A DNA stretch of 64,000 nt from Blautia sp. (GTDB lineage Bacteria; Bacillota; Clostridia; Lachnospirales; Lachnospiraceae). A program made the translations under genes and the position numbers. The notes beneath the pieces are model-generated. The model searched no databases, was not told the origin of the DNA, and worked only from the letters and a program-made list of their open reading frames with translations. How positions within the stretch are numbered: position 1 is the stretch's first letter; every line of letters starts with the position of its first letter. This document shows positions 1 through 64,000 of this stretch, in pieces. The stretch is taken from assembly GCA_017475035.1 (NCBI GenBank), contig JAFVGK010000033.1:49378-113377 (forward strand), in the 5' to 3' direction.

Positions 1-1
1 A

Positions 2-760
2 GCCGAAGAGGAGAAGTATGTGTTCCTGGAGGAGGACCTGGGCGTGGAGTCCTACGCCATCGGTTTCCGCCTTGGTGAGGAAGAACTGGCTGAAACGGTC
101 GGCGGGGCTTTAAAGGCTCTGGTGCTCAACGGCACCTATGACGAGATCGGGGAGAAATATCCGGATGTAAAGGATTATCTGTGCCTGAAAGCGGAGGATA
201 TCAATGCGGATGAGCTGCCGGAGGAAGGCTCCGGAGACAGCAGCTACACCTTCAAGCATGGTTTTGACCTGGATTACCCGCCGTACTCCTATCTGAAGGA
301 TGACGGAAGTGTAGGCGGTCTTGACGTGGAGCTTTGCAAGGCAGTCTGCGAGTACCTTGGCTGGGGCTACGAAGCGGTTCCTTTCAACTGGGAGAGCAAG
401 GATCTGGAGCTGAACGCACAGAGCTGTGACTGCATCTGGTCCGGTTTTACCAAAGAAGGCCGTGAGGATAAGTATACCTGGGGTATCACCTATTCCAACA
501 ATACACAGGGCATTCTGGTGGCAAGCGACAGCGGGATCAAAACCCTGGACGACCTGGCAGGCAAAATTGTCGGCGTACAGATCGATACCTCTGCGGCGGA
601 GATGCTTGCGGGTGACCGTGCGGATCTGGCTGAAACCTTTGGGCAGCTGAACACCTACGAAACATATACGGTCGCTTTCAATGATCTGAAGGCTGGCGCG
701 ATCGACGCCATCGCCATTGACATGACGGCAGGCTCCTACCTGATTTCCAGCGAATCCTGA
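2..760 (+). CDS. Amino-acid ABC transporter tandem substrate-binding protein (5' end missing)
   Basis: The reading frame is open from base 2, so the gene starts upstream of the window. Residues 1-60 are the C-terminal end of one SBP_bac_3 lobe (GVESYAIGFR, NGTYDEIGEKYPDVK). After a Gly/Ser-rich linker, a second SBP_bac_3 domain begins (FDLDYPPYSYL, GGLDVELCKAVCEYLG, LDDLAGKIVGVQ). The second domain stops at GSYLISSES, just before the segment that ends the first copy, so it lacks the last 60 or so residues of a full domain. Such proteins bind polar amino acids outside the membrane and deliver them to a GlnP/HisM-type permease, which here is the next gene. The truncation could be natural or a frameshift/deletion relic. 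Family assignment is firm; substrate is unknown. Confidence 0.85.
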   Translation, partial: AEEEKYVFLEEDLGVESYAIGFRLGEEELAETVGGALKALVLNGTYDEIGEKYPDVKDYLCLKAEDINADELPEEGSGDSSYTFKHGFDLDYPPYSYLKDDGSVGGLDVELCKAVCEYLGWGYEAVPFNWESKDLELNAQSCDCIWSGFTKEGREDKYTWGITYSNNTQGILVASDSGIKTLDDLAGKIVGVQIDTSAAEMLAGDRADLAETFGQLNTYETYTVAFNDLKAGAIDAIAIDMTAGSYLISSES

Positions 761-777
761 CAGAGGGATATTCAGAA

Positions 778-830
778 CTCTCATGATCCTGCAGCCACTC
801 GGAATCCGCTCGTTTTGCACAGAAAAATCT
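778..830 (+). repeat. Dispersed repeat D, copy 1
   Basis: The segment with core CAGCCACTCGGAATCCG and TTTTGCACAGA recurs at 40225-40270. The sequence directly upstream of that second copy (GATTGCATCGA, GCCTGATTCT, CGAAGCGGAGCT-like) recurs at 3750-3810. The three places together define a degenerate intergenic repeat family in this genome. Confidence 0.6.
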
Positions 831-854
831 GCAAAAATGAGCGAGCTCTTTTTT
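808..854 (+). terminator. Intrinsic terminator after the binding-protein gene
   Basis: An inverted repeat (GCTCGTTTTGCA paired with TGCAAAAATGAGC) surrounds a short loop and is followed by a T-run at 848-854. The left arm lies in a sequence that recurs near 40240. Confidence 0.75.
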
Positions 855-890
855 GTATGAGATTGGGTCGTCTGAATCATCATATTTATA

Positions 891-990
891 GCAAACGAAC
901 AAAATGATTCATTTAGATTCGTTTACTGTGCCGAATTTACGCCGCGTAAGCGGCAGCTTTCTGCAGTAAATTTGTGCGCATACTATATTT
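891..990 (+). repeat. Dispersed repeat B, copy 1
   Basis: About 100 bp matching 15244-15343. Both copies have AAACGAA, then ATTCGTTTACTG, GCCG, ATTTACGC and AAGCGGCA in the same order. The 761-1195 intergenic stretch holds this repeat, a terminator, copy D and copy A, and no convincing gene. Confidence 0.65.
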
Positions 991-1089
991 TCGATAAAGC
1001 CGGTCTCCCGTATGAAGGCCGGAATCGTCAATGCTGCAAAACAGGGGGGAAACCTTCCCCCCTGTTTTGCGTAGATCTGTATTTGTAAA

Positions 1090-1191
1090 GACATATTTTG
1101 CCTACGGCTGCGCTTTTTGCAGACGTGGAAGCAAAATAGTCATCCATGGTCATTGAGTCAACGTACAAAACTTCGTTTCGGGAGGAGGAGA
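1090..1191 (+). repeat. Dispersed leader repeat A, copy 1
   Basis: Directly precedes the permease start and supplies its Shine-Dalgarno (GGGAGGAGGAG). It shares long blocks with 2615-2713 (ACATATTTTGC, CACGGCTGCG-like, GCAAAATAGTCATCC, CATTGAG, ACGTACAAAACTTCG) and its 3' half recurs at 3892-3948. ATTTTGC and GCAAAAT within it can pair to close a hairpin that is kept in copy 2. Confidence 0.75.
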
Positions 1192-1195
1192 TTGT

Positions 1196-1843
1196 ATGTC
1201 CTGGTCTGTGATGCTTATTACCATGAGCGAGGGTATGCTTCGAACCTTTGCCATTTTTTTCCTGACGCTGCTGTTTTCCATGCCGCTCGGGATGATTGTC
1301 ATGCTTTTGCGCAAGTCGCGGTTTGTCGTGTTCCGCGTGCTGATGAAGATCTATATTGCCATCATGCGCGGCACCCCGTTGATGCTTCAGCTTCTGGCCT
1401 GGTATTTCGGACCTTATTACCTCTTTGGCTGGTCCATACGCGGGTACCGTTTTACAGCCATCATCATTGGTTTTTCCATGAACTATGCAGCCTACTTCGC
1501 TGAGATTTATCGTGGAGGTATCGAAGCCATCCCCATCGGTCAGTATGAGGCGGCGGATGTGCTCGGCTACAGCAAGGCGCAGACATTCTTCAAGATTATT
1601 CTGCCCCAGGTGATCAAAACCATCCTTCCTTCAGTTACAAACGAAGTGATTACGCTGGTAAAGGACACTTCCCTGGCCTTTGCGCTGGCTTACAATGAGG
1701 TTTTCGCGCTGGCAAAGCAGATTGCGGCGTCTCAGACGTCTTTTCAGCCATACGTGATAGCAGGCGTGTTTTATTTCATCGCAAACTATGCGGTGGCTTT
1801 TGTCATGGAGCGCATCGAAAAAGCCTTCGATTATTACAGATAA
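1196..1843 (+). CDS. Polar amino-acid ABC transporter permease (HisM/GlnP type)
   Basis: A 215-residue inner-membrane permease with several hydrophobic segments. The cytoplasmic EAA loop is clear: EAADVLGYSKAQTFFKIILP, around residues 117-136, which docks on the ATPase. It belongs to the His/Glu/Gln/Arg/opine permease family and should form a dimer in the membrane. The start at 1196 has a GGAGGAGGAG ribosome-binding site supplied by repeat A. The next gene starts 12 bp after its stop, so permease and ATPase are co-transcribed, with the upstream binding protein as the likely third subunit. Confidence 0.93.
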   Translation: MSWSVMLITMSEGMLRTFAIFFLTLLFSMPLGMIVMLLRKSRFVVFRVLMKIYIAIMRGTPLMLQLLAWYFGPYYLFGWSIRGYRFTAIIIGFSMNYAAYFAEIYRGGIEAIPIGQYEAADVLGYSKAQTFFKIILPQVIKTILPSVTNEVITLVKDTSLAFALAYNEVFALAKQIAASQTSFQPYVIAGVFYFIANYAVAFVMERIEKAFDYYR

Positions 1844-1855
1844 GGGGGTGACGGT

Positions 1856-2614
1856 ATGGTTCTGGAAATGAAAGGAATTCAGAAATCGTTTGATCAGGTA
1901 AGTGTCCTGAAAGATATCAGCCTTCAGGTTGATTCCGGCGAAGTGGTCAGCATCATCGGCCCCAGCGGTTCAGGAAAAAGCACGCTGCTGCGCTGCGCGA
2001 CGTTTCTGGAGCGGATTGATGCCGGGATGATCAGCTATCTGGGCGAATCCGCCGTGACTACAAATGATGCCGGGAATGCCGTGTATATCAGCCCTTCCGG
2101 GATCCGGAAGATGAAGCAGCATTACGGACTTGTTTTTCAGCAGTTCAATCTTTTCCCGCATTATTCCGTGCTTAAAAACATCATGGACGCGCCGATCCAT
2201 GTCCAGAAACGCCCGAAGCAGGAGGTTCAGGAGGAAGCGGAGGAGCTTCTGCGCAAGATGGACCTGACCCACAGGGCGCATGCCTATCCATGCCAGCTGT
2301 CCGGCGGGCAGCAGCAGCGTGTGGCGATTGCCCGGGCGCTGGCTCTCAAGCCGGCAATCCTTTTCTTTGACGAGCCGACCAGCGCCCTGGATCCGGAGCT
2401 CACCGGAGAGGTGCTGAAGGTTATCCGCCAGCTGGCGGAGGAAAAGATGACAATGGTGGTGGTTACGCATGAAATGCCGTTTGCACGGGCTGTCAGCAAC
2501 CGTGTCATTTTTATGGACGGCGGCGTGATCGTAGAGCAGGGGGATCCGGAGGAGGTTTTCGGAGCGCCGAAACAGGAGCGCACAAAACAATTCCTCCGGA
2601 ACTATCAGCAATGA
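1856..2614 (+). CDS. Polar amino-acid ABC transporter ATPase (GlnQ/HisP type)
   Basis: A 252-residue nucleotide-binding subunit. Walker A is GPSGSGKST (about residues 36-44), the ABC signature is LSGGQQQR, Walker B is [13 protein letters not shown], and the H-loop is VVTHEM. These are the residues expected of an active amino-acid importer ATPase. The ATG follows GGGGGTGAC with good spacing and lies 12 bp behind the permease. It powers the importer with the permease at 1196-1843. Confidence 0.95.
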
Positions 2615-2713
2615 GACATATTTTGCCCACGGCTGCGTTTTTTTCGGACGCGGCTGCAAAATAGTCATCCGTGATCATTGAGTAAACGTACAAAACTTCG
2701 TTTCGGGAGGAGT
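2615..2713 (+). repeat. Dispersed leader repeat A, copy 2
   Basis: Second full copy of the repeat at 1090-1191. It starts right after the ATPase stop and again ends in the next gene's ribosome-binding site. The closing stem ATTTTGC/GCAAAAT is preserved although the loop sequence differs. Confidence 0.75.
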
Positions 2714-2716
2714 GAA

Positions 2717-3514
2717 ATGGGAGAGGGGATTCGTTATGTTCTGATGGATCCTTCCGGGAATCGGACGATTCTGGTGGAGACTGAGGTGCCGGTACAACTC
2801 CAGCCGGCTGTGGCGTCAAAGCTGATGGAAATGGAGCCGACTGCAGAACAGACCGGATTTTTGCGGACTTCTTCCGCAGAAACCGGGCCGGTTTCTGCGG
2901 ATATTCAGGTATTTCTGCGCATGGCCGGCGGAGAGTTCTGCGGAAACGCCAGCATGAGCGCCGCAGTCTGGTATTGCATGCAGCAGGGTGTGAGAGAGGG
3001 ACAGCTGAAACTGTCTGTTTCCGGAGCATCAGAGCCGGTAGAGGTCAGTGTAAAGAGCCTGCCTGACGGCACCTGGAAAGGCAGCGTTTCCATGCCCGGC
3101 CCAAGCCGCATAGAAACCGTATCCTTTTCAGAAGAATACTGTTTTCCCGTCGTCACGTTCCCCGGTATCTCTCATGTGATTGTGGAAAAGGAAATACCAA
3201 AGGAACGCGCAGAGGACCTTGTCAGACAGTGGTGCTCTTTCCTCGGCACAGATGCACTGGGAATCATGTTCCTGGACCGGATCCGGTCTGTCCTGACCCC
3301 GCTGGTCTATGTGCCGGCAGTGAATACACTCTTTTGGGAAAGCGCCTGCGGAAGCGGGACGACTGCCATAGGCGCCTGGCTGGCCGCAAAAAGCGGAAGT
3401 GAAATAAATCTGTCTCTGCGCCAGCCGGGCGGAGTGATGGAAATATCGGCAGAAAAGAATGGGACACTGCGTCTTGGCGGCACCGTCAGAGTTGTTGGTG
3501 AAGGTTCCTGCTGA
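2717..3514 (+). CDS. DapF-fold amino-acid epimerase/racemase
   Basis: A 265-residue protein of the diaminopimelate-epimerase fold, which interconverts amino-acid stereoisomers with two cysteines as acid/base. The two active-site motifs are FCGNASMSA (Cys75) and ESACGSGTTAIGAW (Cys211). They match the two-half architecture, but the first motif differs from the GNGxRC of true DapF. It may therefore act on another amino acid, as the CntK/histidine-racemase relatives do; that is inference. I chose ATG 2717 because GGGAGGAG lies just upstream; the longer frame from 2678 would translate repeat A. It follows the amino-acid importer with only repeat A between, so the imported amino acid may be its substrate. 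Confidence 0.8.
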   Translation: MGEGIRYVLMDPSGNRTILVETEVPVQLQPAVASKLMEMEPTAEQTGFLRTSSAETGPVSADIQVFLRMAGGEFCGNASMSAAVWYCMQQGVREGQLKLSVSGASEPVEVSVKSLPDGTWKGSVSMPGPSRIETVSFSEEYCFPVVTFPGISHVIVEKEIPKERAEDLVRQWCSFLGTDALGIMFLDRIRSVLTPLVYVPAVNTLFWESACGSGTTAIGAWLAAKSGSEINLSLRQPGGVMEISAEKNGTLRLGGTVRVVGEGSC

Positions 3515-3673
3515 TTCTGCTGTGTTTTATAAACGGTTGGAAGCATCTTCGTAAAGCTGTGCTGCATTGTCAAGGATGCCATTTAAGCGAAACTGCCGAA
3601 ATGCAAACTATAATCCCAAAATGGGGAGGATTGCAATACACAAACCGGAGAAAAAACAGAATAATTCCCGTAA

Positions 3674-3717
3674 AAAAAACCTGCGATTACCAGGATGACT
3701 GGAATCGCAGGTTTTTT
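3674..3717. terminator. Bidirectional intrinsic terminator
   Basis: Perfect arms AAAAAACCTGCGATT and AATCGCAGGTTTTTT with a 14-base loop. The A-tract on one side and T-tract on the other allow termination from either direction. It ends the amino-acid transporter/epimerase unit. The rest of 3515-3981 holds dispersed repeats D and A and no convincing gene. Confidence 0.9.
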
Positions 3718-3745
3718 AGTCCGGCTGAAATATCATTAATACTTT

Positions 3746-3815
3746 ATATGATGACTGCATCGACAAATGCCTGATTCTGCGGAACGCTTCGAAGCGGAGC
3801 TCTTTTCTGCATGAT
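3746..3815 (+). repeat. Dispersed repeat D, copy 2
   Basis: ATGACTGCATCGA, GCCTGATTCTGCGGA and GCTTCGAAGCGGAGCT align with 40168-40222. No coding potential is seen. Confidence 0.6.
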
Positions 3816-3891
3816 CTCTTACCATATGATCATTATATCATATCGATTCTGGCTTTTTGAAAAAGGTTTCCGCGGGCACGACAGGCAATAA

Positions 3892-3948
3892 ACAGTCCTC
3901 CGTGACCATTGAGCCAATTTACAAAACTTCGTTCCGGAAGGAGTAAAA
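3892..3948 (+). repeat. Dispersed leader repeat A, copy 3 (3' half)
   Basis: CAGTCCTCCGTGACCATTGAG followed by TACAAAACTTCGTTCCGGAAGGAG matches the 3' half of the copies at 1090 and 2615. The hairpin half is diverged. It sits ahead of the small gene and dinB. Confidence 0.65.
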
Positions 3949-3981
3949 TACTCACAAAAACAATCCGGGGGAGTATATGCT

Positions 3982-4194
3982 ATGCTTTATACAGTGACAA
4001 GAATCGATGAGGATCTGGATTTTGGATGCGAGGAGCGGCAGGAGAATGAGCCTGTGAAAGCAGTTGTAACCATTAAAGGGGATGACGGAGAAGAGACGGT
4101 AGTCAAGATGGCTGATGCAGTGCTTTACGAGCGGAAGATTGACTCTGGCACTGTCGTTTTCATTGATGAGGAGGGGCTTTTGCAGAAGCTTTGA
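3982..4194 (+). CDS. Small acidic protein upstream of dinB
   Basis: A 70-residue acidic protein with no membrane segment. I do not recognise a domain by name. GGGGGAG lies 8 bases before the second of two nearby ATGs, which fixes the start at 3982. It precedes dinB by 66 bp on the same strand; small proteins next to Y-family polymerases are common in Firmicutes (compare YolD), but this sequence is not evidently YolD. A role in the damage response is inferred from position only. Confidence 0.65.
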   Translation: MLYTVTRIDEDLDFGCEERQENEPVKAVVTIKGDDGEETVVKMADAVLYERKIDSGTVVFIDEEGLLQKL

Positions 4195-4260
4195 AAAGCT
4201 GCAGGCAGTTTGCCGGAACGCGAATTTCACGTGTATCGTACAGGGGGGAGGGAAGCTATT

Positions 4261-5511
4261 ATGGAGGCTGTTATGAGGACTATCTTTCATGTAGATGTCA
4301 ATTCGGCGTTTCTTTCCTGGACAGCCATAAAGCAGCTTGAGGACAATCCCGGCTCTACAGATCTACGTACCGTGCCGTCCGCCGTAGGCGGGGACGTTGA
4401 AACACGGCACGGCATTATCACGGCAAAATCAATACCCGCAAAAAGATATGGGATCCAGACGGGAGAGCCGGTTGTAAAAGCCCTGGCGAAATGCCCGGAC
4501 CTGATCCTGGTAAAATCGGATTTCGTTACATATCGGAAATATTCATCTCTCATGATGGCTCTTCTGCGGACGTATACGCCCTACGTGGAGCAGGCTTCCA
4601 TAGATGAAGCTTACCTGGATGTAAGCGGGATCACTGCTTCCTTCAATGGAGATGTACCGGCTCTTGCGCGTGACATTGCGGACAGGATAAAGAATGACCT
4701 GGGTTTTACGGTAAATGTCGGTATCTCGACCAATAAATTTCTGGCGAAGATGGCCAGCGATTTCAGTAAGCCTGATAAGGTTCATACTCTCTATCCTGAC
4801 GAAATACAGGAAAAGCTCTGGCCCCTTCCCATCGGTCAGCTTCACGGATGCGGAAGCGCTACGGCTAAAAAACTGCAGAATATCGGAATCTACACCATCA
4901 GGGATGCGGCAGGGACGGATCTTCTGATTCTTCAGAATATCCTGGGAAGCAAGGCAGGCGCCTATATTCATGAGCGGGCCAACGGCAGGGATCATTCAGA
5001 GGTTGCATATCAGGAAAGGGAAGCGAAAAGCTACTCAAATGAAACAACTACCGCTGAAGATATTGATAAGAATAACTATGAGCGCCTTGCTGTTCCCATA
5101 TTGAAGGAACTCAGCAGCAAGGTGTCGGCCAGGCTTCAAAAAGACCATGTCCGCGGCGCCACTGTCAGCGTAGCGGTTAAAACCGGGAATTTTCAGAGAC
5201 ATTCCCGGCAGGCTGCTCTGAATACATCGACAGACAGCAAAGATGAATTGTTTTCCCAGGCGAAAATACTTATGCATAACCTGCTGTTTGGATCAGACGG
5301 CCTGTTCCGGAAAGGAGAAGTCATTCGCCTGATCGGCGTGGGCATCAGCAATCTGGAGCATGGAGAAAACCAGCAGATGACACTGCTTGAATGGATGCAG
5401 CTGAATGAAAGGCAGACCAGGCAAAAAGAGAAAAATGACAAACTGGACAGGATGCTGGAAATGGTGCAGAAGAAATATGGGGCAGATGCGTTGAAAAAAG
5501 GAAATTTCTGA
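4261..5511 (+). CDS. dinB: Y-family DNA polymerase IV
   Basis: A 416-residue lesion-bypass polymerase. The first catalytic aspartate is in FHVDVNSAFLSW (Asp12), and the catalytic pair is in ASIDEAYLDV (Asp115-Glu116). A helix-hairpin-helix-like stretch (GQLHGCGSATAKKLQNIGI) and the little-finger domain follow. ATG 4261 is preferred over the longer frame from 4210, because AGGGGGGAGGG lies just before it and the conserved N-terminus begins shortly after. It copies damaged DNA with low fidelity in the cytoplasm. No LexA/DinR box is obvious in the short upstream region. Confidence 0.92.
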   Translation: MEAVMRTIFHVDVNSAFLSWTAIKQLEDNPGSTDLRTVPSAVGGDVETRHGIITAKSIPAKRYGIQTGEPVVKALAKCPDLILVKSDFVTYRKYSSLMMALLRTYTPYVEQASIDEAYLDVSGITASFNGDVPALARDIADRIKNDLGFTVNVGISTNKFLAKMASDFSKPDKVHTLYPDEIQEKLWPLPIGQLHGCGSATAKKLQNIGIYTIRDAAGTDLLILQNILGSKAGAYIHERANGRDHSEVAYQEREAKSYSNETTTAEDIDKNNYERLAVPILKELSSKVSARLQKDHVRGATVSVAVKTGNFQRHSRQAALNTSTDSKDELFSQAKILMHNLLFGSDGLFRKGEVIRLIGVGISNLEHGENQQMTLLEWMQLNERQTRQKEKNDKLDRMLEMVQKKYGADALKKGNF

Positions 5512-5526
5512 TTTTCAGTTTTGTCC

Positions 5527-5589
5527 GGGAGCATATCTCAAAAATCAATTACATAGCCCGCAATGTGTCTGATTTTTGAGGCTGCTCCC
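5527..5589. terminator. Long stem-loop between convergent genes
   Basis: GGGAGCA at 5527 pairs with TGCTCCC at 5583, and CTCAAAAATCA at 5537 pairs with TGATTTTTGAG at 5570. The loop is 22 bases. It lies between dinB and the convergent helicase, so it may end both transcripts, but it lacks a clean T-tract. Confidence 0.55.
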
Positions 5590-5667
5590 AAACAAAAATC
5601 CTTCGTTATCCGTGACAATTATTTCTGACGCTATCCTTAATCAAAATTATGGAAAGAAGCATCTATT

Positions 5668-8469
5668 TCAGGCCGTGCTGCCTCCATCGGGAAGCCTGAA
5701 ATCAAAATAAATGTCTTCCGGCGCGGCTGCTGACATGGGAACGCGGAACAAGTGGGCGCCGTTTGCCTTTTTCGAGCCTTCGATGTATTCCATGTGCCCC
5801 GATCCGATATAGGTGAACGGAAGCTGAATCCCATCTTCGTTGTCTACCTTACGGACAAAGATCTCGATGCCCCTGCTGGTTTTCAGGGCATTCAATTCCT
5901 TCTCGCTGACATTGGCAACCGTTTCCCACTGGAAGGTATCCGGATCGATGTATCCGTCCGCGTATTTCAGATCCTCCTTTGTGCTGTTTCCCTTGATCAC
6001 AGTGACATAGGCATACACAATGCCATCATAGATCTTGGTACCGAGCATGATATCCTTCGGATTATTGAGAAGCAGCTGCTGCACCTGTTCTTTCCGGTAT
6101 TTCGCCCACAGATGGAAACGTTCCCCGGGAGATTCCCCGTAAAAATCCGCTTCGTATTTCCCAAGTCCATACTCCAGAAGATCATTCAGATAAGATTCAA
6201 AAACAACGTCTCTTTTCACTCCGCGCAAGGACAATTCCCCGGCCGTATCATCAAAGAAGCCGCTTGCAAGCATATAGCGCAGTGCGTGATCAAAAGAAGC
6301 CCGGTCCCAGTTCTTTACTGTCCGGCTGAGCTTTTCGATCATTGCGCCGATGTCCGCGCAGCCGGCGTGCAGGAGAAGCTCCTGAATGCTCAGGTACTCA
6401 TACGGACGCACAATGGGAAGCATCTCGGAAACATATCTGATAAATGCTTCCTGCCGCTCATCAAAGGACGGCAGTTCTTCTTCGCCGATTGCCTGCAGAA
6501 ATCCATAGTAGGAGGCGGTCTTGCGTCCGCCGATCCTTGACTGCATAAATTTGATCAGATCCGGCGCGTAATCATTGTTCAGGTAGTCTACATGCTGCGG
6601 ATATGTCGGGGAACTGATGTATTTCTTGAAATTCCGGTAATCCTGCGCGAGGTATATTTTGGTATTGAAGTTGACCTCGTCAATATAAGACAGAATCTCT
6701 TTTTTGCTCAGATCGTCCAGATGAATCTCAACGCCATAGTCCGCGAGTCCGATGCTGGCGAAATCATCCTCAATCAAAGCGGCGATCAGTTTTTTCTCTA
6801 CGACAAAGTTCTCAGAGAGATTTCCCAGAGCAAAGGCAATCTGCACGCTTCGCTTATAGTCATTTCCAATGAAATCCAGGACGGTGACATATTGCTTGCC
6901 TTCGTATTTCCGGAGACCTCGGCCAAGCTGCTGGATAAAAATCGTCTGAGAATCCGTCGGCCGGAGGAAAAGAACCATGTTGACGCCGGGAATATCCACG
7001 CCTTCATTCAGGATATCCACTGTGAACAGAATCTCCAGATCTGCGGTGTCATCCTGCAGATTCTTGTATGCCCGGACACGTTCTCCGATGGAATTTCTTC
7101 CGGTAAGATATGTCGTATGATAGTAATCCTCCATCGCCTGGGACATCCGGATTGCATGGGAAATGTCCCGGCAGAAAGCCAGGGCTTTCAGCTTCTGACC
7201 CGGCAGCCGGTGCTTTTCGATCATATTATAGATGAAATCGACGTGACGATCATCGGAAAACTGCTCAACAAATCTGTGGCCCTTTGTTGCCTGAAGCCCA
7301 TATTCGATCAGTTCATCCCGGATCCCGTAGTATTTGAACGGGACGACCAGCCCGTTTATGATGGCATCGCGGAGCCGTAGTTCGTAGGGCACGTTCTGGT
7401 CAAACAGAGAAAGAACGTCTTCTCCATCCATTCGTTCCGGCGTTGCCGTGATACCCAGTAAAAACTGCGGTTCAAAATAGTTCAGGATCTTCCGGTAGGT
7501 CTCCGCAGCCGCATGATGGCATTCGTCGATGATGATGTAATCCCAGGTATGCCGGTCAAAAAGCTCCAGGGAATTGGCCATGGTTACATTTGTCGCAAAG
7601 ACAAAGTCGGCGTCAGACTCCTTGTAATCCCCGTTATAGATGCCATAGGATCGTTCGCTGCCGAAGACCTTCTGGAAGGTTTCGAAGGATTTCATCAGGA
7701 TCGAACCCTCATGGACGATGTATAAAAGTCTCCGGGGATTAAAATTCAAAGCGTCGAAGGCAGCGAGAAAGGTCTTTCCGGAACCTGCAGAAGCCGTAAC
7801 CAGCGCTTTGGCGGCACCCATGGCACGGATCCGGTTCAATTCCTTCAGAGCCCTCCGCTGCATATAGTTTGGGCGAACCTCCGCATTTGCGATCTCGTAA
7901 TCCATGTCCCATCTTTCGATGGAATAAAAAAGACGGGTCTTGTACTCGTCAATCAGATCCCTCGTCAAAGGAAGAGTCTTAGACCAGAGCGCGTCAAATT
8001 CTTTCCTGGCGGCTTCGTAGGTTCCCGCCTTATCGTCAATCACGGAAACATCCCATTCGATGTTTTTGAGCAGCGCATAGACAGTGATATTGGAAGAGCC
8101 TACCAGCAGTTCCTTATGGTCTGCGTATTCAAAGAGATAACCCTTGGAATGAAATCCAACAGCGGAACCTTTGGCGTCATGAAAGCACTCCCGGTCAAGG
8201 CGGCAGGAAAAACGATCCGGGTATCTGGCGGCAAGATCATAAAAGAAGACCAGGGAGTCTACATCCGTGAAATTCTGATATGTCGAGGTGATAATCCGTC
8301 CTCTTGCTCCGCGTGCGACGGCAGCTTCTATATTGGGGGCAAGAATGACCAGGCCAGGCTTTTTGATAAAGCTGACCGAGAAGTAAAAAGCCTGGCAGGT
8401 ATCGATGCTCGCTTTCAGTTTGTCGATAAACTTCTCATCGCTGTAATTTGTATAAAAATTGCTTGGCAT
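5668..8469 (-). CDS. PLD-like nuclease / SF2 helicase / DUF3427-like fusion protein
   Basis: A 933-residue cytoplasmic protein. The N-terminal 180 residues are phospholipase-D-like, with the HxK half-motif at His107-Lys109 followed by GSSNIT. The SF2 helicase core has Walker A SAGSGKT near residue 228, DECHH, the ITATPERMDG motif, and QLGRGLRKYEGK (motif VI). The last 250 residues end in an FTYIGSGH segment that I assign to DUF3427. Proteins of this layout are predicted to cut or remodel DNA and are often found in defence neighbourhoods. The start has GAGAGGTGAGAT as ribosome-binding site. It is convergent with dinB. A second protein of the same type lies at 47698-50178. Domain calls are firm; biological role is not. 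Confidence 0.85.
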   Translation of the reverse strand: MPSNFYTNYSDEKFIDKLKASIDTCQAFYFSVSFIKKPGLVILAPNIEAAVARGARGRIITSTYQNFTDVDSLVFFYDLAARYPDRFSCRLDRECFHDAKGSAVGFHSKGYLFEYADHKELLVGSSNITVYALLKNIEWDVSVIDDKAGTYEAARKEFDALWSKTLPLTRDLIDEYKTRLFYSIERWDMDYEIANAEVRPNYMQRRALKELNRIRAMGAAKALVTASAGSGKTFLAAFDALNFNPRRLLYIVHEGSILMKSFETFQKVFGSERSYGIYNGDYKESDADFVFATNVTMANSLELFDRHTWDYIIIDECHHAAAETYRKILNYFEPQFLLGITATPERMDGEDVLSLFDQNVPYELRLRDAIINGLVVPFKYYGIRDELIEYGLQATKGHRFVEQFSDDRHVDFIYNMIEKHRLPGQKLKALAFCRDISHAIRMSQAMEDYYHTTYLTGRNSIGERVRAYKNLQDDTADLEILFTVDILNEGVDIPGVNMVLFLRPTDSQTIFIQQLGRGLRKYEGKQYVTVLDFIGNDYKRSVQIAFALGNLSENFVVEKKLIAALIEDDFASIGLADYGVEIHLDDLSKKEILSYIDEVNFNTKIYLAQDYRNFKKYISSPTYPQHVDYLNNDYAPDLIKFMQSRIGGRKTASYYGFLQAIGEEELPSFDERQEAFIRYVSEMLPIVRPYEYLSIQELLLHAGCADIGAMIEKLSRTVKNWDRASFDHALRYMLASGFFDDTAGELSLRGVKRDVVFESYLNDLLEYGLGKYEADFYGESPGERFHLWAKYRKEQVQQLLLNNPKDIMLGTKIYDGIVYAYVTVIKGNSTKEDLKYADGYIDPDTFQWETVANVSEKELNALKTSRGIEIFVRKVDNEDGIQLPFTYIGSGHMEYIEGSKKANGAHLFRVPMSAAAPEDIYFDFRLPDGGSTA

Positions 8470-8790
8470 ATCTCACCTCTCATAACGAATTTTTTCATCT
8501 TCCGGTCTGATACGGCAGTTACTGCGTCCACGGGTATCATGTCTCCGGATAACGGTCCTGCATCTTCGGCATCTGGACTGCCGAAGACAATATCAGTCTT
8601 CCCGTTTCTTTGCTTATCAAAAATGTCATGTTTATGCGAAATACATTTACAGTATGATTCAGGCAGCAAAAGGTCATGCAGGTAAATCATGCTTTTGTCG
8701 TGCAGTCATAGATATGAGACGTGTGTTCTGATTATAGCAGCTTTTATATGCAGTGAACAAGAAAAATACAAATGATGATTTTTCTGAAAT
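8470..8790. other. Intergenic stretch upstream of the PLD-helicase
   Basis: No convincing gene. A 91-codon open frame on the minus strand (8690 to 8415) runs into the helicase gene. It has plausible composition but no ribosome-binding site and overlaps the helicase start, so it may be a remnant or chance. Confidence 0.4.
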
Positions 8791-8795
8791 AATGA

Positions 8796-8873
8796 TTGAC
8801 AAACCTTCTTTTTGGGTAGATAATATATACAGAGCGAAACGTTTTACTCAAGCAAAAGTTTGTTAAAACGTCA
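8796..8873 (+). promoter_or_regulatory. Promoter and LacI-type operators for the sugar operon regulator
   Basis: TTGACA at 8796-8801 and GATAAT at 8819-8824 have a 17-base spacer. Just downstream, GAAACGTTTTA (8836-8846) has the AACGTT centre typical of LacI-family operators. A second related half, TAAAACGTCA, lies at 8864-8873. Placement right after the -10 suggests autorepression by the LacI protein that follows. Confidence 0.75.
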
Positions 8874-8890
8874 GAAGAAGGTGGATTACA

Positions 8891-9907
8891 TTGGCTGCGA
8901 CTATCAAAGATATAAAGGAAGTAACAGGCCTTTCGCTTGCTACGATCTCCAAATATTTGAACGGCGGCAATCTGCTTCCTGAGAATAGGGCGAAAATCGA
9001 AAAAGCCATCGAGGAGCTGCATTATGAAGTGAATGAAATGGCAAGAGGCCTTGTCACGAGTAAAAGCAGATTGATCGGGGTTGTCGTTTTTGACATCGCG
9101 AATGTGTTTACCTGTACACTCTTAAAATATCTTGGAGCTCGCTTCAGGGAAGCCGGATACGCTGCCATGATCTGCGACTCTCAGAATGATGTACAGGTGG
9201 AGGCGGATAATATCCGTTTCCTGATCGGTAAGAAGGTGGACGGGATGATCGTCATTCCCGTAGGAGCATCTTCCGCATTTCCGGAGCCTGCCAGGAGAGC
9301 CGGCATTCCGGTTGTCCTTATGGACCGCTCGATAGATGGAGCCGGCGTTGACTGTGTGAAGGTAAATAATAAGGAAACCTCATACAAAGCAGTCGAAATG
9401 CTTTATGATTACGGCCATCGCAGGATCGCCATAATCGGCTCGGATCAGGAGCTTACCGGTATGGAACGTCTGGAAGGCTGTCTGCAGTTTTTGAAGGAAA
9501 AGAATATCGACACGCCTTCGGAGTACCTGAAGCTGGGGCGGCACAGCATCGAACACGGCTATAACGGCATGCAGGAGCTTCTCGGGCTGGAGGAACCTCC
9601 GACCGCTGTATTTATGGGCAATTTTGAAATCATCCTTGGCGCGGTAATGGCCGTAAATGAGTCCCCGTTGCAGTGCCCCGCCGATATCTCACTGATCGGT
9701 TTTGATGACCTGATCATTTCAAATCTTTCGAACCCGAGACTGACGCTGGTAGTACAGCCGCTGCAGGCTCTGGCGGACAGCGCTGCCGATCTTCTGCTGA
9801 AAAAGATAGATCAGACGTCTGATGAAAAGAAAGTACCTGAGCCACAGGGAGATCTGATCCTGCCGGCGCGGATCGTGGAAGGAAACTCTATAGCCCGGCT
9901 TGAATAA
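8891..9907 (+). CDS. LacI-family transcriptional regulator
   Basis: A 338-residue repressor type. The N-terminal helix-turn-helix and hinge are clear (ATIKDIKEVTGLSLATISKYLNG at the start, then hinge helix region to about residue 60). The periplasmic-binding-like sensor domain carries the usual GFDD and TLVVQP elements near the C-terminus. The start codon is TTG, with AGAAGGTGG upstream. It heads the operon containing the ABC importer, fucI and fucU, so its inducer is probably L-fucose, D-arabinose or a derivative. That substrate inference rests on context. Confidence 0.93.
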   Translation: MAATIKDIKEVTGLSLATISKYLNGGNLLPENRAKIEKAIEELHYEVNEMARGLVTSKSRLIGVVVFDIANVFTCTLLKYLGARFREAGYAAMICDSQNDVQVEADNIRFLIGKKVDGMIVIPVGASSAFPEPARRAGIPVVLMDRSIDGAGVDCVKVNNKETSYKAVEMLYDYGHRRIAIIGSDQELTGMERLEGCLQFLKEKNIDTPSEYLKLGRHSIEHGYNGMQELLGLEEPPTAVFMGNFEIILGAVMAVNESPLQCPADISLIGFDDLIISNLSNPRLTLVVQPLQALADSAADLLLKKIDQTSDEKKVPEPQGDLILPARIVEGNSIARLE

Positions 9908-10033
9908 GATGATTCAGCAGCAAACTGTCATGCAAAAATGAATGGATTCCGAGCGGCTTAAGAATCGCGGGAGCACTCGGCAGCTGATCGATTCGTATAA
10001 TCAGGCTTCAGCATATACATGATAATGTAGTAA

Positions 10034-10087
10034 TATATAGTAATGAAGTGATATATAGTAATGAAGCAATATATGGTAATGAAGCAA
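10034..10087 (+). repeat. Three 18-bp tandem repeats before the aldo/keto reductase
   Basis: Units start at 10034, 10052 and 10070 (consensus TATATAGTAATGAAGCAA with two to three differences). The last unit abuts the AAAAGGAGG ribosome-binding site. Because 18 is a multiple of three the frame stays open, which makes an upstream in-frame extension look coding. Each unit has a -10-like TATATAGT. Confidence 0.85.
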
Positions 10088-10104
10088 TAAAAGGAGGGAG
10101 CGCG

Positions 10105-11109
10105 ATGATTGATCCGAAAACAGTACCGATGATGCGGCTGGGGGACGGCGGCAGCATCCCGTGCCTTGGCATGGGAACCTTCGGTTCTGACAGAGTCAGT
10201 CCGGAAGAGGTGGCCGGAGCGGTGGCCGGAGGAATCCGCGTCGGTTACAGACTGTTCGACTGTGCAGCCTGCTATGGCAATGAAGAACAGATCGGCAGGG
10301 TGTTCCGCGAAGCCTTTGATGAAGGCGTAGTGAAAAGAGAAGATCTGTTTATCATGACAAAGGTGTGGAACGACATGCACCGTGAGGTGGAGAAATCCTG
10401 CTTAAAGAGCATAAAAGATCTGCAGTGTGATTATCTCGACATGCTTTTTATCCACTGGCCGTTCCCGAACTATCATGCGCCGTTTTGTGATGTAAACTCA
10501 AGAAATCCTGATTCCAGGCCTTTCTCCGTAGAGGAATTCCTGGATACGTACCGGCAGATCGAAGCCCTGGTCGATAAAGGACTCGTCAGACATATCGGCA
10601 TTTCCAATATGACGATCCCGAAAATGAACGCCGTGCTCGATCAGCTCCGCATCAGGCCGGCAGCCTGCGAGTCGGAAATGCATCCCTGCTTCCAGCAGCA
10701 GGAGCTTCTGGATTACCTGACCGCTCATGACATCCTGCCGGTCGGCTATATGCCGCTCGGTTCGCCAAGACGTCCGGAGCGCGACATCGAGCCTGGCGAC
10801 ATCGCGGATATGCAGATGCCCGAGCTTTTGGAGATCGCAAAGGCGCATGGCGTCCATCCGGCGATCATCTGTCTGAAATGGGCGCTCGGCCGCGGCGTAC
10901 TGCCGATCCCCTTCTCCGTACACAACTATGAAGCAAACTTAAGAGCTGCTGTCACGGAAAAACTGACAGAAAAAGAGATGGCGGCGATCGCTTCGCTCGA
11001 GCGCGGCAACCGTCTGGTAAAAGGACAGGTTTTCCTGTGGGAAGGCGCCAGGGACTGGCATGATCTGTGGGATGAAGATGGCGTGATCGTGGATTGTACA
11101 GACTGCTGA
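10105..11109 (+). CDS. Aldo/keto reductase
   Basis: A 334-residue NAD(P)H-dependent TIM-barrel oxidoreductase. The catalytic tetrad of the family is visible: Asp52 and Tyr57 in DCAACYGNE, Lys86 in IMTKVWN, His117 in LFIHWP. ATG 10105 follows AAAGGAGGGAGCGCG; the longer frame from 10048 would translate the 18-bp repeats. The C-terminal tail (WEGARDWHDLWDED) is longer than usual and resembles alcohol/aldose reductase relatives in sugar operons. In this operon it could reduce a sugar or a downstream aldehyde such as lactaldehyde. The exact substrate is not readable from the sequence. Confidence 0.85.
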   Translation: MIDPKTVPMMRLGDGGSIPCLGMGTFGSDRVSPEEVAGAVAGGIRVGYRLFDCAACYGNEEQIGRVFREAFDEGVVKREDLFIMTKVWNDMHREVEKSCLKSIKDLQCDYLDMLFIHWPFPNYHAPFCDVNSRNPDSRPFSVEEFLDTYRQIEALVDKGLVRHIGISNMTIPKMNAVLDQLRIRPAACESEMHPCFQQQELLDYLTAHDILPVGYMPLGSPRRPERDIEPGDIADMQMPELLEIAKAHGVHPAIICLKWALGRGVLPIPFSVHNYEANLRAAVTEKLTEKEMAAIASLERGNRLVKGQVFLWEGARDWHDLWDEDGVIVDCTDC

Positions 11110-11131
11110 GGAAATTTCGGAAGGAGAAAAA

Positions 11132-11731
11132 ATGTACGATGTTAGCCCGGCGTGGTCGGAGTACTATCGGGAGCTTGAACCGGAAAGGCGGGCGATGATC
11201 CTTGAACGGCTTCTTAGCGAGGAGCCGGATGATGGATCGAACCGTTTCAGGAAAAGGCTGTTTGAACAGCGCTATCTGGAAGGAGACGGCCAGAAGCCAT
11301 CGGTGGACAGGTATCTGTGGCAGTGCGTGAATTTTGTCCAGCTTTATGATGCTTCCCGGTTCTTTAAAAAGGGCAGTCGAAAAGAAGTGATGTCTTTTCT
11401 TAAGGAGAGCGGGTACAACGAAGCGATGGAGGGCGGCCCGGAGGGAGAGAAGGCGTTGTACTGGGAGATCCGCAACGCGTCGAAGCGCTATTTTAAGACC
11501 TGCAGCGGAAGCGATTACAGAAGAGCTCTTTTCGGGCTTATAAGTCCGGGTGAAGCAGAACGGAAAAATCAGATGTGTCTGGATACCTGGAAGATGTCCA
11601 TCGGGATCGGGCAGCGGCTTGACATCGCGAAAAGCCTTTCGCTGTGGAAAATGGCAGTGCTCGATGAGTATGAACAGACAGATCTGTCTGCGGTGGACCG
11701 GATGCAGAAACTGATTTCGGAACGCGGCTGA
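11132..11731 (+). CDS. Conserved hypothetical protein in the sugar operon
   Basis: A 199-residue soluble, charged, mostly helical protein rich in Glu, Arg and Lys. No signal peptide, membrane segment or known catalytic motif is seen. It resembles an uncharacterised Lachnospiraceae family (I believe DUF6553), recalled without a search. It lies 22 bp behind the reductase and 34 bp before the permease on the same strand, so it is part of the operon. The function is unknown. Confidence 0.7.
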   Translation: MYDVSPAWSEYYRELEPERRAMILERLLSEEPDDGSNRFRKRLFEQRYLEGDGQKPSVDRYLWQCVNFVQLYDASRFFKKGSRKEVMSFLKESGYNEAMEGGPEGEKALYWEIRNASKRYFKTCSGSDYRRALFGLISPGEAERKNQMCLDTWKMSIGIGQRLDIAKSLSLWKMAVLDEYEQTDLSAVDRMQKLISERG

Positions 11732-11765
11732 GGAAGGAATCAGCAGCTTACAGGAGGGATGGCAG

Positions 11766-12743
11766 TTGGAAGCGATCAAAAACAATCCGCTTGTTAAAAA
11801 GCTTGGTTTTAACCGGATTATTCTTTTCATTATTCTGCTTTTGATGTACGGCGCCTTTTCGTTCATCATTCCGGGATTTGCCAGCAAAGCGCGCATCATG
11901 AGTATCCTTAACTATGTGTATTTTCTCGGATTCCTTGCGCTGGGCGTCACATTTGTGATCGCGACAGGCGGGATCGATTTTTCCATCGGCCCGGTGATGT
12001 TCTGCTGCGCGCTGATGGCCGGCTACACACTGAACACATATGGCGCGCCGGTGATCGTTGCGCTGCTGATGAGTATTGTCATTGGTTTTTGCTTTGGTTG
12101 CTTTAACGGTTACCTGGTCGCTTTTGTCGGCGTTCCCCCGTTTATCGTTTCCATGGCGACCATGAATATAGCCAAAGGCCTTGGCTCCGTCTTTACCAAA
12201 ACACAGTCGGTCAGCTGGCCGCAGAGCAGTGATCCGTCCGGCAACGGCTGGTTCAGAAATCTGGTCAAGGTGAACGGTATTCCGACGGGTCTGATCCTTT
12301 TTGCCACTGCCGTCATCATTCTTTATATCGTGATGAACAATACCAAGGCAGGACGTTATATCCTGTGCCTGGGCAGCAATAAGGAAGCGGTCCGCCTTTC
12401 AGGCGTGAATGTCAAAAAATGGCAGATGCTGGCGTATGTGATCTGCGGGACCATGGCGGGAATCGCTGCCATCTTCTTCGTCAGCGCCTATACCACCGTG
12501 CAGCCGGGGCTTGGCGATACCTACAACAACGAAGCCATCGCCTCATGCGTCATGGGCGGCACTTCGATGGGCGGCGGCCTAGCCTCCATCGGAGGCACCG
12601 TGATCGGTGTGTTTGTCATTTCCCTACTGCAGGAGGGAATCATGGCCATGCGTATGACCAAGGAAGTACAGATGATCATCACCGGCCTGATTGTCATCGT
12701 GTTCGTTTATGCGGACGTCTCCGCGAGACGGCGCAAGAACTGA
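11766..12743 (+). CDS. Sugar ABC transporter permease 1 (RbsC/XylH family)
   Basis: A 325-residue membrane protein with about eight to ten hydrophobic segments. Family hallmarks are VIATGGIDFSIGPVM near the N-terminus and GSNKEAVRLSGVNVKKW in the cytoplasmic loop that contacts the ATPase. The start codon is TTG, supported by CAGGAGGGAT upstream. It pairs with a second permease at 14272-15240, so the translocation pore is probably a heterodimer. It precedes the double-domain ATPase gene by 19 bp. Confidence 0.92.
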   Translation: MEAIKNNPLVKKLGFNRIILFIILLLMYGAFSFIIPGFASKARIMSILNYVYFLGFLALGVTFVIATGGIDFSIGPVMFCCALMAGYTLNTYGAPVIVALLMSIVIGFCFGCFNGYLVAFVGVPPFIVSMATMNIAKGLGSVFTKTQSVSWPQSSDPSGNGWFRNLVKVNGIPTGLILFATAVIILYIVMNNTKAGRYILCLGSNKEAVRLSGVNVKKWQMLAYVICGTMAGIAAIFFVSAYTTVQPGLGDTYNNEAIASCVMGGTSMGGGLASIGGTVIGVFVISLLQEGIMAMRMTKEVQMIITGLIVIVFVYADVSARRRKN

Positions 12744-12762
12744 CAGAAAGGAGAAGGATAAG

Positions 12763-14259
12763 ATGGGTGAAGTGATTCTGACAATGAGCGGCATCGACAA
12801 AACCTTCCCCGGTGTTCACGCGCTGGATCATGTGGATTTTGAACTCCGGCGCGGCGAGGTTCATGCGCTGATGGGTGAGAACGGTGCCGGAAAATCAACG
12901 TTGATGAAGGTGCTGACCGGTATCTACACTAAGGATTCGGGCACCATCGAATTTGAAGGTAAAGAAGTCGAGTTTCACAATACGCATGACGCACAGGAAG
13001 CAGGCATCGTCATCGTGCATCAGGAGCTGAATATGGTGGGCGACCTGACGGTGGCGCAGAACATTTTCATCGGCCGCGAATTCAAAAAGGGCTTTATGAT
13101 TGATGACCGCAGGATGATCGAAGAGTCGAAGAAGCTTTTCGATGAGCTGCATATCAATATTGATCCGAGAGCCAGAATGAGCGACCTGACGGTCGGGAAG
13201 CAGCAGATGTGTGAGATCGCGAAGGCCATCTCACACAAGGCGAAGGTGATTATCTTCGACGAGCCTTCGGCAGCCCTGACTGAAAAAGAGATCCAGGATC
13301 TGTTCAATATCATCCGTGATCTTCGTGCTCAGAACCTGGGCATCATCTATATTTCTCACAGAATGGATGAGATCAAGGTCATTACAGACCGCGTCACGGT
13401 CATGCGTGACGGTACCTACGTAGGGACGCTGATCACCGATAACTGCACGAAGGAAGACATCATCAACATGATGGTTGGCCGCGTCATCTATGAAGAACCC
13501 AAGACACACAGCATGGTTCCGCCGGATGCGCCTGTGGTGCTTAAGGTCGAACACCTCAATGCCGGCAAGATGGTGCAGGATGTGAGTTTTGAGCTCCGTA
13601 AGGGCGAGATCCTCGGTTTCTCGGGACTGATGGGCGCAGGCCGGACGGAAACAGCCAGAGCGTTGTTCGGCGCGGATCCGAAGCAGAGCGGTGATATCTA
13701 TATCAACGGACAGAAGGTGACGATCAACTCACCGGAGGACGCCGTGAAACACGGCATCGGCTATCTGTCTGAAGACCGCAAGCGTTACGGGATTGTCGTA
13801 CAGAAGACCATTACCGAAAACTCAACGCTGGCAACGCTGAAAAAGTATATGGCCGGCATGTTCATAAACAAAGGCGCCGAGAAAACGGTCACCCAGCAGT
13901 ATATTAAGGAACTGGATACCAAGACGCCCAGCCCGGATCAGCTGGTAGTCAACCTTTCCGGGGGTAACCAGCAGAAAGTGGTCATTGCCAAGTGGCTTGT
14001 CCGGAACTGTGATATACTGATTTTCGACGAGCCTACCAGAGGAATCGATGTCGGCGCGAAAAACGAGATCTACAAGCTGATGAACCGGCTTGCCGCGGAA
14101 GGAAAATCCATTATCATGATCTCTTCGGAAATGACGGAGATCCTTCGTATGAGCGACCGGATCATAGTCATGTGCGAAGGGAAGAAGACCGGGGAAATTC
14201 CTATTGAAGAAGCAACGCAGGAAGCCATCATGGACAAGGCGACACGCGATATCATGTAA
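12763..14259 (+). CDS. Sugar ABC transporter ATPase with two NBDs (RbsA/MglA family)
   Basis: A 498-residue protein with two fused nucleotide-binding domains. The first domain has GENGAGKST, a degenerate signature (LTVGKQQM) and IIFDEPSAAL. The second has a degenerate Walker A (GLMGAGRTE), then LSGGNQQKV and ILIFDEPTRGIDVG. This asymmetry is normal for sugar importers of the CUT2 class. ATG 12763 has AAAGGAGAAGG upstream; the longer frame from 12691 overlaps the permease and is not needed. It energises uptake through the two permeases. Confidence 0.95.
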   Translation: MGEVILTMSGIDKTFPGVHALDHVDFELRRGEVHALMGENGAGKSTLMKVLTGIYTKDSGTIEFEGKEVEFHNTHDAQEAGIVIVHQELNMVGDLTVAQNIFIGREFKKGFMIDDRRMIEESKKLFDELHINIDPRARMSDLTVGKQQMCEIAKAISHKAKVIIFDEPSAALTEKEIQDLFNIIRDLRAQNLGIIYISHRMDEIKVITDRVTVMRDGTYVGTLITDNCTKEDIINMMVGRVIYEEPKTHSMVPPDAPVVLKVEHLNAGKMVQDVSFELRKGEILGFSGLMGAGRTETARALFGADPKQSGDIYINGQKVTINSPEDAVKHGIGYLSEDRKRYGIVVQKTITENSTLATLKKYMAGMFINKGAEKTVTQQYIKELDTKTPSPDQLVVNLSGGNQQKVVIAKWLVRNCDILIFDEPTRGIDVGAKNEIYKLMNRLAAEGKSIIMISSEMTEILRMSDRIIVMCEGKKTGEIPIEEATQEAIMDKATRDIM

Positions 14260-14271
14260 GGGGGCGGGATC

Positions 14272-15240
14272 ATGAAAAAAAGGAAAACTGTTTTATCCCA
14301 GGAAATCATCGTCGCGATCGTTCTTGTTGCCCTGTACATGATCTTCAGGACGATCAGCTCCGACTTCGGCAAATATACGACCTTCCTGAGTATGATGGAC
14401 ATCTCATATTATTATGCCCTGATGGCGATCGGCGTGGCGTTCCCGCTGATCACCGGCGGCGTGGATCTTTCCATCGGTACCGGCATGATCTGCTACGCGC
14501 TGGCGGGCGGGTTCCTGATCCGTAACTATAATTGTCCGACCGGGCTGGCCATTCTGGTCTCGATTATGTTTGGCGTGCTGATCGGTCTTTGCAACGGTAT
14601 TTTGATCTCGGTTCTGGGACTTCCGCCATTTTTGGCAACGTTGTGCAACTGCATGATCACCAGAGGCCTTGGCTCTGTCGTGACAGGTTCCTTTGCGGTG
14701 CCCTGGCCGACCGCCAAGCAGGCGAATGGCTGGTTTCACTCGATCTTCAAGATCACGACGGCGAACAAGACCAAGATTCCGCTCGGACTTGTATGGATTA
14801 TCCTGCTGATGCTGCTGATGCAGTTCATCCTGGCGCATACCCGTTTCGGACGTTATACCATCGCCATCGGTTCCAACAAGGAAGCGGCCATTCTTTCCGG
14901 TATTAACGTGAAATTCTACCATGTGATGGTCTACATGGTAAGCGGCCTGTTCGCCGGCCTGGCATCCATCGCCTACGCCGCAGTCATTAAGACCGTTCAG
15001 CCGGGCACCGGCGCCGGCATGGAGCTGGATGCAATCGGCGGCGCCATCGTAGGCGGCGTTTCGGCGTCAGGCGGTTACGGCACCATCTACGGAACCGTGA
15101 TCGGGGCATATGTCATCATATTCCTGAAACAGGGACTTCCCTATATCGGCTTCAACGCCAATATGCAGCAGATCATTACAGGCCTGGTGCTGATCGGCGC
15201 GGTGTGCATCGATATCATTAAGAGGAAAGTGATCAAATAA
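14272..15240 (+). CDS. Sugar ABC transporter permease 2 (RbsC family)
   Basis: A 322-residue multi-spanning permease related to 11766-12743, with LITGGVDLSIGTGM and GSNKEAAILSGINVKFY in the matching positions. Its ATG lies 12 bp behind the ATPase with GGGGGCGGG before it. A heteromeric CUT2 importer with two permeases is less common than the homodimeric ribose type. Confidence 0.92.
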   Translation: MKKRKTVLSQEIIVAIVLVALYMIFRTISSDFGKYTTFLSMMDISYYYALMAIGVAFPLITGGVDLSIGTGMICYALAGGFLIRNYNCPTGLAILVSIMFGVLIGLCNGILISVLGLPPFLATLCNCMITRGLGSVVTGSFAVPWPTAKQANGWFHSIFKITTANKTKIPLGLVWIILLMLLMQFILAHTRFGRYTIAIGSNKEAAILSGINVKFYHVMVYMVSGLFAGLASIAYAAVIKTVQPGTGAGMELDAIGGAIVGGVSASGGYGTIYGTVIGAYVIIFLKQGLPYIGFNANMQQIITGLVLIGAVCIDIIKRKVIK

Positions 15241-15243
15241 TTA

Positions 15244-15343
15244 TAGTAAACGAATAAAATGCCTGCATTCTGATTCGTTTACTGCGCCGGATTTACGCTG
15301 CTGCAAGCGGCATGATCCACAGTATACCCGTGAACGCATTTAA
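15244..15343 (+). repeat. Dispersed repeat B, copy 2
   Basis: Matches 891-990. Here it contains a perfect 11-bp inverted repeat, AGTAAACGAAT / ATTCGTTTACT (15245-15284), which could fold in the mRNA after the second permease. No T-tract follows. Confidence 0.65.
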
Positions 15344-15420
15344 CTGCCGCTTTCGGATTGGAAGGGGAGCGCGTTCACTCGTTATACGTTGAGCAGATCG
15401 GTAAACATTTCGTTACACAG
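15328..15420 (+). repeat. Repeat C, copy 1, upstream of the sugar-binding protein
   Basis: CGTGAACGCA, TTTCGGATTGG, GCGCGTTCACT, TACGTTGAG and CGGTAAAC recur in the same order at 16818-16910, after the binding-protein gene. GTGAACGC and GCGTTCAC-like arms can pair. The two copies bracket one gene. Confidence 0.65.
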
Positions 15421-15538
15421 TATAAATTCGTGCGTATACGATCTAAGTGATTTATGTGACCGGTGCGATTCCGGTTCATGATCAGATACCCGGAAACCCA
15501 TTCATCAGTAAATCACCCCGGTGCCGGGGGATTGAAAA

Positions 15539-15561
15539 GGATCGGGAGATGCAACCGATCC
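15539..15561 (+). promoter_or_regulatory. Hairpin in the leader of the sugar-binding protein
   Basis: GGATCGG pairs with CCGATCC around a nine-base loop, about 30 bases before the ribosome-binding site. A second tight hairpin (CCCCGG / CCGGGG) lies just upstream. Such stems commonly raise stability of binding-protein mRNA relative to the rest of the operon; here that is inference. Confidence 0.5.
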
Positions 15562-15596
15562 CGAAACTATTTTCATTCGCAAAGGAGGAAAAAAGA

Positions 15597-16700
15597 ATGA
15601 AGAAAAAAGTGTTGGCTATCATGATGGGTGCAATTCTGGCTGCAAGCGCTGTCATTCCGACTTTCGCTGCCGAGAACCTTTCCGATACCACGGAAGGCGT
15701 TGCGCAGTTCGAAGGACTGACTGCAGACGAAGCTTATGATTTCCTGATCGTTGTGAAATCCTTCCAGTCCACCTACTGGCAGGCAGCCCTGAAGGGTATG
15801 GATCAGGCAGCAGAAGAACTGGGCGTTACCTATTCCGCACAGGGCCCGGCTTCGGAGTCGGACATCGCTGATCAGGTGAACATGCTCAACAGCGCCATCA
15901 ACGGCGCTCCCGCAGGCGTAGGACTTGCAGCCTGCGACACTTCTTCTGTTTTAGAGTCCCTGCAGGCAGCTGTAGACGCAGGCGTTCCGATCGTAGCTTT
16001 CGATACCGGTATTGCTGATGCTCCCGAAGGCTCCGTGGTCTGCACCGTTGTTACAGACAATACCGCAGCCGGTGAAGTTGCTGCTGTAAATCTGTATGAG
16101 GCTGTTAAGGATCAGATCGGTGACGGCCCCGTCCGTATCGGTGAGATCAACCAGGATAACTACGCTCTGAACATCCAGCAGCGTGGCCTTGGCTTCATCA
16201 ACAAGCTGATCGAACTGGCAGCAGCTGATGGCTATACCGTAGCCATGGAAGGCAATGAGTTCTACGTAAACGCTGCGGAAGGCGCTGTTGAAGGCGACGC
16301 AGACATCATCCTTGAGGTTCGTGTTCCTGCTCAGACCACAGTTGACCTGTGCTCCACTGAAGCCGGCACCATTCTTGACAAGGAAGATACCATTGCCGTA
16401 TTCGGTTCCAACCAGACCGCTGCGGAAGGTCTTCTGGTAGCCAACGATAACCGTGAAGTTCTCGGCGATACCGTTGTCGGCGTAGGTTTCGATGCCGGTA
16501 CATCCATCAAAGCTGCTGTTGAAGACGGCACCTTCCTTGGCGCTGTAACACAGTCTCCGCTGATGATGGGCTACTACTGTATCTATGCTCTGACCGCAGC
16601 TGCAAACGGCCAGGAGCTGATCGATGTTCCGACCGATGGTTACTGGTACAATGCTGAGAACATGACCGACGAGAGCATTGCTCCGAACCTGTATGACTAA
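15597..16700 (+). CDS. Sugar ABC transporter substrate-binding protein
   Basis: A 367-residue exported periplasmic-binding-protein type I. The signal peptide is MKKKVLAIMMGAILAASAV, with likely cleavage after PTFAA. No lipobox cysteine is seen at the cleavage region, unusual for a Gram-positive binding protein that must stay at the surface. The fold markers are FQSTYWQAALKGM, VPIVAFDTGI, VVGVGFDAGTS and GAVTQSPLMMGYY. ATG 15597 follows AAAGGAGGAAAAAAGA; the frame from 15447 would translate repeat and leader. It presents the sugar (likely fucose- or arabinose-like from context) to the two permeases. Confidence 0.92.
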   Translation: MKKKVLAIMMGAILAASAVIPTFAAENLSDTTEGVAQFEGLTADEAYDFLIVVKSFQSTYWQAALKGMDQAAEELGVTYSAQGPASESDIADQVNMLNSAINGAPAGVGLAACDTSSVLESLQAAVDAGVPIVAFDTGIADAPEGSVVCTVVTDNTAAGEVAAVNLYEAVKDQIGDGPVRIGEINQDNYALNIQQRGLGFINKLIELAAADGYTVAMEGNEFYVNAAEGAVEGDADIILEVRVPAQTTVDLCSTEAGTILDKEDTIAVFGSNQTAAEGLLVANDNREVLGDTVVGVGFDAGTSIKAAVEDGTFLGAVTQSPLMMGYYCIYALTAAANGQELIDVPTDGYWYNAENMTDESIAPNLYD

Positions 16701-16765
16701 TGTTATTTAATTGCCTGCTGTGTGATATAAAATATCAGTAAAGGCTTAAGGTAATTATCAGACGG

Positions 16766-16805
16766 CAGGGTGTACTGCGCGGCTGGGTCCGCGCAGGGCA
16801 CCCTG
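16766..16805 (+). promoter_or_regulatory. Strong stem-loop after the binding-protein gene
   Basis: CAGGGTG and GCGCGG on the left pair with CCGCGC and CACCCTG on the right. There is no T-run after it, so it looks more like an mRNA 3'-end stabiliser or partial terminator within the operon than a full terminator. Confidence 0.65.
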
Positions 16806-16817
16806 ATGTTGTCTTTA

Positions 16818-16910
16818 TGTTCGTGAACGCAATGAACTTCTGTTTCAGATTGGGAAAGATAGCGTGTTCACTTATTTACATTGAGTTGACCGGCAAACGT
16901 TTTCGCTGCC
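16818..16910 (+). repeat. Repeat C, copy 2, downstream of the sugar-binding protein
   Basis: Second copy of the element at 15328-15420, with GTGAACGC and GTGTTCAC arms. It lies between the stem-loop and fucI. Confidence 0.65.
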
Positions 16911-16933
16911 GGTTTTAAATTGGAGGTGCAAGG

Positions 16934-18745
16934 ATGGCTGATACCAGAAAACTGATCGGAGGACGCCCCGTGATCGGCATCCGTCCCGTCATTGATGGCC
17001 GTAAAGGTCCGCTGGATGTGCGTGGTTCCCTGGAGGAACAGACCATGGGAATGGCATTGAAGGCTAAAAAGCTGTATGAAGAGAATCTTCGCTATTCGGA
17101 CGGTACGCCGGTGAAGGTCGTGATCGCCGATACAACAATCGGCAGAGTGCGCGAGAGTGCCGCCTGCGCAGAGAAGTTCAGGAAAGAAGGCGTGGATATC
17201 ACTCTGACGGTCACGCCGTGCTGGTGCTATGGATCTGAAACGATGGACATGGATCCGACCACGATCAAAGGCGTGTGGGGCCTGAATGCGACGGAGCGTC
17301 CCGGCGCTGTCTACCTTGCATCTGTTCTGGCGACCCATGCCCAGAAGGGTCTTCCGGCGTTTGGCATGTACGGCCACGAAGTGCAGGAAGCGGACGCGGA
17401 AGAGATCCCGGAGGATGTGACAGAGATGCTGCTTCGCTTTGGCCGCGTTGCTGTGGCGGCGGCGTCCATGAGAGGAACTTCTTATCTGCAGATCGGCTCT
17501 GTGACGATGGGCATCGGAGGTTCCATCATTGACCAGGATTTCATTGAAGCTTATCTGGGGATGCGCGTCGAGTCTGTTGATGAGGTGGAAGTGATCCGCC
17601 GTATGTCAGAAGGCATCTACGATGAGGAAGAGTATCAGAGAGCGCTGGCCTGGACAAAGGAAAAGTGTAAAGAGTGCTTTGACAAAAATCCGGACTGGAT
17701 ACAGAAATCCCGCGAAGTGAAGGATGAGCAGTGGGAGTTCACGGTAAAGATGTATGTGATCATCAAAGACCTGATGCGCGGCAACGAGAAGCTGGCAGAG
17801 AAGTTCCCGGAGGAAGCTCTCGGACACAACGCCATCGCAGGCGGTTTCCAGGGCCAGCGTCAGTGGACGGATTTCTATCCTAACTGCGATTATCCGGAAG
17901 CCTTCCTTGCGACTTCATTTGACTATGACGGCGCGAGAGAGCCGTATGTGCTTGCCACCGAAAATGACGTGCTGAACGGTCTTTGCATGCTGTTCCAGAA
18001 ACAGCTGACCGGCAGGGCGCCGATGTTCTCCGATGTCCGTACTTACTGGAGCGGGGATTCTGTCAAACGTGTGACCGGTTATGAAATCGAAGGACATGCC
18101 AAGGATGCGGACGGCTTTATCCATCTGATCAACTCCGGCGCATCTGCTCTTGATTTCTCGGGCGTCTGCACGGATGAGAACGGGAATGCATGCTGCAAGA
18201 AGTGGTGGGAAGTGACCGATGAGGATATTGAAAAGATGGCCGCGGCTACAGAATGGGCGCCGGCAGACAACGGATACTTCCGCGGCGGCGGTTATTCTTC
18301 CCGCTTCGTGACGAAAGCGGAGATGCCCGTCACCATGATGCGTCTGAATCTGGTTAAGGGACTTGGCCCTGTTCTGCAGATCGCGGAAGGCTGGACGGTC
18401 GCGCTTCCCGATGAGGTGACGGATACTCTGTGGAAGCGTACGGACTATACATGGCCCTGCACCTGGTTCGCGCCGCGCTGCGATCATAAGGAGGGCAGTC
18501 CCTTCAGGAGCGCTTATGATATGATGCGTGCCTGGGGCGCCAATCATGGATCTTCCGTGTACGGACATGTCGGCGCGGATCTGATCACGTTCGCTTCCAT
18601 GCTCAGGATCCCGGTATGCATGCACAATGTGCCGGATGAGAAGATTTACCGCCCGGCTGCCTGGGGGGCTTTCGGCATGGACAAAGAAGGAGCGGACTAC
18701 CGTGCATGCAAGAATTTCGGACCACTGTATAAAGCGTATAAGTGA
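16934..18745 (+). CDS. fucI: L-fucose isomerase
   Basis: A 603-residue ketol isomerase that converts L-fucose to L-fuculose (and can act on D-arabinose). The length fits the family (E. coli FucI is 591 residues). By alignment in mind, the Mn2+ ligands are Glu343 ([10 protein letters not shown]), Asp367 (MFSDVRTYW) and His538 ([11 protein letters not shown]). ATG 16934 has TGGAGGTG upstream. It precedes fucU by 17 bp. No fuculokinase or fuculose-phosphate aldolase gene is in this window, so the pathway must be completed elsewhere. Confidence 0.95.
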
Positions 18746-18762
18746 GAAGAGGAGATTATAAA

Positions 18763-19209
18763 ATGCTAAAGAACATTCCTCCGATTATTTCTCCGGAACT
18801 GTTATCGGTTCTGAATGAGATGGGACACGGCGACAGGATCTGCATCGGGGACGGCAACTTTCCGGGATCTTCCGTTGCTTCCGCAGAAGGAGCGATCCTT
18901 CTTCGGGCTGACGGTCACGGAGTTCCGGAGCTTCTTGACGCCATCCTTCAGCTGATCCCGCTGGATGAGTATGTGGAAACGCCGGCGATGGTGATGGAAG
19001 TCACCCCGCAGGATAAAGGACTGAAGGTTCCGATCATCGACGAGTATAAAGAGATCGTCGCAAAATACGATGACCGCGGTGCCGCTGCTTTTGGCTCCTA
19101 TGAGCGTTTTGAGTTCTATGAGCAGGCAAAGAAGTGCTACTGCGTCCTCCAGTCCGGAGAGACGGCGATCTATGCGAATCTCATCCTGCAGAAGGGCGTC
19201 GTGAAATAA
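18763..19209 (+). CDS. fucU: L-fucose mutarotase
   Basis: A 148-residue RbsD/FucU-family protein that interconverts anomers of the imported sugar. Landmarks are SPELLSVLNEMGHGDRICIGD near the N-terminus, with the family histidine in the GHGD motif, and YANLILQKGVV at the C-terminus. ATG 18763 follows AAGAGGAG; the frame from 18742 starts inside the fucI end. It is the last gene of the operon, before a strong terminator. Confidence 0.93.
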   Translation: MLKNIPPIISPELLSVLNEMGHGDRICIGDGNFPGSSVASAEGAILLRADGHGVPELLDAILQLIPLDEYVETPAMVMEVTPQDKGLKVPIIDEYKEIVAKYDDRGAAAFGSYERFEFYEQAKKCYCVLQSGETAIYANLILQKGVVK

Positions 19210-19294
19210 AGAAAAACAAGCAGCTTATGCGGCTGACGTGATAAAGATCCGGAATGGGCTTTCCGGTATGCTTTATGCGGTCTTCAAAATGTAT

Positions 19295-19341
19295 AAAAGG
19301 ATCCAATCCGGATGCCTTGGGGCAATCAGTTGGATCCTTTT
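19295..19341. terminator. Terminator of the fucose-type operon
   Basis: Perfect 12-bp arms AAAAGGATCCAA and TTGGATCCTTTT with a 23-base loop. A smaller hairpin with ATCCGG/CCGGTAT precedes it. Confidence 0.85.
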
Positions 19342-19412
19342 CATATCTTCAAAACCAGGATAATCTATGAAATGATGAGTTATCACGGATACGGGAAGGG
19401 GTAATATTATTT

Positions 19413-20063
19413 ATGAAACGTTCTATGAAAGAGTGGACGATCAGGATCGTCATTCTTATGATCGGCCTGACCATTGCGCATCTGGGTGTCACCCTGTTTT
19501 TACTGGCAGAGCTTGGGTCGGATCCTTTTAACGTCATGATTCAGGGTTTCTTCCGCTCTTTACAGCAGGCGTCAGGCTGGCAGTTTTTAACGCATGGAAG
19601 AGTCCATATCGCAGTTTGCTTTCTGATCATATTGATTCTCCTTTTTATTGACAGGAGCTATATCAAAGCCGGGACGATTCTGTGCATGATCTGCGGCGGT
19701 CCGATCATTGATTTCTTCAGCCGCCTGTTAAAGCCCCTTCGCATTCAGGATCAGGCAATGCCGGTAAGGATCGCCATTCTTGTCCTCGGATGCGTCATTC
19801 TGGCGTATGGCATGACGATTGTCATAAAGTCTGATGCCGGAACCGGCCCCAACGATCTTGTCGCCATTGTGATCAGTGACAGGCTCCATCGGAAATTCAG
19901 CGTCGTGAGGATCATCGTTGATGTGTGTTTTGTAACAATCGGATGGCTGACCGGCGGTATCTTCGGGATCGGAACCATCATATGCGCTTTCCTGGTCGGA
20001 CCTGTGGCGGGTATATTTCTTCCCTTGAATGAGCATATCATAGAGTCTGTCGTTCACAGATAA
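19413..20063 (+). CDS. YczE/YitT-like integral membrane protein
   Basis: A 216-residue protein with five to six hydrophobic segments and no signal peptide cleavage site. LAELGSDPFNVMIQG and KSDAGTGPNDLVAI are the paired motifs of the YczE/YyaS/YitT (DUF161-type) family. Members are inner-membrane proteins of unclear function. ATG follows GGAAGGGGTAA. It stands alone behind the fucose terminator and ahead of a new promoter. Confidence 0.85.
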   Translation: MKRSMKEWTIRIVILMIGLTIAHLGVTLFLLAELGSDPFNVMIQGFFRSLQQASGWQFLTHGRVHIAVCFLIILILLFIDRSYIKAGTILCMICGGPIIDFFSRLLKPLRIQDQAMPVRIAILVLGCVILAYGMTIVIKSDAGTGPNDLVAIVISDRLHRKFSVVRIIVDVCFVTIGWLTGGIFGIGTIICAFLVGPVAGIFLPLNEHIIESVVHR

Positions 20064-20170
20064 GGATAAGGATCAGGATGCTATCCGCTGGCATTCCCTT
20101 GAGATGTCTTTAAAGCATATAATAATCAGAAAATATATACACATCAGACATAAAATTTATAAAAAAGTAC

Positions 20171-20199
20171 TTGACAAATGAAGATGTATGCATTATAAT
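20171..20199 (+). promoter_or_regulatory. Near-consensus sigma-A promoter
   Basis: TTGACA (20171-20176) and TATAAT (20194-20199) are both perfect, with a 17-base spacer. It drives the short leader-peptide unit that follows. Confidence 0.9.
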
Positions 20200-20280
20200 A
20201 CAATCATCAAGAGGAAACGAGGTACAGTCCAATGCGCTAAGTAATGAACTACCCCGAAATAAGCCGACAGGAGGTCAAAA

Positions 20281-20304
20281 ATGAGATTATTTGAACCGCA
20301 CTAA
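20281..20304 (+). CDS. Seven-residue leader peptide MRLFEPH
   Basis: A textbook AGGAGGT lies five bases before an ATG that opens a frame of only seven codons (Met-Arg-Leu-Phe-Glu-Pro-His, then TAA). An intrinsic terminator begins right at the stop codon. The promoter, about 75-base untranslated leader, peptide and terminator make a unit of about 150 nt. That is the layout of transcription attenuation or ribosome-stalling leaders. No intact gene follows, only a decayed fragment, so the controlled gene may be lost. I do not know this peptide. Confidence 0.6.
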   Translation: MRLFEPH

Positions 20305-20348
20305 AGGGCGTTCCAATGACGAGAAAGTTGGAACGCCCTTATTTTTTT
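20304..20348 (+). terminator. Terminator overlapping the leader-peptide stop
   Basis: AAGGGCGTTCCAA pairs with TTGGAACGCCCTT around an 11-base loop, followed by seven T's. The left arm starts at the leader peptide's stop codon, so a ribosome paused there would cover it. Confidence 0.9.
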
Positions 20349-20502
20349 GCCTTTTTCCGGCCGCTCTGGGTCCTCGGGGCCATTAATATGATTCAGGCGA
20401 CAAAAGGAGCCTGCTCTTTTGAATGGGAACTGCCATAAGGACAAAAGAACATGGATTTCATCCGTGATGAAAGATGGTGATGACCATGCCTGCAGCAACT
20501 AG

Positions 20503-20604
20503 AATAGAACCCAAGAAGAGGTAATTGAGTTTTGGAATAGTGAAGCAGGAAGGGATGAGATATACGAATCTCTGCGTGATTTGTACGAGGAAACAGTTCA
20601 ATAA
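20503..20604 (+). pseudogene. Decayed gene fragment (C-terminal 33 codons)
   Basis: After an in-frame TAG, a frame reads through TQEEVIEFWNSEAGRDEIY and RDLYEETVQ to TAA. The composition is protein-like, acidic and helical, but there is no start codon or ribosome-binding site. It is probably the tail of a gene whose 5' part is lost, possibly the original target of the leader upstream. Confidence 0.35.
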
Positions 20605-20634
20605 TATATGCGAATAGGGAATATGGATCTTTTT

Positions 20635-20706
20635 AAGCTCTGTAAGCGTTTTTCAGGGCTCCAAAGTGGATTATCGCTGCGGAACCCGAAAACGCTTACA
20701 GGGCTT
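20635..20706. repeat. 18-bp inverted repeat pair around a 36-bp core
   Basis: Left arm at 20635-20652 and right arm at 20689-20706 (AAAACGCTTACAGGGCTT) are complementary with one mismatch. The spacing and the flanking TTTT suggest a folded transcript or the remnant of a transposon end. I cannot name the element. Confidence 0.55.
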
Positions 20707-20758
20707 TTCTGCCATTATGTGCTATTTGTATCAGATACCGTGGCAAGACAGAAAATGT

Positions 20759-21316
20759 CTATGGCCTGTCTTTTGCGAACGGCGTGGTGCTGAAGAAAAA
20801 GACGCTGATCTGCTCTGGGGAATACGCCGGGTGCTGCATCCACCAACGGACAGTTTCCGCGAAATCGCAGATGATATGGTTCAGCATAAACTCCTCCGGC
20901 ACATCAGAAGGATACTTCTCCAATTCTTTTTTGAAGATGCCTGTCAGATGTTCTTTAAAGAATTGCATGAATATTTCCCCGCTCTCGCAGGACAGAATAC
21001 CCTTGATATAACTACGGCTGTCTTGTAGATGGTAAAGTATGTGAGTGATCTCAGACTCGATGTCCTGTTGCTTCGCAGAAAAGTCGTGGGAGCTTTCACT
21101 GGTCAGATGATCTGAAAACACATGGTCAAATATCTCTGTACACAGAGCCCTGAGCAGTTCATCCTTTGTCTCGAAATGCGTATAGAAAGTGCTTCGCCCG
21201 ATATTTGCCTCGTCTATGATCTCCTGTACGCTGATGCCGGAATACGATTTGCGCTCCAACAGTTGTGTGAATGCCTGAAAAACCGCTTCTCTTGTCCGCT
21301 TCTGCCGCCTGTCCAT
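20759..21316 (-). CDS. TetR/AcrR-family regulator
   Basis: A 185-residue regulator. The N-terminal helix-turn-helix is standard: REAVFQAFTQLLERKSYSGI, then VQEIIDEANIGRSTFYTHF and KDELL. The C-terminal ligand domain (about residues 60-185) has Trp-Trp in ETVRWWMQHP and resembles TetR_C_7/8 types. It is divergent from the metal ATPase gene with a 160-bp shared control region, so it most likely controls that gene and itself. Confidence 0.92.
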   Translation of the reverse strand: MDRRQKRTREAVFQAFTQLLERKSYSGISVQEIIDEANIGRSTFYTHFETKDELLRALCTEIFDHVFSDHLTSESSHDFSAKQQDIESEITHILYHLQDSRSYIKGILSCESGEIFMQFFKEHLTGIFKKELEKYPSDVPEEFMLNHIICDFAETVRWWMQHPAYSPEQISVFFFSTTPFAKDRP

Positions 21317-21343
21317 AGATGCCTCCTGAACAAATAATCAAAA

Positions 21344-21440
21344 AAGTTCAGTATCGGACGTTTACGCCGATCTGATTCTTGTATTTCTCCTGATGACCAG
21401 TATAATCGTTATCGAACAGATTGTACGGTATCTATATGAT
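21344..21440. promoter_or_regulatory. Divergent control region between TetR and metal ATPase
   Basis: The 160 bp between the divergent genes contain an imperfect dyad, ATCGGACG TTT ACGCCGAT, near 21353-21373. TATCG and ATCGAACAG occur again near 21410. Binding of the TetR protein here is inferred from position. Confidence 0.45.
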
Positions 21441-21478
21441 ATATCCATAAAAAGTGATTGTTAACAGGGGGCATGGAG

Positions 21479-23338
21479 ATGATCAAGAAAATCAATGATT
21501 TCCTGGCGGGGTGGCCAATGACACTGGTGGGCGGGGTGTTTCTTACAGCGTCCTTCATTCTGCCTCGAACGGGTTATCCGTCTGGCGAAAAGCTGGCCTG
21601 GGTCTGCGTCATCATCTGCGGGCTGCCGCTGCTGTACCTTGCGGTCTGGCGAGTCATATACAACAAGGGCATCAGCAAGATTTCTTCCGCATTGCTGATC
21701 TCAATGGCTATGATTGCCGCATTGCTGATCGGCGACCTGTTCGCCGCGGGTGAAGTAGCCTTCATCATGGAGATCGGTGCGCTGCTGGAGGAAATGACCA
21801 CGGAGCGGGCCAAAAAAGGATTGAAAAAGCTGATCGCCCTTTCGCCTGAGACGGGCAGAGTGATCCGGAACGGAAAAGAGTATCCGGTTCCTGTGGCGCA
21901 GATTGCCGTGGGTGACGTTGTGCGCATCCTTCCGGGTGAGACGATTCCGGTGGATGGTATCGTCGATGTGGGTGAAACTTCCGTAGACCAGTCGGTTATG
22001 ACCGGTGAAAGTCTCCCGGTCGATAAGGAGACAGGCGATGCTGTTTTCAGCGGCACGATCAACCGATATGGTTCGATTGATATTCGCGCATCCAGGGTGG
22101 GTGAAGACAGCTCACTGCAAAAGCTGATCCGCATGGTGGAGGACGCAGACAAGAATCAGGCGCATTCACAGCGTATCGCTGATAAATGGGCCAGCTGGCT
22201 GGTGCCTGTGGCGCTGTTGATTGCTATTTTCGCGTATCTTTTCACCGGGAACATCGTGCGTGCAGTTACGGTTATGGTGGTATTCTGTCCCTGTGCGCTG
22301 GTGCTCGCAACGCCGACCGCCATCATGGCAGCGATCGGCCAGGCGGCCAGGCACGGCGTAATCATCAAGTCCGGCGAAGCGTTGGAGAATATGGGTAAGG
22401 TAGACACCATTGCTTTCGACAAGACCGGTACGCTGACCTTCGGAAGATTGGAGGTCAGCGATATCATGCCTGTGCAGGGCATGGACGCCGAAGAATTACT
22501 TCAGATCTCCGGTTCCGCAGAGAGCCGCAGTGAACACCCTCTGGGCAAGGCCATCGCTGAACGCGCAAAGCGGCAAGGCGCTTTGCCTGAAGCCCTGAAT
22601 TTCAGGATGGCGGCCGGAAAGGGCATTCAGGCTGAGATCCGGGGTGAGACATACCACTGTGGAAATGAGAAGTACATCACAGATAATGGTATTACGTTCT
22701 CTGATGCGGCAAGAGAGGCATTGAACAGGCTTCACAGCGAAGGCAAGGCTTCGGTGATCGTTGGCAGCAGCAGCGAGGTTGTGGGCATCATTGGTCTGGC
22801 AGATATGCTGCGCCCGGAGGCTGCGGACGTGGTGAAACGGCTGTCTGATATGAATACGAGGACGGTACTTCTGACTGGAGATCATCAAAAGGCGGCAGCG
22901 TACTTTGCCGATAAAGCGGGCATTTCAGAAATCCGTGCTGATCTTCTCCCCGAAGAAAAGGTTGCCTGCATCAATGAATTGAAACGAACCGGGAAGGTCT
23001 GTATGATAGGCGACGGCGTGAACGATGCGCCAGCCCTCAAGACTGCTGACGTAGGTGTGGCAATGGGCGCCATGGGCAGCGATATTGCGGTAGAAGCTGC
23101 TGATATCGCACTTATGACAGAGGATATCTCAAAGCTGCCATATCTGAAATGGCTGTCTGACACGACAGTAAAGACGATTAAAGACGCGATCACGCTTTCC
23201 ATGTGCATCAACTTTGCGGCGGTCACCCTGTCTGTCATGGGCGTTCTCAATCCGACGACAGGCGCTCTCGTGCATAATGCGGGTTCTTGTTTCGTAGTTC
23301 TCTTGGCGGCCTTACTCTATGACAGGAAGTATCAATAG
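21479..23338 (+). CDS. CPx-type heavy-metal P-type ATPase
   Basis: A 619-residue P1B pump (CadA/ZntA/CopA relatives) that exports or moves soft metal ions across the membrane. It has TGES actuator motif (MTGESLPVD), the Cys270-Pro-Cys272 metal site in VFCPCALVLATPTA, the phosphorylated Asp314 in DKTGTLT, SEHPLG (HP motif) and GDGVNDAPAL from residue 511. No N-terminal heavy-metal-binding (CxxC) domain is present, and the protein begins directly with membrane segments. I prefer ATG 21479, eight bases after GGGGG; an upstream TTG at 21458 is less likely. Metal specificity is uncertain. Confidence 0.92.
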   Translation: MIKKINDFLAGWPMTLVGGVFLTASFILPRTGYPSGEKLAWVCVIICGLPLLYLAVWRVIYNKGISKISSALLISMAMIAALLIGDLFAAGEVAFIMEIGALLEEMTTERAKKGLKKLIALSPETGRVIRNGKEYPVPVAQIAVGDVVRILPGETIPVDGIVDVGETSVDQSVMTGESLPVDKETGDAVFSGTINRYGSIDIRASRVGEDSSLQKLIRMVEDADKNQAHSQRIADKWASWLVPVALLIAIFAYLFTGNIVRAVTVMVVFCPCALVLATPTAIMAAIGQAARHGVIIKSGEALENMGKVDTIAFDKTGTLTFGRLEVSDIMPVQGMDAEELLQISGSAESRSEHPLGKAIAERAKRQGALPEALNFRMAAGKGIQAEIRGETYHCGNEKYITDNGITFSDAAREALNRLHSEGKASVIVGSSSEVVGIIGLADMLRPEAADVVKRLSDMNTRTVLLTGDHQKAAAYFADKAGISEIRADLLPEEKVACINELKRTGKVCMIGDGVNDAPALKTADVGVAMGAMGSDIAVEAADIALMTEDISKLPYLKWLSDTTVKTIKDAITLSMCINFAAVTLSVMGVLNPTTGALVHNAGSCFVVLLAALLYDRKYQ

Positions 23339-23448
23339 ATCATTTTTCTTCATGTCTGTCATTTGGCAGATTTTGTAGATTTTGTGGTTTTCAGCAGTTT
23401 TCGAGACTTTCGAGGCAGTTTTTGAGGAATCAATCGGGAATCAATCGT

Positions 23449-23577
23449 TGGAATCAACCGTTTTTTTTGTTCATGTGGATTTCCATTATCACTGCCGTAT
23501 ATTATCACGTCAGATGAAATGACATCCTGAATAAAAAAAATAATTGAATTTTGAATAAAAGAAAGGACTTGAAAACA
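23449..23577 (+). repeat. Upstream arm of the SH3-protein duplication, copy 1
   Basis: About 130 bp nearly identical to 27420-27542 (GAATCAACCGTTTTTTTT, TCATGTGGATTTC, GCCGTATATTATCACGTC, GAAATGACATCCTGAATAAA). It carries the promoter and ribosome-binding site of the SH3-like gene, so the duplication includes control sequence. Confidence 0.85.
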
Positions 23578-24129
23578 ATGAAAAACTTTATGAAGAAAAT
23601 GATCTGTACTTTAACGCTTGCAGCAGTCTGCCTTACCGGTTCCGCAGCAGTCGCCGCTACGGCCAGTGCCTCCGGACATGATGTGCAGGATGTATATGTC
23701 AGTGACCTGGAAGAGCTTGTGCTCTATGAGCAGGCATCCTATAATTCACGTATCATCTTCAGTGCCTGCGGATACGGTTATGAACTTCACGTGATGGAAT
23801 ATCTGAACGGATTCGGATACTGCTACGTACCGGAACTCGACGTGAATGGCTGGGTTGATCTGAATGATATCAGCTATCTGGATACGGTGAATTATGCAGA
23901 GAAGAATACAGAAGACGATTACTTTGTCGAGACCCGCTATTCATACGTCGATAATGGATTTCTGGCTTTGAGGTCTGAGCCATACAATGATGCATCCAAC
24001 GTCATCGCTGAGATTTGGGAGAATGGAACAGAGCTGAGAATGACAGAAGAGTTTGTCGGAAATTTCGGGTATTGCTACGTTCCGTCTCTCGGAATGTATG
24101 GATGGGTGAATATGGATTATACGTTTTGA
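23578..24129 (+). CDS. Secreted SH3-like double-domain protein, copy 1
   Basis: A 183-residue exported protein. The signal peptide is MKNFMKKMICTLTLAAVCL with cleavage near ATASA. Two SH3b-like modules follow: residues 35-100 (ending FGYCYVPELDVNGWVDLNDI) and 120-183 (FLALRSEPYNDASNVIAEIW, then FGYCYVPSLGMYGWVNM). Such modules often bind cell-wall peptides, but no catalytic domain or anchor is present. ATG 23578 follows AAAGGACTTG. A paralogue of the same length lies at 27543-28094, differing at about a dozen positions. Confidence 0.8.
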   Translation: MKNFMKKMICTLTLAAVCLTGSAAVAATASASGHDVQDVYVSDLEELVLYEQASYNSRIIFSACGYGYELHVMEYLNGFGYCYVPELDVNGWVDLNDISYLDTVNYAEKNTEDDYFVETRYSYVDNGFLALRSEPYNDASNVIAEIWENGTELRMTEEFVGNFGYCYVPSLGMYGWVNMDYTF

Positions 24130-24172
24130 GAGATTGGTTTTATCGAATAAATACAAATGAAGATATAAAAAT

Positions 24173-24213
24173 GGAGTTTTCCTGGCTATGTAAGTCAGAA
24201 AGCTCCTTTTTTG
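24173..24213 (+). terminator. Terminator of SH3 copy 1
   Basis: GGAGTTTTC and GAAAGCTCC pair around CTGGCTATGTAAGTCA-type loop, followed by six T's. The same hairpin occurs after copy 2. Confidence 0.85.
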
Positions 24214-24543
24214 TTTTGTAAAGGTCTGAAGCGGGCTTATCCATTTCTGCCCCTTGTCCTCTAAGAGCTGGCTCTGCAAGCGGCAGATCCATGATCGTTC
24301 TCAACTTTTTGTACCGGGAAGTGAATCTGAAAACGCCTCGCAGGGCTTTTCCACCGAAAAAAATACTCGTGTATTTTCTTTCCTTAAAAGCCGGGAACAG
24401 CGAAGGGCAGCATTACATGGCCCGGGTCTGACCATAGCAAAAGCTGTTACAGAGAAACACCACGGAAGGATCATCGTTCCTGCCGGGATGGCAAGGTACG
24501 GTTTGAAGTTTCTCTGCCGGTGAAAAAAGAAAAAAATTAAAGA

Positions 24544-24606
24544 AAATTCAATGTAAATTCAATAAACCTCCCTTACAATGAGCTCATACAATTGTAAAGG
24601 AGGTTT
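24544..24606 (+). promoter_or_regulatory. Activator-type promoter and RBS-masking inverted repeat
   Basis: AAATTCAAT occurs at 24544 and 24555, exactly 11 bp apart, ending ten bases before the -10-like TACAAT (24574-24579). This is the layout of OmpR/PhoB-family activator sites overlapping the -35. In addition, AAACCTCCCTTACAAT (24564-24579) is complementary to 24591-24606, which contains the AAAGGAGG ribosome-binding site. A transcript started upstream could hide the ribosome-binding site in this stem, and the following T-run makes it terminator-like. The preceding 24214-24540 holds degenerate repeat sequence and no gene. Confidence 0.6.
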
Positions 24607-24610
24607 TTTT

Positions 24611-26203
24611 ATGAAGACGAAACATATGAAAATGACAATGGCATTATTGCTCAGCGCATCACTGGTTACCGGACTGTGTATCAGCTCCGCGGCAGCAGAT
24701 CATGGTTCTGCGGGTACGGCCGAACAGACAAATGTATCCGAAAACACAGGAAACAGGCCGGATGGCACCGATGAAGGCGTTCCGGGGGATTTCCCCGGTG
24801 AGCCGCCTGAAGGAGGGAAAATGGGGATGCCGCCCGAGAAGCCTGACGGAAACGGCCGTCCCGGAGGAGCACCTGATGGCACGTCTCCTGACGGAAACGG
24901 CGGCCCCGGAGGAGCACCCGATGGCACGCCTCCTGACGGAATGGGAGGCCACGGAGGTCCGGGAGGAGCACCTGGGGGGAGAAGCGCAGATATTGAATAT
25001 ATTGGCGCAATTGAGATTTCTTCCAATGATACCCAGGATGGGCAAACCTACATCAGTAATTCTTCTGATGAAAATGCGCTCTTGATTTCCACATCAGAAG
25101 AAGTAACGATCACGAATCCGACCGTCACAAAAACAGGAGATTCTGATGGCGGCGACAACTGCAACTTTTATGGACTGAACGCGGGTATCCTGGTGAAAGA
25201 CGGATCTACGACCACTATTACCGGCGGAACGATCACGACAGATGCCGATGGAGCAAACGGCGTGTTCAGCTACGGCGGCAACGGCGGACAGAATGGCGCA
25301 GACGGTGACGGTACTACGGTTATTATCCGGGACACTGCTGTTACTACGACAGGCGATGGATCCGGGGGCATCATGACGACTGGCGGCGGCACGACCTATG
25401 CCTATGATCTGGATATCCATACATCCGGCCGGTCTTCCGCTGCGATCCGGACCGACAGGGGCGGCGGAACTGTGGTAGTGGATGGCGGCACCTATGCCAC
25501 AAACGGTCTCGGCTCTCCGGCCATCTATTCCACGGCGGATATTACTGTGTCCAATGCCGAACTGACCTCCAATCTTTCGGAAGGGGTCTGCATAGAGGGG
25601 CTGAATTCCATCACGCTGAACGACTGCGACCTGACAGCGGACAACACGGAGTGCAACGGGAATGCCACGTTCCAGGACAGCATCATGATCTACCAGTCCA
25701 TGTCAGGAGACGCTGACAGCGGTACCAGCCATTTCACCATGGCAGGCGGAAGCCTGACCAGCAAGAACGGTCATGTCTTCCATGTGACCAACACCAATGC
25801 AGTCATCACGCTTGAAAATGTGGAGATCGTGAATGAAGACGAAGACAATGTCCTGATTTCCGTCTGCGATGATGGTTGGAGCGGAGGAAGCAATACAGCT
25901 GAACTGGATGCTTCCGCTCAGAATCTGTCGGGTGCCGTGCTTGTCGGCAGTAATTCATCGCTTGATTTGAACCTTACAAACGGCTCTTCTCTCGAAGGTT
26001 ATGTTGACGGGAAGATCACAAATGCAAAAGGAGAAACCGTATCCACCGAAGCCGGGAATGTCACAGTGACTCTCGATGAGAGCAGTACCTGGAGCCTTAC
26101 CGGGGACAGCTATGTAACAGAATTTAATGGTAATGCGGAGAACGTGATCGCCAATGGGTATACCCTGTATGTAAACGGTTCTGCCCTTACAGGGACCAAT
26201 TAA
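24611..26203 (+). CDS. Secreted Gly/Pro-rich, Thr/Asn-rich repeat protein (beta-helix-like)
   Basis: A 530-residue exported protein. The signal peptide is MKTKHMKMTMALLLSASLV and cleavage is near SSAAA. Residues about 55-125 are a low-complexity linker built from PDGNGGPGGAPDGT-type repeats. From about residue 130 there are repeated TITGGTITTDADG-like and Thr/Gly/Asn-rich segments, typical of right-handed beta-helix or adhesin-like carbohydrate-binding proteins. No LPxTG or other anchor is seen, so it is probably released or held by unknown contacts. ATG 24611 follows AAAGGAGG. The specific ligand is unknown. Confidence 0.7.
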   Translation: MKTKHMKMTMALLLSASLVTGLCISSAAADHGSAGTAEQTNVSENTGNRPDGTDEGVPGDFPGEPPEGGKMGMPPEKPDGNGRPGGAPDGTSPDGNGGPGGAPDGTPPDGMGGHGGPGGAPGGRSADIEYIGAIEISSNDTQDGQTYISNSSDENALLISTSEEVTITNPTVTKTGDSDGGDNCNFYGLNAGILVKDGSTTTITGGTITTDADGANGVFSYGGNGGQNGADGDGTTVIIRDTAVTTTGDGSGGIMTTGGGTTYAYDLDIHTSGRSSAAIRTDRGGGTVVVDGGTYATNGLGSPAIYSTADITVSNAELTSNLSEGVCIEGLNSITLNDCDLTADNTECNGNATFQDSIMIYQSMSGDADSGTSHFTMAGGSLTSKNGHVFHVTNTNAVITLENVEIVNEDEDNVLISVCDDGWSGGSNTAELDASAQNLSGAVLVGSNSSLDLNLTNGSSLEGYVDGKITNAKGETVSTEAGNVTVTLDESSTWSLTGDSYVTEFNGNAENVIANGYTLYVNGSALTGTN

Positions 26204-26294
26204 GCATATGAGGCATGCTGCCTCTGAAGACGACATCGCGAAAAACGCGGAATTGCCTTTTTTGACACATAAAAACTGAAAAGGGCTGCAGAAA

Positions 26295-26385
26295 GCCTGA
26301 AATCAAAGTGTTTCACATTGCGTGGAAACTGAAAAACAAACACAGGTTTTCATTCCGTCATTTTTTCCGCCCCCCAGGAAAGTTC
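26295..26385 (+). repeat. Repeat E, copy 1
   Basis: TTTCACATTGCGTGGAAACTG, AAAACAAACACAGG and TTTTTTCCGCCCCCCAGGAAA align with 27318-27392. This explains most of the non-coding stretch 26204-26400. Confidence 0.6.
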
Positions 26386-26405
26386 ATTTTTTTGCAAAAC
26401 GCACC

Positions 26406-26436
26406 TTGACCCTGACGTTGCGTTATAGTTTATACT
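26406..26436 (+). promoter_or_regulatory. MerR-type promoter with 19-bp spacer
   Basis: TTGACC (26406-26411) and TATACT (26431-26436) are 19 bases apart, the overlong spacer that MerR-family activators correct. An imperfect dyad (ACCCTGACG / CGTTATAGT) sits within the spacer. It lies just ahead of the MerR gene, so autoactivation is likely. Confidence 0.75.
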
Positions 26437-26472
26437 GGGCTTATCAAAAACTGAAGGGAAGGTGATGAACCG

Positions 26473-27210
26473 TTGAAAACAGTTCATGAAGTCAGCGAGT
26501 TATCCGGCGTGAGTATCAGAACCCTGCAATACTATGACAGGATCGGTTTGCTGTCGCCAACAGACCGCACGGAAGCCGGTTACCGGCTTTATGATGACGC
26601 TGCACTGGAGAAGCTGCAGCAGATCCTGCTGTTCCGGGAACTCCAATTTCCGCTGAAGGATATCATGGAGATTGTGAACAGGCCGGAATTTGACAGGAGC
26701 AAGGCGCTGGAGCAGCAGATTGAGCTGTTGAAGCTGAAGAAAGAACATATTGAAAATCTGATTGATCTTGCTGAAGGAATAAAAGCATTGGGGGTGAAAG
26801 AATTGACGAGAGAGGGATTTGAGGCGTTTGATACCAGGAAGATTGATGAGTATGCAAAGCAGGCTAAGGCAGCCTGGGGAACTACGGACGCTTACAAGGA
26901 ATTTGAACAGAAGAGCAAAGGCTGGACAAAGGATGACAGAGAGAATGTCCATAAGCAGACGATGGATATCTTCCGGGAGTTCGGAGAGATCAGGAAGAGT
27001 GATCCGGGAAGTCCTGAAGCACAGGCACTGGTGAAGAAGCTGCAGGACTTTATTACCGAGAAAATGTATACCTGTACGAACGATATCCTCAGCGGCCTCG
27101 GCAGGATGTATGGCGCTGGCGGCGATTTCACCACAAACATCGACAGAGCAGGAGGCGAAGGGACGGCGCAGTTTGCCTGCGATGCTATTCAGATTTACTG
27201 CGGGAAATAG
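26473..27210 (+). CDS. MerR-family regulator with TipAS-like effector domain
   Basis: A 245-residue regulator. The MerR winged helix is at residues 1-70 (KTVHEVSELSGVSIRTLQYYD, then GYRLYDDAALEKLQQILLFR). A coiled-coil dimerisation helix runs to about residue 110. The C-terminal 130 residues (AFDTRKIDEYAKQAKAAWG onward) resemble the TipAS antibiotic-sensing domain of Streptomyces TipA and B. subtilis Mta. The start codon is TTG with GGGAAGGTGA before it. It probably senses a drug or hydrophobic cation and activates its own promoter. No obvious exporter is adjacent. Confidence 0.9.
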   Translation: MKTVHEVSELSGVSIRTLQYYDRIGLLSPTDRTEAGYRLYDDAALEKLQQILLFRELQFPLKDIMEIVNRPEFDRSKALEQQIELLKLKKEHIENLIDLAEGIKALGVKELTREGFEAFDTRKIDEYAKQAKAAWGTTDAYKEFEQKSKGWTKDDRENVHKQTMDIFREFGEIRKSDPGSPEAQALVKKLQDFITEKMYTCTNDILSGLGRMYGAGGDFTTNIDRAGGEGTAQFACDAIQIYCGK

Positions 27211-27277
27211 AAGGTTTTGATTAAGGAGGTATCTGACCAGCCAAAGCATCTGGCGAGATTGTAATCATCTGTTATTA

Positions 27278-27365
27278 AAGTCCTGTGAGTGTTTTTTAAG
27301 GATCCATAACCAACGGCTTTCACGTTGGGCGGAAACTGAAAAATATTCACAGGACTTATTTTTTT
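27278..27365 (+). terminator. Terminator of the MerR gene
   Basis: AAGTCCTGTGA (27278-27288) pairs with TCACAGGACTT (27347-27357), followed by ATTTTTTT. The long loop contains repeat E, copy 2. Confidence 0.75.
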
Positions 27366-27392
27366 GGCCATTTTTTCCATTTCCCAGGAAAA
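27318..27392 (+). repeat. Repeat E, copy 2
   Basis: Matches 26295-26385 (TTTCACGTTGGGCGGAAACTG, TTCACAGG, CATTTTTTCC, CCCAGGAAA). It lies in the loop and right flank of the MerR terminator. Confidence 0.6.
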
Positions 27393-27419
27393 ACAACTGA
27401 GACGTCCCCTGTCCCCGGA

Positions 27420-27542
27420 ATCAACCGTTTTTTTTGATCATGTGGATTTCAATTATCACTGCCGTATATTATCACGTCAGATGAAATGACATCCTGAATA
27501 AAAAAATAAATGTATTTTGAATAAAGAAAGGACTTGAAAACA
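27420..27542 (+). repeat. Upstream arm of the SH3-protein duplication, copy 2
   Basis: Near-identical to 23449-23577. The copies are direct repeats about 4 kb apart, bracketing the beta-helix and MerR genes, and could recombine. Confidence 0.85.
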
Positions 27543-28094
27543 ATGAAAAACTTTATGAAGAAAATGATCTGTACTTTAACGCTTGCAGCAGTCTGCCTTA
27601 CCGGTTCAGCAGCAGTCGCCGTTACGGCCAGTGCCTCCGGACATGATGTGCAGGATGTATATGTCAGTGATCTGGAAGAGCTTGTGCTTTATGAGCAGGC
27701 ATCCTATAATTCGCGTATCATCTTCAGTGCCTGCGGATCCGGGTATGAACTTCACGTGATGGAATATCTGAATGGATTCGGATACTGCTACGTACCGGAA
27801 CTCGACGTGAATGGCTGGGTAGATCTGAATGATATCAGCTATATGGACACAGTGAATTTAGCGGAGAAGAATACAGAAGATGATGAATTTGCCGAAACCC
27901 GCTATTCATACGTCGATAACGGATTCCTGGCTTTGAGGTCTGAGCCTTACAATGATGCGTCCAACGTCATCGCTGAGATTTGGGAGAATGGAACAGAACT
28001 GAGAATGACGGAAGAGTTTGTTGGGGATTTTGGGTACTGCTACGTCCCGTCTTTCGGAATGTATGGATGGGTGAATATGGAATATTTGTTTTGA
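27543..28094 (+). CDS. Secreted SH3-like double-domain protein, copy 2
   Basis: A 183-residue paralogue of 23578-24129 with the same signal peptide and two SH3b-like modules. Differences cluster in the linker (DDEFAETR versus DDYFVETR) and the last residues (MEYLF versus MDYTF). Upstream and downstream sequence are also shared, showing recent duplication. The near-identity suggests a dosage effect or antigenic/ligand diversification rather than a new function. Confidence 0.8.
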   Translation: MKNFMKKMICTLTLAAVCLTGSAAVAVTASASGHDVQDVYVSDLEELVLYEQASYNSRIIFSACGSGYELHVMEYLNGFGYCYVPELDVNGWVDLNDISYMDTVNLAEKNTEDDEFAETRYSYVDNGFLALRSEPYNDASNVIAEIWENGTELRMTEEFVGDFGYCYVPSFGMYGWVNMEYLF

Positions 28095-28131
28095 GAGATT
28101 GATTTTATAAACCAAAAGGAATAATAAAAAA

Positions 28132-28171
28132 GGAGCTTTCCTGGCTATGTAAGTCGGGAAGCTCCTTTTTT
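28132..28171 (+). terminator. Terminator of SH3 copy 2
   Basis: GGAGCTTTC and GGAAGCTCC pair around CTGGCTATGTAAGTC, followed by six T's. The stem is stronger than in copy 1 through compensatory changes. Confidence 0.88.
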
Positions 28172-28176
28172 GCTTT

Positions 28177-28262
28177 ATGGCAGGGACGGCGTAATGTAAT
28201 ATTTCGCCTGTCGGCGAACGCCGTCCCGCCGGAGGATGGAGATCGGACAGGCCTTCCTCTAC
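28177..28262. repeat. Palindromic insertion in the SH3 duplication
   Basis: Copy 2 of the duplication has an insert of about 85 bp that copy 1 lacks (compare 24210-24225). It contains a 10-bp perfect palindrome, GGGACGGCGT (28183) with ACGCCGTCCC (28218), around an inner CGCC/GGCG stem. It looks like a small non-autonomous palindromic element. Confidence 0.6.
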
Positions 28263-28406
28263 CCTATTGTAAAGGCCTGAAGCGGGCTTACCCATTTCTG
28301 CCCCCCCTGTCTTCTAAGAGCTCGCTCTGTAAGCGGCAAACTCATGATCGTTCGCAACTTTTTTGCCGGGAAGTGAATCAGAGAAAATGGTAGAGTAAAG
28401 ACATCA

Positions 28407-28506
28407 AAGGCACGTACAGCAATGATTATGCAGATACCTTTTAAGTATTTCGGAGCAGGTTCGACTCCTGCACAGCGCGGACGCTTCCAGCAGAAAAACG
28501 TGCCTT
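28407..28506 (+). ncRNA. tRNA-like RNA module 1 (Lys(UUU)-type loop), possible Y RNA
   Basis: A perfect 9-bp pair, AAGGCACGT (28407-28415) with ACGTGCCTT (28498-28506), closes a module that reads like tRNA arms. There is a short D-arm-like hairpin (GCA/TGC), then an anticodon arm GATAC-CTTTTAA-GTATT (loop as in tRNA-Lys UUU). A T-arm follows, GCAGG-TTCGACT-CCTGC, with the invariant TTCGA. A small AGCG/CGCT hairpin follows. A normal 7-bp acceptor directly next to the T-arm is absent, so this is not a standard tRNA. Bacterial YrlA Y RNAs have this layout: a tRNA mimic on a longer stem, next to a Ro-protein gene. The Ro-like gene lies 240 bp downstream. Confidence 0.55.
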
Positions 28507-28584
28507 GTATATGCTGCCGCAGTTCAAAGGCAGAACGGGCGGCTGTTAACTGCCTGGCGAAGGTTCAAGACCTTTCGGAGGCAC
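28500..28584 (+). ncRNA. tRNA-like RNA module 2 (Asn(GUU)-type loop)
   Basis: GTGCCTT (28500-28506) can pair with GAGGCAC (28578-28584). Inside are a D-like arm CTGCC/GGCAG and an anticodon arm GGCGG-CTGTTAA-CTGCC (loop exactly as in tRNA-Asn GUU). They are followed by a T-like arm AAGG-TTCAAGA-CCTT. The 85-nt length and seven-base gap before the D-arm do not fit a canonical tRNA. GTGCCTT is shared with module 1's closing stem, so the two closures are mutually exclusive. It could be a second Y-RNA module or a decayed tRNA-Asn. Confidence 0.5.
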
Positions 28585-28690
28585 CTGATCAGGAAAGAAT
28601 CTGTGCTTAGAAATGATCCTCTGATCAGGAAAGAATCTGCTTAAGAAAGATCCTCTGATCGGGAAAGAATCTGTGCTTAAGAAAGATCCC
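28585..28690 (+). repeat. Three tandem 34-36-bp repeats
   Basis: Units begin CTGATC(A/G)GGAAAGAATCTG at 28585, 28621 and 28655 (36, 34 and 36 bp). They start at the last base of RNA module 2 and end 50 bp before the Ro-like gene. Each holds GATC at both ends and could form a short stem. Confidence 0.8.
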
Positions 28691-28743
28691 GTGATCAAAA
28701 ACAGTAAAAAACGCGGATAATAACGCGGAAAGGAGAGAATATC

Positions 28744-30198
28744 ATGCTGAATTTACTGAAAAAGACGGCGAACCGGACTTTTACCGAGAACGGCGCGGTA
28801 ACGCCCCGCAGCACCGGATCTGAGTGTCTGAACCTGTTTGCAACCATTGGAGCGCTGCGCACGCAGAGCGAAGCTGAGATCGAGAATCGTTTTCTGCGGG
28901 CTTATGCCGAGAATCCGGATCTGGCGATGAAGATTCTCTTCTATGCCCGTGATATCCGAGGCGGCTTAGGTGAGCGGCTGGTATTCCGTACCATTCTCAG
29001 ATGGCTGGCGGAGAACGAGAAGCCCTCGCTGGTGCGTAATCTTCCGTTTATCGCGGTGTATGGCCGTTGGGACGACATTCTTGTACTGCTGAACACGCCG
29101 GCGCGCCGGGAGGCGGAATCTGTCCTGCATCAGCAGTTCCTGGCGGACATGAAGGCGATGGAGACCGATGAGCAGATATCCCTGCTTGGCAAGTGGCTGC
29201 CGTCCGTGAACGCTTCCAATGCGGAGACGGTTCAGATGGCGAAGCATCTCGCCCATGCATTCGGTATGAATGATGCTCAATACCGCAAGGCGTTGTCCGC
29301 TCTCAGGGCGGAGATCCGCATCATCGAGAACAATCTGCGCGAGCGCGACTATACCTTCGATTACGCGAAGCAGCCGTCCAAGGCTATGTTCAAGTACCGC
29401 CATGCTTTCATGCGCAACGACCAGGCACGCTACCAGGCATTCATGAAACTGGTAAACTCCGGTACGGCAACGCTCCATACCGGCACGCTGATGCCGTATG
29501 AGATTGTAACATCCTCCTACAATGCGCGGGAGAATGAGCGGGAAGCTCTGGATGTAACCTGGAATGCGCTGGAGGACTTTACTGATAACGAGAATGCGCT
29601 TGTCGTAGCTGACGGCTCAGGCTCCATGTACTGGGGCGGCAATCCTCAGCCTGCAGCCGTAGCCCAGTCGCTTGCGATTTATTTCGCGGAGCGGAATCAT
29701 GGCGCATTCCATAACCATTTTATCACCTTTTCCATGTCGCCTCAGCTTGCAGAGATCAGGGGCAGGGATATTGTGGAGAAGGTACGGTACTGCCGATCCT
29801 TCAACGAGTGCGCCAACACAGACCTGCAGGCAGTGTTTGAGCTGATCCTGCGTACTGCGGTGGAGAACCGTGTGCCGCAGAAGGAACTGCCGGCTTCGCT
29901 CTACATTGTTTCCGACATGGAGTTTGACTCCTGTACACATGACGCGTCCCTCAGCAATTTTGAGAACGCGAAGGCGCTGTATCGGAAGTATGGTTACAAG
30001 CTGCCGCGGGTTGTGTTCTGGAATGTCCGGTCACGCAATCAGCAGCAGCCCGTGAGGATGAATGAGCAGGGCGTCGCACTGGTTTCCGGTTGCACTGCCA
30101 GGATTTTCTCGCAGGTAATGAGCGGCGAGATGGATCCGTACGCCAACATGATGCATGTCATCGGAAGCGCGCGGTATGAGATGATCAAGGCTGGCTGA
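28744..30198 (+). CDS. TROVE/Ro-like vWA protein (DUF2828 family)
   Basis: A 484-residue cytoplasmic protein. The N-terminal 270 residues are helical with ILFYARDIRGGLGERLVFR and FIAVYGRWDDILVLL, the hallmark block of DUF2828. A von Willebrand A domain follows from about residue 285, with metal-site motif DGSGSM at Asp290 and SDMEFD near residue 400. This matches the architecture of Ro60/Rsr, in which a helical RNA-binding TROVE ring precedes a vWA domain. I infer a role in RNA binding or quality control. The tRNA-like modules just upstream fit a Y-RNA partner. ATG follows GGAAAGGAGAG. No rtcB or PNPase gene is adjacent. Confidence 0.8.
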   Translation: MLNLLKKTANRTFTENGAVTPRSTGSECLNLFATIGALRTQSEAEIENRFLRAYAENPDLAMKILFYARDIRGGLGERLVFRTILRWLAENEKPSLVRNLPFIAVYGRWDDILVLLNTPARREAESVLHQQFLADMKAMETDEQISLLGKWLPSVNASNAETVQMAKHLAHAFGMNDAQYRKALSALRAEIRIIENNLRERDYTFDYAKQPSKAMFKYRHAFMRNDQARYQAFMKLVNSGTATLHTGTLMPYEIVTSSYNARENEREALDVTWNALEDFTDNENALVVADGSGSMYWGGNPQPAAVAQSLAIYFAERNHGAFHNHFITFSMSPQLAEIRGRDIVEKVRYCRSFNECANTDLQAVFELILRTAVENRVPQKELPASLYIVSDMEFDSCTHDASLSNFENAKALYRKYGYKLPRVVFWNVRSRNQQQPVRMNEQGVALVSGCTARIFSQVMSGEMDPYANMMHVIGSARYEMIKAG

Positions 30199-30220
30199 TG
30201 CGGTATCTGCTTTGTCGCAT

Positions 30221-30528
30221 GCAGAGATTCTCCGGTGCTTTCCCGGAAGGGGGTAAAGCAGAGGTTCTCCGGTGCATTCCGGGAACGGAATAAAGCAGAG
30301 ATTCTCCGGTGCTTTCCCGGAAGGGGGTAAAGCAGAGGTTCTCCGGTGCATTCCTGGAACGGAATAAAGCAGAGGTTCTCCGGTGCTTTCCCGGAAGGGA
30401 GTAAAGCAGAAGTTCTCCGGTGCTTTCCGGGAACGGAATAAAGCAGAGATTCTCCGGTGCTTTCCCGGAAGGGAGTAAAGCAGAAGTTTTCAGCTGCTTT
30501 CCCGGAAGGGGGTAAAGCAGAAGATGCT
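30221..30528 (+). repeat. Array of about eight 37-bp tandem hairpin repeats
   Basis: The start of TCTCCGGTGC recurs at 30229, 30266, 30303, 30340, 30377, 30414 and 30451, always 37 bp apart, then a degenerate unit near 30488. Two unit types roughly alternate: one with GCTTTCCCGGAAGGGGGTAAAGC, one with GCATTCCGGGAACGGAATAAAGC. Each unit can fold as a small hairpin. The period is not a multiple of three, so minus-strand frames through it are spurious. There are no unique spacers, so it is not CRISPR. It lies between the Ro-like stop and its terminator, hence in its 3' untranslated region. Confidence 0.88.
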
Positions 30529-30573
30529 GCTTCAGGAATATTAAAGGAACCATACTGTTTCATAGCATAGAAT

Positions 30574-30612
30574 ATAGGAGCCGGACATGATGCCCGGCTC
30601 CTATGTTTTTTT
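30574..30612 (+). terminator. Terminator after the Ro-like gene and repeat array
   Basis: ATAGGAGCCGG pairs with CCGGCTCCTAT across a nine-base loop, followed by nine T's with one G. It would place the whole repeat array in the Ro-like mRNA. Confidence 0.92.
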
Positions 30613-30715
30613 TTCATTGGTTATTTGCCATCCGAAATTCCGGTTTGACAAAGTATATAGCTGTTATCATTTGTCCCGCAGACGTGTAGTATCATCAGTT
30701 CAGCCTGGAGCGGAA

Positions 30716-30850
30716 ATATGCGGAATACCCGGATGGATTGCAACCGTACAGGTAGAAATCTTTAAAAAGGGACATGACGATGCGCAGGCGAAGTTCAGGC
30801 TCTTTAATGAGTTGATCTGTAAGTACCGTGACATAATGCTGTCTGTATAA
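30716..30850 (+). pseudogene. Possible coding remnant
   Basis: An open frame reads GIPGWIATVQVEIFKKGHDD and ends KYRDIMLSV, with protein-like composition. There is no start codon with a ribosome-binding site and it is not recognised. It may be the tail of a lost gene. The surrounding 30613-30878 shows nothing else. Confidence 0.25.
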
Positions 30851-30878
30851 GTACACTATGGTGAACACGATGAAAAAC

Positions 30879-32252
30879 CTAGATAACCTGCTTGTTTTTC
30901 CATTTATTGCTTTTGAAGCGCAGTACATCCAGCAGAGCCTTGAGACACCAATCCAGCACCATCGCCCAGGCGATGCCGAGTATTCCCATGTTGAGCCACA
31001 GCCCCAGAACAAAGGACAGCACTGTTCGGAATGCAACTGTGCACAGCAGCGACGACCACAGGCTGAACTGCACATCTCCCGCGGCGCGAAGGCCGGAGGA
31101 CAGCGGCATGGCGAAGGGCTGCACCAGGGCGGCGAAGAGATTGTGGATGATGACGATGAGCCAGATATAGTGCCGGGTCTCGGCGGTGACGGCGTACAGC
31201 GGCAATATGGCCGGTACGATCAGCAGCACCAGCGCGTTCCACAGCGTGGACAAAAGAAGGGACAATCGTGTCAGCCTGCGCATGTACCAGGCGGCGGCAT
31301 CTGTGTCACCCGCGCCCATGCACTGGCCTACCACGGTGATGAACACCGGACTCATGGACGTGCACATGCAGGCAGCCAGCGACCACAGCGTCTGCCCGAT
31401 GCCGTTGGCGGCGATCTGGGAGGTGCCGAAGGTGGCGATCAGGCTGCCCAGAACCACCTTCGCAAGCTGAAACAGCACCTGTTCGGCGGCGTTGGGCAGA
31501 GCGATATGCAGTATGCGCACGGTCATGTCCCTTTCCGTCCTGAGCATGCCGGCAAGCCGCACGAACACACCGTTGTTTTCATTGAAGCACAGCGCAGTCA
31601 TTACGACGGCGGCGAAATACCAGGAGATCGTCGTGGGCCATGCTACACCTGCGGCTCCGGCCTTCAGCACGAACACGCCGATGGCGTTGCCGATGACGTT
31701 TATGAGGTTCATGCCTGCCGAGACAAACATGGTGGTACGGGTCCTGCCCATGGAGCGATAAAGCGCCGCGCCGGCGTTGTAGATGGCGTTGGCGGGGAAG
31801 GACAGCGCCACGATGCGCAGATAGATCTGACACGCGGACATCACTTCTCTGTCCACATGGGCGTAAAGTCCTGCCAATACGGCGTTCCCGAACAGCAGTG
31901 TCAAAACCAGGCAGAGCAGCGACGCCGCTCCGGCGATATGGAAGCCCTGGGACGCGGCAAGGTTGGCATTGTCCTTATCGCCTCTGCCGATGTACTGGGA
32001 TACGATCACCGCCGCGCCGGTGGCGACCGCCGTGAACAGGTAGATGAATATGGTGTAGATCATTGTATCCAGCGATACACCTGAGACTGTCGCCTCACCC
32101 GCGTAGCTGACCATCATGGTATCCACGATGCCTACGATAAGCTGCAAAAGCTGCTCGATCAGAAGCGGCACGATCATGGCTTTCAGCGCCTTGTCGGAGA
32201 AGATCTGACGGTCTGCGGGCAGAACAGGCTTTGGAATGAGAATGCGATGCAT
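30879..32252 (-). CDS. MATE-family multidrug/cation efflux transporter
   Basis: A 457-residue membrane protein with about 12 hydrophobic segments in two related halves. VDTMMVSYAGEATVSGVSL in the first half and NGIGQTLWSLAACM in the second are typical MATE signatures. It exchanges Na+ or H+ for drugs or metabolites at the inner membrane. The ATG is preceded on its strand by AGGTGAGGTGATT. A clear promoter and a perfect palindromic operator lie upstream, so it appears repressed by a regulator encoded elsewhere. Confidence 0.93.
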   Translation of the reverse strand: MHRILIPKPVLPADRQIFSDKALKAMIVPLLIEQLLQLIVGIVDTMMVSYAGEATVSGVSLDTMIYTIFIYLFTAVATGAAVIVSQYIGRGDKDNANLAASQGFHIAGAASLLCLVLTLLFGNAVLAGLYAHVDREVMSACQIYLRIVALSFPANAIYNAGAALYRSMGRTRTTMFVSAGMNLINVIGNAIGVFVLKAGAAGVAWPTTISWYFAAVVMTALCFNENNGVFVRLAGMLRTERDMTVRILHIALPNAAEQVLFQLAKVVLGSLIATFGTSQIAANGIGQTLWSLAACMCTSMSPVFITVVGQCMGAGDTDAAAWYMRRLTRLSLLLSTLWNALVLLIVPAILPLYAVTAETRHYIWLIVIIHNLFAALVQPFAMPLSSGLRAAGDVQFSLWSSLLCTVAFRTVLSFVLGLWLNMGILGIAWAMVLDWCLKALLDVLRFKSNKWKNKQVI

Positions 32253-32272
32253 GTTTAAATCACCTCACCTAC

Positions 32273-32317
32273 TATAATCATTGATTATATTGTATCATAA
32301 TCCTGACATACGGTCAA
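32273..32317 (-). promoter_or_regulatory. MATE promoter with perfect palindromic operator
   Basis: On the minus strand, TTGACC (32317-32312) and TACAAT (32294-32289) have a 17-base spacer. TATAATCATTGATTATA (32273-32289) is a perfect 17-bp palindrome that overlaps the end of the -10 and the expected start of transcription. This is the position of a MarR- or TetR-type repressor site. Confidence 0.8.
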
Positions 32318-32451
32318 CGCAGAAAAGATTATCATATTGACGAAACGTCATTCAATTGCTATAATGGCAATGAAAAAGGGTGTTTTAAGGCGACATCGGA
32401 GAAGCTTTTCCACTGAGGCCAAAGAAAAACAGAATACAGCTAAACATAAAA

Positions 32452-32592
32452 ATGACGCCGTGTCAGATCGGGTGTGCGCTGCTTGATGACATGGAGTCAG
32501 GTTTCTGCAGCCCGGTGTTGTTCGAGTTCCCGAACGATGAGTGCTTCGTGACCGGCGAAAAGGCGGGCGACTGTGAAAGGATGGATGCATGA
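32452..32592 (+). CDS. Possible 46-residue Cys-containing protein
   Basis: A short frame (MTPCQIGCALLDDMESGFCS at the start, then VLFEFPNDECFVTGEKAGDC) holds five cysteines and overlaps the start of the next gene by an ATGA. The ribosome-binding site is weak. It may be a real small redox/metal protein translated with the DUF362 gene, or a remnant of a larger gene. The rest of 32330-32588 shows nothing else. Confidence 0.35.
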   Translation: MTPCQIGCALLDDMESGFCSPVLFEFPNDECFVTGEKAGDCERMDA

Positions 32593-33587
32593 TGAAAAAA
32601 CTGATAATCGAATGGATTGTATTGCTGTCACTCTGCCTGTGCTGCGCTTCTGCTCAGGCGGCGGATCTGACCACTAACGGAGGCGTGGAGCTCGACCTTT
32701 CTGCGCTGCCCCATCAGGATAAAACCGCGTCTGCCGTGGTGTACTTCATTTCGGACATCACACCGGAGAGCCTGGTCAACGCCTATCAGGCCTTGGGAGT
32801 GGAATTGCCCGGCAAGGTGGGCGTAAAGCTGTCCACCGGTGAAAGCGAGCGTACCAACTACCTGCGGCCTGCGCTGATCGGCGACCTGGTGCAGATGCTG
32901 GACGGCACCATCGTGGAATGCAACACCGCATACGGCGGCAGCCGTTCCTCTACAGCCATGCACATGCAGCTCGCAAAGGACCATGGCTTCACCGACATCG
33001 CGGAGGTGGACATCCTGGACGCTGAGGACAGCATGGAGATACCGATTGAAGGCGGCACGCGGCTCCTGGTGGATTATGTGGGCAGCCACTTTGCCCATTA
33101 CGATTCCTTCCTTGTGCTCTCCCACTTCAAGGGCCATGCTATGGCAGGCTTCGGCGGAGCGATCAAGAACATCTCCATCGGCTTCGGCTCCTCGATGGGC
33201 AAGGTATGGATTCACTCCGGCGGCACCCGCACCAGCGGCAGCATCTGGGGCGACCAGGATCCGTTTTTGGAGGCCATGGCGGACGCGGCCAAGGGCGTGG
33301 ATACCGCTATGGGGGACAATATCGTCTACATCAGCGTGCTGAACCGCCTGTCCGTGGACTGCGACTGCGACGGCAATCCCTCCGAACCGGACATGCACGA
33401 CATCGGCATTCTGGCTTCCGCCGATCCGCTGGCCATCGACCAGGCGGCCATCGACCTGGTGTACGCCATGCCGGACAGCGGCAGCCTCATCGAGCGCATC
33501 GAGAGCCGTAATGGCCTGCATACGCTGGATGCCGCCGAGACCATTGGGCTGGGCAGCCGAAATTATAACCTGGTGATCATGAAATGA
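32589..33587 (+). CDS. Exported DUF362-domain protein
   Basis: A 332-residue protein with a signal peptide (MMKKLIIEWIVLLSLCLCCA, cleavage near AQAA). The DUF362 core is clear: GVKLSTGE, LIGDLVQMLDGTIVECNTAY, FLVLSHFKGHAMAGFGGAIKN, IGILASADPLAIDQAAIDLVY. DUF362 proteins are often linked to iron-sulfur or uncharacterised maturation functions. No ferredoxin-type CxxCxxC repeats are present here. Its stop overlaps the next gene's ATG (ATGATGG), so both are translated together. The role is unknown. Confidence 0.85.
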   Translation: MMKKLIIEWIVLLSLCLCCASAQAADLTTNGGVELDLSALPHQDKTASAVVYFISDITPESLVNAYQALGVELPGKVGVKLSTGESERTNYLRPALIGDLVQMLDGTIVECNTAYGGSRSSTAMHMQLAKDHGFTDIAEVDILDAEDSMEIPIEGGTRLLVDYVGSHFAHYDSFLVLSHFKGHAMAGFGGAIKNISIGFGSSMGKVWIHSGGTRTSGSIWGDQDPFLEAMADAAKGVDTAMGDNIVYISVLNRLSVDCDCDGNPSEPDMHDIGILASADPLAIDQAAIDLVYAMPDSGSLIERIESRNGLHTLDAAETIGLGSRNYNLVIMK

Positions 33588-34480
33588 TGGAATGGCTTCG
33601 CCGTGAGGCGATCTATCTCTGGTATTACCTGGACATCCAGGTCCGGCAGATCGCGCCATACTGGGCGCTGGGCATCCTGATGGGCAGCGCGGTCTCCGTG
33701 TTCGGCAAAAGGGCCATCCATGGCGCTTTCACGAAAATCGGCCGGTGCCGGATGGGATGGCTGGGCGTGATACCGGCAAGCCTGCTTGGCGTCGCCTCGC
33801 CGCTGTGCATGTATGGGACGATTCCCATTGCGGCGTCATTCTCCGAACAGGGAGTGAAGGACGATTATCTGGCTGCGTTCATGATGTCGAGCATACTGCT
33901 CAATCCACAGCTGATTTTCTACAGCGGGGCACTGGGTCAGACTGCGGTAGTCATCCGCTGTGTGAGCTGCACCCTCTGCGGCTGTACCGCCGGATGGCTG
34001 ATTCGCCTGTTCTACAGCGGAAAGGGCAAGTCCTTCTTCGATTTCACCGGCTTTCATGATAGCGCGAGCCGGGACACAGACCCGAACATTTTATTGCGTT
34101 TCCTGAAGAACGTCTGGCGCAACATCAAAGCCACCGGACCTATGTTCGCGCTTGGCATACTGTTGACGGCGCTTTACCAGATACACGTGCCGGGCGATTT
34201 CGTAAGCGGCTTGTTCGGGAAGAATGAGGGTTTCGGCGTGCTGATGGCAGCGACCATCGGCGTGCCTCTGTACATGTGCGGCGGGGGAACGATTCCGCTT
34301 CTGCAGCAATGGCTGGTGGACGGCATGAGCATGGGCAGCGCCGCGGCATTCATGATCACCGGACCCGCGACGAAAATCACCAATCTAGGCGCAATGAAGA
34401 TCGTATTGGGGTGGAAGCGTTTCATCGTCTACATCCTGTTCATCATGGCCTTTGCCTGGGCAACGGGCATGATAATGTGA
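33584..34480 (+). CDS. ArsP/YraQ-type permease
   Basis: A 298-residue membrane protein with about eight hydrophobic segments and two internal repeats. SLLGVASPLCMYGTIPIA and TIGVPLYMCGGGTIPLLQQW are the paired half-motifs of the DUF318/ArsP_1 family, with a conserved cysteine in each. ArsP members export organoarsenicals, while YraQ-type relatives are uncharacterised. It is translationally coupled to the exported DUF362 protein by a 4-nt overlap, a pairing that suggests a membrane-linked two-part function. Confidence 0.85.
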   Translation: MMEWLRREAIYLWYYLDIQVRQIAPYWALGILMGSAVSVFGKRAIHGAFTKIGRCRMGWLGVIPASLLGVASPLCMYGTIPIAASFSEQGVKDDYLAAFMMSSILLNPQLIFYSGALGQTAVVIRCVSCTLCGCTAGWLIRLFYSGKGKSFFDFTGFHDSASRDTDPNILLRFLKNVWRNIKATGPMFALGILLTALYQIHVPGDFVSGLFGKNEGFGVLMAATIGVPLYMCGGGTIPLLQQWLVDGMSMGSAAAFMITGPATKITNLGAMKIVLGWKRFIVYILFIMAFAWATGMIM

Positions 34481-34633
34481 GTCATGGGGACAGGTTCCTT
34501 GACTCAAGGGGACAGGTTCCTTGTGAGTCCTTGTGAGTCAAGGAACCTGTCCCCTTGACTCAAGCCCCGTGACACACCCGTGACTCTGAGCCATGGAACT
34601 TGAGTCAAGGAACCTGTCCCTTTGACTCACCAC
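34478..34633. repeat. REP-like palindrome cluster 1
   Basis: Multiple direct and inverted copies of GGGACAGGTTCCTTGACTC, for example at 34490, 34512 and inverted at 34536 and 34597. They lie between the permease and the GH2 gene. Clusters 2-5 are at 40271, 40613, 42952 and 43993. Confidence 0.88.
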
Positions 34634-34796
34634 AATTCACTCTGATAACTGGCAATTCGCTCTGAAATATGATCCGACGCTTCATTTTGTGGTATCGTGA
34701 TTTCACTGACAGGAAAGAGAAGCTTTTCTTAAGTAGGATGATCGATCAGGTACCTGTAGAATGCTGTTGAAACAGAAATGGAGGAATTAGCTCAAA

Positions 34797-37700
34797 ATGA
34801 AGGGAAAACGAGTCTGGAAGGTTTTGGGGACGCTTCTGGCAGTCGGACTGACGGCTATGTGTCTTGCGTCAGCCGTTGGCGCTGAGGAAGCCGCGAATGG
34901 AAGGAATGTGCAGACTTTAGACGACGGGTGGTTTTTCTTCTATGCGGGAGAGGATTCGCTGGATGAGGCCGCCGGGGCTGAATATGAAGCGGCTGACTGG
35001 GAAAGCATCAGCCTGCCGCATACCTGGAACGCCCTGGACGCACAGGACGGCGGCAATGATTACGCCAGAGGCTATGGATGGTATCGCTATACTCTGCCGT
35101 GGGAGGCTTCCATGGAGGGAAAAAGTGTATTTCTGAAGTTTTACGGCGCCTCCATGCTGAGCGATGTTTATATCAACGGTGAGGCCGCCGCGCATCACGA
35201 AGGCGCTTATACGGCTTTTGCTGTGGAGGTCACGGATCTTCTGAAGGCGGATGGAGACAACGTGATTGCCGTTCGCTGTGATAACCGCAAAACCGAGGAC
35301 GTTGCGCCGCAGGGCGGAGATTTTTCCGTACAGGGTGGACTGTATCGTCGTGTAGAGCTGATCTGTACGGACCCGGTTCATGTTGACACCCTGAATTTCG
35401 GCTCCAATGGTCTTTTCCTTACGACAACGGACGTCTCCGCACAGGAGGCCGTTCTGACAGTACGGTCCGACCTCGTGAACGAAACCGATGCGGAGCAGAC
35501 AGTTACGGTTCACGCCGTTCTGGCAAATCCGGATTTCTTTGAGGAACTGGATGTTGTCGAAAAGCCGCTGTTCGATGTCTCTACGATGGCTCCCGGCGGA
35601 GAAGTGTCCGCGGCTGATCAGACAGTGACGATCCCGGCAGGGGAAGCGGTTCCTTTTGAAGCAGAGCTTAAGGTTGATAATCCCCGCCTCTGGAACGGCA
35701 AGGCCGATCCCTACCGCTATGAAGTTACGTTGTCAATGCAGACCGAGGACGGCATGGCAGACGAGGTGAAGGATTTTGTCGGTTTCCGCTCCTTCACGGT
35801 CGACGCGGATAAAGGTCTGTTCCTGAATGGAGAACCCTACCAGCTTCATGGCGTGAGTCGTCACCAGGATGTCAGAGATATAGGCTACGCCCTTTCCCTG
35901 GAGGATCATGAGAGAGATTTCGGAATTCTTTATGATCTTGGGGCAAACGCCGTCAGGCTTGCCCACTATCCGCAGGATCCCTGGTTCTATGAGCTCTGCG
36001 ACCGCTATGGCATCGTCGTATGGGCAGAGATTCCCCATGTGGGCGGCACCTTGAATACAGACGCGTTCTGCGAAAACCTGAAGGTTCAGCTGCAGGAAAT
36101 GATCCGTCAGCAGTATAACCATCCGTCTATTTTCTTCTGGGGCCTGCAGAATGAGATCAACGATCCTGAGATCGTATGGATCCTTGAGCAGCTGAATGAC
36201 CTGGCTCATGAGGAAGATCCGACCAGGCTTACCACCCAGGCGATCGAGAAGGCAAATGCCCCGATTTATCCTTCGGATGTACTGGCATATAACATTTATC
36301 CGGGCTGGTACTATGAAGGAAGCGTCGCGGAGATGATGGACGCGGCTTACGCAATCGAAGACGAGCGCCCGCTCGGCATTTCGGAATATGGCGCAGGCGC
36401 CAATACCGCCCAGCATGAAGAGAACGCACAGCTTTCCATCGGCCAGTCCCGCGGACAGTGGCATCCGGAAGAATTCCAGAGCAATTGGCATGAGGCCGCG
36501 CTGGAACAGATTTCCGGGCGCGAATTTATCTGGTGCAATTTCATCTGGAATCTGTTCGATTTCGCCAGCGACGGAAAAGCGGAAGGCGGACAGTATGGCA
36601 TTAACGACAAAGGCCTGGTAACACATGACAGGCAGACAAAGAAGGACGCGTATTATCTCTACAAGGCAAACTGGAATCCGGACGATCTGTTCGTACATTT
36701 CACCAGCCAGAGATATTCACCGCGTGACTTCGAGATCAATGAAATCAAAGTATACTCCAATCTTCCGGAGCTTTCCCTGACCGTAAACGGCGAAGATTAC
36801 GGAACCCTGGAAAACAATGGCTTCGGCGTGTTTAAATGGGAGGGCGTTCCGCTGGAGATCGGAGAGAACACCCTGACCGCGGAAGGCGCGGACGGCATCA
36901 GCGAGACGATCATGCTTGAGCGTGTGCTTTCATCCAATCCGACGCTTTCATCCGACAGCGAAGCGGTTGTCATTGATAACCAGAACCGGGAGATCACATT
37001 GAACGGCGTGGTTACGGCCGCCGATTTCCTGACTTTCGTCAAGGGAATCAACGGAACTGAGATGACCCTCCTGAATGCGGACGGAGAGGAACCTGCCGAA
37101 GATGAGAATGTGACCGTTCAGATGACCGTGAAGACGGTTTCTGCCGATGGCAGCAGCGAAATCCAGTATATTTTCAGCGAGCCGAATCTGGCTGAAAACG
37201 CGGAAATCAGCGCTACCTCAGAGATCAGTGCTCATCCGCTTGCCTTCATCAACGACATGGACGGCAAAACCTACTGGTCCTCTGACCGTGGGGCAACCGC
37301 GACGATCGATATCGATCTTGGCCAGGAATATAACTTAACCGGGTTTATGGTAGACTGGTTAAACAACAGCATGAACGAACGTATCTATCTCTACACGATC
37401 GAAACCAGCCTCGACGGAGAAGAGTATACCATGATTGTCGACCGCTCGGCCAATGAAGAGGGCGTCGCCCCGGCAAGTTCTCTTCGCCTTGAGGACAGCC
37501 TGGAAAATATCCGCGCTCGTTATATCCGGCTGGATGTTTTGGGCGGCCCCGTATTCTGGGCGGAATGTGTGGAAATCAACGAGATCAAGATCGACGGCTA
37601 TGATGTCTCTTCCGAGGCGTTTAAGATCGATCATGACGCGTGTACCATTTCGATGAAAAAACCGGATGATACCTTGTCCTGGGAAGCATTTGAAGCCGAA

Positions 37701-37829
37701 CTGACCCTCAGCGGAACCTATCAGGGCATCACCACGCAGACGGGGGCATATTATGTGTCCTCCGGAGACGAGTACATCATTATCGACGCAGACGGGGAAC
37801 AGCATTCCTATACGGTTCTGTTCCGGTAA
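34797..37829 (+). CDS. Secreted GH2-family beta-glycosidase with C-terminal binding module
   Basis: A 1010-residue exported enzyme. The signal peptide ends near SAVGA. The GH2 sugar-binding jelly roll covers about residues 35-190 (PHTWNALDAQDGGNDYARG, GLYRRVELI). An immunoglobulin-like domain and a TIM barrel follow. The acid/base is Glu453 in GLQNEINDP and the nucleophile is Glu530 in GISEYGAG. After the barrel come Ig-like segments and an F5/8-type (discoidin) module around residues 795-925 (MDGKTYWSSDR, RARYIRLDVLG). It probably trims beta-galactosides or related glycans outside the cell. No cell-wall anchor is seen. ATG has AATGGAGGAATT upstream. Confidence 0.92.
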   Translation: MKGKRVWKVLGTLLAVGLTAMCLASAVGAEEAANGRNVQTLDDGWFFFYAGEDSLDEAAGAEYEAADWESISLPHTWNALDAQDGGNDYARGYGWYRYTLPWEASMEGKSVFLKFYGASMLSDVYINGEAAAHHEGAYTAFAVEVTDLLKADGDNVIAVRCDNRKTEDVAPQGGDFSVQGGLYRRVELICTDPVHVDTLNFGSNGLFLTTTDVSAQEAVLTVRSDLVNETDAEQTVTVHAVLANPDFFEELDVVEKPLFDVSTMAPGGEVSAADQTVTIPAGEAVPFEAELKVDNPRLWNGKADPYRYEVTLSMQTEDGMADEVKDFVGFRSFTVDADKGLFLNGEPYQLHGVSRHQDVRDIGYALSLEDHERDFGILYDLGANAVRLAHYPQDPWFYELCDRYGIVVWAEIPHVGGTLNTDAFCENLKVQLQEMIRQQYNHPSIFFWGLQNEINDPEIVWILEQLNDLAHEEDPTRLTTQAIEKANAPIYPSDVLAYNIYPGWYYEGSVAEMMDAAYAIEDERPLGISEYGAGANTAQHEENAQLSIGQSRGQWHPEEFQSNWHEAALEQISGREFIWCNFIWNLFDFASDGKAEGGQYGINDKGLVTHDRQTKKDAYYLYKANWNPDDLFVHFTSQRYSPRDFEINEIKVYSNLPELSLTVNGEDYGTLENNGFGVFKWEGVPLEIGENTLTAEGADGISETIMLERVLSSNPTLSSDSEAVVIDNQNREITLNGVVTAADFLTFVKGINGTEMTLLNADGEEPAEDENVTVQMTVKTVSADGSSEIQYIFSEPNLAENAEISATSEISAHPLAFINDMDGKTYWSSDRGATATIDIDLGQEYNLTGFMVDWLNNSMNERIYLYTIETSLDGEEYTMIVDRSANEEGVAPASSLRLEDSLENIRARYIRLDVLGGPVFWAECVEINEIKIDGYDVSSEAFKIDHDACTISMKKPDDTLSWEAFEAELTLSGTYQGITTQTGAYYVSSGDEYIIIDADGEQHSYTVLFR

Positions 37830-37835
37830 GACAGG

Positions 37836-37871
37836 GAATGCCCCGGACAACAGGTGTCCGGGGCATTCTTG
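37836..37871. terminator. Terminator of the GH2 gene
   Basis: A 14-bp perfect stem, GAATGCCCCGGACA / TGTCCGGGGCATTC, with a five-base loop and a short T-rich tail. Confidence 0.88.
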
Positions 37872-37923
37872 AATGATAAGCACAAGGAAAAAGAATAAGC
37901 GTTATGGGTTATGGCAGGGAGAA

Positions 37924-39216
37924 TCAGGGGGTACATGCCCCTGGTTCTCCCTGCGGTTCGATCAGGAATACCGCCGCATGGAAGACTTCGCCTTCGGACC
38001 AGACCTTCAGGTTTCCTTCATATTTTCGGGCTGTTTCCAGGACGCTTCGAAGCCCATAGCCATGGAAACCTTCCTCTGCCTTTTTGGTCGTGGCCGGCAG
38101 GGTATCGTCGCACAGAGGGACAGGATCCTTGCAATAATTTGCCACATGGATGTTTCGGAGGATCCCTTTTCGTTCCAGGGTCAGGCTGACCAGGCGCTTT
38201 TCCTTTGCCTCGATCTGTTCCGCGGCAGAAATCGCGTTTTCCAGCAGGTTCCCGAAGAGGGAATAGATATCCATCTCATCCATAAAGGACAGGTCTTTCC
38301 CGTTGCCCAGGAAGGTCATCGTGACACCCTTGCTCTGGGCTGTCAGACCTTTCTCCCCCAGCACCACATCCAGAGCCTTTTCTCCGGTTTCGTAGACAGC
38401 CCCATAAGTATCCAGGGCCTGCCGCATGGACGCCAGTTCCTTTTCCGGGAGCTTTTGCTCGAGGGCGGTCAGTTTATGCCGCAGGTCATGGTGAATGATG
38501 TGCAGGCGGTCAGCGGCTTCCTTACTGATGTCGTATTGCTTGGCCTGTTCCTCGCGGATCCGCTCGGAAAGGGCTTTTTCCATCTCCATCTGGGCAAGAC
38601 AGGAAAGATAAAACCGCATAAAAAGAGCCATGACGCAGCAGGTAATCGAATACAGGCTGACACTCAGGCGGAGGACGCTGCTGTAATCCCTGCTCAGCCG
38701 GGTAATGCGGGAAAGGCCGATGCAAATGAGCACGGAGACAACAGAGGCGATGACGAGCCGGGGATCCTGACGGGGATACCGGGAAACCTGCTTAAGCCTT
38801 TCCTTAAAAAGGAGCCAGGTCAAGGCTGTCAGGATAAGAGAAAAAGACAGCTCATGCCATACCGTAAAAGGAATGTCGGGGCGGAAAAACAGGATCACAT
38901 GGACCAGATGGTAGCTGATGTGCTGCAGGGAGACTCCCGAAGCCGTTCCTGAGAGAGCTTCCAGAAACGATATGTCAAACGCCATGAACATTCCCATCAG
39001 GGTGAAGCCAATGATGCCCAGCAGGAGAGCAAAGGCTGTCAGCTGGCCGGGGTAATCCGAAAACATGAAATAGCCTAAAACCATCGAGCAGGCCGTAAAG
39101 GGAAGCAGCCGCAGGATGGAGTGTGTCCGGCGGGGATAAGGCAAAAGAAACATCGCTGAAGCCGCCAGGATCTGCAGCGGATAGGCCGTAAAAGATAAAC
39201 GGGATAAGCCTCCCAT
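37924..39216 (-). CDS. AgrC-type sensor histidine kinase
   Basis: A 430-residue membrane kinase. About six to seven transmembrane segments occupy residues 1-215. The dimerisation/phospho-acceptor motif is IHHDLRHKLTALE near residue 240, typical of GHKL kinases that read peptide signals. The ATP-binding N-box is LFGNLLENAISAAEQ, followed by GYGLRSVLETARKY. ATG 39216 has AGGAGGTGAG before it; an open frame further upstream runs into the regulator gene. It is encoded right after its LytTR partner (5-bp gap). The ligand is unknown and no AgrB/AgrD-like genes are nearby. Confidence 0.9.
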   Translation of the reverse strand: MGGLSRLSFTAYPLQILAASAMFLLPYPRRTHSILRLLPFTACSMVLGYFMFSDYPGQLTAFALLLGIIGFTLMGMFMAFDISFLEALSGTASGVSLQHISYHLVHVILFFRPDIPFTVWHELSFSLILTALTWLLFKERLKQVSRYPRQDPRLVIASVVSVLICIGLSRITRLSRDYSSVLRLSVSLYSITCCVMALFMRFYLSCLAQMEMEKALSERIREEQAKQYDISKEAADRLHIIHHDLRHKLTALEQKLPEKELASMRQALDTYGAVYETGEKALDVVLGEKGLTAQSKGVTMTFLGNGKDLSFMDEMDIYSLFGNLLENAISAAEQIEAKEKRLVSLTLERKGILRNIHVANYCKDPVPLCDDTLPATTKKAEEGFHGYGLRSVLETARKYEGNLKVWSEGEVFHAAVFLIEPQGEPGACTP

Positions 39217-39221
39217 GGTTC

Positions 39222-39941
39222 TCACCTCCTGTCGCTTCGGCCGCTGAGGAATTCCGAAAAGGCCTGGGTGAATTTCGGTTTCTGGGTACGGGCTACCGCA
39301 AGCTCTTCTCCGTCTACCATGCAGGTGTTTCGGAGGACGTGGGTAACATAGCGGAGATTCACCAGGCATCCCCGGTCGCACCTCACAAAAGCGGTATCGT
39401 CCAGCTTTTTTTCGGCCGCAAGCAGTGTTCCGTACTCTGTAAAGACTCCTTCGCGGGAATGATATTCCACATAGTGTCCCTGAACTTTCAGGTAACGGAT
39501 CAGGCTGACACGGATGCGGTATAGCTCTCCATCCTCCGCTACTGTGATCGAGCGGCTGTCCTTTGCCTCGATTCTGGTCAGCACCCGCTCCATCTTCAGG
39601 GCGAAAGCATAACGATCCACGGGCTTCAGAATGAAGTCCAGGGCATCGACCTCGTAACCATGCAGAGCCATCTGCGCCATGTTTGTAATAAAGACCAGAG
39701 CTGCAGTCTGATCGATTTTCCGCAGCTTACGGGCAGCCTCCATCCCGCTCTCGGCGTCTCCGAAAAACACATCCATGAAGATCAGGTCATAGGAGCCATC
39801 ATAACGCATGAGGAAGTGCTCGGTGGCCGCGTACTCATCCACATGGAATTCCACGCCTTTTTCCCTGGAAACATGGGAAAGGCAGGAGCGTATCCTTTCC
39901 CTTTCTGACTGCTCATCATCAACGATAGCCACGTTCAACAT
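39222..39941 (-). CDS. LytTR-family response regulator
   Basis: A 239-residue regulator. The receiver domain (MLNVAIVDDEQSER, YDLIFMDVFFG with the phospho-accepting Asp, LDFILKPVD) covers residues 1-120. A LytTR DNA-binding domain follows (IRYLKVQGHYVEYHSREGVF, FVRCDRGCLVNLRYV). ATG 39941 follows AGGAGGAGCAGAA. It is the first gene of a two-gene operon with the kinase. It probably binds direct repeats ahead of target genes not identifiable here. Confidence 0.93.
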   Translation of the reverse strand: MLNVAIVDDEQSERERIRSCLSHVSREKGVEFHVDEYAATEHFLMRYDGSYDLIFMDVFFGDAESGMEAARKLRKIDQTAALVFITNMAQMALHGYEVDALDFILKPVDRYAFALKMERVLTRIEAKDSRSITVAEDGELYRIRVSLIRYLKVQGHYVEYHSREGVFTEYGTLLAAEKKLDDTAFVRCDRGCLVNLRYVTHVLRNTCMVDGEELAVARTQKPKFTQAFSEFLSGRSDRR

Positions 39942-40082
39942 TTCTGCTCCTCCTGATAGAAACATCGGGTTTTACCATGATTGTTTATCTTCTCACATCT
40001 TCTTGTTTATTTCTGAAGCAACCAAATCAGTCTTTGCAAGCAGGATAACATGAGATAACAATTTTATCAAGTGATCCGATCA

Positions 40083-40152
40083 TATGGAGTCTGCAAGGAA
40101 CGTGTTCTGCAGATGAACGATTACCGATGGATTGGAAAGAAAAAGCATATAG
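40083..40152 (+). pseudogene. 3' fragment of the gene at 44635-45198
   Basis: TAT GGA GTC TGC AAG reads YGVCKERVLQMNDYRWIG and then KKKHI. This matches YGVCKECVLQMDDYRWIG and KKKYI at the C-terminus of the gene at 44635-45198, at DNA level too. Only the last 23 or so codons are present, directly joined to repeat D. It is a broken duplicate. Confidence 0.8.
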
Positions 40153-40167
40153 TAACAATTAATATTA

Positions 40168-40270
40168 AATGATTGCATCGAAAAAAGCCTGATTCTACGG
40201 ATCGCTTCGCAGCGGAGCTGCTCTCGCGATCCTACAGCCACTCGGAATCCGTTCATTTTGCACAGATACA
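40168..40270 (+). repeat. Dispersed repeat D, copy 3 (composite)
   Basis: Left half matches 3746-3815 and right half matches 778-830, showing that both are parts of one element of about 100 bp. It follows the gene fragment. Confidence 0.65.
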
Positions 40271-40300
40271 AGAGTCAAGGGGACAGGTTCCTTGACTCAC
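40271..40300. repeat. REP-like palindrome 2
   Basis: GAGTCAAGGGGACAGGTTCC followed by TTGACTCAC forms one unit. The following 40300-40612 has ATAGTGTA repeated twice and no gene that I can support. Confidence 0.8.
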
Positions 40301-40612
40301 AAGTAAACTCGTGGTCTAAAAATAGTGTACCTCATATTCCCGATGAGCGATATTGTCACATGGGGGACAGTGGGAGAAATAGTGTATCCCATGTGGTTAT
40401 TTAACACCAACTGGAATGGACAACGACAGGGTCAATACATGAAATCTTTGTAAATGCTGGCATTCCCTGTCGTTGTTCATGGAAGGCAGTAAGGCAAGCG
40501 ATAGCGTGCCAGAGGAATAATGGTTGCATGGGGGCATGTACCCGATGTATAGAATGCCATAAACACTGGCTTTTGACCACGGAAGCACGAGTTTTAATCT
40601 GGAGTCTGAGTG

Positions 40613-40739
40613 ATGAGCTGAGCCGCAGGGACAGGTCCCTTGAGTCAAGGAACCTGTCCCTGCGGCTCAAGTTACGGTAGAAATCCGCAACGTAGCGTGC
40701 TATACTTGTGAGTCAAGGAACCTGTCCCCGTGACTCACA
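40613..40739. repeat. REP-like palindrome cluster 3
   Basis: TGAGCCGCAGGGACAGGTCC with inverted CCTGTCCCTGCGGCTCA, then a third unit GAGTCAAGGAACCTGTCCCC. It ends 18 bp before the next start codon. CTATACT at 40700 between units is a possible -10. Confidence 0.85.
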
Positions 40740-40757
40740 TTTAGGGAGGAAAAGATT

Positions 40758-42956
40758 ATGACTTGGAATAGGATCATCCGCTGCATGCCGGGAGTTTTTC
40801 TTTTGTTCATTCTGTTTTTCGCTGTACCTGTATATGCTGATAAACTGTCCAACGCGATGGATTCTGACGAGTGGTGGGAGGAAGCGGATGACCTGCTTCT
40901 GGAAAAGGACGGAACACTGCGCAGAGATGCTGAGAAGCAGGTTAAGAAAGCGTGGAAAAAGCTGAAAGCAGGGGAAAGAGGACGCTTCCGCCTGGCATTG
41001 AAGGCACAGCAGTACATCGAAAAAGGCTTTGACGCTGCTCTTGCCGCACAGTATGCGGATGACGCACTTCTCACGACAGATTACGATTGGCTTAGTCTGA
41101 ACACGGATGACGATGATGTGTCTGCCGATCAGGAGATTTCGGATTCTGATCAGACCGCTGTTCCTTACACAGACGATACAGACGCGGTTTCAGAATTGAT
41201 TGCCTGCCGCAGCCAGGCTGACCTGAAAGAGATTTTTGCCCGTATCCTGGAAGCAGAAGTCAGGCCGAAAAGAATGACCCGTCTGTTAGAAGAGATGGGG
41301 CAGGTACTGCAGGGAGAAACAAAAGAAACGGTGATTCCCTTTGCGCTGCAGGCGGAGGAAGCAGACTGGGACGGAGCGTACCTTCTTCATCTGATCTGGA
41401 CACCGGATCAGTCTGCCGCAGATACGGCGGCATCTTTGTGCGCCATGGAAGATGATCCGCAGCGGTCTTTGCTGCTCGAAGCCGCCGGGATGTCTTTTTC
41501 TGATACGGATGAGATACTGCAGTATATATCTTCCTGCGCACAGTTGGGAGCAGCGCCTTCTGCATGTTATCCGGAGGGAGTCCTTCTTTCTCTTGATCTT
41601 TCCGATCTGAATCAACATGCCGTCAGCCGGGCAGACATAGATCAGACAAAGCTGCTGATCCTGAGCCGAACCGAAAAGACACCGCGGCCGTCCGAAATTA
41701 TCATTCGGGAACTGGCCGATTCCAATAACCATCCGGATCCGGAAGACTGCACAGTCAGGCTGGAGACGGCGTGGATGGACACAATCCCTGCGGAGTGCAT
41801 TCCTTCCTCCCTGGAAGAGTTAAATACGATCCTGCTCATGGATAATCAATATTACGTGAGCGGGACGATTACCGTGGAGTCAACCACTACGCTTGGCAAA
41901 ATGACAGGAGGTCCTTCCACGAAGGAGTACCAGACGTATGGGGCAGTTCAGGTCAATTCCTGCTTTGACTGGCCGTCACAGTCCCTGCTGTATTCGTTCG
42001 CCGGACATTATACGGCGCCGCCTGAGATTCCGGAGGAAGACAAAGAGGAGAGAAACTATGGTTTTGTGATGGTACCGGGCATGATACTGAAATATTATAA
42101 AGCGGATATGGATCTGGTCTGGGCTGCGGACAATATGCAGGAGCATCTGAATGTGCTGTCGCAAAGCGGCTGGAATACTGCAATACCATCCGAAACCGAC
42201 AGGTTCTCAGCCATTTCGGGAAGCGATTGGACTCATATCATTCAGGAGTTTTACCCGGGAAGGGCGGGATGGCTGAATGAAGACCAGTTTTCAGTACAGA
42301 TGAAATTGGACCGGATAGAACTCAACTGGGCATCCTTTGCCGGGACGGATATATGCGACAGTTACTATGTGATATTCTGGAAGGTTTCAGGTGGCTTCCG
42401 TTATTACTGGCAGGTGATTTCCCCCGGAGAGAGTACGGACTTTACTTTCGCAGCCATGCCCGGCTGCGACTACAAGATCGGGATCTGGCAGGGCGCACAG
42501 ACACAACCGGTCGTGGATGGCAGCATGGAATATTATACAACGGAAGTATTTTTTGGGGCGGAGTCCGACACGGCTACGGATGCAGGCATGATAGCCGGAC
42601 AGCCTTTTATTCAATTGCGGCATGGAGAAGAAACAGAAACATTGGAAGGCGCCCTGGATCCGTCTGTGATCACGCAGGACGATACAGAAGTGAAGTTTTG
42701 TGTTCCGTTGGAGCCTGTCGACGGGAAAGGGAAAGATATCCGGGTCACATATTGTCTGTTGTCCCCGGAAGGACACATTTATTATTCGTATGTTGATTTT
42801 ACAATGTATGACGCGCAAACCGTTTATAAGTTTAATATCCTCGATTTGCTGAAGCAGAACAGCGAAGAATCGGGAGGAATTATATCCTCCGGGAATTGGG
42901 CAGCCTATGCGTCTATTGAGGGGGTTCTGGTAGGAAGAGCGGATTTTTCCGTTTGA
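40758..42956 (+). CDS. Large secreted hypothetical protein
   Basis: A 732-residue exported protein with signal peptide (MTWNRIIRCMPGVFLLFILF, cleavage after VYA). The first 90 mature residues are charged and helical (WEEADDLLLEKDGTLRRDAE). The rest is acidic and rich in Trp and Tyr, with beta-type segments (DSYYVIFWKVSGGFRYYWQV, DYKIGIWQGAQT) that recall FN3-like surface domains. No anchor or catalytic motif is recognised. ATG follows TAGGGAGGAAAAG. REP-like clusters flank it on both sides, a pattern seen in gene-sized insertions. Function unknown. Confidence 0.7.
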   Translation: MTWNRIIRCMPGVFLLFILFFAVPVYADKLSNAMDSDEWWEEADDLLLEKDGTLRRDAEKQVKKAWKKLKAGERGRFRLALKAQQYIEKGFDAALAAQYADDALLTTDYDWLSLNTDDDDVSADQEISDSDQTAVPYTDDTDAVSELIACRSQADLKEIFARILEAEVRPKRMTRLLEEMGQVLQGETKETVIPFALQAEEADWDGAYLLHLIWTPDQSAADTAASLCAMEDDPQRSLLLEAAGMSFSDTDEILQYISSCAQLGAAPSACYPEGVLLSLDLSDLNQHAVSRADIDQTKLLILSRTEKTPRPSEIIIRELADSNNHPDPEDCTVRLETAWMDTIPAECIPSSLEELNTILLMDNQYYVSGTITVESTTTLGKMTGGPSTKEYQTYGAVQVNSCFDWPSQSLLYSFAGHYTAPPEIPEEDKEERNYGFVMVPGMILKYYKADMDLVWAADNMQEHLNVLSQSGWNTAIPSETDRFSAISGSDWTHIIQEFYPGRAGWLNEDQFSVQMKLDRIELNWASFAGTDICDSYYVIFWKVSGGFRYYWQVISPGESTDFTFAAMPGCDYKIGIWQGAQTQPVVDGSMEYYTTEVFFGAESDTATDAGMIAGQPFIQLRHGEETETLEGALDPSVITQDDTEVKFCVPLEPVDGKGKDIRVTYCLLSPEGHIYYSYVDFTMYDAQTVYKFNILDLLKQNSEESGGIISSGNWAAYASIEGVLVGRADFSV

Positions 42957-43054
42957 GTCACGGGGACAGGTTCCTTGACTCACAAGGAGCCTGAGTCATG
43001 AGCGGAGCCGCAGGGACAGGTTCTTTGAGTCAAGGAACCTGTCCCTGTGACTCA
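42952..43054. repeat. REP-like palindrome cluster 4
   Basis: GAGTCACGGGGACAGGTTCC, ACTCACAAGGAGCCTGAGTC, GCCGCAGGGACAGGTTC and inverted GAACCTGTCCC units. It overlaps the stop of the secreted protein gene and ends next to the ribosome-binding site of the TraX-like gene. Confidence 0.88.
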
Positions 43055-43067
43055 CAGGGGGGTACAG

Positions 43068-43775
43068 ATGAACAGCGAAAAGAAATACCAGATTCTGGAT
43101 GGAACCATACTGAAAATAATCGCCATGATCAGCATGGTGTTTGATCATACAGGTGATATGTTTTTTCCTGATGTAATGTGGCCTAGAATGGTCGGCAGGC
43201 TGGCAATGCCCATTTTTTCTTTTTTCATTGCAGAGGGGTTCGCGCATACAAGGGATAAAAAGAGATATCTCTGCCGAATCGGCGTTTTTGCTTTGATCAG
43301 CGAAATTCCGTTTGACCTGGCTTTTGAAGGTAAGATTGGATTCGCACACCAGAATATCATGCTGTCTTTCTTTCTCTCGGTCATAGCACTGATACTGTTT
43401 GACTGGATTCGCGGCGGAAAGGATCCGGAAGAAAAGCAAGTATCCATTGGTAAAACGTTATTGGGAGTGTCTGCCGTTGCAGTTATTGCCGCTTTGTCGC
43501 TTTTGCTGCGCGCAGATTACACAGTCTTTGCGGTTGCTGCTGTGTTCCTGTTTTATGTACTTCGCAAGAAGCATCAGCTGATCCGGAGCGGTGTGGGTGT
43601 GGCTTTCCTGGCGCTTACGAGAACAATGGGGTATTATTGCGCGACGGGATTAAGCTTTATCCCCCTTGCCCTGTATAACGGGAAGAAGGGGAAAGGACTG
43701 AAGTGGCTGTTTTATGTTTTCTATCCGGGGCACCTTCTTCTGCTGGCCGCAATAAAGCATATACTGCGAAGCTGA
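43068..43775 (+). CDS. TraX-family membrane protein
   Basis: A 235-residue protein with about seven hydrophobic segments. LKIIAMISMVFDHTGDMFF, RLAMPIFSFFIAEGFAHTR and FALISEIPFDLAF are the conserved TraX blocks. F-plasmid TraX acetylates pilin, but chromosomal TraX-like proteins in Firmicutes are acyltransferase-like and uncharacterised. ATG 43068 has AGGGGGGTACAG, formed at the edge of the REP cluster. It stands alone between REP clusters. Confidence 0.85.
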   Translation: MNSEKKYQILDGTILKIIAMISMVFDHTGDMFFPDVMWPRMVGRLAMPIFSFFIAEGFAHTRDKKRYLCRIGVFALISEIPFDLAFEGKIGFAHQNIMLSFFLSVIALILFDWIRGGKDPEEKQVSIGKTLLGVSAVAVIAALSLLLRADYTVFAVAAVFLFYVLRKKHQLIRSGVGVAFLALTRTMGYYCATGLSFIPLALYNGKKGKGLKWLFYVFYPGHLLLLAAIKHILRS

Positions 43776-43920
43776 TATCCTTAAGTGTATTGGACCGGTT
43801 ATGTTTTCTCGGGAAAGGGAAGCAGCAAACGTCTGCGCCGGGAGAAAGTCTTCCTGCAGCCCCTGATCGTACTTCTTTCAATATATTCGATAGAATACTC
43901 AGCCCTGAACATCAACTGGA

Positions 43921-43957
43921 AAGCAGAGTATACTCATATGGGATACTCTGCTTTTTC
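43921..43957. terminator. Terminator downstream of the TraX-like gene
   Basis: AAGCAGAGTAT and ATACTCTGCTT pair around an 11-base loop, followed by TTTTC. Confidence 0.8.
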
Positions 43958-43992
43958 ACATATGTGAAAGATCTGACCTGTTGCGAAAAGAC

Positions 43993-44092
43993 ACAGGGAC
44001 AGATTCCTTGACTCACAAGGAGCCTGAGTCATGCGTTGAGCCGCAGGGACTGGTTCCCTGAGTCAAGGAACCTGTCCCTGCGGCTCAAAGAC
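43993..44092. repeat. REP-like palindrome cluster 5
   Basis: CAGGGACAGATTCCTTGACTC, GAGCCGCAGGGACTGGTTCC and inverted GGAACCTGTCCCTGCGGCTC. Same order of units as clusters 3 and 4. Confidence 0.85.
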
Positions 44093-44118
44093 ACGAGTTA
44101 TACGAGGGAGGTTTGAAA

Positions 44119-44547
44119 ATGTTCTGTTATGTTTGGCCGATTGTTTTGGTGGTGTTGTCAAATACGGCGTATCAGATTTGCGCCAAATCCGTACCGAATG
44201 ACATGAATCCATTCGCCTCATTATCGGTCACCTATCTGGTCGGAGCACTGGCAAGCATGGTTTTATATTTAATATCCGGGTCTGCCGGGAATCTTATCAG
44301 AGAATATGGAAAACTGAATTGGGCTCCGTCTGTTCTTGGTATTGTGATTGTAGGTCTGGAGGCCGGCTGGATTTATGCGTATAAGGCCGGCTGGCAGGTA
44401 AGTACGGGATTCATTGTTCAGAGTGCATTTCTTGCCGCAGCACTTTTGCTTGTTGGCTATTTCCTTTACCATGAGTCAATGACATGGAATAAGGTTGTCG
44501 GAGTGAGTATCTGCCTGATCGGAATTGTTTTTATCAATTTCAGATAG
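44119..44547 (+). CDS. Small EamA/DMT-superfamily transporter
   Basis: A 142-residue protein with four to five hydrophobic segments, half the size of standard EamA permeases. SNTAYQICAKSVPNDMNPFAS and KVVGVSICLIGIVFINFR are typical of single-domain DMT members, which act as dimers. ATG 44119 is seven bases after GGGAGG; a TTG two codons earlier is less likely. Substrate unknown. Confidence 0.8.
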   Translation: MFCYVWPIVLVVLSNTAYQICAKSVPNDMNPFASLSVTYLVGALASMVLYLISGSAGNLIREYGKLNWAPSVLGIVIVGLEAGWIYAYKAGWQVSTGFIVQSAFLAAALLLVGYFLYHESMTWNKVVGVSICLIGIVFINFR

Positions 44548-44634
44548 CCGGAATCCGGTTTGTTGATATGTTTTCTCGAATGTCAAAGAGGCACAGGATT
44601 TGATTTCCATTGTCAAAACGGGGGTAAGCAGAGA

Positions 44635-45198
44635 ATGGAAGCAATGAAGATAGGGACGTGGACGATACAAAAAGAATTCCATATCGGCAGCGCAAAGCTG
44701 TATAAAGCATATTGCCCGCAGTGTGGATATGCGACAATCGCCAGGGAATCAGACCTTATGTATGATAAGCGATGCCCTTGCTATAATGAGGACAAGCGGT
44801 ATCCGGGAAAGGTTATCACGGAGGCTGAGAAAAAGAAACTGATCCTGAAGGAGCAGCCGGCCGATACGGAACCAAGGGATTTTCTCGTATCAGCGGCAGG
44901 AAAGACAAGGGATGAACTTGTTTACGATGTCTCCATGAGTATCCTGGAAATAAGGTATCTGTTTGGCAAGTTTGCAAGCAGGAAAGAACAGCGGGATGTA
45001 AGGCAGGAAGTGGAACGTGTGATGCTTCCCGCGGCTTACCGGGAAATGGATTATATAAAAAAAGGCTACATACCATACGATGAATATGTGAAGAAATACG
45101 GAGTTTGCAAGGAATGTGTTCTGCAGATGGACGATTACCGGTGGATTGGAAAGAAGAAGTATATCAGGGATTTACCACCGTCAGAACTGAAAAAATAA
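44635..45198 (+). CDS. Hypothetical protein with cysteine-rich zinc-ribbon-like motif
   Basis: A 187-residue soluble protein. CPQCGYATIARESDLMYDKR is followed by CPCY, a treble-clef or zinc-ribbon-like arrangement near residues 21-45. The C-terminal half is helical and ends YGVCKECVLQMDDYRWIG plus KKKYI, with a second Cys pair. No name is recognised. ATG 44635 is used because conserved-looking sequence starts there. The 3' end of this gene also occurs as a broken copy at 40083-40152. Confidence 0.65.
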   Translation: MEAMKIGTWTIQKEFHIGSAKLYKAYCPQCGYATIARESDLMYDKRCPCYNEDKRYPGKVITEAEKKKLILKEQPADTEPRDFLVSAAGKTRDELVYDVSMSILEIRYLFGKFASRKEQRDVRQEVERVMLPAAYREMDYIKKGYIPYDEYVKKYGVCKECVLQMDDYRWIGKKKYIRDLPPSELKK

Positions 45199-45206
45199 AC
45201 ATGATG

Positions 45207-45231
45207 AGCCCGGAGCAATCCGGGCTTTTTC
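45207..45231 (+). terminator. Terminator after the zinc-ribbon-like gene
   Basis: AGCCCGG and CCGGGCT with a six-base loop and five T's. Confidence 0.85.
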
Positions 45232-45408
45232 TTTGTCCGGGACGAACAAAACAGGGCGCCTGTCATAAAGGGTTTCCTTTGTGTCATTGTGAAAGATTTC
45301 TCCCGGTTAAGACGTAACCATATCAAACCGGGTGACTGATCTTTTTACTCCGGCATCAGCAAAAAGCCGAAATACGCCCGCCTGTCGCTGAGGAGCGACA
45401 CCATAAAA

Positions 45409-45437
45409 TTGACATCCTTAAGCGGAAAGCATATAAT
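45409..45437 (+). promoter_or_regulatory. Near-consensus promoter for the SGNH-WYL gene
   Basis: TTGACA (45409-45414) and TATAAT (45432-45437) with a 17-base spacer. It starts about 50 bases before the SGNH-WYL coding region and could also drive the downstream methyltransferase and helicase. Confidence 0.88.
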
Positions 45438-45487
45438 ATAATGTTGGAAAATTATACGCATTTGCGTTTATCGTGGAGGAAGCGACC

Positions 45488-47068
45488 ATGCGAATCCTGA
45501 TGCTTGGCAACAGTTTTACGTTTGCAAATAATATGCCTGCCATGCTGGCAGAGCTCACCGGTGCCGAGGTGGTGCATCACACCCGCGGCGGTGCCCGTCT
45601 GGCAGAGCAGCTGAATCCGAAGACAAAGACCGGAGCCAGGACGCAGGCCGCTTTGGAAAACGAATTCTGGGACTACGTGGTACTGCAGGAAATGAGCAGC
45701 GCCCCGGTCACTTCGCGGAATTCCTTCCTTAAGACCGCCGGACGGCTCTGTGCCCGGATCAGGGAAGAAGGCGCCTCTCCTCTTCTGTTTGCCACCTGGG
45801 CTTATCAGAAGGGCAGTCAGGCTATGGCAGATATGAAAATGAGCTATGACGAGATGGCGCAGGGTCTGCACGAAGCCTACCGCGAAGCCGCAGATCAGAA
45901 CGATGCGCTTATCGCGGAAGTCGGACAGAAATTCTATGAACTGGGTGATTCGCGGGATCTGTATGCCGAGGACGGCCGGCATCCAAGCGCGGCAGGCTCC
46001 CGTCTCGCGGCAGAGACCATTGCTGCCGCAATCAGAGCAGATCAGGAAGCGAAGAAAGCCTCTGCCGCGATGAAAGCCGACCCAGACCTGAACCGGAACG
46101 ACATTCGCCTGCGTGTCCTGTATATGTACCAGCTGCTTCTGCAGCATACCGACGCGGAGCATCAGCTGACAACCAACCAGATCCGGAATATCATGGAGAA
46201 GGAGCACGGCATCACCATGCATCGGACCACGGTGCCCGGTGACATCGAGATATTGAAGGCCGCCGGATTTGATGTCCATGCCAGACGGTCACGCCAGAAC
46301 AGATACTATCTGGAGAACAGCAATTTTGAGCTTCCGGAGCTGAAGATCCTGATCGACGCGGTAGAGTCGTCCAAATTCATTACGGAGAAGAAAAGCCGGC
46401 TGCTTGTTGAAAAGCTGCTGAAACTGACCAGTGAAGCCAGCGCGGCGAAGCTCAAGAGAAACCTGCATGCCTCCGGCCGTGTCAGGTCCGCAAATGAGAA
46501 GGGATATTACATAGTTGACGCCATCAATGAGGCAATCAACTCCGGAAAGCAGATCTCCTTCTTCTACACGGATTTTGACAGCAGGAAGAAGCAGATTCTG
46601 CGGAATGACGGAAAGCCTTATATTGTCAGCCCGTACACCATGATCTGGAACGGTGACTATTACTATCTGGTCGGCTGGAACCATGAGCAGGAGGAAACCA
46701 GAACGTATCGTGTGGACCGGATCCTGAAAACACCGGACATCCTGCGGGATGACGCAAAGCCGGTGCCTGAGGATTTCGATGTGGCCCGCTATACCCGGGA
46801 AGTCTTCCGGATGTACGATAACGAAGAGCCGGAGGAAGTGACACTCCTCTGCGCCAATGAAGTCATGAAGGGCGTTCTGGACAAGTTTGGCATGGATATC
46901 ACCGTGAAGAAAGCGGATCCGGAACATTTCCGTACGAAGGTGAAGGTCTGCGCCTCGCCCACTTTTTACAGCTGGGTGTTTCAGTGGGAGGGCAAGGTAC
47001 GGATTGAAGGACCGGAGGATGCGGTGAGGGAGTACAGAGAAATGGCCCGGAAAGCGCTGGGAGAATAA
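45488..47068 (+). CDS. SGNH-hydrolase / winged-helix / WYL fusion protein
   Basis: A 526-residue cytoplasmic protein. Residues 1-195 look like an SGNH/GDSL esterase: MLGNSFT with Ser9, GGARL (block II), VVLQEMS with Gln67, and EDGRHPS with Asp162 and His165. Residues about 205-265 form a winged helix. Residues about 340-415 are a WYL domain (YIVSPYTMIWNGDYYYLVGW, then TYRVDRI) and a WCX-like C-terminus follows. WYL regulators sense nucleic acids or nucleotides and often control defence genes. A catalytic SGNH head on one is unusual. ATG 45488 follows GGAGGAAG. A near-consensus promoter lies upstream, and the methyltransferase/helicase pair follows after 66 bp. Confidence 0.85.
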   Translation: MRILMLGNSFTFANNMPAMLAELTGAEVVHHTRGGARLAEQLNPKTKTGARTQAALENEFWDYVVLQEMSSAPVTSRNSFLKTAGRLCARIREEGASPLLFATWAYQKGSQAMADMKMSYDEMAQGLHEAYREAADQNDALIAEVGQKFYELGDSRDLYAEDGRHPSAAGSRLAAETIAAAIRADQEAKKASAAMKADPDLNRNDIRLRVLYMYQLLLQHTDAEHQLTTNQIRNIMEKEHGITMHRTTVPGDIEILKAAGFDVHARRSRQNRYYLENSNFELPELKILIDAVESSKFITEKKSRLLVEKLLKLTSEASAAKLKRNLHASGRVRSANEKGYYIVDAINEAINSGKQISFFYTDFDSRKKQILRNDGKPYIVSPYTMIWNGDYYYLVGWNHEQEETRTYRVDRILKTPDILRDDAKPVPEDFDVARYTREVFRMYDNEEPEEVTLLCANEVMKGVLDKFGMDITVKKADPEHFRTKVKVCASPTFYSWVFQWEGKVRIEGPEDAVREYREMARKALGE

Positions 47069-47134
47069 ACCTGCGTTAAGGCTGTGAAGTGATGGAAAAC
47101 CTTACTTTTGGGGTATTTTATCGGGGTTTGAGGA

Positions 47135-47740
47135 ATGAATGATACGATACAATATTATGAAGACCATGCAAAGGAGTTTACAGCCAATACCATAGATGCC
47201 GATATGGAAGAACTCCGAAGACGCTTTCTGGCTCGTCTGCCGGAGGGAGCCCGCATTCTGGATTTCGGCTGCGGAAGCGGCAGAGACGCGAAGGCGTTTC
47301 GTGATCTGGCTTATGAAGTCACTGCGCTGGACGGTTCTGAAACTATGTGCCGTATTGCAGGCGATTTTACAGGACTGCCTGTGAGATGTGTGGATTTTCG
47401 CGCGTATTCTCCTGCACAGGGAGAACGATATGAGGGAATCTGGGCATGCGCCTCTCTGCTGCATCTGAAGAAGAAGGAGCTTCTTCCGGTGATGAGGGAA
47501 CTGGGAAAAGCCTTGGAGCCGGGCGGTATCCTGTATCTTTCTTTTAAGTATGGAGACTATGAGGGAGAACGAAACGGGAGATATTTCACGGATTTTACCC
47601 CGGAAGGGTTCTGTGAGTTCCTGAACAGGATTCCCGAATTCAGACAGGAGGAATACTGGGTGACCGGAGACGTCAGACCGGGACGGGGAGAGGAAAGATG
47701 GTTGAATATGATATTGAAGAAAACGCAGATTCCTACGTGA
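47135..47740 (+). CDS. Class I SAM-dependent methyltransferase
   Basis: A 201-residue Rossmann-fold methyltransferase with motif I ILDFGCGSGRDAKAF near residue 40 and GGILYLSFKYG later. There is no target-recognition domain or DNA-methylase NPPY/DPPY motif, so it is not a typical DNA methyltransferase and may act on a small molecule or protein. Its last 43 bp overlap the next gene's start, so the PLD-helicase is translated in step with it. Its co-occurrence with the helicase looks functional. Confidence 0.85.
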   Translation: MNDTIQYYEDHAKEFTANTIDADMEELRRRFLARLPEGARILDFGCGSGRDAKAFRDLAYEVTALDGSETMCRIAGDFTGLPVRCVDFRAYSPAQGERYEGIWACASLLHLKKKELLPVMRELGKALEPGGILYLSFKYGDYEGERNGRYFTDFTPEGFCEFLNRIPEFRQEEYWVTGDVRPGRGEERWLNMILKKTQIPT

Positions 47741-50178
47741 TCACCCCGACGGACGCCATGACCGGAGACCGCAGCCGCCGGATGCAGCTCTACTACCAGC
47801 TGATACAAAGCATTGCCGGGGCGAAGAAGATCGACATCATTGTTTCGTTTCTAATGGAGTCCGGCGTAAGGCTGCTTCTGAAGGAACTGAAAGGAGCCAT
47901 GGACCGGGGCGTGTCCGTACGGATCCTGACCGGAAATTATCTGGGGATCACACAGCCTTCGGCTCTGTATCTCATTAAGCATAAGCTGGGCGAACGCGTG
48001 GATCTCCGCTTCTATAACGAGAGTGAACGATCCTTTCATCCGAAAGCATATATTTTTCATTATGATCACCATAGTGAGATTTTTATCGGATCCTCCAATA
48101 TTTCCCGGAGCGCGCTGACCTCGGGAATTGAATGGAATTACCGATTCAGCAGCAGGAAAGATCCGGACAATTATGAGACATTCTTCCGGACATTTGAGGA
48201 TCTCTTTGAAAATCATTCGATCCGCATAGACGACGCTGAGCTGAAGAAGTATTCCAAAAGCTGGCACAGTCCGGCAGCTGCGAAGGATCTGGACCGGTAC
48301 GACGCGAGCGAAGAAGCTCAGGACCCGGATGCTAAGGTCAGGATGCTGTTTGAGCCCCGGGGAGCACAGATCGAAGCGCTTTGCGCTCTGGAGAATGCCA
48401 GGGCAGAAGGCGCAGTGAAAGGCCTGGTACAGGCTGCGACGGGGGTCGGAAAAACATATCTCGCCGCATTTGATTCCCGAAGGTATGAGCGAGTTCTGTT
48501 CGTAGCCCACAGGGAAGAGATTCTGAAACAGGCGGCAGTATCTTTTCGGAATGTCCGGGGATCTGAAGAATACGGATTTTTCGACGGAAAGACGAAATGT
48601 ACAGATAAACCGGTGATTTTTGCATCCGTAGCCACGCTGGGAAGCACGCAGTATCTGAACGATCGATTTTTCTCGCCGGATTACTTCCAATATATTGTAG
48701 TGGACGAATTTCATCACGTCGTGACGGATCAATACAGGCGAATCGTGGATTACTTCAAGCCGGAATTCCTGCTGGGCCTGACGGCAACGCCGGAACGGAT
48801 GGACGGGCGAAGCATTTACGAGATCTGTGATTATAACGTCCCGTATGAAATCTCGCTGAAAGAGGCGATCAACAAAGGGATGCTCGTGCCCTTTCATTAT
48901 TACGGAATCTATGATGACACGGATTATTCTGCCCTGCATGTGGTCCGGGGAAGATATGATGAGAAGGAATTAAATGAGAAATACATCGGGAATACGCGCC
49001 GCCATGAGATGATATACAAATACTACTGCAAATATGGATCGAGGCGGGCTCTGGGGTTTTGCTGCTCCAGGGAACATGCCGAGGAAATGGCACGGGATTT
49101 TTCGATGCGCGGAATACCGGCTGCGGCAGTTTACAGTGGAGAGCAGGGAGAATATGCACAGGAACGATCTTCCGCCATTCAAAAACTGAATGAAGGGACG
49201 ATACGGGCGATCTTTTCCGTGGATATGTTCAATGAAGGAGTTGACATTGCCTCCCTCGACATGGTGATGTTCCTGAGACCGACAGAATCGCCCGTCGTGT
49301 TCCTGCAGCAGCTGGGGCGCGGGCTGCGCACATTCCGCGGAAAACAGTATCTGACCGTACTGGATTTCATCGGCAACTATGAAAAAGCCGGGCGCGTCAG
49401 ATTCTATCTGACCGGGCAGACCGCTTCAGCCGGCGGCATGTCCTATTTACCGACATCTGACCAGTACCCGGATGACTGCCTGGTTGATTTCGATATGCGC
49501 CTGATTGACCTGTTTGAACAGATGGAGAAAAAGCACAGGCGTGTGCAGGATATGCTGCGGGATGAGTATTTTCGGATAAAGGAATTACTGGATCACCGGC
49601 CGACGCGGCTGGAGCTTTTTACCTATATGGACGCCGATATTTACCAGATGATAATCAGCCGGTCGAATATCAATCCATTCAAGCGGTATCTGGAATATCT
49701 GCATGATCTGAATGAACTGACACAGGATGAGACTGTGGTTTACCATAGCATCGGCAGGGAGTTTATCTCGTTGATTGAAACAACGAATATGTCAAAGGTT
49801 TATAAGATGCCGGTTCTGATGGCGTTTTACAACAACGGGCAGATGCGGATGGCAGTGACAGAAGAGGATTTGCTTGCAAGCTGGAAGGAATTCTTTGGAA
49901 ACGGAACGAACTGGAAGGATCTGGATCGCGGATTAACATATGAAAAATACCGGGCGATTTCTGACAAAGATCACGTCAGAAAGATCCTGCAGATGCCTGT
50001 CCATTTCCTGCAGGAATCCGGAAAGGGATTCTTCGTGCAGAAGGAAGGGTATGCACTGACTTTGAGGGAGGAGCTTGAGCAGGCAATACATGATCCGGTA
50101 TTTGTCGGACATGTGAAGGATGTCATTGATTACAGGACGATGGATTACTACCAGAGAAGATATGCGGAGCGGAGATAG
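47698..50178 (+). CDS. PLD-like nuclease / SF2 helicase fusion, second copy
   Basis: An 826-residue protein built like the one at 5668-8469. The PLD-like domain has His114-Lys116 in SFHPKAYIF and GSSNISRS. Walker A is ATGVGKT (residues 247-253). DEFHH, LTATPERMDG, FSVDMFNEGVDIASLDM and QLGRGLRTFRGKQ mark the SF2 core. The C-terminal 220 residues are helical and differ from the other copy's DUF3427-type end. The start lies within the methyltransferase gene; a strong ribosome-binding site (GAGAGGAAAG) is there. Likely DNA-directed and defence-related by family; function here unproven. Confidence 0.87.
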   Translation: MVEYDIEENADSYVITPTDAMTGDRSRRMQLYYQLIQSIAGAKKIDIIVSFLMESGVRLLLKELKGAMDRGVSVRILTGNYLGITQPSALYLIKHKLGERVDLRFYNESERSFHPKAYIFHYDHHSEIFIGSSNISRSALTSGIEWNYRFSSRKDPDNYETFFRTFEDLFENHSIRIDDAELKKYSKSWHSPAAAKDLDRYDASEEAQDPDAKVRMLFEPRGAQIEALCALENARAEGAVKGLVQAATGVGKTYLAAFDSRRYERVLFVAHREEILKQAAVSFRNVRGSEEYGFFDGKTKCTDKPVIFASVATLGSTQYLNDRFFSPDYFQYIVVDEFHHVVTDQYRRIVDYFKPEFLLGLTATPERMDGRSIYEICDYNVPYEISLKEAINKGMLVPFHYYGIYDDTDYSALHVVRGRYDEKELNEKYIGNTRRHEMIYKYYCKYGSRRALGFCCSREHAEEMARDFSMRGIPAAAVYSGEQGEYAQERSSAIQKLNEGTIRAIFSVDMFNEGVDIASLDMVMFLRPTESPVVFLQQLGRGLRTFRGKQYLTVLDFIGNYEKAGRVRFYLTGQTASAGGMSYLPTSDQYPDDCLVDFDMRLIDLFEQMEKKHRRVQDMLRDEYFRIKELLDHRPTRLELFTYMDADIYQMIISRSNINPFKRYLEYLHDLNELTQDETVVYHSIGREFISLIETTNMSKVYKMPVLMAFYNNGQMRMAVTEEDLLASWKEFFGNGTNWKDLDRGLTYEKYRAISDKDHVRKILQMPVHFLQESGKGFFVQKEGYALTLREELEQAIHDPVFVGHVKDVIDYRTMDYYQRRYAERR

Positions 50179-50253
50179 GGGCTTTTTTTTACAGACATAT
50201 CATCTCGCAGCATCGGTAACATAGTAATAAATCAAAGACTACAGGAGGCCTTC

Positions 50254-50430
50254 ATGTCATACCGTACCCGCCCTGATATATACGAGATGTTAGATACTCT
50301 TACTCTTGAGATGAAGGAAGAGCTTTTGGAATACCTGAAAGTCAATATTGCCGCTGCAAAGGCTGCTCCGAAGAAGACCTATCTGGAAGAACAGTGGGCG
50401 GAGATCAAACCTGATACGAACGGTTCATAA
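50254..50430 (+). CDS. Small acidic 58-residue protein
   Basis: A strong ribosome-binding site (ACAGGAGG) precedes an ATG that opens a clean 58-codon frame, MSYRTRPDIYEMLDTLTLEM and so on. It is acidic and helical, with a repeated Lys/Glu pattern, and resembles no family I know. It lies 75 bp after the helicase and 75 bp before the AlkZ-related gene, in the same orientation. Confidence 0.65.
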   Translation: MSYRTRPDIYEMLDTLTLEMKEELLEYLKVNIAAAKAAPKKTYLEEQWAEIKPDTNGS

Positions 50431-50505
50431 AAAGTGCGAAGATGCGGCGGGCAGTAGATTATGCGAAGGTTCAGCAGGCATTGAATATTTAACGGAGTGA
50501 TATAA

Positions 50506-51276
50506 GTGGCAAACGAAAACGGAACCTGGATCATGCGCGGGCTGTCATGGGACAATCCATACCGCATCCGTACGTGGCAGGAGCTTGTAAACTGGATAAA
50601 TGAAATAGGCTTCCTCCCACTGTTCGCAAATGAGGTGGAAGGGTTCTCGGCGGAAGAGCATGTATCCCCGGACTTCTGGTGGACGGGAAACCGGCAGCAG
50701 GATCCGTGGGAGTGGCGGGAGATCATAGCGGCGAGCCATCAGGTGGCTTACGGAAAATTTTTTGCCAATAAAGCCGGTTTTATCAGCGCAGAGTGGCTGC
50801 CGTACTTTGCAAACTTTCGCAGGAATGGCTATGACTTTGACTCACGGTGGGAGGATGGGCTTGCCAACAGGCGTGAGAAGGTGATCATGGACCTTCTCAC
50901 AGGAAAGGATGAAGATGGAGAGACAACCTTTCCGGATACTCAGATCCTTTCCACAGAGCTTAAGAAGATGGCCGGTTTTGGCAAGAACGGCGAGAAGAAC
51001 TATCCGGGGATTATCACCAGCCTGCAAATGCAGACATATCTGGTAATCACGGACTTTCACCGCCGGATAAATAAACGGGGAGAAGAGTATGGTATGGCGG
51101 TATCTGTTATGCTTCCCCCGGAGGCGATATGGGGATATGAGACGGTGACGCAAGCCTATTCGGAGAAGCCGGCAGAATCCTGGAAGAGAATAGTCAGCAG
51201 AGTGAAGGAACGATTCCCGGCAGCGGATGAAAAGGATATAATCCGGCTTATAGGCAAGAAATCTTCAGAGCCATAA
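50506..51276 (+). CDS. AlkZ-related protein
   Basis: A 256-residue soluble protein. HVSPDFWWTGNRQQDPWEWR and FISAEWLPYFANFRRNGYDF match a Firmicute family annotated as AlkZ-related (recalled, not searched). True AlkZ is a winged-helix glycosylase that unhooks DNA crosslinks, but these relatives lack proof of activity. The start codon is GTG at 50506 with ACGGAGTG upstream. It follows the helicase and the small protein, consistent with a DNA-related cluster. Confidence 0.7.
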   Translation: MANENGTWIMRGLSWDNPYRIRTWQELVNWINEIGFLPLFANEVEGFSAEEHVSPDFWWTGNRQQDPWEWREIIAASHQVAYGKFFANKAGFISAEWLPYFANFRRNGYDFDSRWEDGLANRREKVIMDLLTGKDEDGETTFPDTQILSTELKKMAGFGKNGEKNYPGIITSLQMQTYLVITDFHRRINKRGEEYGMAVSVMLPPEAIWGYETVTQAYSEKPAESWKRIVSRVKERFPAADEKDIIRLIGKKSSEP

Positions 51277-51436
51277 TGAGAATTGTTTCGTGAATTGGAT
51301 CCCTTTTGATGAGTGTATTAACAAAACATACGATACAAATGGCTTGCTATGCCTTTCTTAGCTATATAGGTTTCACTCACAATAACCCTTATAACGTATT
51401 ATAATAGCACGATTTGATCTGCCAGAGGAATATTTG

Positions 51437-51836
51437 ATGGCTAAGAATAAAGCAAAGAAATCAAATAGGAAAAAGCTATATTTTTGCCCAAAATGTTTTT
51501 TATTGCGTTCGTTCAGAACGTGAGTGCCCAAAATGCGGATGTAAAAAAGGCATGACAAGTGTTTGGGGGAAATCCCTATAGATTAAACAAATACCATATG
51601 AAGATTTGTTGAGAGTTGTTGAATACAGGAAAATAAATTGCTTTTCTTATAAGACATATGAAAAATGGTTGAAGATTGTTCCAAGACTTGGAGCGAGAAT
51701 CTCCAGGGATGAAAAGCCTTTATATGGATTAAAGAAGCCTCGGAATCAAACAGGCGGGTATGGTGGTATAGCAAATCATGCAGGCATATCTGGTTATGTC
51801 CATACCGTTCCAGGTGGTGGAATCTCACCAAGATAG
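51437..51836 (+). pseudogene. Broken zinc-ribbon protein gene
   Basis: Frame 1 gives MAKNKAKKSNRKKLYFCPKC with an ATG at 51437, then runs into a stop. In another frame the same gene continues as ERECPKCGCKKGMTSVWGKSL, a TAG, then KQIPYEDLLRVVEYRKINCF and on to GGGISPR. So one frameshift and one nonsense codon separate two Cys-x-x-Cys halves and a basic tail. It is a dead zinc-ribbon gene at the edge of the AT-rich island. Confidence 0.65.
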
Positions 51837-51936
51837 AATAAACTGTCAATATAGACCATGCAGTAGTTTTAAGAGTGTCGGTATTATTAGTATTTAGAAA
51901 AAACGAGTACTAAACTCATGAAATATGGAGGCGGTC

Positions 51937-54039
51937 ATGGAAAGATACATACAATCAGAGAAACTCTCAGAGGAAAACAGTGTAGCAAATGAGACAAATG
52001 ATGCTCGGGAAGAGATCAAGATGAAACTACGCCAATATTTTGATGGGAGGATCGTAAGAAAAGATCTAACAAAGGCAATCCGAGAGGGGGCAAATGTGCC
52101 AGTATATGTTCTTGAATATCTGCTTGGACAGTATTGCAACTCGGATGATGAAGAGGTAATCAGTGAAGGCATTGATAATGTGAAGTGCATTTTGAGGGAT
52201 AATTATGTGCGTCCGGATGAAGCACAGAAGATTTTGGCTTTGTTGAGAGAACGCGGTAACTACAAAGTTATTGACAGAATCACAGTAAAGCTGAATACAA
52301 AGGAAGACCGTTATGAGGCTACTTTTATGAATCTGGGGATCAAGAATATTCCAATCCATCCGGATTACGTAAAAAGCTATGACAGGCTTCTTTGTGGCGG
52401 TATCTGGTGTATCCTTCAGTTGGATTATGAGTTTATAGAGGAAGATAAGAAAAATACGCAACCTATTCGTGTGCGTAAGCTTACTCCGATCCAGATGCCT
52501 CATGTAGATATGGGAGAGGTCAAGAACGGTAGGAAAGCATTCACGAAGGAGGAATGGATTGATATTTTGCTTCGCTCTATTGGTATGGAGCCTGAGAAGT
52601 TCAGCGATAGAGTTAAGTGGCTGTTGATTGCGCGTATGATCCCACTGGTAGAGAACAACTTCAATCTTTGCGAGTTGGGTCCGAGATCTACCGGAAAGTC
52701 ATATATTTATGAACAGATTTCTCCTAACAGTATTCTGATTGGCGGTGGTCAGACTACGAGGGCAAACTTGTTTTATAATATGTCCAATAGCCAGGTGGGA
52801 TTGGTCGGTATGTGGGATGTGGTGGCATTTGATGAGGTTGCAGGTATTAAACCGAAGGAGAAGGATGTTATCCAGATAATGAAAGGATATATGGCATCCG
52901 GGCAGTTTTCTGTAGGTAAGGCTCAGGTACAGGCGAAGGCATCCATGGTATTTGTCGGAAATATTAATCAAAACGTTGAAACGTTGCTGAAGACATCTAG
53001 CTTATTTGATCCTTTCCCACCTGAAATGGGGCAGGATACTGCATTTTTGGATCGTTTCCATTGTTATATTCCGGGATGGGAGATTCCTAAATACAGACCT
53101 GAATCATTTACGAACGATTATGGATTTATTACAGATTATCTGGCAGAATTTTTGAAGGAGCTGAGAAAGGAAAATTACAGTGATATTGTTGATAAATATT
53201 TCCGTCTTGGAAAAAATCTGAATCAACGTGACACAATCGCTGTACGTAAGATGATGTCTGGCTTCATGAAATTGCTATATCCGGATGGAGAAGCAACAAA
53301 GGAGCAGGTGAAAGAGGTTATCGATATTTCTCTTGAACTTAGACGACGTGTCAAGGAGCAACTGAAGAAGATTGGTGGAATGGAATTTTATGATGTAAAT
53401 TTCTCATATTTTGATAATGAGACTCTTGAACAAAACTATGTGACTGTTCCTGAACAAGGAGGTGGGAAGCTGATTCCTGAGGGAATAGGTAAGCCGGGAT
53501 GTGTATATACTGTGTCGAAGAATAAGACCGGGATGATAGGCTGTTATAGATTGGAGACACAAATGATGCCAGGGAATGGTAAGTTGACCTTGACGGGATT
53601 GGGTACTAGTTCTGAGATTAAGCAGGGTCCGAATACTGCGTTTAACTATATCAAAGCGAACAGTAATGCTATATCACGTCAAATCAGTACTACTATGAAA
53701 GATTATATCGTTAGCTATCAAGATATGCAAGGCATTGGAATGACATCAGATCTTGCTTTGACAACTCTTATTGCTTTGTGTTCGGCTGCACTTAATAAAA
53801 CTCCACTCAATAGTTTAGCAATTCTGGGAGATATTACCATTGGCGGAACTTTAATCAAGGTGGAAAATCTTTCAAACACACTTCAAGTGTGTCTAGATAG
53901 TGGTGCAAAAAAGGTGTTGTTGCCGATGACATCCGCAGCAGATTTGGGAAGTGTTCCTGCTGATCTTGTAGGCGCGTTCAGTTTGATCTTTTTTTCTTCT
54001 CCAGAAGAAGCGATATTCAAAGCTCTTGGAGTGGAATAA
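51937..54039 (+). CDS. brxL: BREX protein BrxL (Lon-like AAA protein)
   Basis: A 700-residue cytoplasmic AAA+ protein of the Lon-related BREX type. Walker A GPRSTGKS is at residues 248-255 and Walker B WDVVAFDEVAG has Asp299-Glu300. The C-terminal Lon-protease-like domain keeps a plausible Ser604 (GMTSDLALTTLIALCSAAL) and Lys641 (GGTLIKVENL) dyad. BrxL of type I BREX forms barrel-shaped hexamers on DNA and is needed for phage exclusion. ATG 51937 follows ATGGAGG. It leads the operon. Other BREX hallmark genes (pglX, pglZ, brxC) are not in the window. Confidence 0.9.
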   Translation: MERYIQSEKLSEENSVANETNDAREEIKMKLRQYFDGRIVRKDLTKAIREGANVPVYVLEYLLGQYCNSDDEEVISEGIDNVKCILRDNYVRPDEAQKILALLRERGNYKVIDRITVKLNTKEDRYEATFMNLGIKNIPIHPDYVKSYDRLLCGGIWCILQLDYEFIEEDKKNTQPIRVRKLTPIQMPHVDMGEVKNGRKAFTKEEWIDILLRSIGMEPEKFSDRVKWLLIARMIPLVENNFNLCELGPRSTGKSYIYEQISPNSILIGGGQTTRANLFYNMSNSQVGLVGMWDVVAFDEVAGIKPKEKDVIQIMKGYMASGQFSVGKAQVQAKASMVFVGNINQNVETLLKTSSLFDPFPPEMGQDTAFLDRFHCYIPGWEIPKYRPESFTNDYGFITDYLAEFLKELRKENYSDIVDKYFRLGKNLNQRDTIAVRKMMSGFMKLLYPDGEATKEQVKEVIDISLELRRRVKEQLKKIGGMEFYDVNFSYFDNETLEQNYVTVPEQGGGKLIPEGIGKPGCVYTVSKNKTGMIGCYRLETQMMPGNGKLTLTGLGTSSEIKQGPNTAFNYIKANSNAISRQISTTMKDYIVSYQDMQGIGMTSDLALTTLIALCSAALNKTPLNSLAILGDITIGGTLIKVENLSNTLQVCLDSGAKKVLLPMTSAADLGSVPADLVGAFSLIFFSSPEEAIFKALGVE

Positions 54040-54191
54040 ATAAAGATATGGGTATGTGACGTATTACCCAGAACTCAGTAATATCATGGGTTTTGAGGGA
54101 TATATCAATGGAGTGGTTGAAACTACTACAATTGGGCTAAGAGAAAAAGTATCAATAAAGACTGATGAACATTGTAGGGAGGATGTTGGTT

Positions 54192-57100
54192 ATGGAATAT
54201 TACTTGACAGGCAAAGGGCAGGAAGCCAGTGAGATGGCCGATAAAGTCATTACCAATGTGCTGCAGGAATGTTCCCGGCAATTATATGGGTTTACCAGAT
54301 CAGAATTTGATAGCATTATAGAATACGACATTATGAACATTCTTGCATTTTATTACTCAGAGATGAATGCTCAGCAAAAGATGTTTATTCTGGAGGCAGT
54401 ACAGAATGAATTCAATCTTGCGGATTTAGAAGACACAATTGAAAACCTAGTCATGTTTGCAGATGACGAACTCTATATCCCCCTTTCATGTAAGCTGATG
54501 GATCAACTTGGCGATAGCCGAGTAACTATTATTGTGTATCAGACCTTGTTTAAGTACAGTACTGATATGGTTATTGAAAATTGGGATCAAGATAATTCTT
54601 ATTCGAATTATCTTGTGCTGATGAACGCAGCGTATTTTGATGCACTTGCAAACAAGCTTCATGTTAGAGATAGTTGTATAGCTTCTATGGAAGAATATTA
54701 TGGCTATGAAAGCTTTGATGATTTTACGGAGTCGCTTTACGAAAAACATCTAGACGATCTTAGCTGGGATGAAGATGTTGATTTGGATCTTCTTGATGAG
54801 ATGATCTCTGAAAGTAAACGGAATTCTTCTTTTGAAAAAGGAATAAAAGAAGAGTTTTTTGACGTAATCGAGGTTATCAAAAATATCAGAAAGGAACACA
54901 CTCAAGTTTCTCTGGTGAAGGAAGAAAAAGATGGATTTGAGCGTATTGTTCAAAAGACGGGTATAAGAGAACGGAAATGTATTAATATACAGGGCTTTGA
55001 ATGCCATTTTTGTGAAGCAAAAGCAAGTGATGAGGAATATGTAATTGTGTTTCAGCACGAAACACGTATCCATGAAATTATAGATGACGAAAACGCATGG
55101 GCTGGATTTCAAAGAGAACTATATAAAGAAGACATCCGACAGAATACAAGTCGAACAGTGGTTTATATAGTTTATATTCTTGATAATGACTCTGACAATA
55201 TTCCAATTCAGGTTATAGAGAGTAATAAGACCTATGGCAGGAAGTATGTATTCACTGAAGATGAAACAATCACTTTTATCAATGGTATTGTTAAAACTTC
55301 AAATGAAGACATAGGTAGTATCTCTCCTGTACAGGAATGGGATAGAATTCTCCGAGAAGAACATTTGACAGCTTGTCTTACCGAACCTTATACAGCCAAA
55401 AAGGTCGAAGGCTATTTATCAGGAAGTCGTTTTGATGCGGATTATGCTCAGGAAGATGATTATTCTTTTTCTATGAAAGAGTCTGTTGTACCACAAGTAA
55501 AATGGGTAAAGTCTCTGGATACTACAGGATTCCGCGGCTTTTGCTTTGCTGATAAGACTATGCAATTCGGTCAGATTAATCTTTTTTATGGTGCAAATGG
55601 ATCCGGAAAAACATCTGTGTTGGAAGCTATTGAATATGCATTGACAGCAGAGGTTCGTCGTATTAAAGACTTTAAAGTGAAACTTCCTTCAGGAATGTAT
55701 CCAGAGATCAGTGTTTATGACCGAGAAGCTGGAATCCATACTTTCACGCCAGGATTTTCGAAAAAGAACTGCAAGGAAATTGAAAGAGTATGGTATGGTG
55801 TTCCGATTGGAAGAACAAAGACGACTTTGAATGATAATTTTAACAGATTTAATGCTTTTGATTCCGAGGCGGCGTATAAGTTTATTCATGAATCTGATAA
55901 TAGTGAGGACAGTTTTTCCACGATGTTTGGCAATTTGATGTTTGGAGAGACTGTTGTTGATCATGAGAAAAAATGGCAACGTTTTAAGAAAGCTTTTAAT
56001 GATCGCTATACAGAACTGAGAAGTGAATTGAGCGAAGCTAGAAGCATGGTTGAATACTATGAACAAAGTTTAGCTCAAAAAAGTGATGATTCAAAATCAG
56101 ACGAGATTGAACGCGGCATAGAAGATTTGAGATTGATCATACAAGTAAAATTGCCCAATTCGCCCTTTGATCGGTATCCGAAAGTTCTTGAAGAGATGGC
56201 AATTGTTCGCAAGTATATAGAAACACTGTTGTCAAATAATTTCGAAACAGAGACTTTTGCGACTATTGCTGCTAGAATAGCTGAGATCAAAAGAAATAAT
56301 CTACTTTATGCAAAACAGAAGAGGAAAAAAGCAGAGCAGATTACACAATTAACTGAGGATAATGGAACACAGAAGCAAAAGATTTTTGCCGAGCGTGAAA
56401 AACAGACTGGGATACGGCAGCGTTTAGAACGAGTAAATACAGATATTAGGAATTGGTCAATAGTACAGGATGTTTTGGGCCATGAAGACACGATTAAGTT
56501 AGCAATGGATCTCGTAGATGAACTGACAGAAGTGGAACGGGAACTATATTTTATTTCCCAAATTGAACAGCGTACGGCAGTGATTAATTTCCTGAAACTG
56601 GATAGTTATGATACTCTTTCTTCTTCAAAGAGACGGCAGTATGAGAATGAACTGGAAAAAGCAAGAACTCAGAAGCAACAGCTTGAAAACCAGTATAATG
56701 AAGCAAAGAAAGCTTTTGGTGAAAGAGAACAGCAGGCAATGGAACTTAGAAAGATAGGTAAAATGCTTTTGATCGATGCAAAATGTCCGCTGTGTGGCCA
56801 TGAGTATAGTAGTACTCAGCAGCTTATTGATATTATTGATAATGCGGTCGTAGTGGATGATAGCATGGATGTTCTTATCTCCAAAATACAGAAAGTTGCT
56901 CGCAGAATCATGGATCTGGAGAAGATGCTTGATAGAGAGAAGCTAATTGCAAAAGCAAAAGCTGAACTTATGATGCTGAAAGATAAAGTTCCTATGATCA
57001 AAAAATGTGGTACTGATTATAAACGACTTTATGCTTATCTTTCCTCAAAGGTTGAGAAAGAGAAGAGAAAGGATGAAATAATTGAGCAGCAAACTGCCCT

Positions 57101-58574
57101 TGATCAACAAGGTTTTTCAATAAGAAATATAACTGCCTGCAAAGAATATAAGACGACAGATCCTACATATTTGGAATATATGAAGAGTGGAACAGGACCT
57201 TATACAGATTTTCTGCAAAACCGGCTTCAAAAGATACAGATGGAACTGGCCTTATCTGAATCTGCCATTTCTGGATTTGAGCAGAAAATTCAAGAGAATG
57301 AACAGGCTGAAGAATTGCTAAGGATAGAAATACAACAATTAGATGCTAAAACTGAAGCACTTGACGCAGATGTAAATCGTGATAATGAGCAAGCTCTTGA
57401 AAATATCAAAACCAAATTTGAACTATCTGATGAAATGATTTTGGGAGAATGGGTAAAGAGATATCATGCAGTATTTGACAAATGTGAGTTGGAAGTCGAA
57501 AGGTTGAAATCGCAGAGTTTAGTTGCTTTTGAAAGGAAGTCATTGTCAGAGTATAAAGCGACTATTAAACGTAAAACCCCAATAGTAGAAAGATGTGCAA
57601 GAGCAGTTCAGACATTTGAAAAAATGCCTTCCCTCAGTTCTTTTGTTGAGCATGGTATACGTAGTAACATCCAACATATCAGTAAATTCTTCAAGTGGAT
57701 GCACCATTCGGGAGAGTTTGAACGGTTGGATATTGATGAGAATGGTATTTATGCTGTAAGGGGACTCGATAATCAAGAGGTAAGGACGTATGAGATGAGT
57801 ACCGGACAACGTTCTACGATCGCAATGGCTGTAATGTTTGCCTTACATATGGCAGCACCGGATGCACCTCAGTTCCTTCTTTTGGACGAGCCGCTTGCTA
57901 CCATGGATGATACCCAGGTATTAAATGTCCTGGATATTTTGAAATCTATGGCATATCAAAACACACAGATCTTTTTTACCACCGCGAATGGTATCATGAT
58001 TGATTTGTTTAAAAAGTGTTTCAAAGATACGCCCTTTGATTATAAGGAGTACGAATTTATAAAACGCGTAAACCGTCCATCAGAAATAAAAGAATCCAGT
58101 GTAAATGACACAAAAACTATAGAAGAACTTACCTTGGAGGATTTGACTTTGGATTTCCACCAGTTTGCACAAATACGTGAGATGCTGCGACGTAATCAAG
58201 AGAAATTGGTTGCAAAAGAAGACTGGGAAAGCTTAGATGCAAATGGAGATGCTGAAGGAGAATTATCGGACAGTCAGAGTTGCTCGAATACGGAGAATGA
58301 ATCTACTGATAATTTCTTCTCGATCTTGACGGTGGAGGAAAGAAAACTGCTGTTGATTCTATTAAAAGATGATGGTCGAAGCTCATCTCAGTTGAAAAAG
58401 GCACTCAGCGTATATCCAACATTCCAAATGATGTTTGAGACTATTAACGAAAAGGCTGTTGATTTCTTTGGAGAAACGGTTGTCGAAAATGATGATGAAC
58501 TTCCCTGGCTTGATGATGAATACAAAAAAGAACTTGGACTGCAGTATGCCTTATTTGCTACAATCAGTGAATAA
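54192..58574 (+). CDS. Rad50/SMC-like ATPase with C-terminal TerB-C-like domain
   Basis: A 1460-residue cytoplasmic protein. About 460 N-terminal residues are unrecognised and helical. The ABC-type head has Walker A GANGSGKT at 467-474. Long coiled coils surround a zinc-hook Cys865-Pro-Leu-Cys868. The signature is STGQRS near 1203 and Walker B is FLLLDEP with Asp1232-Glu1233. A linker at about 1310-1340 contains QIREMLRRNQEKLVAKEDWE, and a TerB-C-like domain (INEKAVDFFGETVV, then EYKKELGLQ) ends the protein. This hybrid of a DNA-tethering ATPase and a Ter-system domain suggests sensing or processing of DNA. ATG 54192 has GGGAGG nine bases before. Confidence 0.87.
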   Translation: MEYYLTGKGQEASEMADKVITNVLQECSRQLYGFTRSEFDSIIEYDIMNILAFYYSEMNAQQKMFILEAVQNEFNLADLEDTIENLVMFADDELYIPLSCKLMDQLGDSRVTIIVYQTLFKYSTDMVIENWDQDNSYSNYLVLMNAAYFDALANKLHVRDSCIASMEEYYGYESFDDFTESLYEKHLDDLSWDEDVDLDLLDEMISESKRNSSFEKGIKEEFFDVIEVIKNIRKEHTQVSLVKEEKDGFERIVQKTGIRERKCINIQGFECHFCEAKASDEEYVIVFQHETRIHEIIDDENAWAGFQRELYKEDIRQNTSRTVVYIVYILDNDSDNIPIQVIESNKTYGRKYVFTEDETITFINGIVKTSNEDIGSISPVQEWDRILREEHLTACLTEPYTAKKVEGYLSGSRFDADYAQEDDYSFSMKESVVPQVKWVKSLDTTGFRGFCFADKTMQFGQINLFYGANGSGKTSVLEAIEYALTAEVRRIKDFKVKLPSGMYPEISVYDREAGIHTFTPGFSKKNCKEIERVWYGVPIGRTKTTLNDNFNRFNAFDSEAAYKFIHESDNSEDSFSTMFGNLMFGETVVDHEKKWQRFKKAFNDRYTELRSELSEARSMVEYYEQSLAQKSDDSKSDEIERGIEDLRLIIQVKLPNSPFDRYPKVLEEMAIVRKYIETLLSNNFETETFATIAARIAEIKRNNLLYAKQKRKKAEQITQLTEDNGTQKQKIFAEREKQTGIRQRLERVNTDIRNWSIVQDVLGHEDTIKLAMDLVDELTEVERELYFISQIEQRTAVINFLKLDSYDTLSSSKRRQYENELEKARTQKQQLENQYNEAKKAFGEREQQAMELRKIGKMLLIDAKCPLCGHEYSSTQQLIDIIDNAVVVDDSMDVLISKIQKVARRIMDLEKMLDREKLIAKAKAELMMLKDKVPMIKKCGTDYKRLYAYLSSKVEKEKRKDEIIEQQTALDQQGFSIRNITACKEYKTTDPTYLEYMKSGTGPYTDFLQNRLQKIQMELALSESAISGFEQKIQENEQAEELLRIEIQQLDAKTEALDADVNRDNEQALENIKTKFELSDEMILGEWVKRYHAVFDKCELEVERLKSQSLVAFERKSLSEYKATIKRKTPIVERCARAVQTFEKMPSLSSFVEHGIRSNIQHISKFFKWMHHSGEFERLDIDENGIYAVRGLDNQEVRTYEMSTGQRSTIAMAVMFALHMAAPDAPQFLLLDEPLATMDDTQVLNVLDILKSMAYQNTQIFFTTANGIMIDLFKKCFKDTPFDYKEYEFIKRVNRPSEIKESSVNDTKTIEELTLEDLTLDFHQFAQIREMLRRNQEKLVAKEDWESLDANGDAEGELSDSQSCSNTENESTDNFFSILTVEERKLLLILLKDDGRSSSQLKKALSVYPTFQMMFETINEKAVDFFGETVVENDDELPWLDDEYKKELGLQYALFATISE

Positions 58575-58593
58575 AAGAAATGGAGGGTGATTC

Positions 58594-59925
58594 ATGGAAA
58601 AGAGAATTCCAAAAAAAACATATCGGAATATTATGAATTCTCTTGGAGGAGGTACTGTACCAAGGGAGGGTCTGGGTTATATCGCAGTAGGCAGAGAACA
58701 GGAGATAGATTCTTTCATTCGTGATACTGAGATTATTCAGGATGGCGGGGCAACATTTCGGTTTGTTGTTGGTGATTATGGTAGCGGAAAAACTTTTTTA
58801 TTACAGACAATCAAAGAATATTGTGTGAAAAATGATTTTATTGTAGCGGAGGTTGATTTATCTCCGGATAGAAGTCTAATCGGGAACTCGACGAGGAAGA
58901 AGGGGTTAGCAACTTATCGCGAGCTTATGTCAAATGTTTCAAATAAGGTGAACCAAACTGGTGCAGCTCTTGCGAAAGTACTTCAATCATGGGTAAATAC
59001 GATATTTGTTCGTGCCGCAAAAGAGTTTTCGAAGAATCCCAGAGGTGAGACGAACTTAGAGCGGATTGCAGAAACATTAATGTCTCAGGATTGCGTAAAG
59101 TTACAGTCTTTGACATATGGGTTTGAATTCTCGAAAGCTCTTAAACTATTTTGGATATCAAGTAGAACTTCTGATTTAAACGAGAAACTAACAGGACAAG
59201 AATCAGTTCTTCGATGGTTCAGAGGAGATTTTCATAACAATCAGGAATCTAAAAAAGCATTAGGGATAAACGCAACCGTTCAAGATGATAACTGGTTTGA
59301 TTACATCATTCTGTGGGCACAGTTCTTTGTTATGGCTGGATATAAAGGCTTTATTATTCTTATTGATGAGCTTGCTTATATCTGCAATACAGCAAATAGT
59401 ATTACAAGACAGAACAATTATGAAAAAATATTAATGATGTATAATTCTGCCCTTCAAGGGAAAGCGGAGTATCTTGGTATTATTATGGGAGGAATACCAA
59501 AGAGTATCTATGATAAGAAACGTGGCATTTTTAGTTACGAGGCCATGAGATCCAGGCTTTCTACAGGAACTTATCAGGATCCAAGCATCGTTAATATGAT
59601 GACTCCTATCATTAAAGTGCGTCCCTTGACAAAAGAGGAAATGTTTGTTCTTCTGGAAAAGTTAGCAGATATTCATTCTAAGTTGTATGAGTATAGAATG
59701 ATAATCACTGAATCTGAAATAGTAGATTTTGTTAAATTGGCATACTTAAAGCGAGAAACCTGTTTTATTACGCCGCGTACTATGATTCGTGATTTTATTC
59801 AGATTTTGGATGTAAAAAAGCAAAATCCTAACAAAGAAATACATGAGATTCTTGCGGCTTACAAATTTGCTGTTGATGAAGAAACTAGCTATGAAGAAAC
59901 TGGTGATGAGGGACATAGTGAATGA
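58594..59925 (+). CDS. BrxD/DUF2791-type ATP-binding protein, copy 1
   Basis: A 443-residue P-loop ATPase of the BREX BrxD (DUF2791) type. Walker A GDYGSGKT is at residues 60-67 and Walker B FIILIDELAYI has Asp258-Glu259. The conserved N-terminal block GGGTVPREGLGYIAVGRE matches this family. ATG has TGGAGGGTGA upstream and follows the Rad50-like gene by 19 bp. Its stop overlaps the next start by ATGA. It probably works with the Rad50-like protein or BrxL to handle DNA. Confidence 0.87.
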   Translation: MEKRIPKKTYRNIMNSLGGGTVPREGLGYIAVGREQEIDSFIRDTEIIQDGGATFRFVVGDYGSGKTFLLQTIKEYCVKNDFIVAEVDLSPDRSLIGNSTRKKGLATYRELMSNVSNKVNQTGAALAKVLQSWVNTIFVRAAKEFSKNPRGETNLERIAETLMSQDCVKLQSLTYGFEFSKALKLFWISSRTSDLNEKLTGQESVLRWFRGDFHNNQESKKALGINATVQDDNWFDYIILWAQFFVMAGYKGFIILIDELAYICNTANSITRQNNYEKILMMYNSALQGKAEYLGIIMGGIPKSIYDKKRGIFSYEAMRSRLSTGTYQDPSIVNMMTPIIKVRPLTKEEMFVLLEKLADIHSKLYEYRMIITESEIVDFVKLAYLKRETCFITPRTMIRDFIQILDVKKQNPNKEIHEILAAYKFAVDEETSYEETGDEGHSE

Positions 59926-61583
59926 AGATAAGGGATCTGAAAATATCTGCCAGAGCAAGGGGGTGTTTGATCAATGCAGGGTATTCAACAGTTGAAGAAA
60001 TTGTAAATCTTCCAGATAATGGTTTATCAGGAATCCATAATCTCAATGGTAAATGTGCAAAGGAGATCAAGGATGTAATTACTGAATACAATAGGGATAT
60101 AGAGCCAGAAACTGACTTTACATTGGATCTTCATAAAGTAGCAAAGATTCGAGAAATTCTCCGTCACAATCAGGAAAAGCTTGTTGCAAGAGATGACTGG
60201 GATATCATGGATGAATATGAAGACTATGAAGGATTATCCGTGAAACGTCATAGTGTCCAGGAAACACAGATTAAAATATATCGGAATATTATGCATTCCC
60301 TCGGTGGAGGAACTGTCCCAAGGGGAGGTTTGGGATATATTACAGTTGTACGTGCACAAGAAATAGATTCTCTCCTTCGTGATAATGAGAGTATTCAGAA
60401 CGGTGGAGCAACATTCAAATTTGTTGTCGGTGACCATGGTAGTGGAAAAACATTTTTACTGCAAATGATCAAAGAAAACTACATAAAAAATGGTTTTATT
60501 GTCACTGAAGTGGATTTATCTTCAGACAGAAACCTAATAGGTGATGCGACAAATAAGAAGGGATTGGCAACTTATCGCGAGCTTATGTCAAATGTTTCAA
60601 ATAAGGTGAACCAAACTGGTGCAGCTCTTGCGAAAGTAATTGAATCATGGGTAAAAACGTTATTTGTTCGTGCCGCAAAAGAGTTAACGAAGAATCCCAG
60701 AGGTGAGACGAACTTAGAGCGGATTGCAGAAACATTAATGCTTCATGATTGTACAAAGTTACAATCTTTGGCATATGGGTTTGAATTTTCGCAGGCTCTT
60801 AAACTTTTTTGGAAAGCAAGTAGAACATCTGATCTAAACAAGAAGCTGACTTTGCAGGAATCTGTGCTTCATTGGTTATTGGGAGGCTATTATACTAACC
60901 AAGAATCAAAGGAGGCATTAGGGATAAACGTAACTGTTCAAGATGATAACTGGTTTGATTACATCATTCTGTGGGCACAGTTCTTTGTAATGGCTGGCTA
61001 TAAAGGGTTTATTATTCTTATTGATGAGCTTGCTTATATCTGCAATACAGCAAACAGTATTATAAGAAAGATCAATTATGAAAAATTATTAATGATGTAT
61101 AATTCTGTTCTTCAAGGGAAAGCGGAATATCTTGGTATTATTATGGGAGGAATACCAAAGAATATCTATGATAAGAAACGTGGAATTTTTAGTAATGAGG
61201 CTATGAGATCCAAGCTTTCTACAGAAACTTTTCAGGATCCAGGCATCGTCAATATGATGACTTCTTTCATTAAGGTGAGTCCTTTAACTAAAGAGGAAAT
61301 GTTTGTTCTTCTGGAAAAGATGGCAGAAATTCATTCTCGGTTATATTATTATAGTATAATAATCACAGAATTTGAAATAATAGATTTTATTAAATTAGCA
61401 TACTTAAAGCGAGAAACCTCTTTTATTACGCCACGTACTTTGATTCGTGATTTTATTCAGTTATTGGATGTAAAAAAGCAAAATCCGGACAAAGAAATAC
61501 ATGAGATTCTGGCTGCTTACAAATTTATTGTTGATGAAGAAACCAGCTATGAAGAAACTGGTGATGAAGGACATAATGAATGA
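59922..61583 (+). CDS. Fusion of RNA-polymerase alpha-CTD-like module and BrxD/DUF2791 ATPase, copy 2
   Basis: A 553-residue protein. Residues 1-55 (MKIRDLKISARARGCLINAG, then LNGKCAKEIKDVI) resemble an alpha-subunit C-terminal domain (helix-hairpin-helix). Residues 60-90 carry IREILRHNQEKLVARDDWD, which matches the linker near the end of the Rad50-like protein. From about residue 115 it is a second BrxD-like ATPase, strongly similar to copy 1. Walker A is GDHGSGKT (residues 170-177) and Walker B FIILIDELAYI. The N-terminus is near-identical to that of the next gene. So it arose by tandem duplication with loss of the TerB-C part. ATGA overlaps on both sides indicate coupled translation. Confidence 0.85.
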   Translation: MKIRDLKISARARGCLINAGYSTVEEIVNLPDNGLSGIHNLNGKCAKEIKDVITEYNRDIEPETDFTLDLHKVAKIREILRHNQEKLVARDDWDIMDEYEDYEGLSVKRHSVQETQIKIYRNIMHSLGGGTVPRGGLGYITVVRAQEIDSLLRDNESIQNGGATFKFVVGDHGSGKTFLLQMIKENYIKNGFIVTEVDLSSDRNLIGDATNKKGLATYRELMSNVSNKVNQTGAALAKVIESWVKTLFVRAAKELTKNPRGETNLERIAETLMLHDCTKLQSLAYGFEFSQALKLFWKASRTSDLNKKLTLQESVLHWLLGGYYTNQESKEALGINVTVQDDNWFDYIILWAQFFVMAGYKGFIILIDELAYICNTANSIIRKINYEKLLMMYNSVLQGKAEYLGIIMGGIPKNIYDKKRGIFSNEAMRSKLSTETFQDPGIVNMMTSFIKVSPLTKEEMFVLLEKMAEIHSRLYYYSIIITEFEIIDFIKLAYLKRETSFITPRTLIRDFIQLLDVKKQNPDKEIHEILAAYKFIVDEETSYEETGDEGHNE

Positions 61584-63565
61584 AGATAAGAGATCTAAAA
61601 ATATCTGCCAGAGCAAGAGGATGTTTGATCAATGCAGGTTATACAACAATTGAAGAAATTGTTCATCTTACAGATGATGATCTATTAGAAATTCGTAATC
61701 TTAACGGTAAATGTGTAAAGGAAATCCGGAATATAATTACTGAATGTTTGGTTAAATCATTTGAGGATCTCGGACTCTCAGTTGGTACCTATATTTGTCT
61801 GAGAAAAGCAGGAATAAAAAGAATAGAAGAACTCTGTGATCGAACTGCTGAAGACATAATTAAAATCAAAAACATTGGTAGAAAAAGACTAGAGGAAATA
61901 GTTGCAAAACTAAAGGAATATCATCTGAAACTTAAAAGTGTTGTTGATGACGAAAATGAAGAAAAATCCCAGAGTTATATGGATGAAACTATAGAGAAAA
62001 TGGAATTATCTGTAAGATCCTGTAATTGCTTAATGCGTGCAGGAATCTACACGTTGGGACAACTATGTGAACTAACTTCGGAAGAAATGATGAAGATACG
62101 TTATCTGGATCTAAAAATGCTAGAAGAAATACTTCGAAAAATGAAGGAATATGGGGCAGGGTTAAAAGAACCAAAAGATGAAACTCAAAAGAATGTATTA
62201 AAATGGTATCGAAAAGCAGCGGAGCAGGGAAACACATTTGCACAAAAAATTCTTGGAGAAATGTATTATTTTGGAAACGGAGTTGCCCAAGATTATGCAG
62301 AAGCATTAAGATGGTTTAAACTAGCGGCGGAACAGGGAAGTGTAGATGCTCAAGAGAATCTAGGTGATATGTATTACTACGGATATGGAGTCGATAAGGA
62401 TTATACAGAAGCTGAAAGATGGTATTGGAAAGCAGCCGAACAGGGAGATGCCACTGCGAAAGATAGACTTGGCTGTAGGTATTATCATGGAGATAGAGTT
62501 TCCCAAGATTATACAGAAGCAGTAAAATGGTTCCGTAAAGCGGCGAAACAAGGGTGTGGGTCTGCGCAAAAAAATCTTGGTGGTATGTATTATTATGGGT
62601 ATGGAGTTTCCCAAGATTATACAAAAGCAGTAAAATGGTTCCGTAAAGCGGCAGAGCAAGGATATGCGTCTGCGCAAAATAATCTTGGTGATATGTATTG
62701 TAATGGATTTGGAGTTATCCAAGATTATACAGAAGCAGTAAAATGGTTCCGTAAAGCAGCTGAACAGGGAAGTGTAGATGCTCAAGAGAATCTAGGTGAT
62801 ATGTATTACTATGGACATGGAGTCGAAAAGGATTATATAGAAGCGGAAAGATGTTATCGGAAAGCGGCGAAGGAAGGGAATGCCGCTACGAAATGTAGAC
62901 TTGGTTGTAGGTATTATCATGGAGATAGAGTTTCCCAGAATTATACAGAAGCAGTAAAATGGTTCCGTAAAGCGGCGTACAAAGGGAATGAATCTGCGCA
63001 ATGTATGCTTGGTTTAATGTATATGAAAGGGTGCGGAGTTCCTCAAGATGATGCAGAAGCAGTAAAATGGTTCCGTAGGGCAGTGGATTATGGAAATCCG
63101 TTAGGTCAGGTGGTACTTGGATGTTGTTATCTATATGGATTTGGAGTCGACATAGATTACTTGGAAGCAGAAAAATGGTTCCGGAAAGCGGCGGAACAGG
63201 GAAATGCAAACGCTCAATATTATCTTGGAAACATTTATATTTCTGGTAATGGAGTTGCCCAGGATTATACAGAAGCAGTAAAATGGTACCGAAAAGCAGC
63301 AGAACAAGAGAACGTAGCTGCTCAAAATAATCTTGGAGTTATGTATGAGAGAGGATATGGAGTTTCTCAAGATTACACAGAAGCAGTAAAATGGTATCAA
63401 AAAGCAGCAGAGCAGGGAGATGCAATAGCACAATACAACTTTGGATTAATGTATGAAAATGGTATAGGTGTAGAAAAGGATATTGAACAGGCGAAAAGGT
63501 GGTTTATACTCGCAGCAAGTCAAGGAAATGAAGATGCAGAGAAGAGCCTGAAAGTGATAACATAG
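61580..63565 (+). CDS. Alpha-CTD-like repeats plus twelve Sel1 repeats
   Basis: A 661-residue soluble protein without signal peptide. Three helix-hairpin-helix modules like the RNA-polymerase alpha CTD lie at about residues 1-55, 57-112 and 132-190. The third (MELSVRSCNCLMRAGI, then EMMKIRYL) is closest to true RpoA. From about residue 215, twelve 36-residue Sel1/TPR-like repeats follow (motif AxxxLGxMYYxGxGVxxDYxEA). Units 2-3 and 6-7 are near-identical. Sel1 arrays bind proteins, and the alpha-CTD-like part could contact DNA or transcription factors. It is translationally coupled to the BrxD copy 2. No such combination is known to me. Confidence 0.82.
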   Translation: MKIRDLKISARARGCLINAGYTTIEEIVHLTDDDLLEIRNLNGKCVKEIRNIITECLVKSFEDLGLSVGTYICLRKAGIKRIEELCDRTAEDIIKIKNIGRKRLEEIVAKLKEYHLKLKSVVDDENEEKSQSYMDETIEKMELSVRSCNCLMRAGIYTLGQLCELTSEEMMKIRYLDLKMLEEILRKMKEYGAGLKEPKDETQKNVLKWYRKAAEQGNTFAQKILGEMYYFGNGVAQDYAEALRWFKLAAEQGSVDAQENLGDMYYYGYGVDKDYTEAERWYWKAAEQGDATAKDRLGCRYYHGDRVSQDYTEAVKWFRKAAKQGCGSAQKNLGGMYYYGYGVSQDYTKAVKWFRKAAEQGYASAQNNLGDMYCNGFGVIQDYTEAVKWFRKAAEQGSVDAQENLGDMYYYGHGVEKDYIEAERCYRKAAKEGNAATKCRLGCRYYHGDRVSQNYTEAVKWFRKAAYKGNESAQCMLGLMYMKGCGVPQDDAEAVKWFRRAVDYGNPLGQVVLGCCYLYGFGVDIDYLEAEKWFRKAAEQGNANAQYYLGNIYISGNGVAQDYTEAVKWYRKAAEQENVAAQNNLGVMYERGYGVSQDYTEAVKWYQKAAEQGDAIAQYNFGLMYENGIGVEKDIEQAKRWFILAASQGNEDAEKSLKVIT

Positions 63566-63616
63566 GAGGAAAAATCTTAAAAATATAGGCTTAAACACAT
63601 AAAAAGCAGAAGAATT

Positions 63617-63865
63617 ATGAATAACGAGAAAATCATCAGCAATATGAATACTTTCATTTTCCGACTGAATGAACAATTGGGAAAATGGCTTGCAGAAAAG
63701 CTACCAAAGATTACAGAGAACTGGTGGCAGGAACTTGTTCTGGATAATCTCAGCACTCTGCAGAAGGATACATTTCAGAATAATGATATCCTTGATCTAA
63801 AGGGACTTGACCTGGCTGCACTTCTTCGGGTTGTAGACAGGAATTGGTTTGTCATTACAATCTGA
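63617..63865 (+). CDS. Swt1/HEPN-like protein, short
   Basis: An 82-residue frame. MNTFIFRLNEQLGKWLAEKL then WWQELVLDNLSTLQKDTFQ, LDLAALLRVVDRNWFVI match the start of Swt1-family HEPN domains seen in BREX and Ter-type defence operons. The RNase-type RxxxxH motif is not in this frame, and the frame stops at TGA right after FVITI. A shifted frame continues NLNFEQFSTYYF to TGA at 63950, so a frameshift or natural truncation is possible. It follows the Sel1 gene by 51 bp. Confidence 0.55.
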   Translation: MNNEKIISNMNTFIFRLNEQLGKWLAEKLPKITENWWQELVLDNLSTLQKDTFQNNDILDLKGLDLAALLRVVDRNWFVITI

Positions 63866-64000
63866 ATTTTGAACAATTTTCTACGTATTATTTTTGGCGA
63901 GATAAGAAACAGCTCTTTCTAAGCAGATTAGACAATGTTAACATGATATGAGCAGTTATTAAATGCAAATAATTATACGTTATAATATTGACTTATTCGC
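63866..64000. other. Window end, AT-rich, no gene seen
   Basis: No start codon with a ribosome-binding site is visible. The AT-rich TATAATATTGACTTATTC at the very end could include a promoter for the next island gene, but this cannot be judged. Confidence 0.4.

Follow-up and report, generated by a model that had tools for sequence, protein, structure and literature searches.

The last genes of the contig studied here raise the question of whether parts known from two defence systems, BREX and Shango, belong to a single module or merely lie side by side. The window, i.e. the whole 64,000-nt stretch of DNA that was analysed, makes up the final 64 kb of a contig of 113,377 bp, whose end is window position 64000, and the source assembly is 93.6% complete with an estimated contamination of 5%. 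A first-pass annotation, made from the letters of the DNA, had described an island of BREX- and Ter-like genes on one strand, overlapping or near-contiguous. This layout is borne out, as all island genes lie on the + strand with intergenic gaps of 125, 19, -4, -4, and 51 bp from BrxL to a final frame of 82 aa, and 435 bp separate the end of the Sel1 gene from the contig end. The two genes upstream have a GC content of 50-52%, BrxL has 41%, and the frames that follow it have 35-39%; this low-GC stretch is a foreign-looking island. Its features are the following:

51925-54039 (probable start 51937), + strand: BrxL, full-length type-1 form with Lon-like C-terminal domain (PADLOC, TIGR02653)
54165-58574, + strand: Rad50/LmuB-like zinc-hook ATPase with SngA-type TerB_C tail (P0001, 1469 aa; Pfam, SngA-tail profile, motifs)
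58104-58571, + strand: TerB_C tail of the ATPase, linker helix and core (profile match, residues 1314-1457)
58594-59925, + strand: SngB copy 1, BrxC/BrxD-family AAA+ ATPase (P0003; PADLOC SngB, PF10923)
58615-60087, + strand: copy 1 of a tandem duplication, SngB and start of the alpha-CTD gene
59922-61583, + strand: alpha-CTD, TerB_C-linker-like segment, and SngB copy 2 (P0004; Pfam, PADLOC SngB)
60273-61745, + strand: copy 2 of the tandem duplication
61580-63565, + strand: alpha-CTD repeats and Sel1 repeats (P0005; Pfam)
63617-63865, + strand: 82-aa frame with a sub-threshold HEPN_Swt1 match (18.6 bits, cut-off 27.5)

No Rfam family was found between window positions 44000 and 64000, and a promoter and terminator scan gave about as many sites as shuffled sequences. 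A link of the island to phages or plasmids was dropped, since phages gave no match to the Rad50-like ATPase, plasmids gave only partial SMC matches to it (27-32% identity), and viral contigs held no confirmed relative of this ATPase or of the related SngB of genome G1427.

P0001 had been read as a Rad50-like ATPase ending in a TerB-C-like domain, and both halves of this reading stand. Pfam finds SMC_N (63.7 bits), AAA_23 (52.4 bits), and TerB_C (28.9 bits, cut-off 26.3), and in PADLOC the protein scores highest with mad3 (79.6 bits), followed by LmuB (78.2 bits). The Walker A motif GANGSGKT, the CPLCG hook, the MSTGQR signature, and the LLLDEP Walker B motif are present in all five aligned sequences, P0001 included. 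The tail matches a profile built from 54 SngA tails at 51.8 bits, with an E-value of 2.3e-17 (5 sequences searched, filters switched off); the same profile gives 50.8 bits for L005, 25.2 for L006, 58.3 for G1427, and 57.3 for G1430, four related loci described below, again in searches of 5 sequences. Aligning three tails with the 54 SngA tails by hhalign gives an E-value of 1.9e-13 and a probability of 98% in a single comparison. P0001 was missed when the SngA profile had 8 sequences and the filters were left at default, and Pfam TerB_C is found in two of three close ATPase relatives and not, at an E-value of 0.01, in the G1427 and G1430 ATPases. The TerB_C match is thus weak in single-sequence searches, and it took the 54-member profile, run unfiltered, to make it clear. 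By these profile comparisons, the P0001 tail is homologous to the SngA tail. Pfam found no TerB_N in the ATPase at E-values up to 1, and a PDB profile search with its N-terminal 441 aa gave no credible match (best E 0.021). Membership in ABC-3C was considered and rejected, as the match to the ABC-3C middle component is below threshold (19.5 bits, cut-off 27.3) and occurs in one of three close relatives only.

The two ATPases downstream had been taken for BrxD/DUF2791 proteins. The broad family holds, with PF10923 scores of 409 bits for P0003 and 369 bits for P0004, but the BrxD assignment was rejected, because both proteins are far below the NCBIfam BrxD cut-off of 350 (139.1 and 115.2 bits) and PADLOC SngB (PDLC03959; 449.6 and 398.3 bits) scores higher than PADLOC BrxD (138.7 and 114 bits). 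The profile and PADLOC check that the annotation had called for therefore recovers BrxL and TerB_C, and replaces BrxD by SngB. A tree of 61 SngB sequences groups those of the window, G1427, and G1430 in a single clade (support 1.0), which has a long stem and is separate from the SngBs of Shango. Going by scores and tree placement, the two window ATPases belong to Shango SngB, as a divergent branch of it.

The duplicated stretches are 86.2% identical over 1473 nt, and the protein of SngB copy 2 is 82% identical to that of copy 1. Besides SngB, P0004 contains an alpha-CTD (RNA_pol_A_CTD, 41.4 bits) and a linker segment that matches residues 1326-1377 of P0001 with a score of 131, against a maximum of 57 in 300 shuffles; the segment did not stand out when compared with four canonical SngAs. 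This fusion of a TerB_C-linker piece to SngB copy 2 suggests that the ATPase and SngB may be in contact. P0005 is indeed the alpha-CTD/Sel1 protein it was said to be, with RNA_pol_A_CTD in three stretches (159.9 bits) and Sel1 in 13 stretches (425 bits); its gene has a 108-nt repeat register, and PADLOC PglW matches 76 residues of the protein at 21.8 bits. The Swt1/HEPN-like frame, by comparison with its cut-off (18.6 against 27.5 bits), is not established, and the absence of a HEPN_Swt1 match from the whole genome says little, since no control gave one either. The frame is partial or degraded, and its membership in the cluster is doubtful.

Close homologues of the ATPase are rare, with two loci in the genome contig collection. 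The gene was found in the window's genome only among 299 genomes of its family, in 2 of 64 genomes of the genus (the other match, in G698, being partial), in 2 of 391 in the class sample (the other again partial), and in 4 of 392 in the order sample (two others full-length, one distant), the window's genome being included in each of these overlapping samples. G153, of the same genus as G1427, gave no ATPase match. Distant or partial matches in G441, G698, and G1143 were left out of the relatives, and G441 gave no SngB match.

In all five loci where the next gene is visible (window, L005, L006, G1427, and G1430), the Rad50-TerB_C gene is directly followed by SngB; only the first codons of this next gene are visible in L005 and L006, and they are the start of an SngB of the window type. 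G1427 and G1430 are from another genus of the same family and, being near-identical, are counted as one lineage, so that the five loci represent about four independent lineages. L006 belongs to a MAG of another phylum, into which this short contig may have been misbinned. G1427 and G1430 show the gene order BrxC, PglX, PglX-like, an ORF (475 aa; 291 aa in G1430), PglZ, Rad50-TerB_C, SngB, and BrxL, with SngB-BrxL gaps of 10-11 bp. PADLOC names BrxA and BrxB (upstream of BrxC), BrxC, PglX (twice), PglZ, SngB, and BrxL in G1427, and the G1430 operon was compared for BrxC, PglX, PglZ, and BrxL. Both genomes carry a type-1 BREX operon with the ATPase and SngB between pglZ and brxL. The pair adjoins BrxL in two genera, the order in the window being BrxL-ATPase-SngB. 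The initial BREX/Ter-like reading is right in that parts of both kinds are combined, and needs correction in that the ATPases are SngB-like and the unit seems to be a Rad50-TerB_C and SngB pair.

We propose that the island is a hybrid anti-phage module, in which this core pair works with BrxL, a reading that we hold with about even confidence. The strongest challenge concerns BrxL itself, which might be the leftover of a decayed type-1 BREX system beside an independent Rad50-TerB_C/SngB system; we consider this rather unlikely. The identification of BrxL is secure, with 1084 bits in PADLOC and 1048 bits for TIGR02653 (cut-off 628), in agreement with the first-pass annotation. Judged by eye, the ribosome-binding site looks better for the ATG at 51937. 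The protein aligns with the solved BrxL 8emc from residue 29 to the end, keeps the Walker A motif GPRSTGKS and FDEV, and has the Lon-like C-terminus that is a feature of type-1 BrxL. It is 83% identical to the BrxLs of two genomes of the same genus (G679 and G682), both with PglZ upstream, which favours the leftover view, and it groups with the BrxLs of these core-bearing BREX systems in a tree (support 1.0). The BrxL of G698, which has no more than a 40-aa remnant of PglX beside it in the stretch viewed, also fits such a decay, as do the upstream neighbours of the ATPase in L005, which are TerY_C-like (sub-cut-off) and transglutaminase ORFs and not BrxL, the downstream side of this locus being cut off. 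No SngB or ATPase matches were found at 12 viral-contig BrxL loci or 8 other same-genus BrxL loci in the stretches viewed, several of which are cut. BrxL and the ATPase may have arrived separately, given the 125-bp gap between them and their different GC contents (41% and 37%).

Nevertheless, the pair is directly followed by BrxL in one operon in G1427 and G1430, which argues against a chance neighbour. The BrxL of these genomes is placed elsewhere in the tree (support 0.918), so two BrxL lineages stand beside the pair, through either repeated origins of the pairing or an exchange of BrxL. The window BrxL is also intact, and its dN/dS to L074 is low, about 0.05 with dS near saturation. Its branch of 0.147-0.177 is about 2.5 times as long as those of its BREX-embedded sisters (0.055-0.069), as expected after a change of partner; the longest BrxL branch (L067, 0.398) belongs to an ordinary BREX without the module, so that branch length weighs little here. 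By these signs, the window BrxL appears to be a working gene that evolves faster than its BREX-embedded sisters. A further point against decay is that tblastn with one query each (E 1e-4) found no PglZ, PglX, or BrxC in the window, not even scraps. This agrees with the earlier remark that pglZ and pglX are absent from view, and PglZ also has no match in the assembled, incomplete genome, although the model used gives 182 bits to a PglZ of the same genus. PF10923 was rejected as a genome-wide test for BrxC, since it does not match the type-1 BrxC scanned.

The hybrid module has also to be weighed against another alternative, in which the island is an ordinary Shango system that has diverged and has its SngC helicase beyond the end of the contig. 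Shango consists of SngABC, i.e. a TerB-like protein, an ATPase, and a DEAD/DEAH helicase, as summarized in one account (PMC10250203). In PADLOC, the window ATPases match SngB best, a TerB_C gene lies directly upstream, and the contig stops 435 bp past the Sel1 gene, all of which would suit this explanation. We surveyed 59 SngB loci, from an initial 60 of which L037 was dropped for want of an SngB frame; L088-L090 are near-identical. SngC adjoins SngB in 54 of the 59 in first views, and wider views show it in L026 and L096 and not in L014; one SngC scores 405 bits against PADLOC BrxHI. Upstream of SngB, 54 of the 59 loci have a TerB_C gene (three at 10-12 bits only), which places the window ATPase in the SngA slot and bears out the suggestion that a TerB-C domain with a P-loop ATPase recalls Shango.

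Several features nevertheless depart from Shango. A TerB_N-region profile, built from mid-sized members of the 54 TerB_C genes taken with more upstream sequence, matched 47 of these genes, and Pfam, run on four of the seven unmatched, found TerB_N above its cut-off in two. TerB_N being usual in SngA, its absence from the window ATPase is a real departure. The helicase had been reported as absent from view, and no SngC is indeed present in the window. SngC likewise found no match in G1427 or G1430, where 30 kb around the module were examined in each genome. In the assembled genome, the SngC model reaches 59.7 bits at best, which are generic-helicase scores, and 13 of 14 control genomes match too, leaving no convincing SngC. 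The C-terminal F..F tail is missing from both SngB copies of the window, a point of small weight, since this tail is present in 48 and absent in 6 of the 54 SngC-neighbouring SngBs (two of the six are short frames or look truncated). The tail was set aside as a weak marker of SngC dependence once more loci were added, although every SngC-neighbouring SngB had it in the first 32. Taken with these departures, we regard a divergent Shango as improbable.

We give as little credence to the view that the window is the edge of a complete type-1 BREX with an inserted module, its core lying in an unassembled gap. G1427 and G1430 have such an operon, and the assembly is incomplete and its contig ends here; however, PglZ is absent from the assembled genome, and the gene order differs, with BrxL first in the window. 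A Lamassu/ABC-3C- or MADS-like system, acting for example by abortive infection with the Sel1 or downstream HEPN protein as effector, is very improbable: the mad3 and LmuB scores of the ATPase, the weak ABC-3C middle-component match in one of three close relatives, and a CPxCG hook as in many LmuB proteins speak for it, but the matches listed for the eight window proteins include no LmuA and only weak mad8, the Walker B glutamate that LmuB generally lacks is kept (both LmuB traits as given in PMC10586767), the HEPN frame is sub-threshold, and the Sel1 gene has no match in the 30 kb covered around the module in G1427 and in G1430.

Returning to the hybrid module, the observed domains, homologies, and adjacency of the pair and BrxL lead us to infer the following route to a defence function. 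The zinc-hook Rad50-like ATPase would sense phage DNA ends or replication intermediates, in line with the description of Rad50-like LmuB as a likely sensor (PMC10586767), and its C-terminal TerB_C tail, as in SngA, would dock the SngB ATPase. SngB, a relative of BrxD, is probably an ORC/Cdc6-type loader and would load or activate a DNA-encircling motor; a 2026 BREX survey describes BrxD as ORC/Cdc6-like and proposes that it loads BrxHI (PMC12839542). The motor would be the MCM-like ring of BrxL, replacing the helicase (SngC or BrxHI) that usually goes with SngB or BrxD, and this ring would stall phage DNA replication. Indeed, BrxL is described as having an MCM-family core (PMC12839542), and as an MCM-like protein that assembles on DNA with ATP and, together with other BREX factors, may disrupt the initiation of phage replication (PMC10164562). 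The alpha-CTD modules on SngB copy 2 and on the Sel1 protein would probably provide contacts with DNA or RNA polymerase, and scaffolding. The sensor and adaptor roles are drawn from homology, and the SngB-BrxL link from gene adjacency in two genera. The module of G1427 and G1430 sits inside a type-1 BREX with its methyltransferase, whereas that of the window appears to work without a methylation core.

A broader idea, which we offer tentatively and with more doubt than belief, is that of a methylation-independent, BREX-derived machine mirroring origin licensing, in which a Rad50-type sensor, a TerB_C adaptor, and an ORC/Cdc6-like SngB would load the MCM-like BrxL on invading DNA. TerB_C might then act, in Shango and BREX alike, as a general plug that lets BrxD/SngB-type loaders take on different sensors. 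These proposals bear on how BREX blocks phage replication, on the role of BrxL, and on TerB domains in defence. With BrxL, a loader of the BrxD/SngB type, and a sensor of the Rad50 type, and apparently no methylation core, the module is a small system in which the role of BrxL can be tested. The idea that TerB_C links sensor and loader likewise has a natural swap experiment in this module.

Among known systems, Lamassu/ABC-3C and the mad3 component of MADS share the Rad50-like coiled-coil ATPase with the window. MADS, whose composition we take from PADLOC names, differs in that, besides mad3, only weak mad8 matches (13.7-18.3 bits, to the ATPase and the SngBs) are among those listed for the eight window proteins. 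Lamassu differs by its LmuA, which is not among the PADLOC matches listed for these proteins, and the window ATPase by its TerB_C tail and intact Walker B glutamate; LmuB is reported often to have a CPxCG zinc hook and generally to lack this glutamate (PMC10586767). Type-2 BREX (BrxD, BrxHI, PglW) resembles the window in its BrxD-like ATPase and in an alpha-CTD-like domain, which is described for PglW (PMC12839542). Nevertheless, the BrxD cut-off is missed, and the matches listed for the eight window proteins include no whole PglW, PglX, PglZ, or BrxHI.

The likeness to type-1 BREX is closer, as the window BrxL has the full Lon-like type-1 form and the G1427/G1430 module lies inside a type-1 operon; the window differs in having no PglZ, PglX, or BrxC match and in the added Rad50-TerB_C gene and SngB. 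The BREX survey assigns BrxL to types 1 and 4 and a BrxD role specifically to type 2, and its main text contains neither 'TerB' nor 'Shango' (PMC12839542). With Shango, the window shares SngB and an SngA-type TerB_C tail in the gene directly upstream, but a Rad50-like ATPase replaces the TerB_N half of SngA, SngC is not seen, and BrxL is present. The annotation had named no described type with both BREX-type and Ter/Shango-type parts, and we found no description of this combination in the open-access literature, supplements aside, nor a paper there that joins MADS to the other island parts. With PglZ not found, TerB_N absent, and SngC not seen, the island is best viewed as a combination built from BREX and Shango that is a member of neither.

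In L005, a relative locus of the Rad50-like ATPase with a TerB_C tail (MAG RUI421), the place that BrxL holds in the window is taken by two other ORFs on the upstream side of the ATPase (positions 1-1500): a 132-aa ORF with a TerY_C match of 24.8 bits, which is below the cut-off of 28.4, and a transglutaminase ORF. This replacement suggests that the pair formed by the Rad50-TerB_C ATPase and the SngB directly after it can also join TerY-type operons.

BrxL is accompanied by a 40-aa PglX scrap in G698, a genome of the window's own genus (L075, 1275-1394 for the scrap and 8981-11044 for BrxL), and neither PglZ nor BrxC was matched in the stretch fetched around this BrxL.

Upstream of the island, the window encodes the following:
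45473-47068, a 531-aa ORF with a GDSL/SGNH-like N-terminus and a WYL/WCX C-terminus
47698-50178, a protein combining PLD and helicase, which PADLOC matches at 334 bits to a type IV restriction enzyme and whose gene has a GC content of 50%

Read by eye, the intergenic stretch preceding BrxL (51277-51924) seemingly holds degenerate zinc-ribbon-like ORF pieces.

A TnsD/TniQ gene lies near the distant Rad50-like ATPase of G1143 (L174), which is perhaps cargo of a Tn7-like element.

Regarding the Shango protein SngA, its TerB/TerB_C part is fused in frame behind a serine-resolvase N-terminus in L088 (4069-5985, IMG/VR 2744054524); L089 has a full TerB_N-type gene. In L139 (155-2821, G084), a radical-SAM domain precedes TerB_N and TerB_C in frame. 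The 318-aa SngA of L045 (8669-9625) carries YjbR and TerB_C, without TerB_N, and is possibly a further case of a changed SngA front half.
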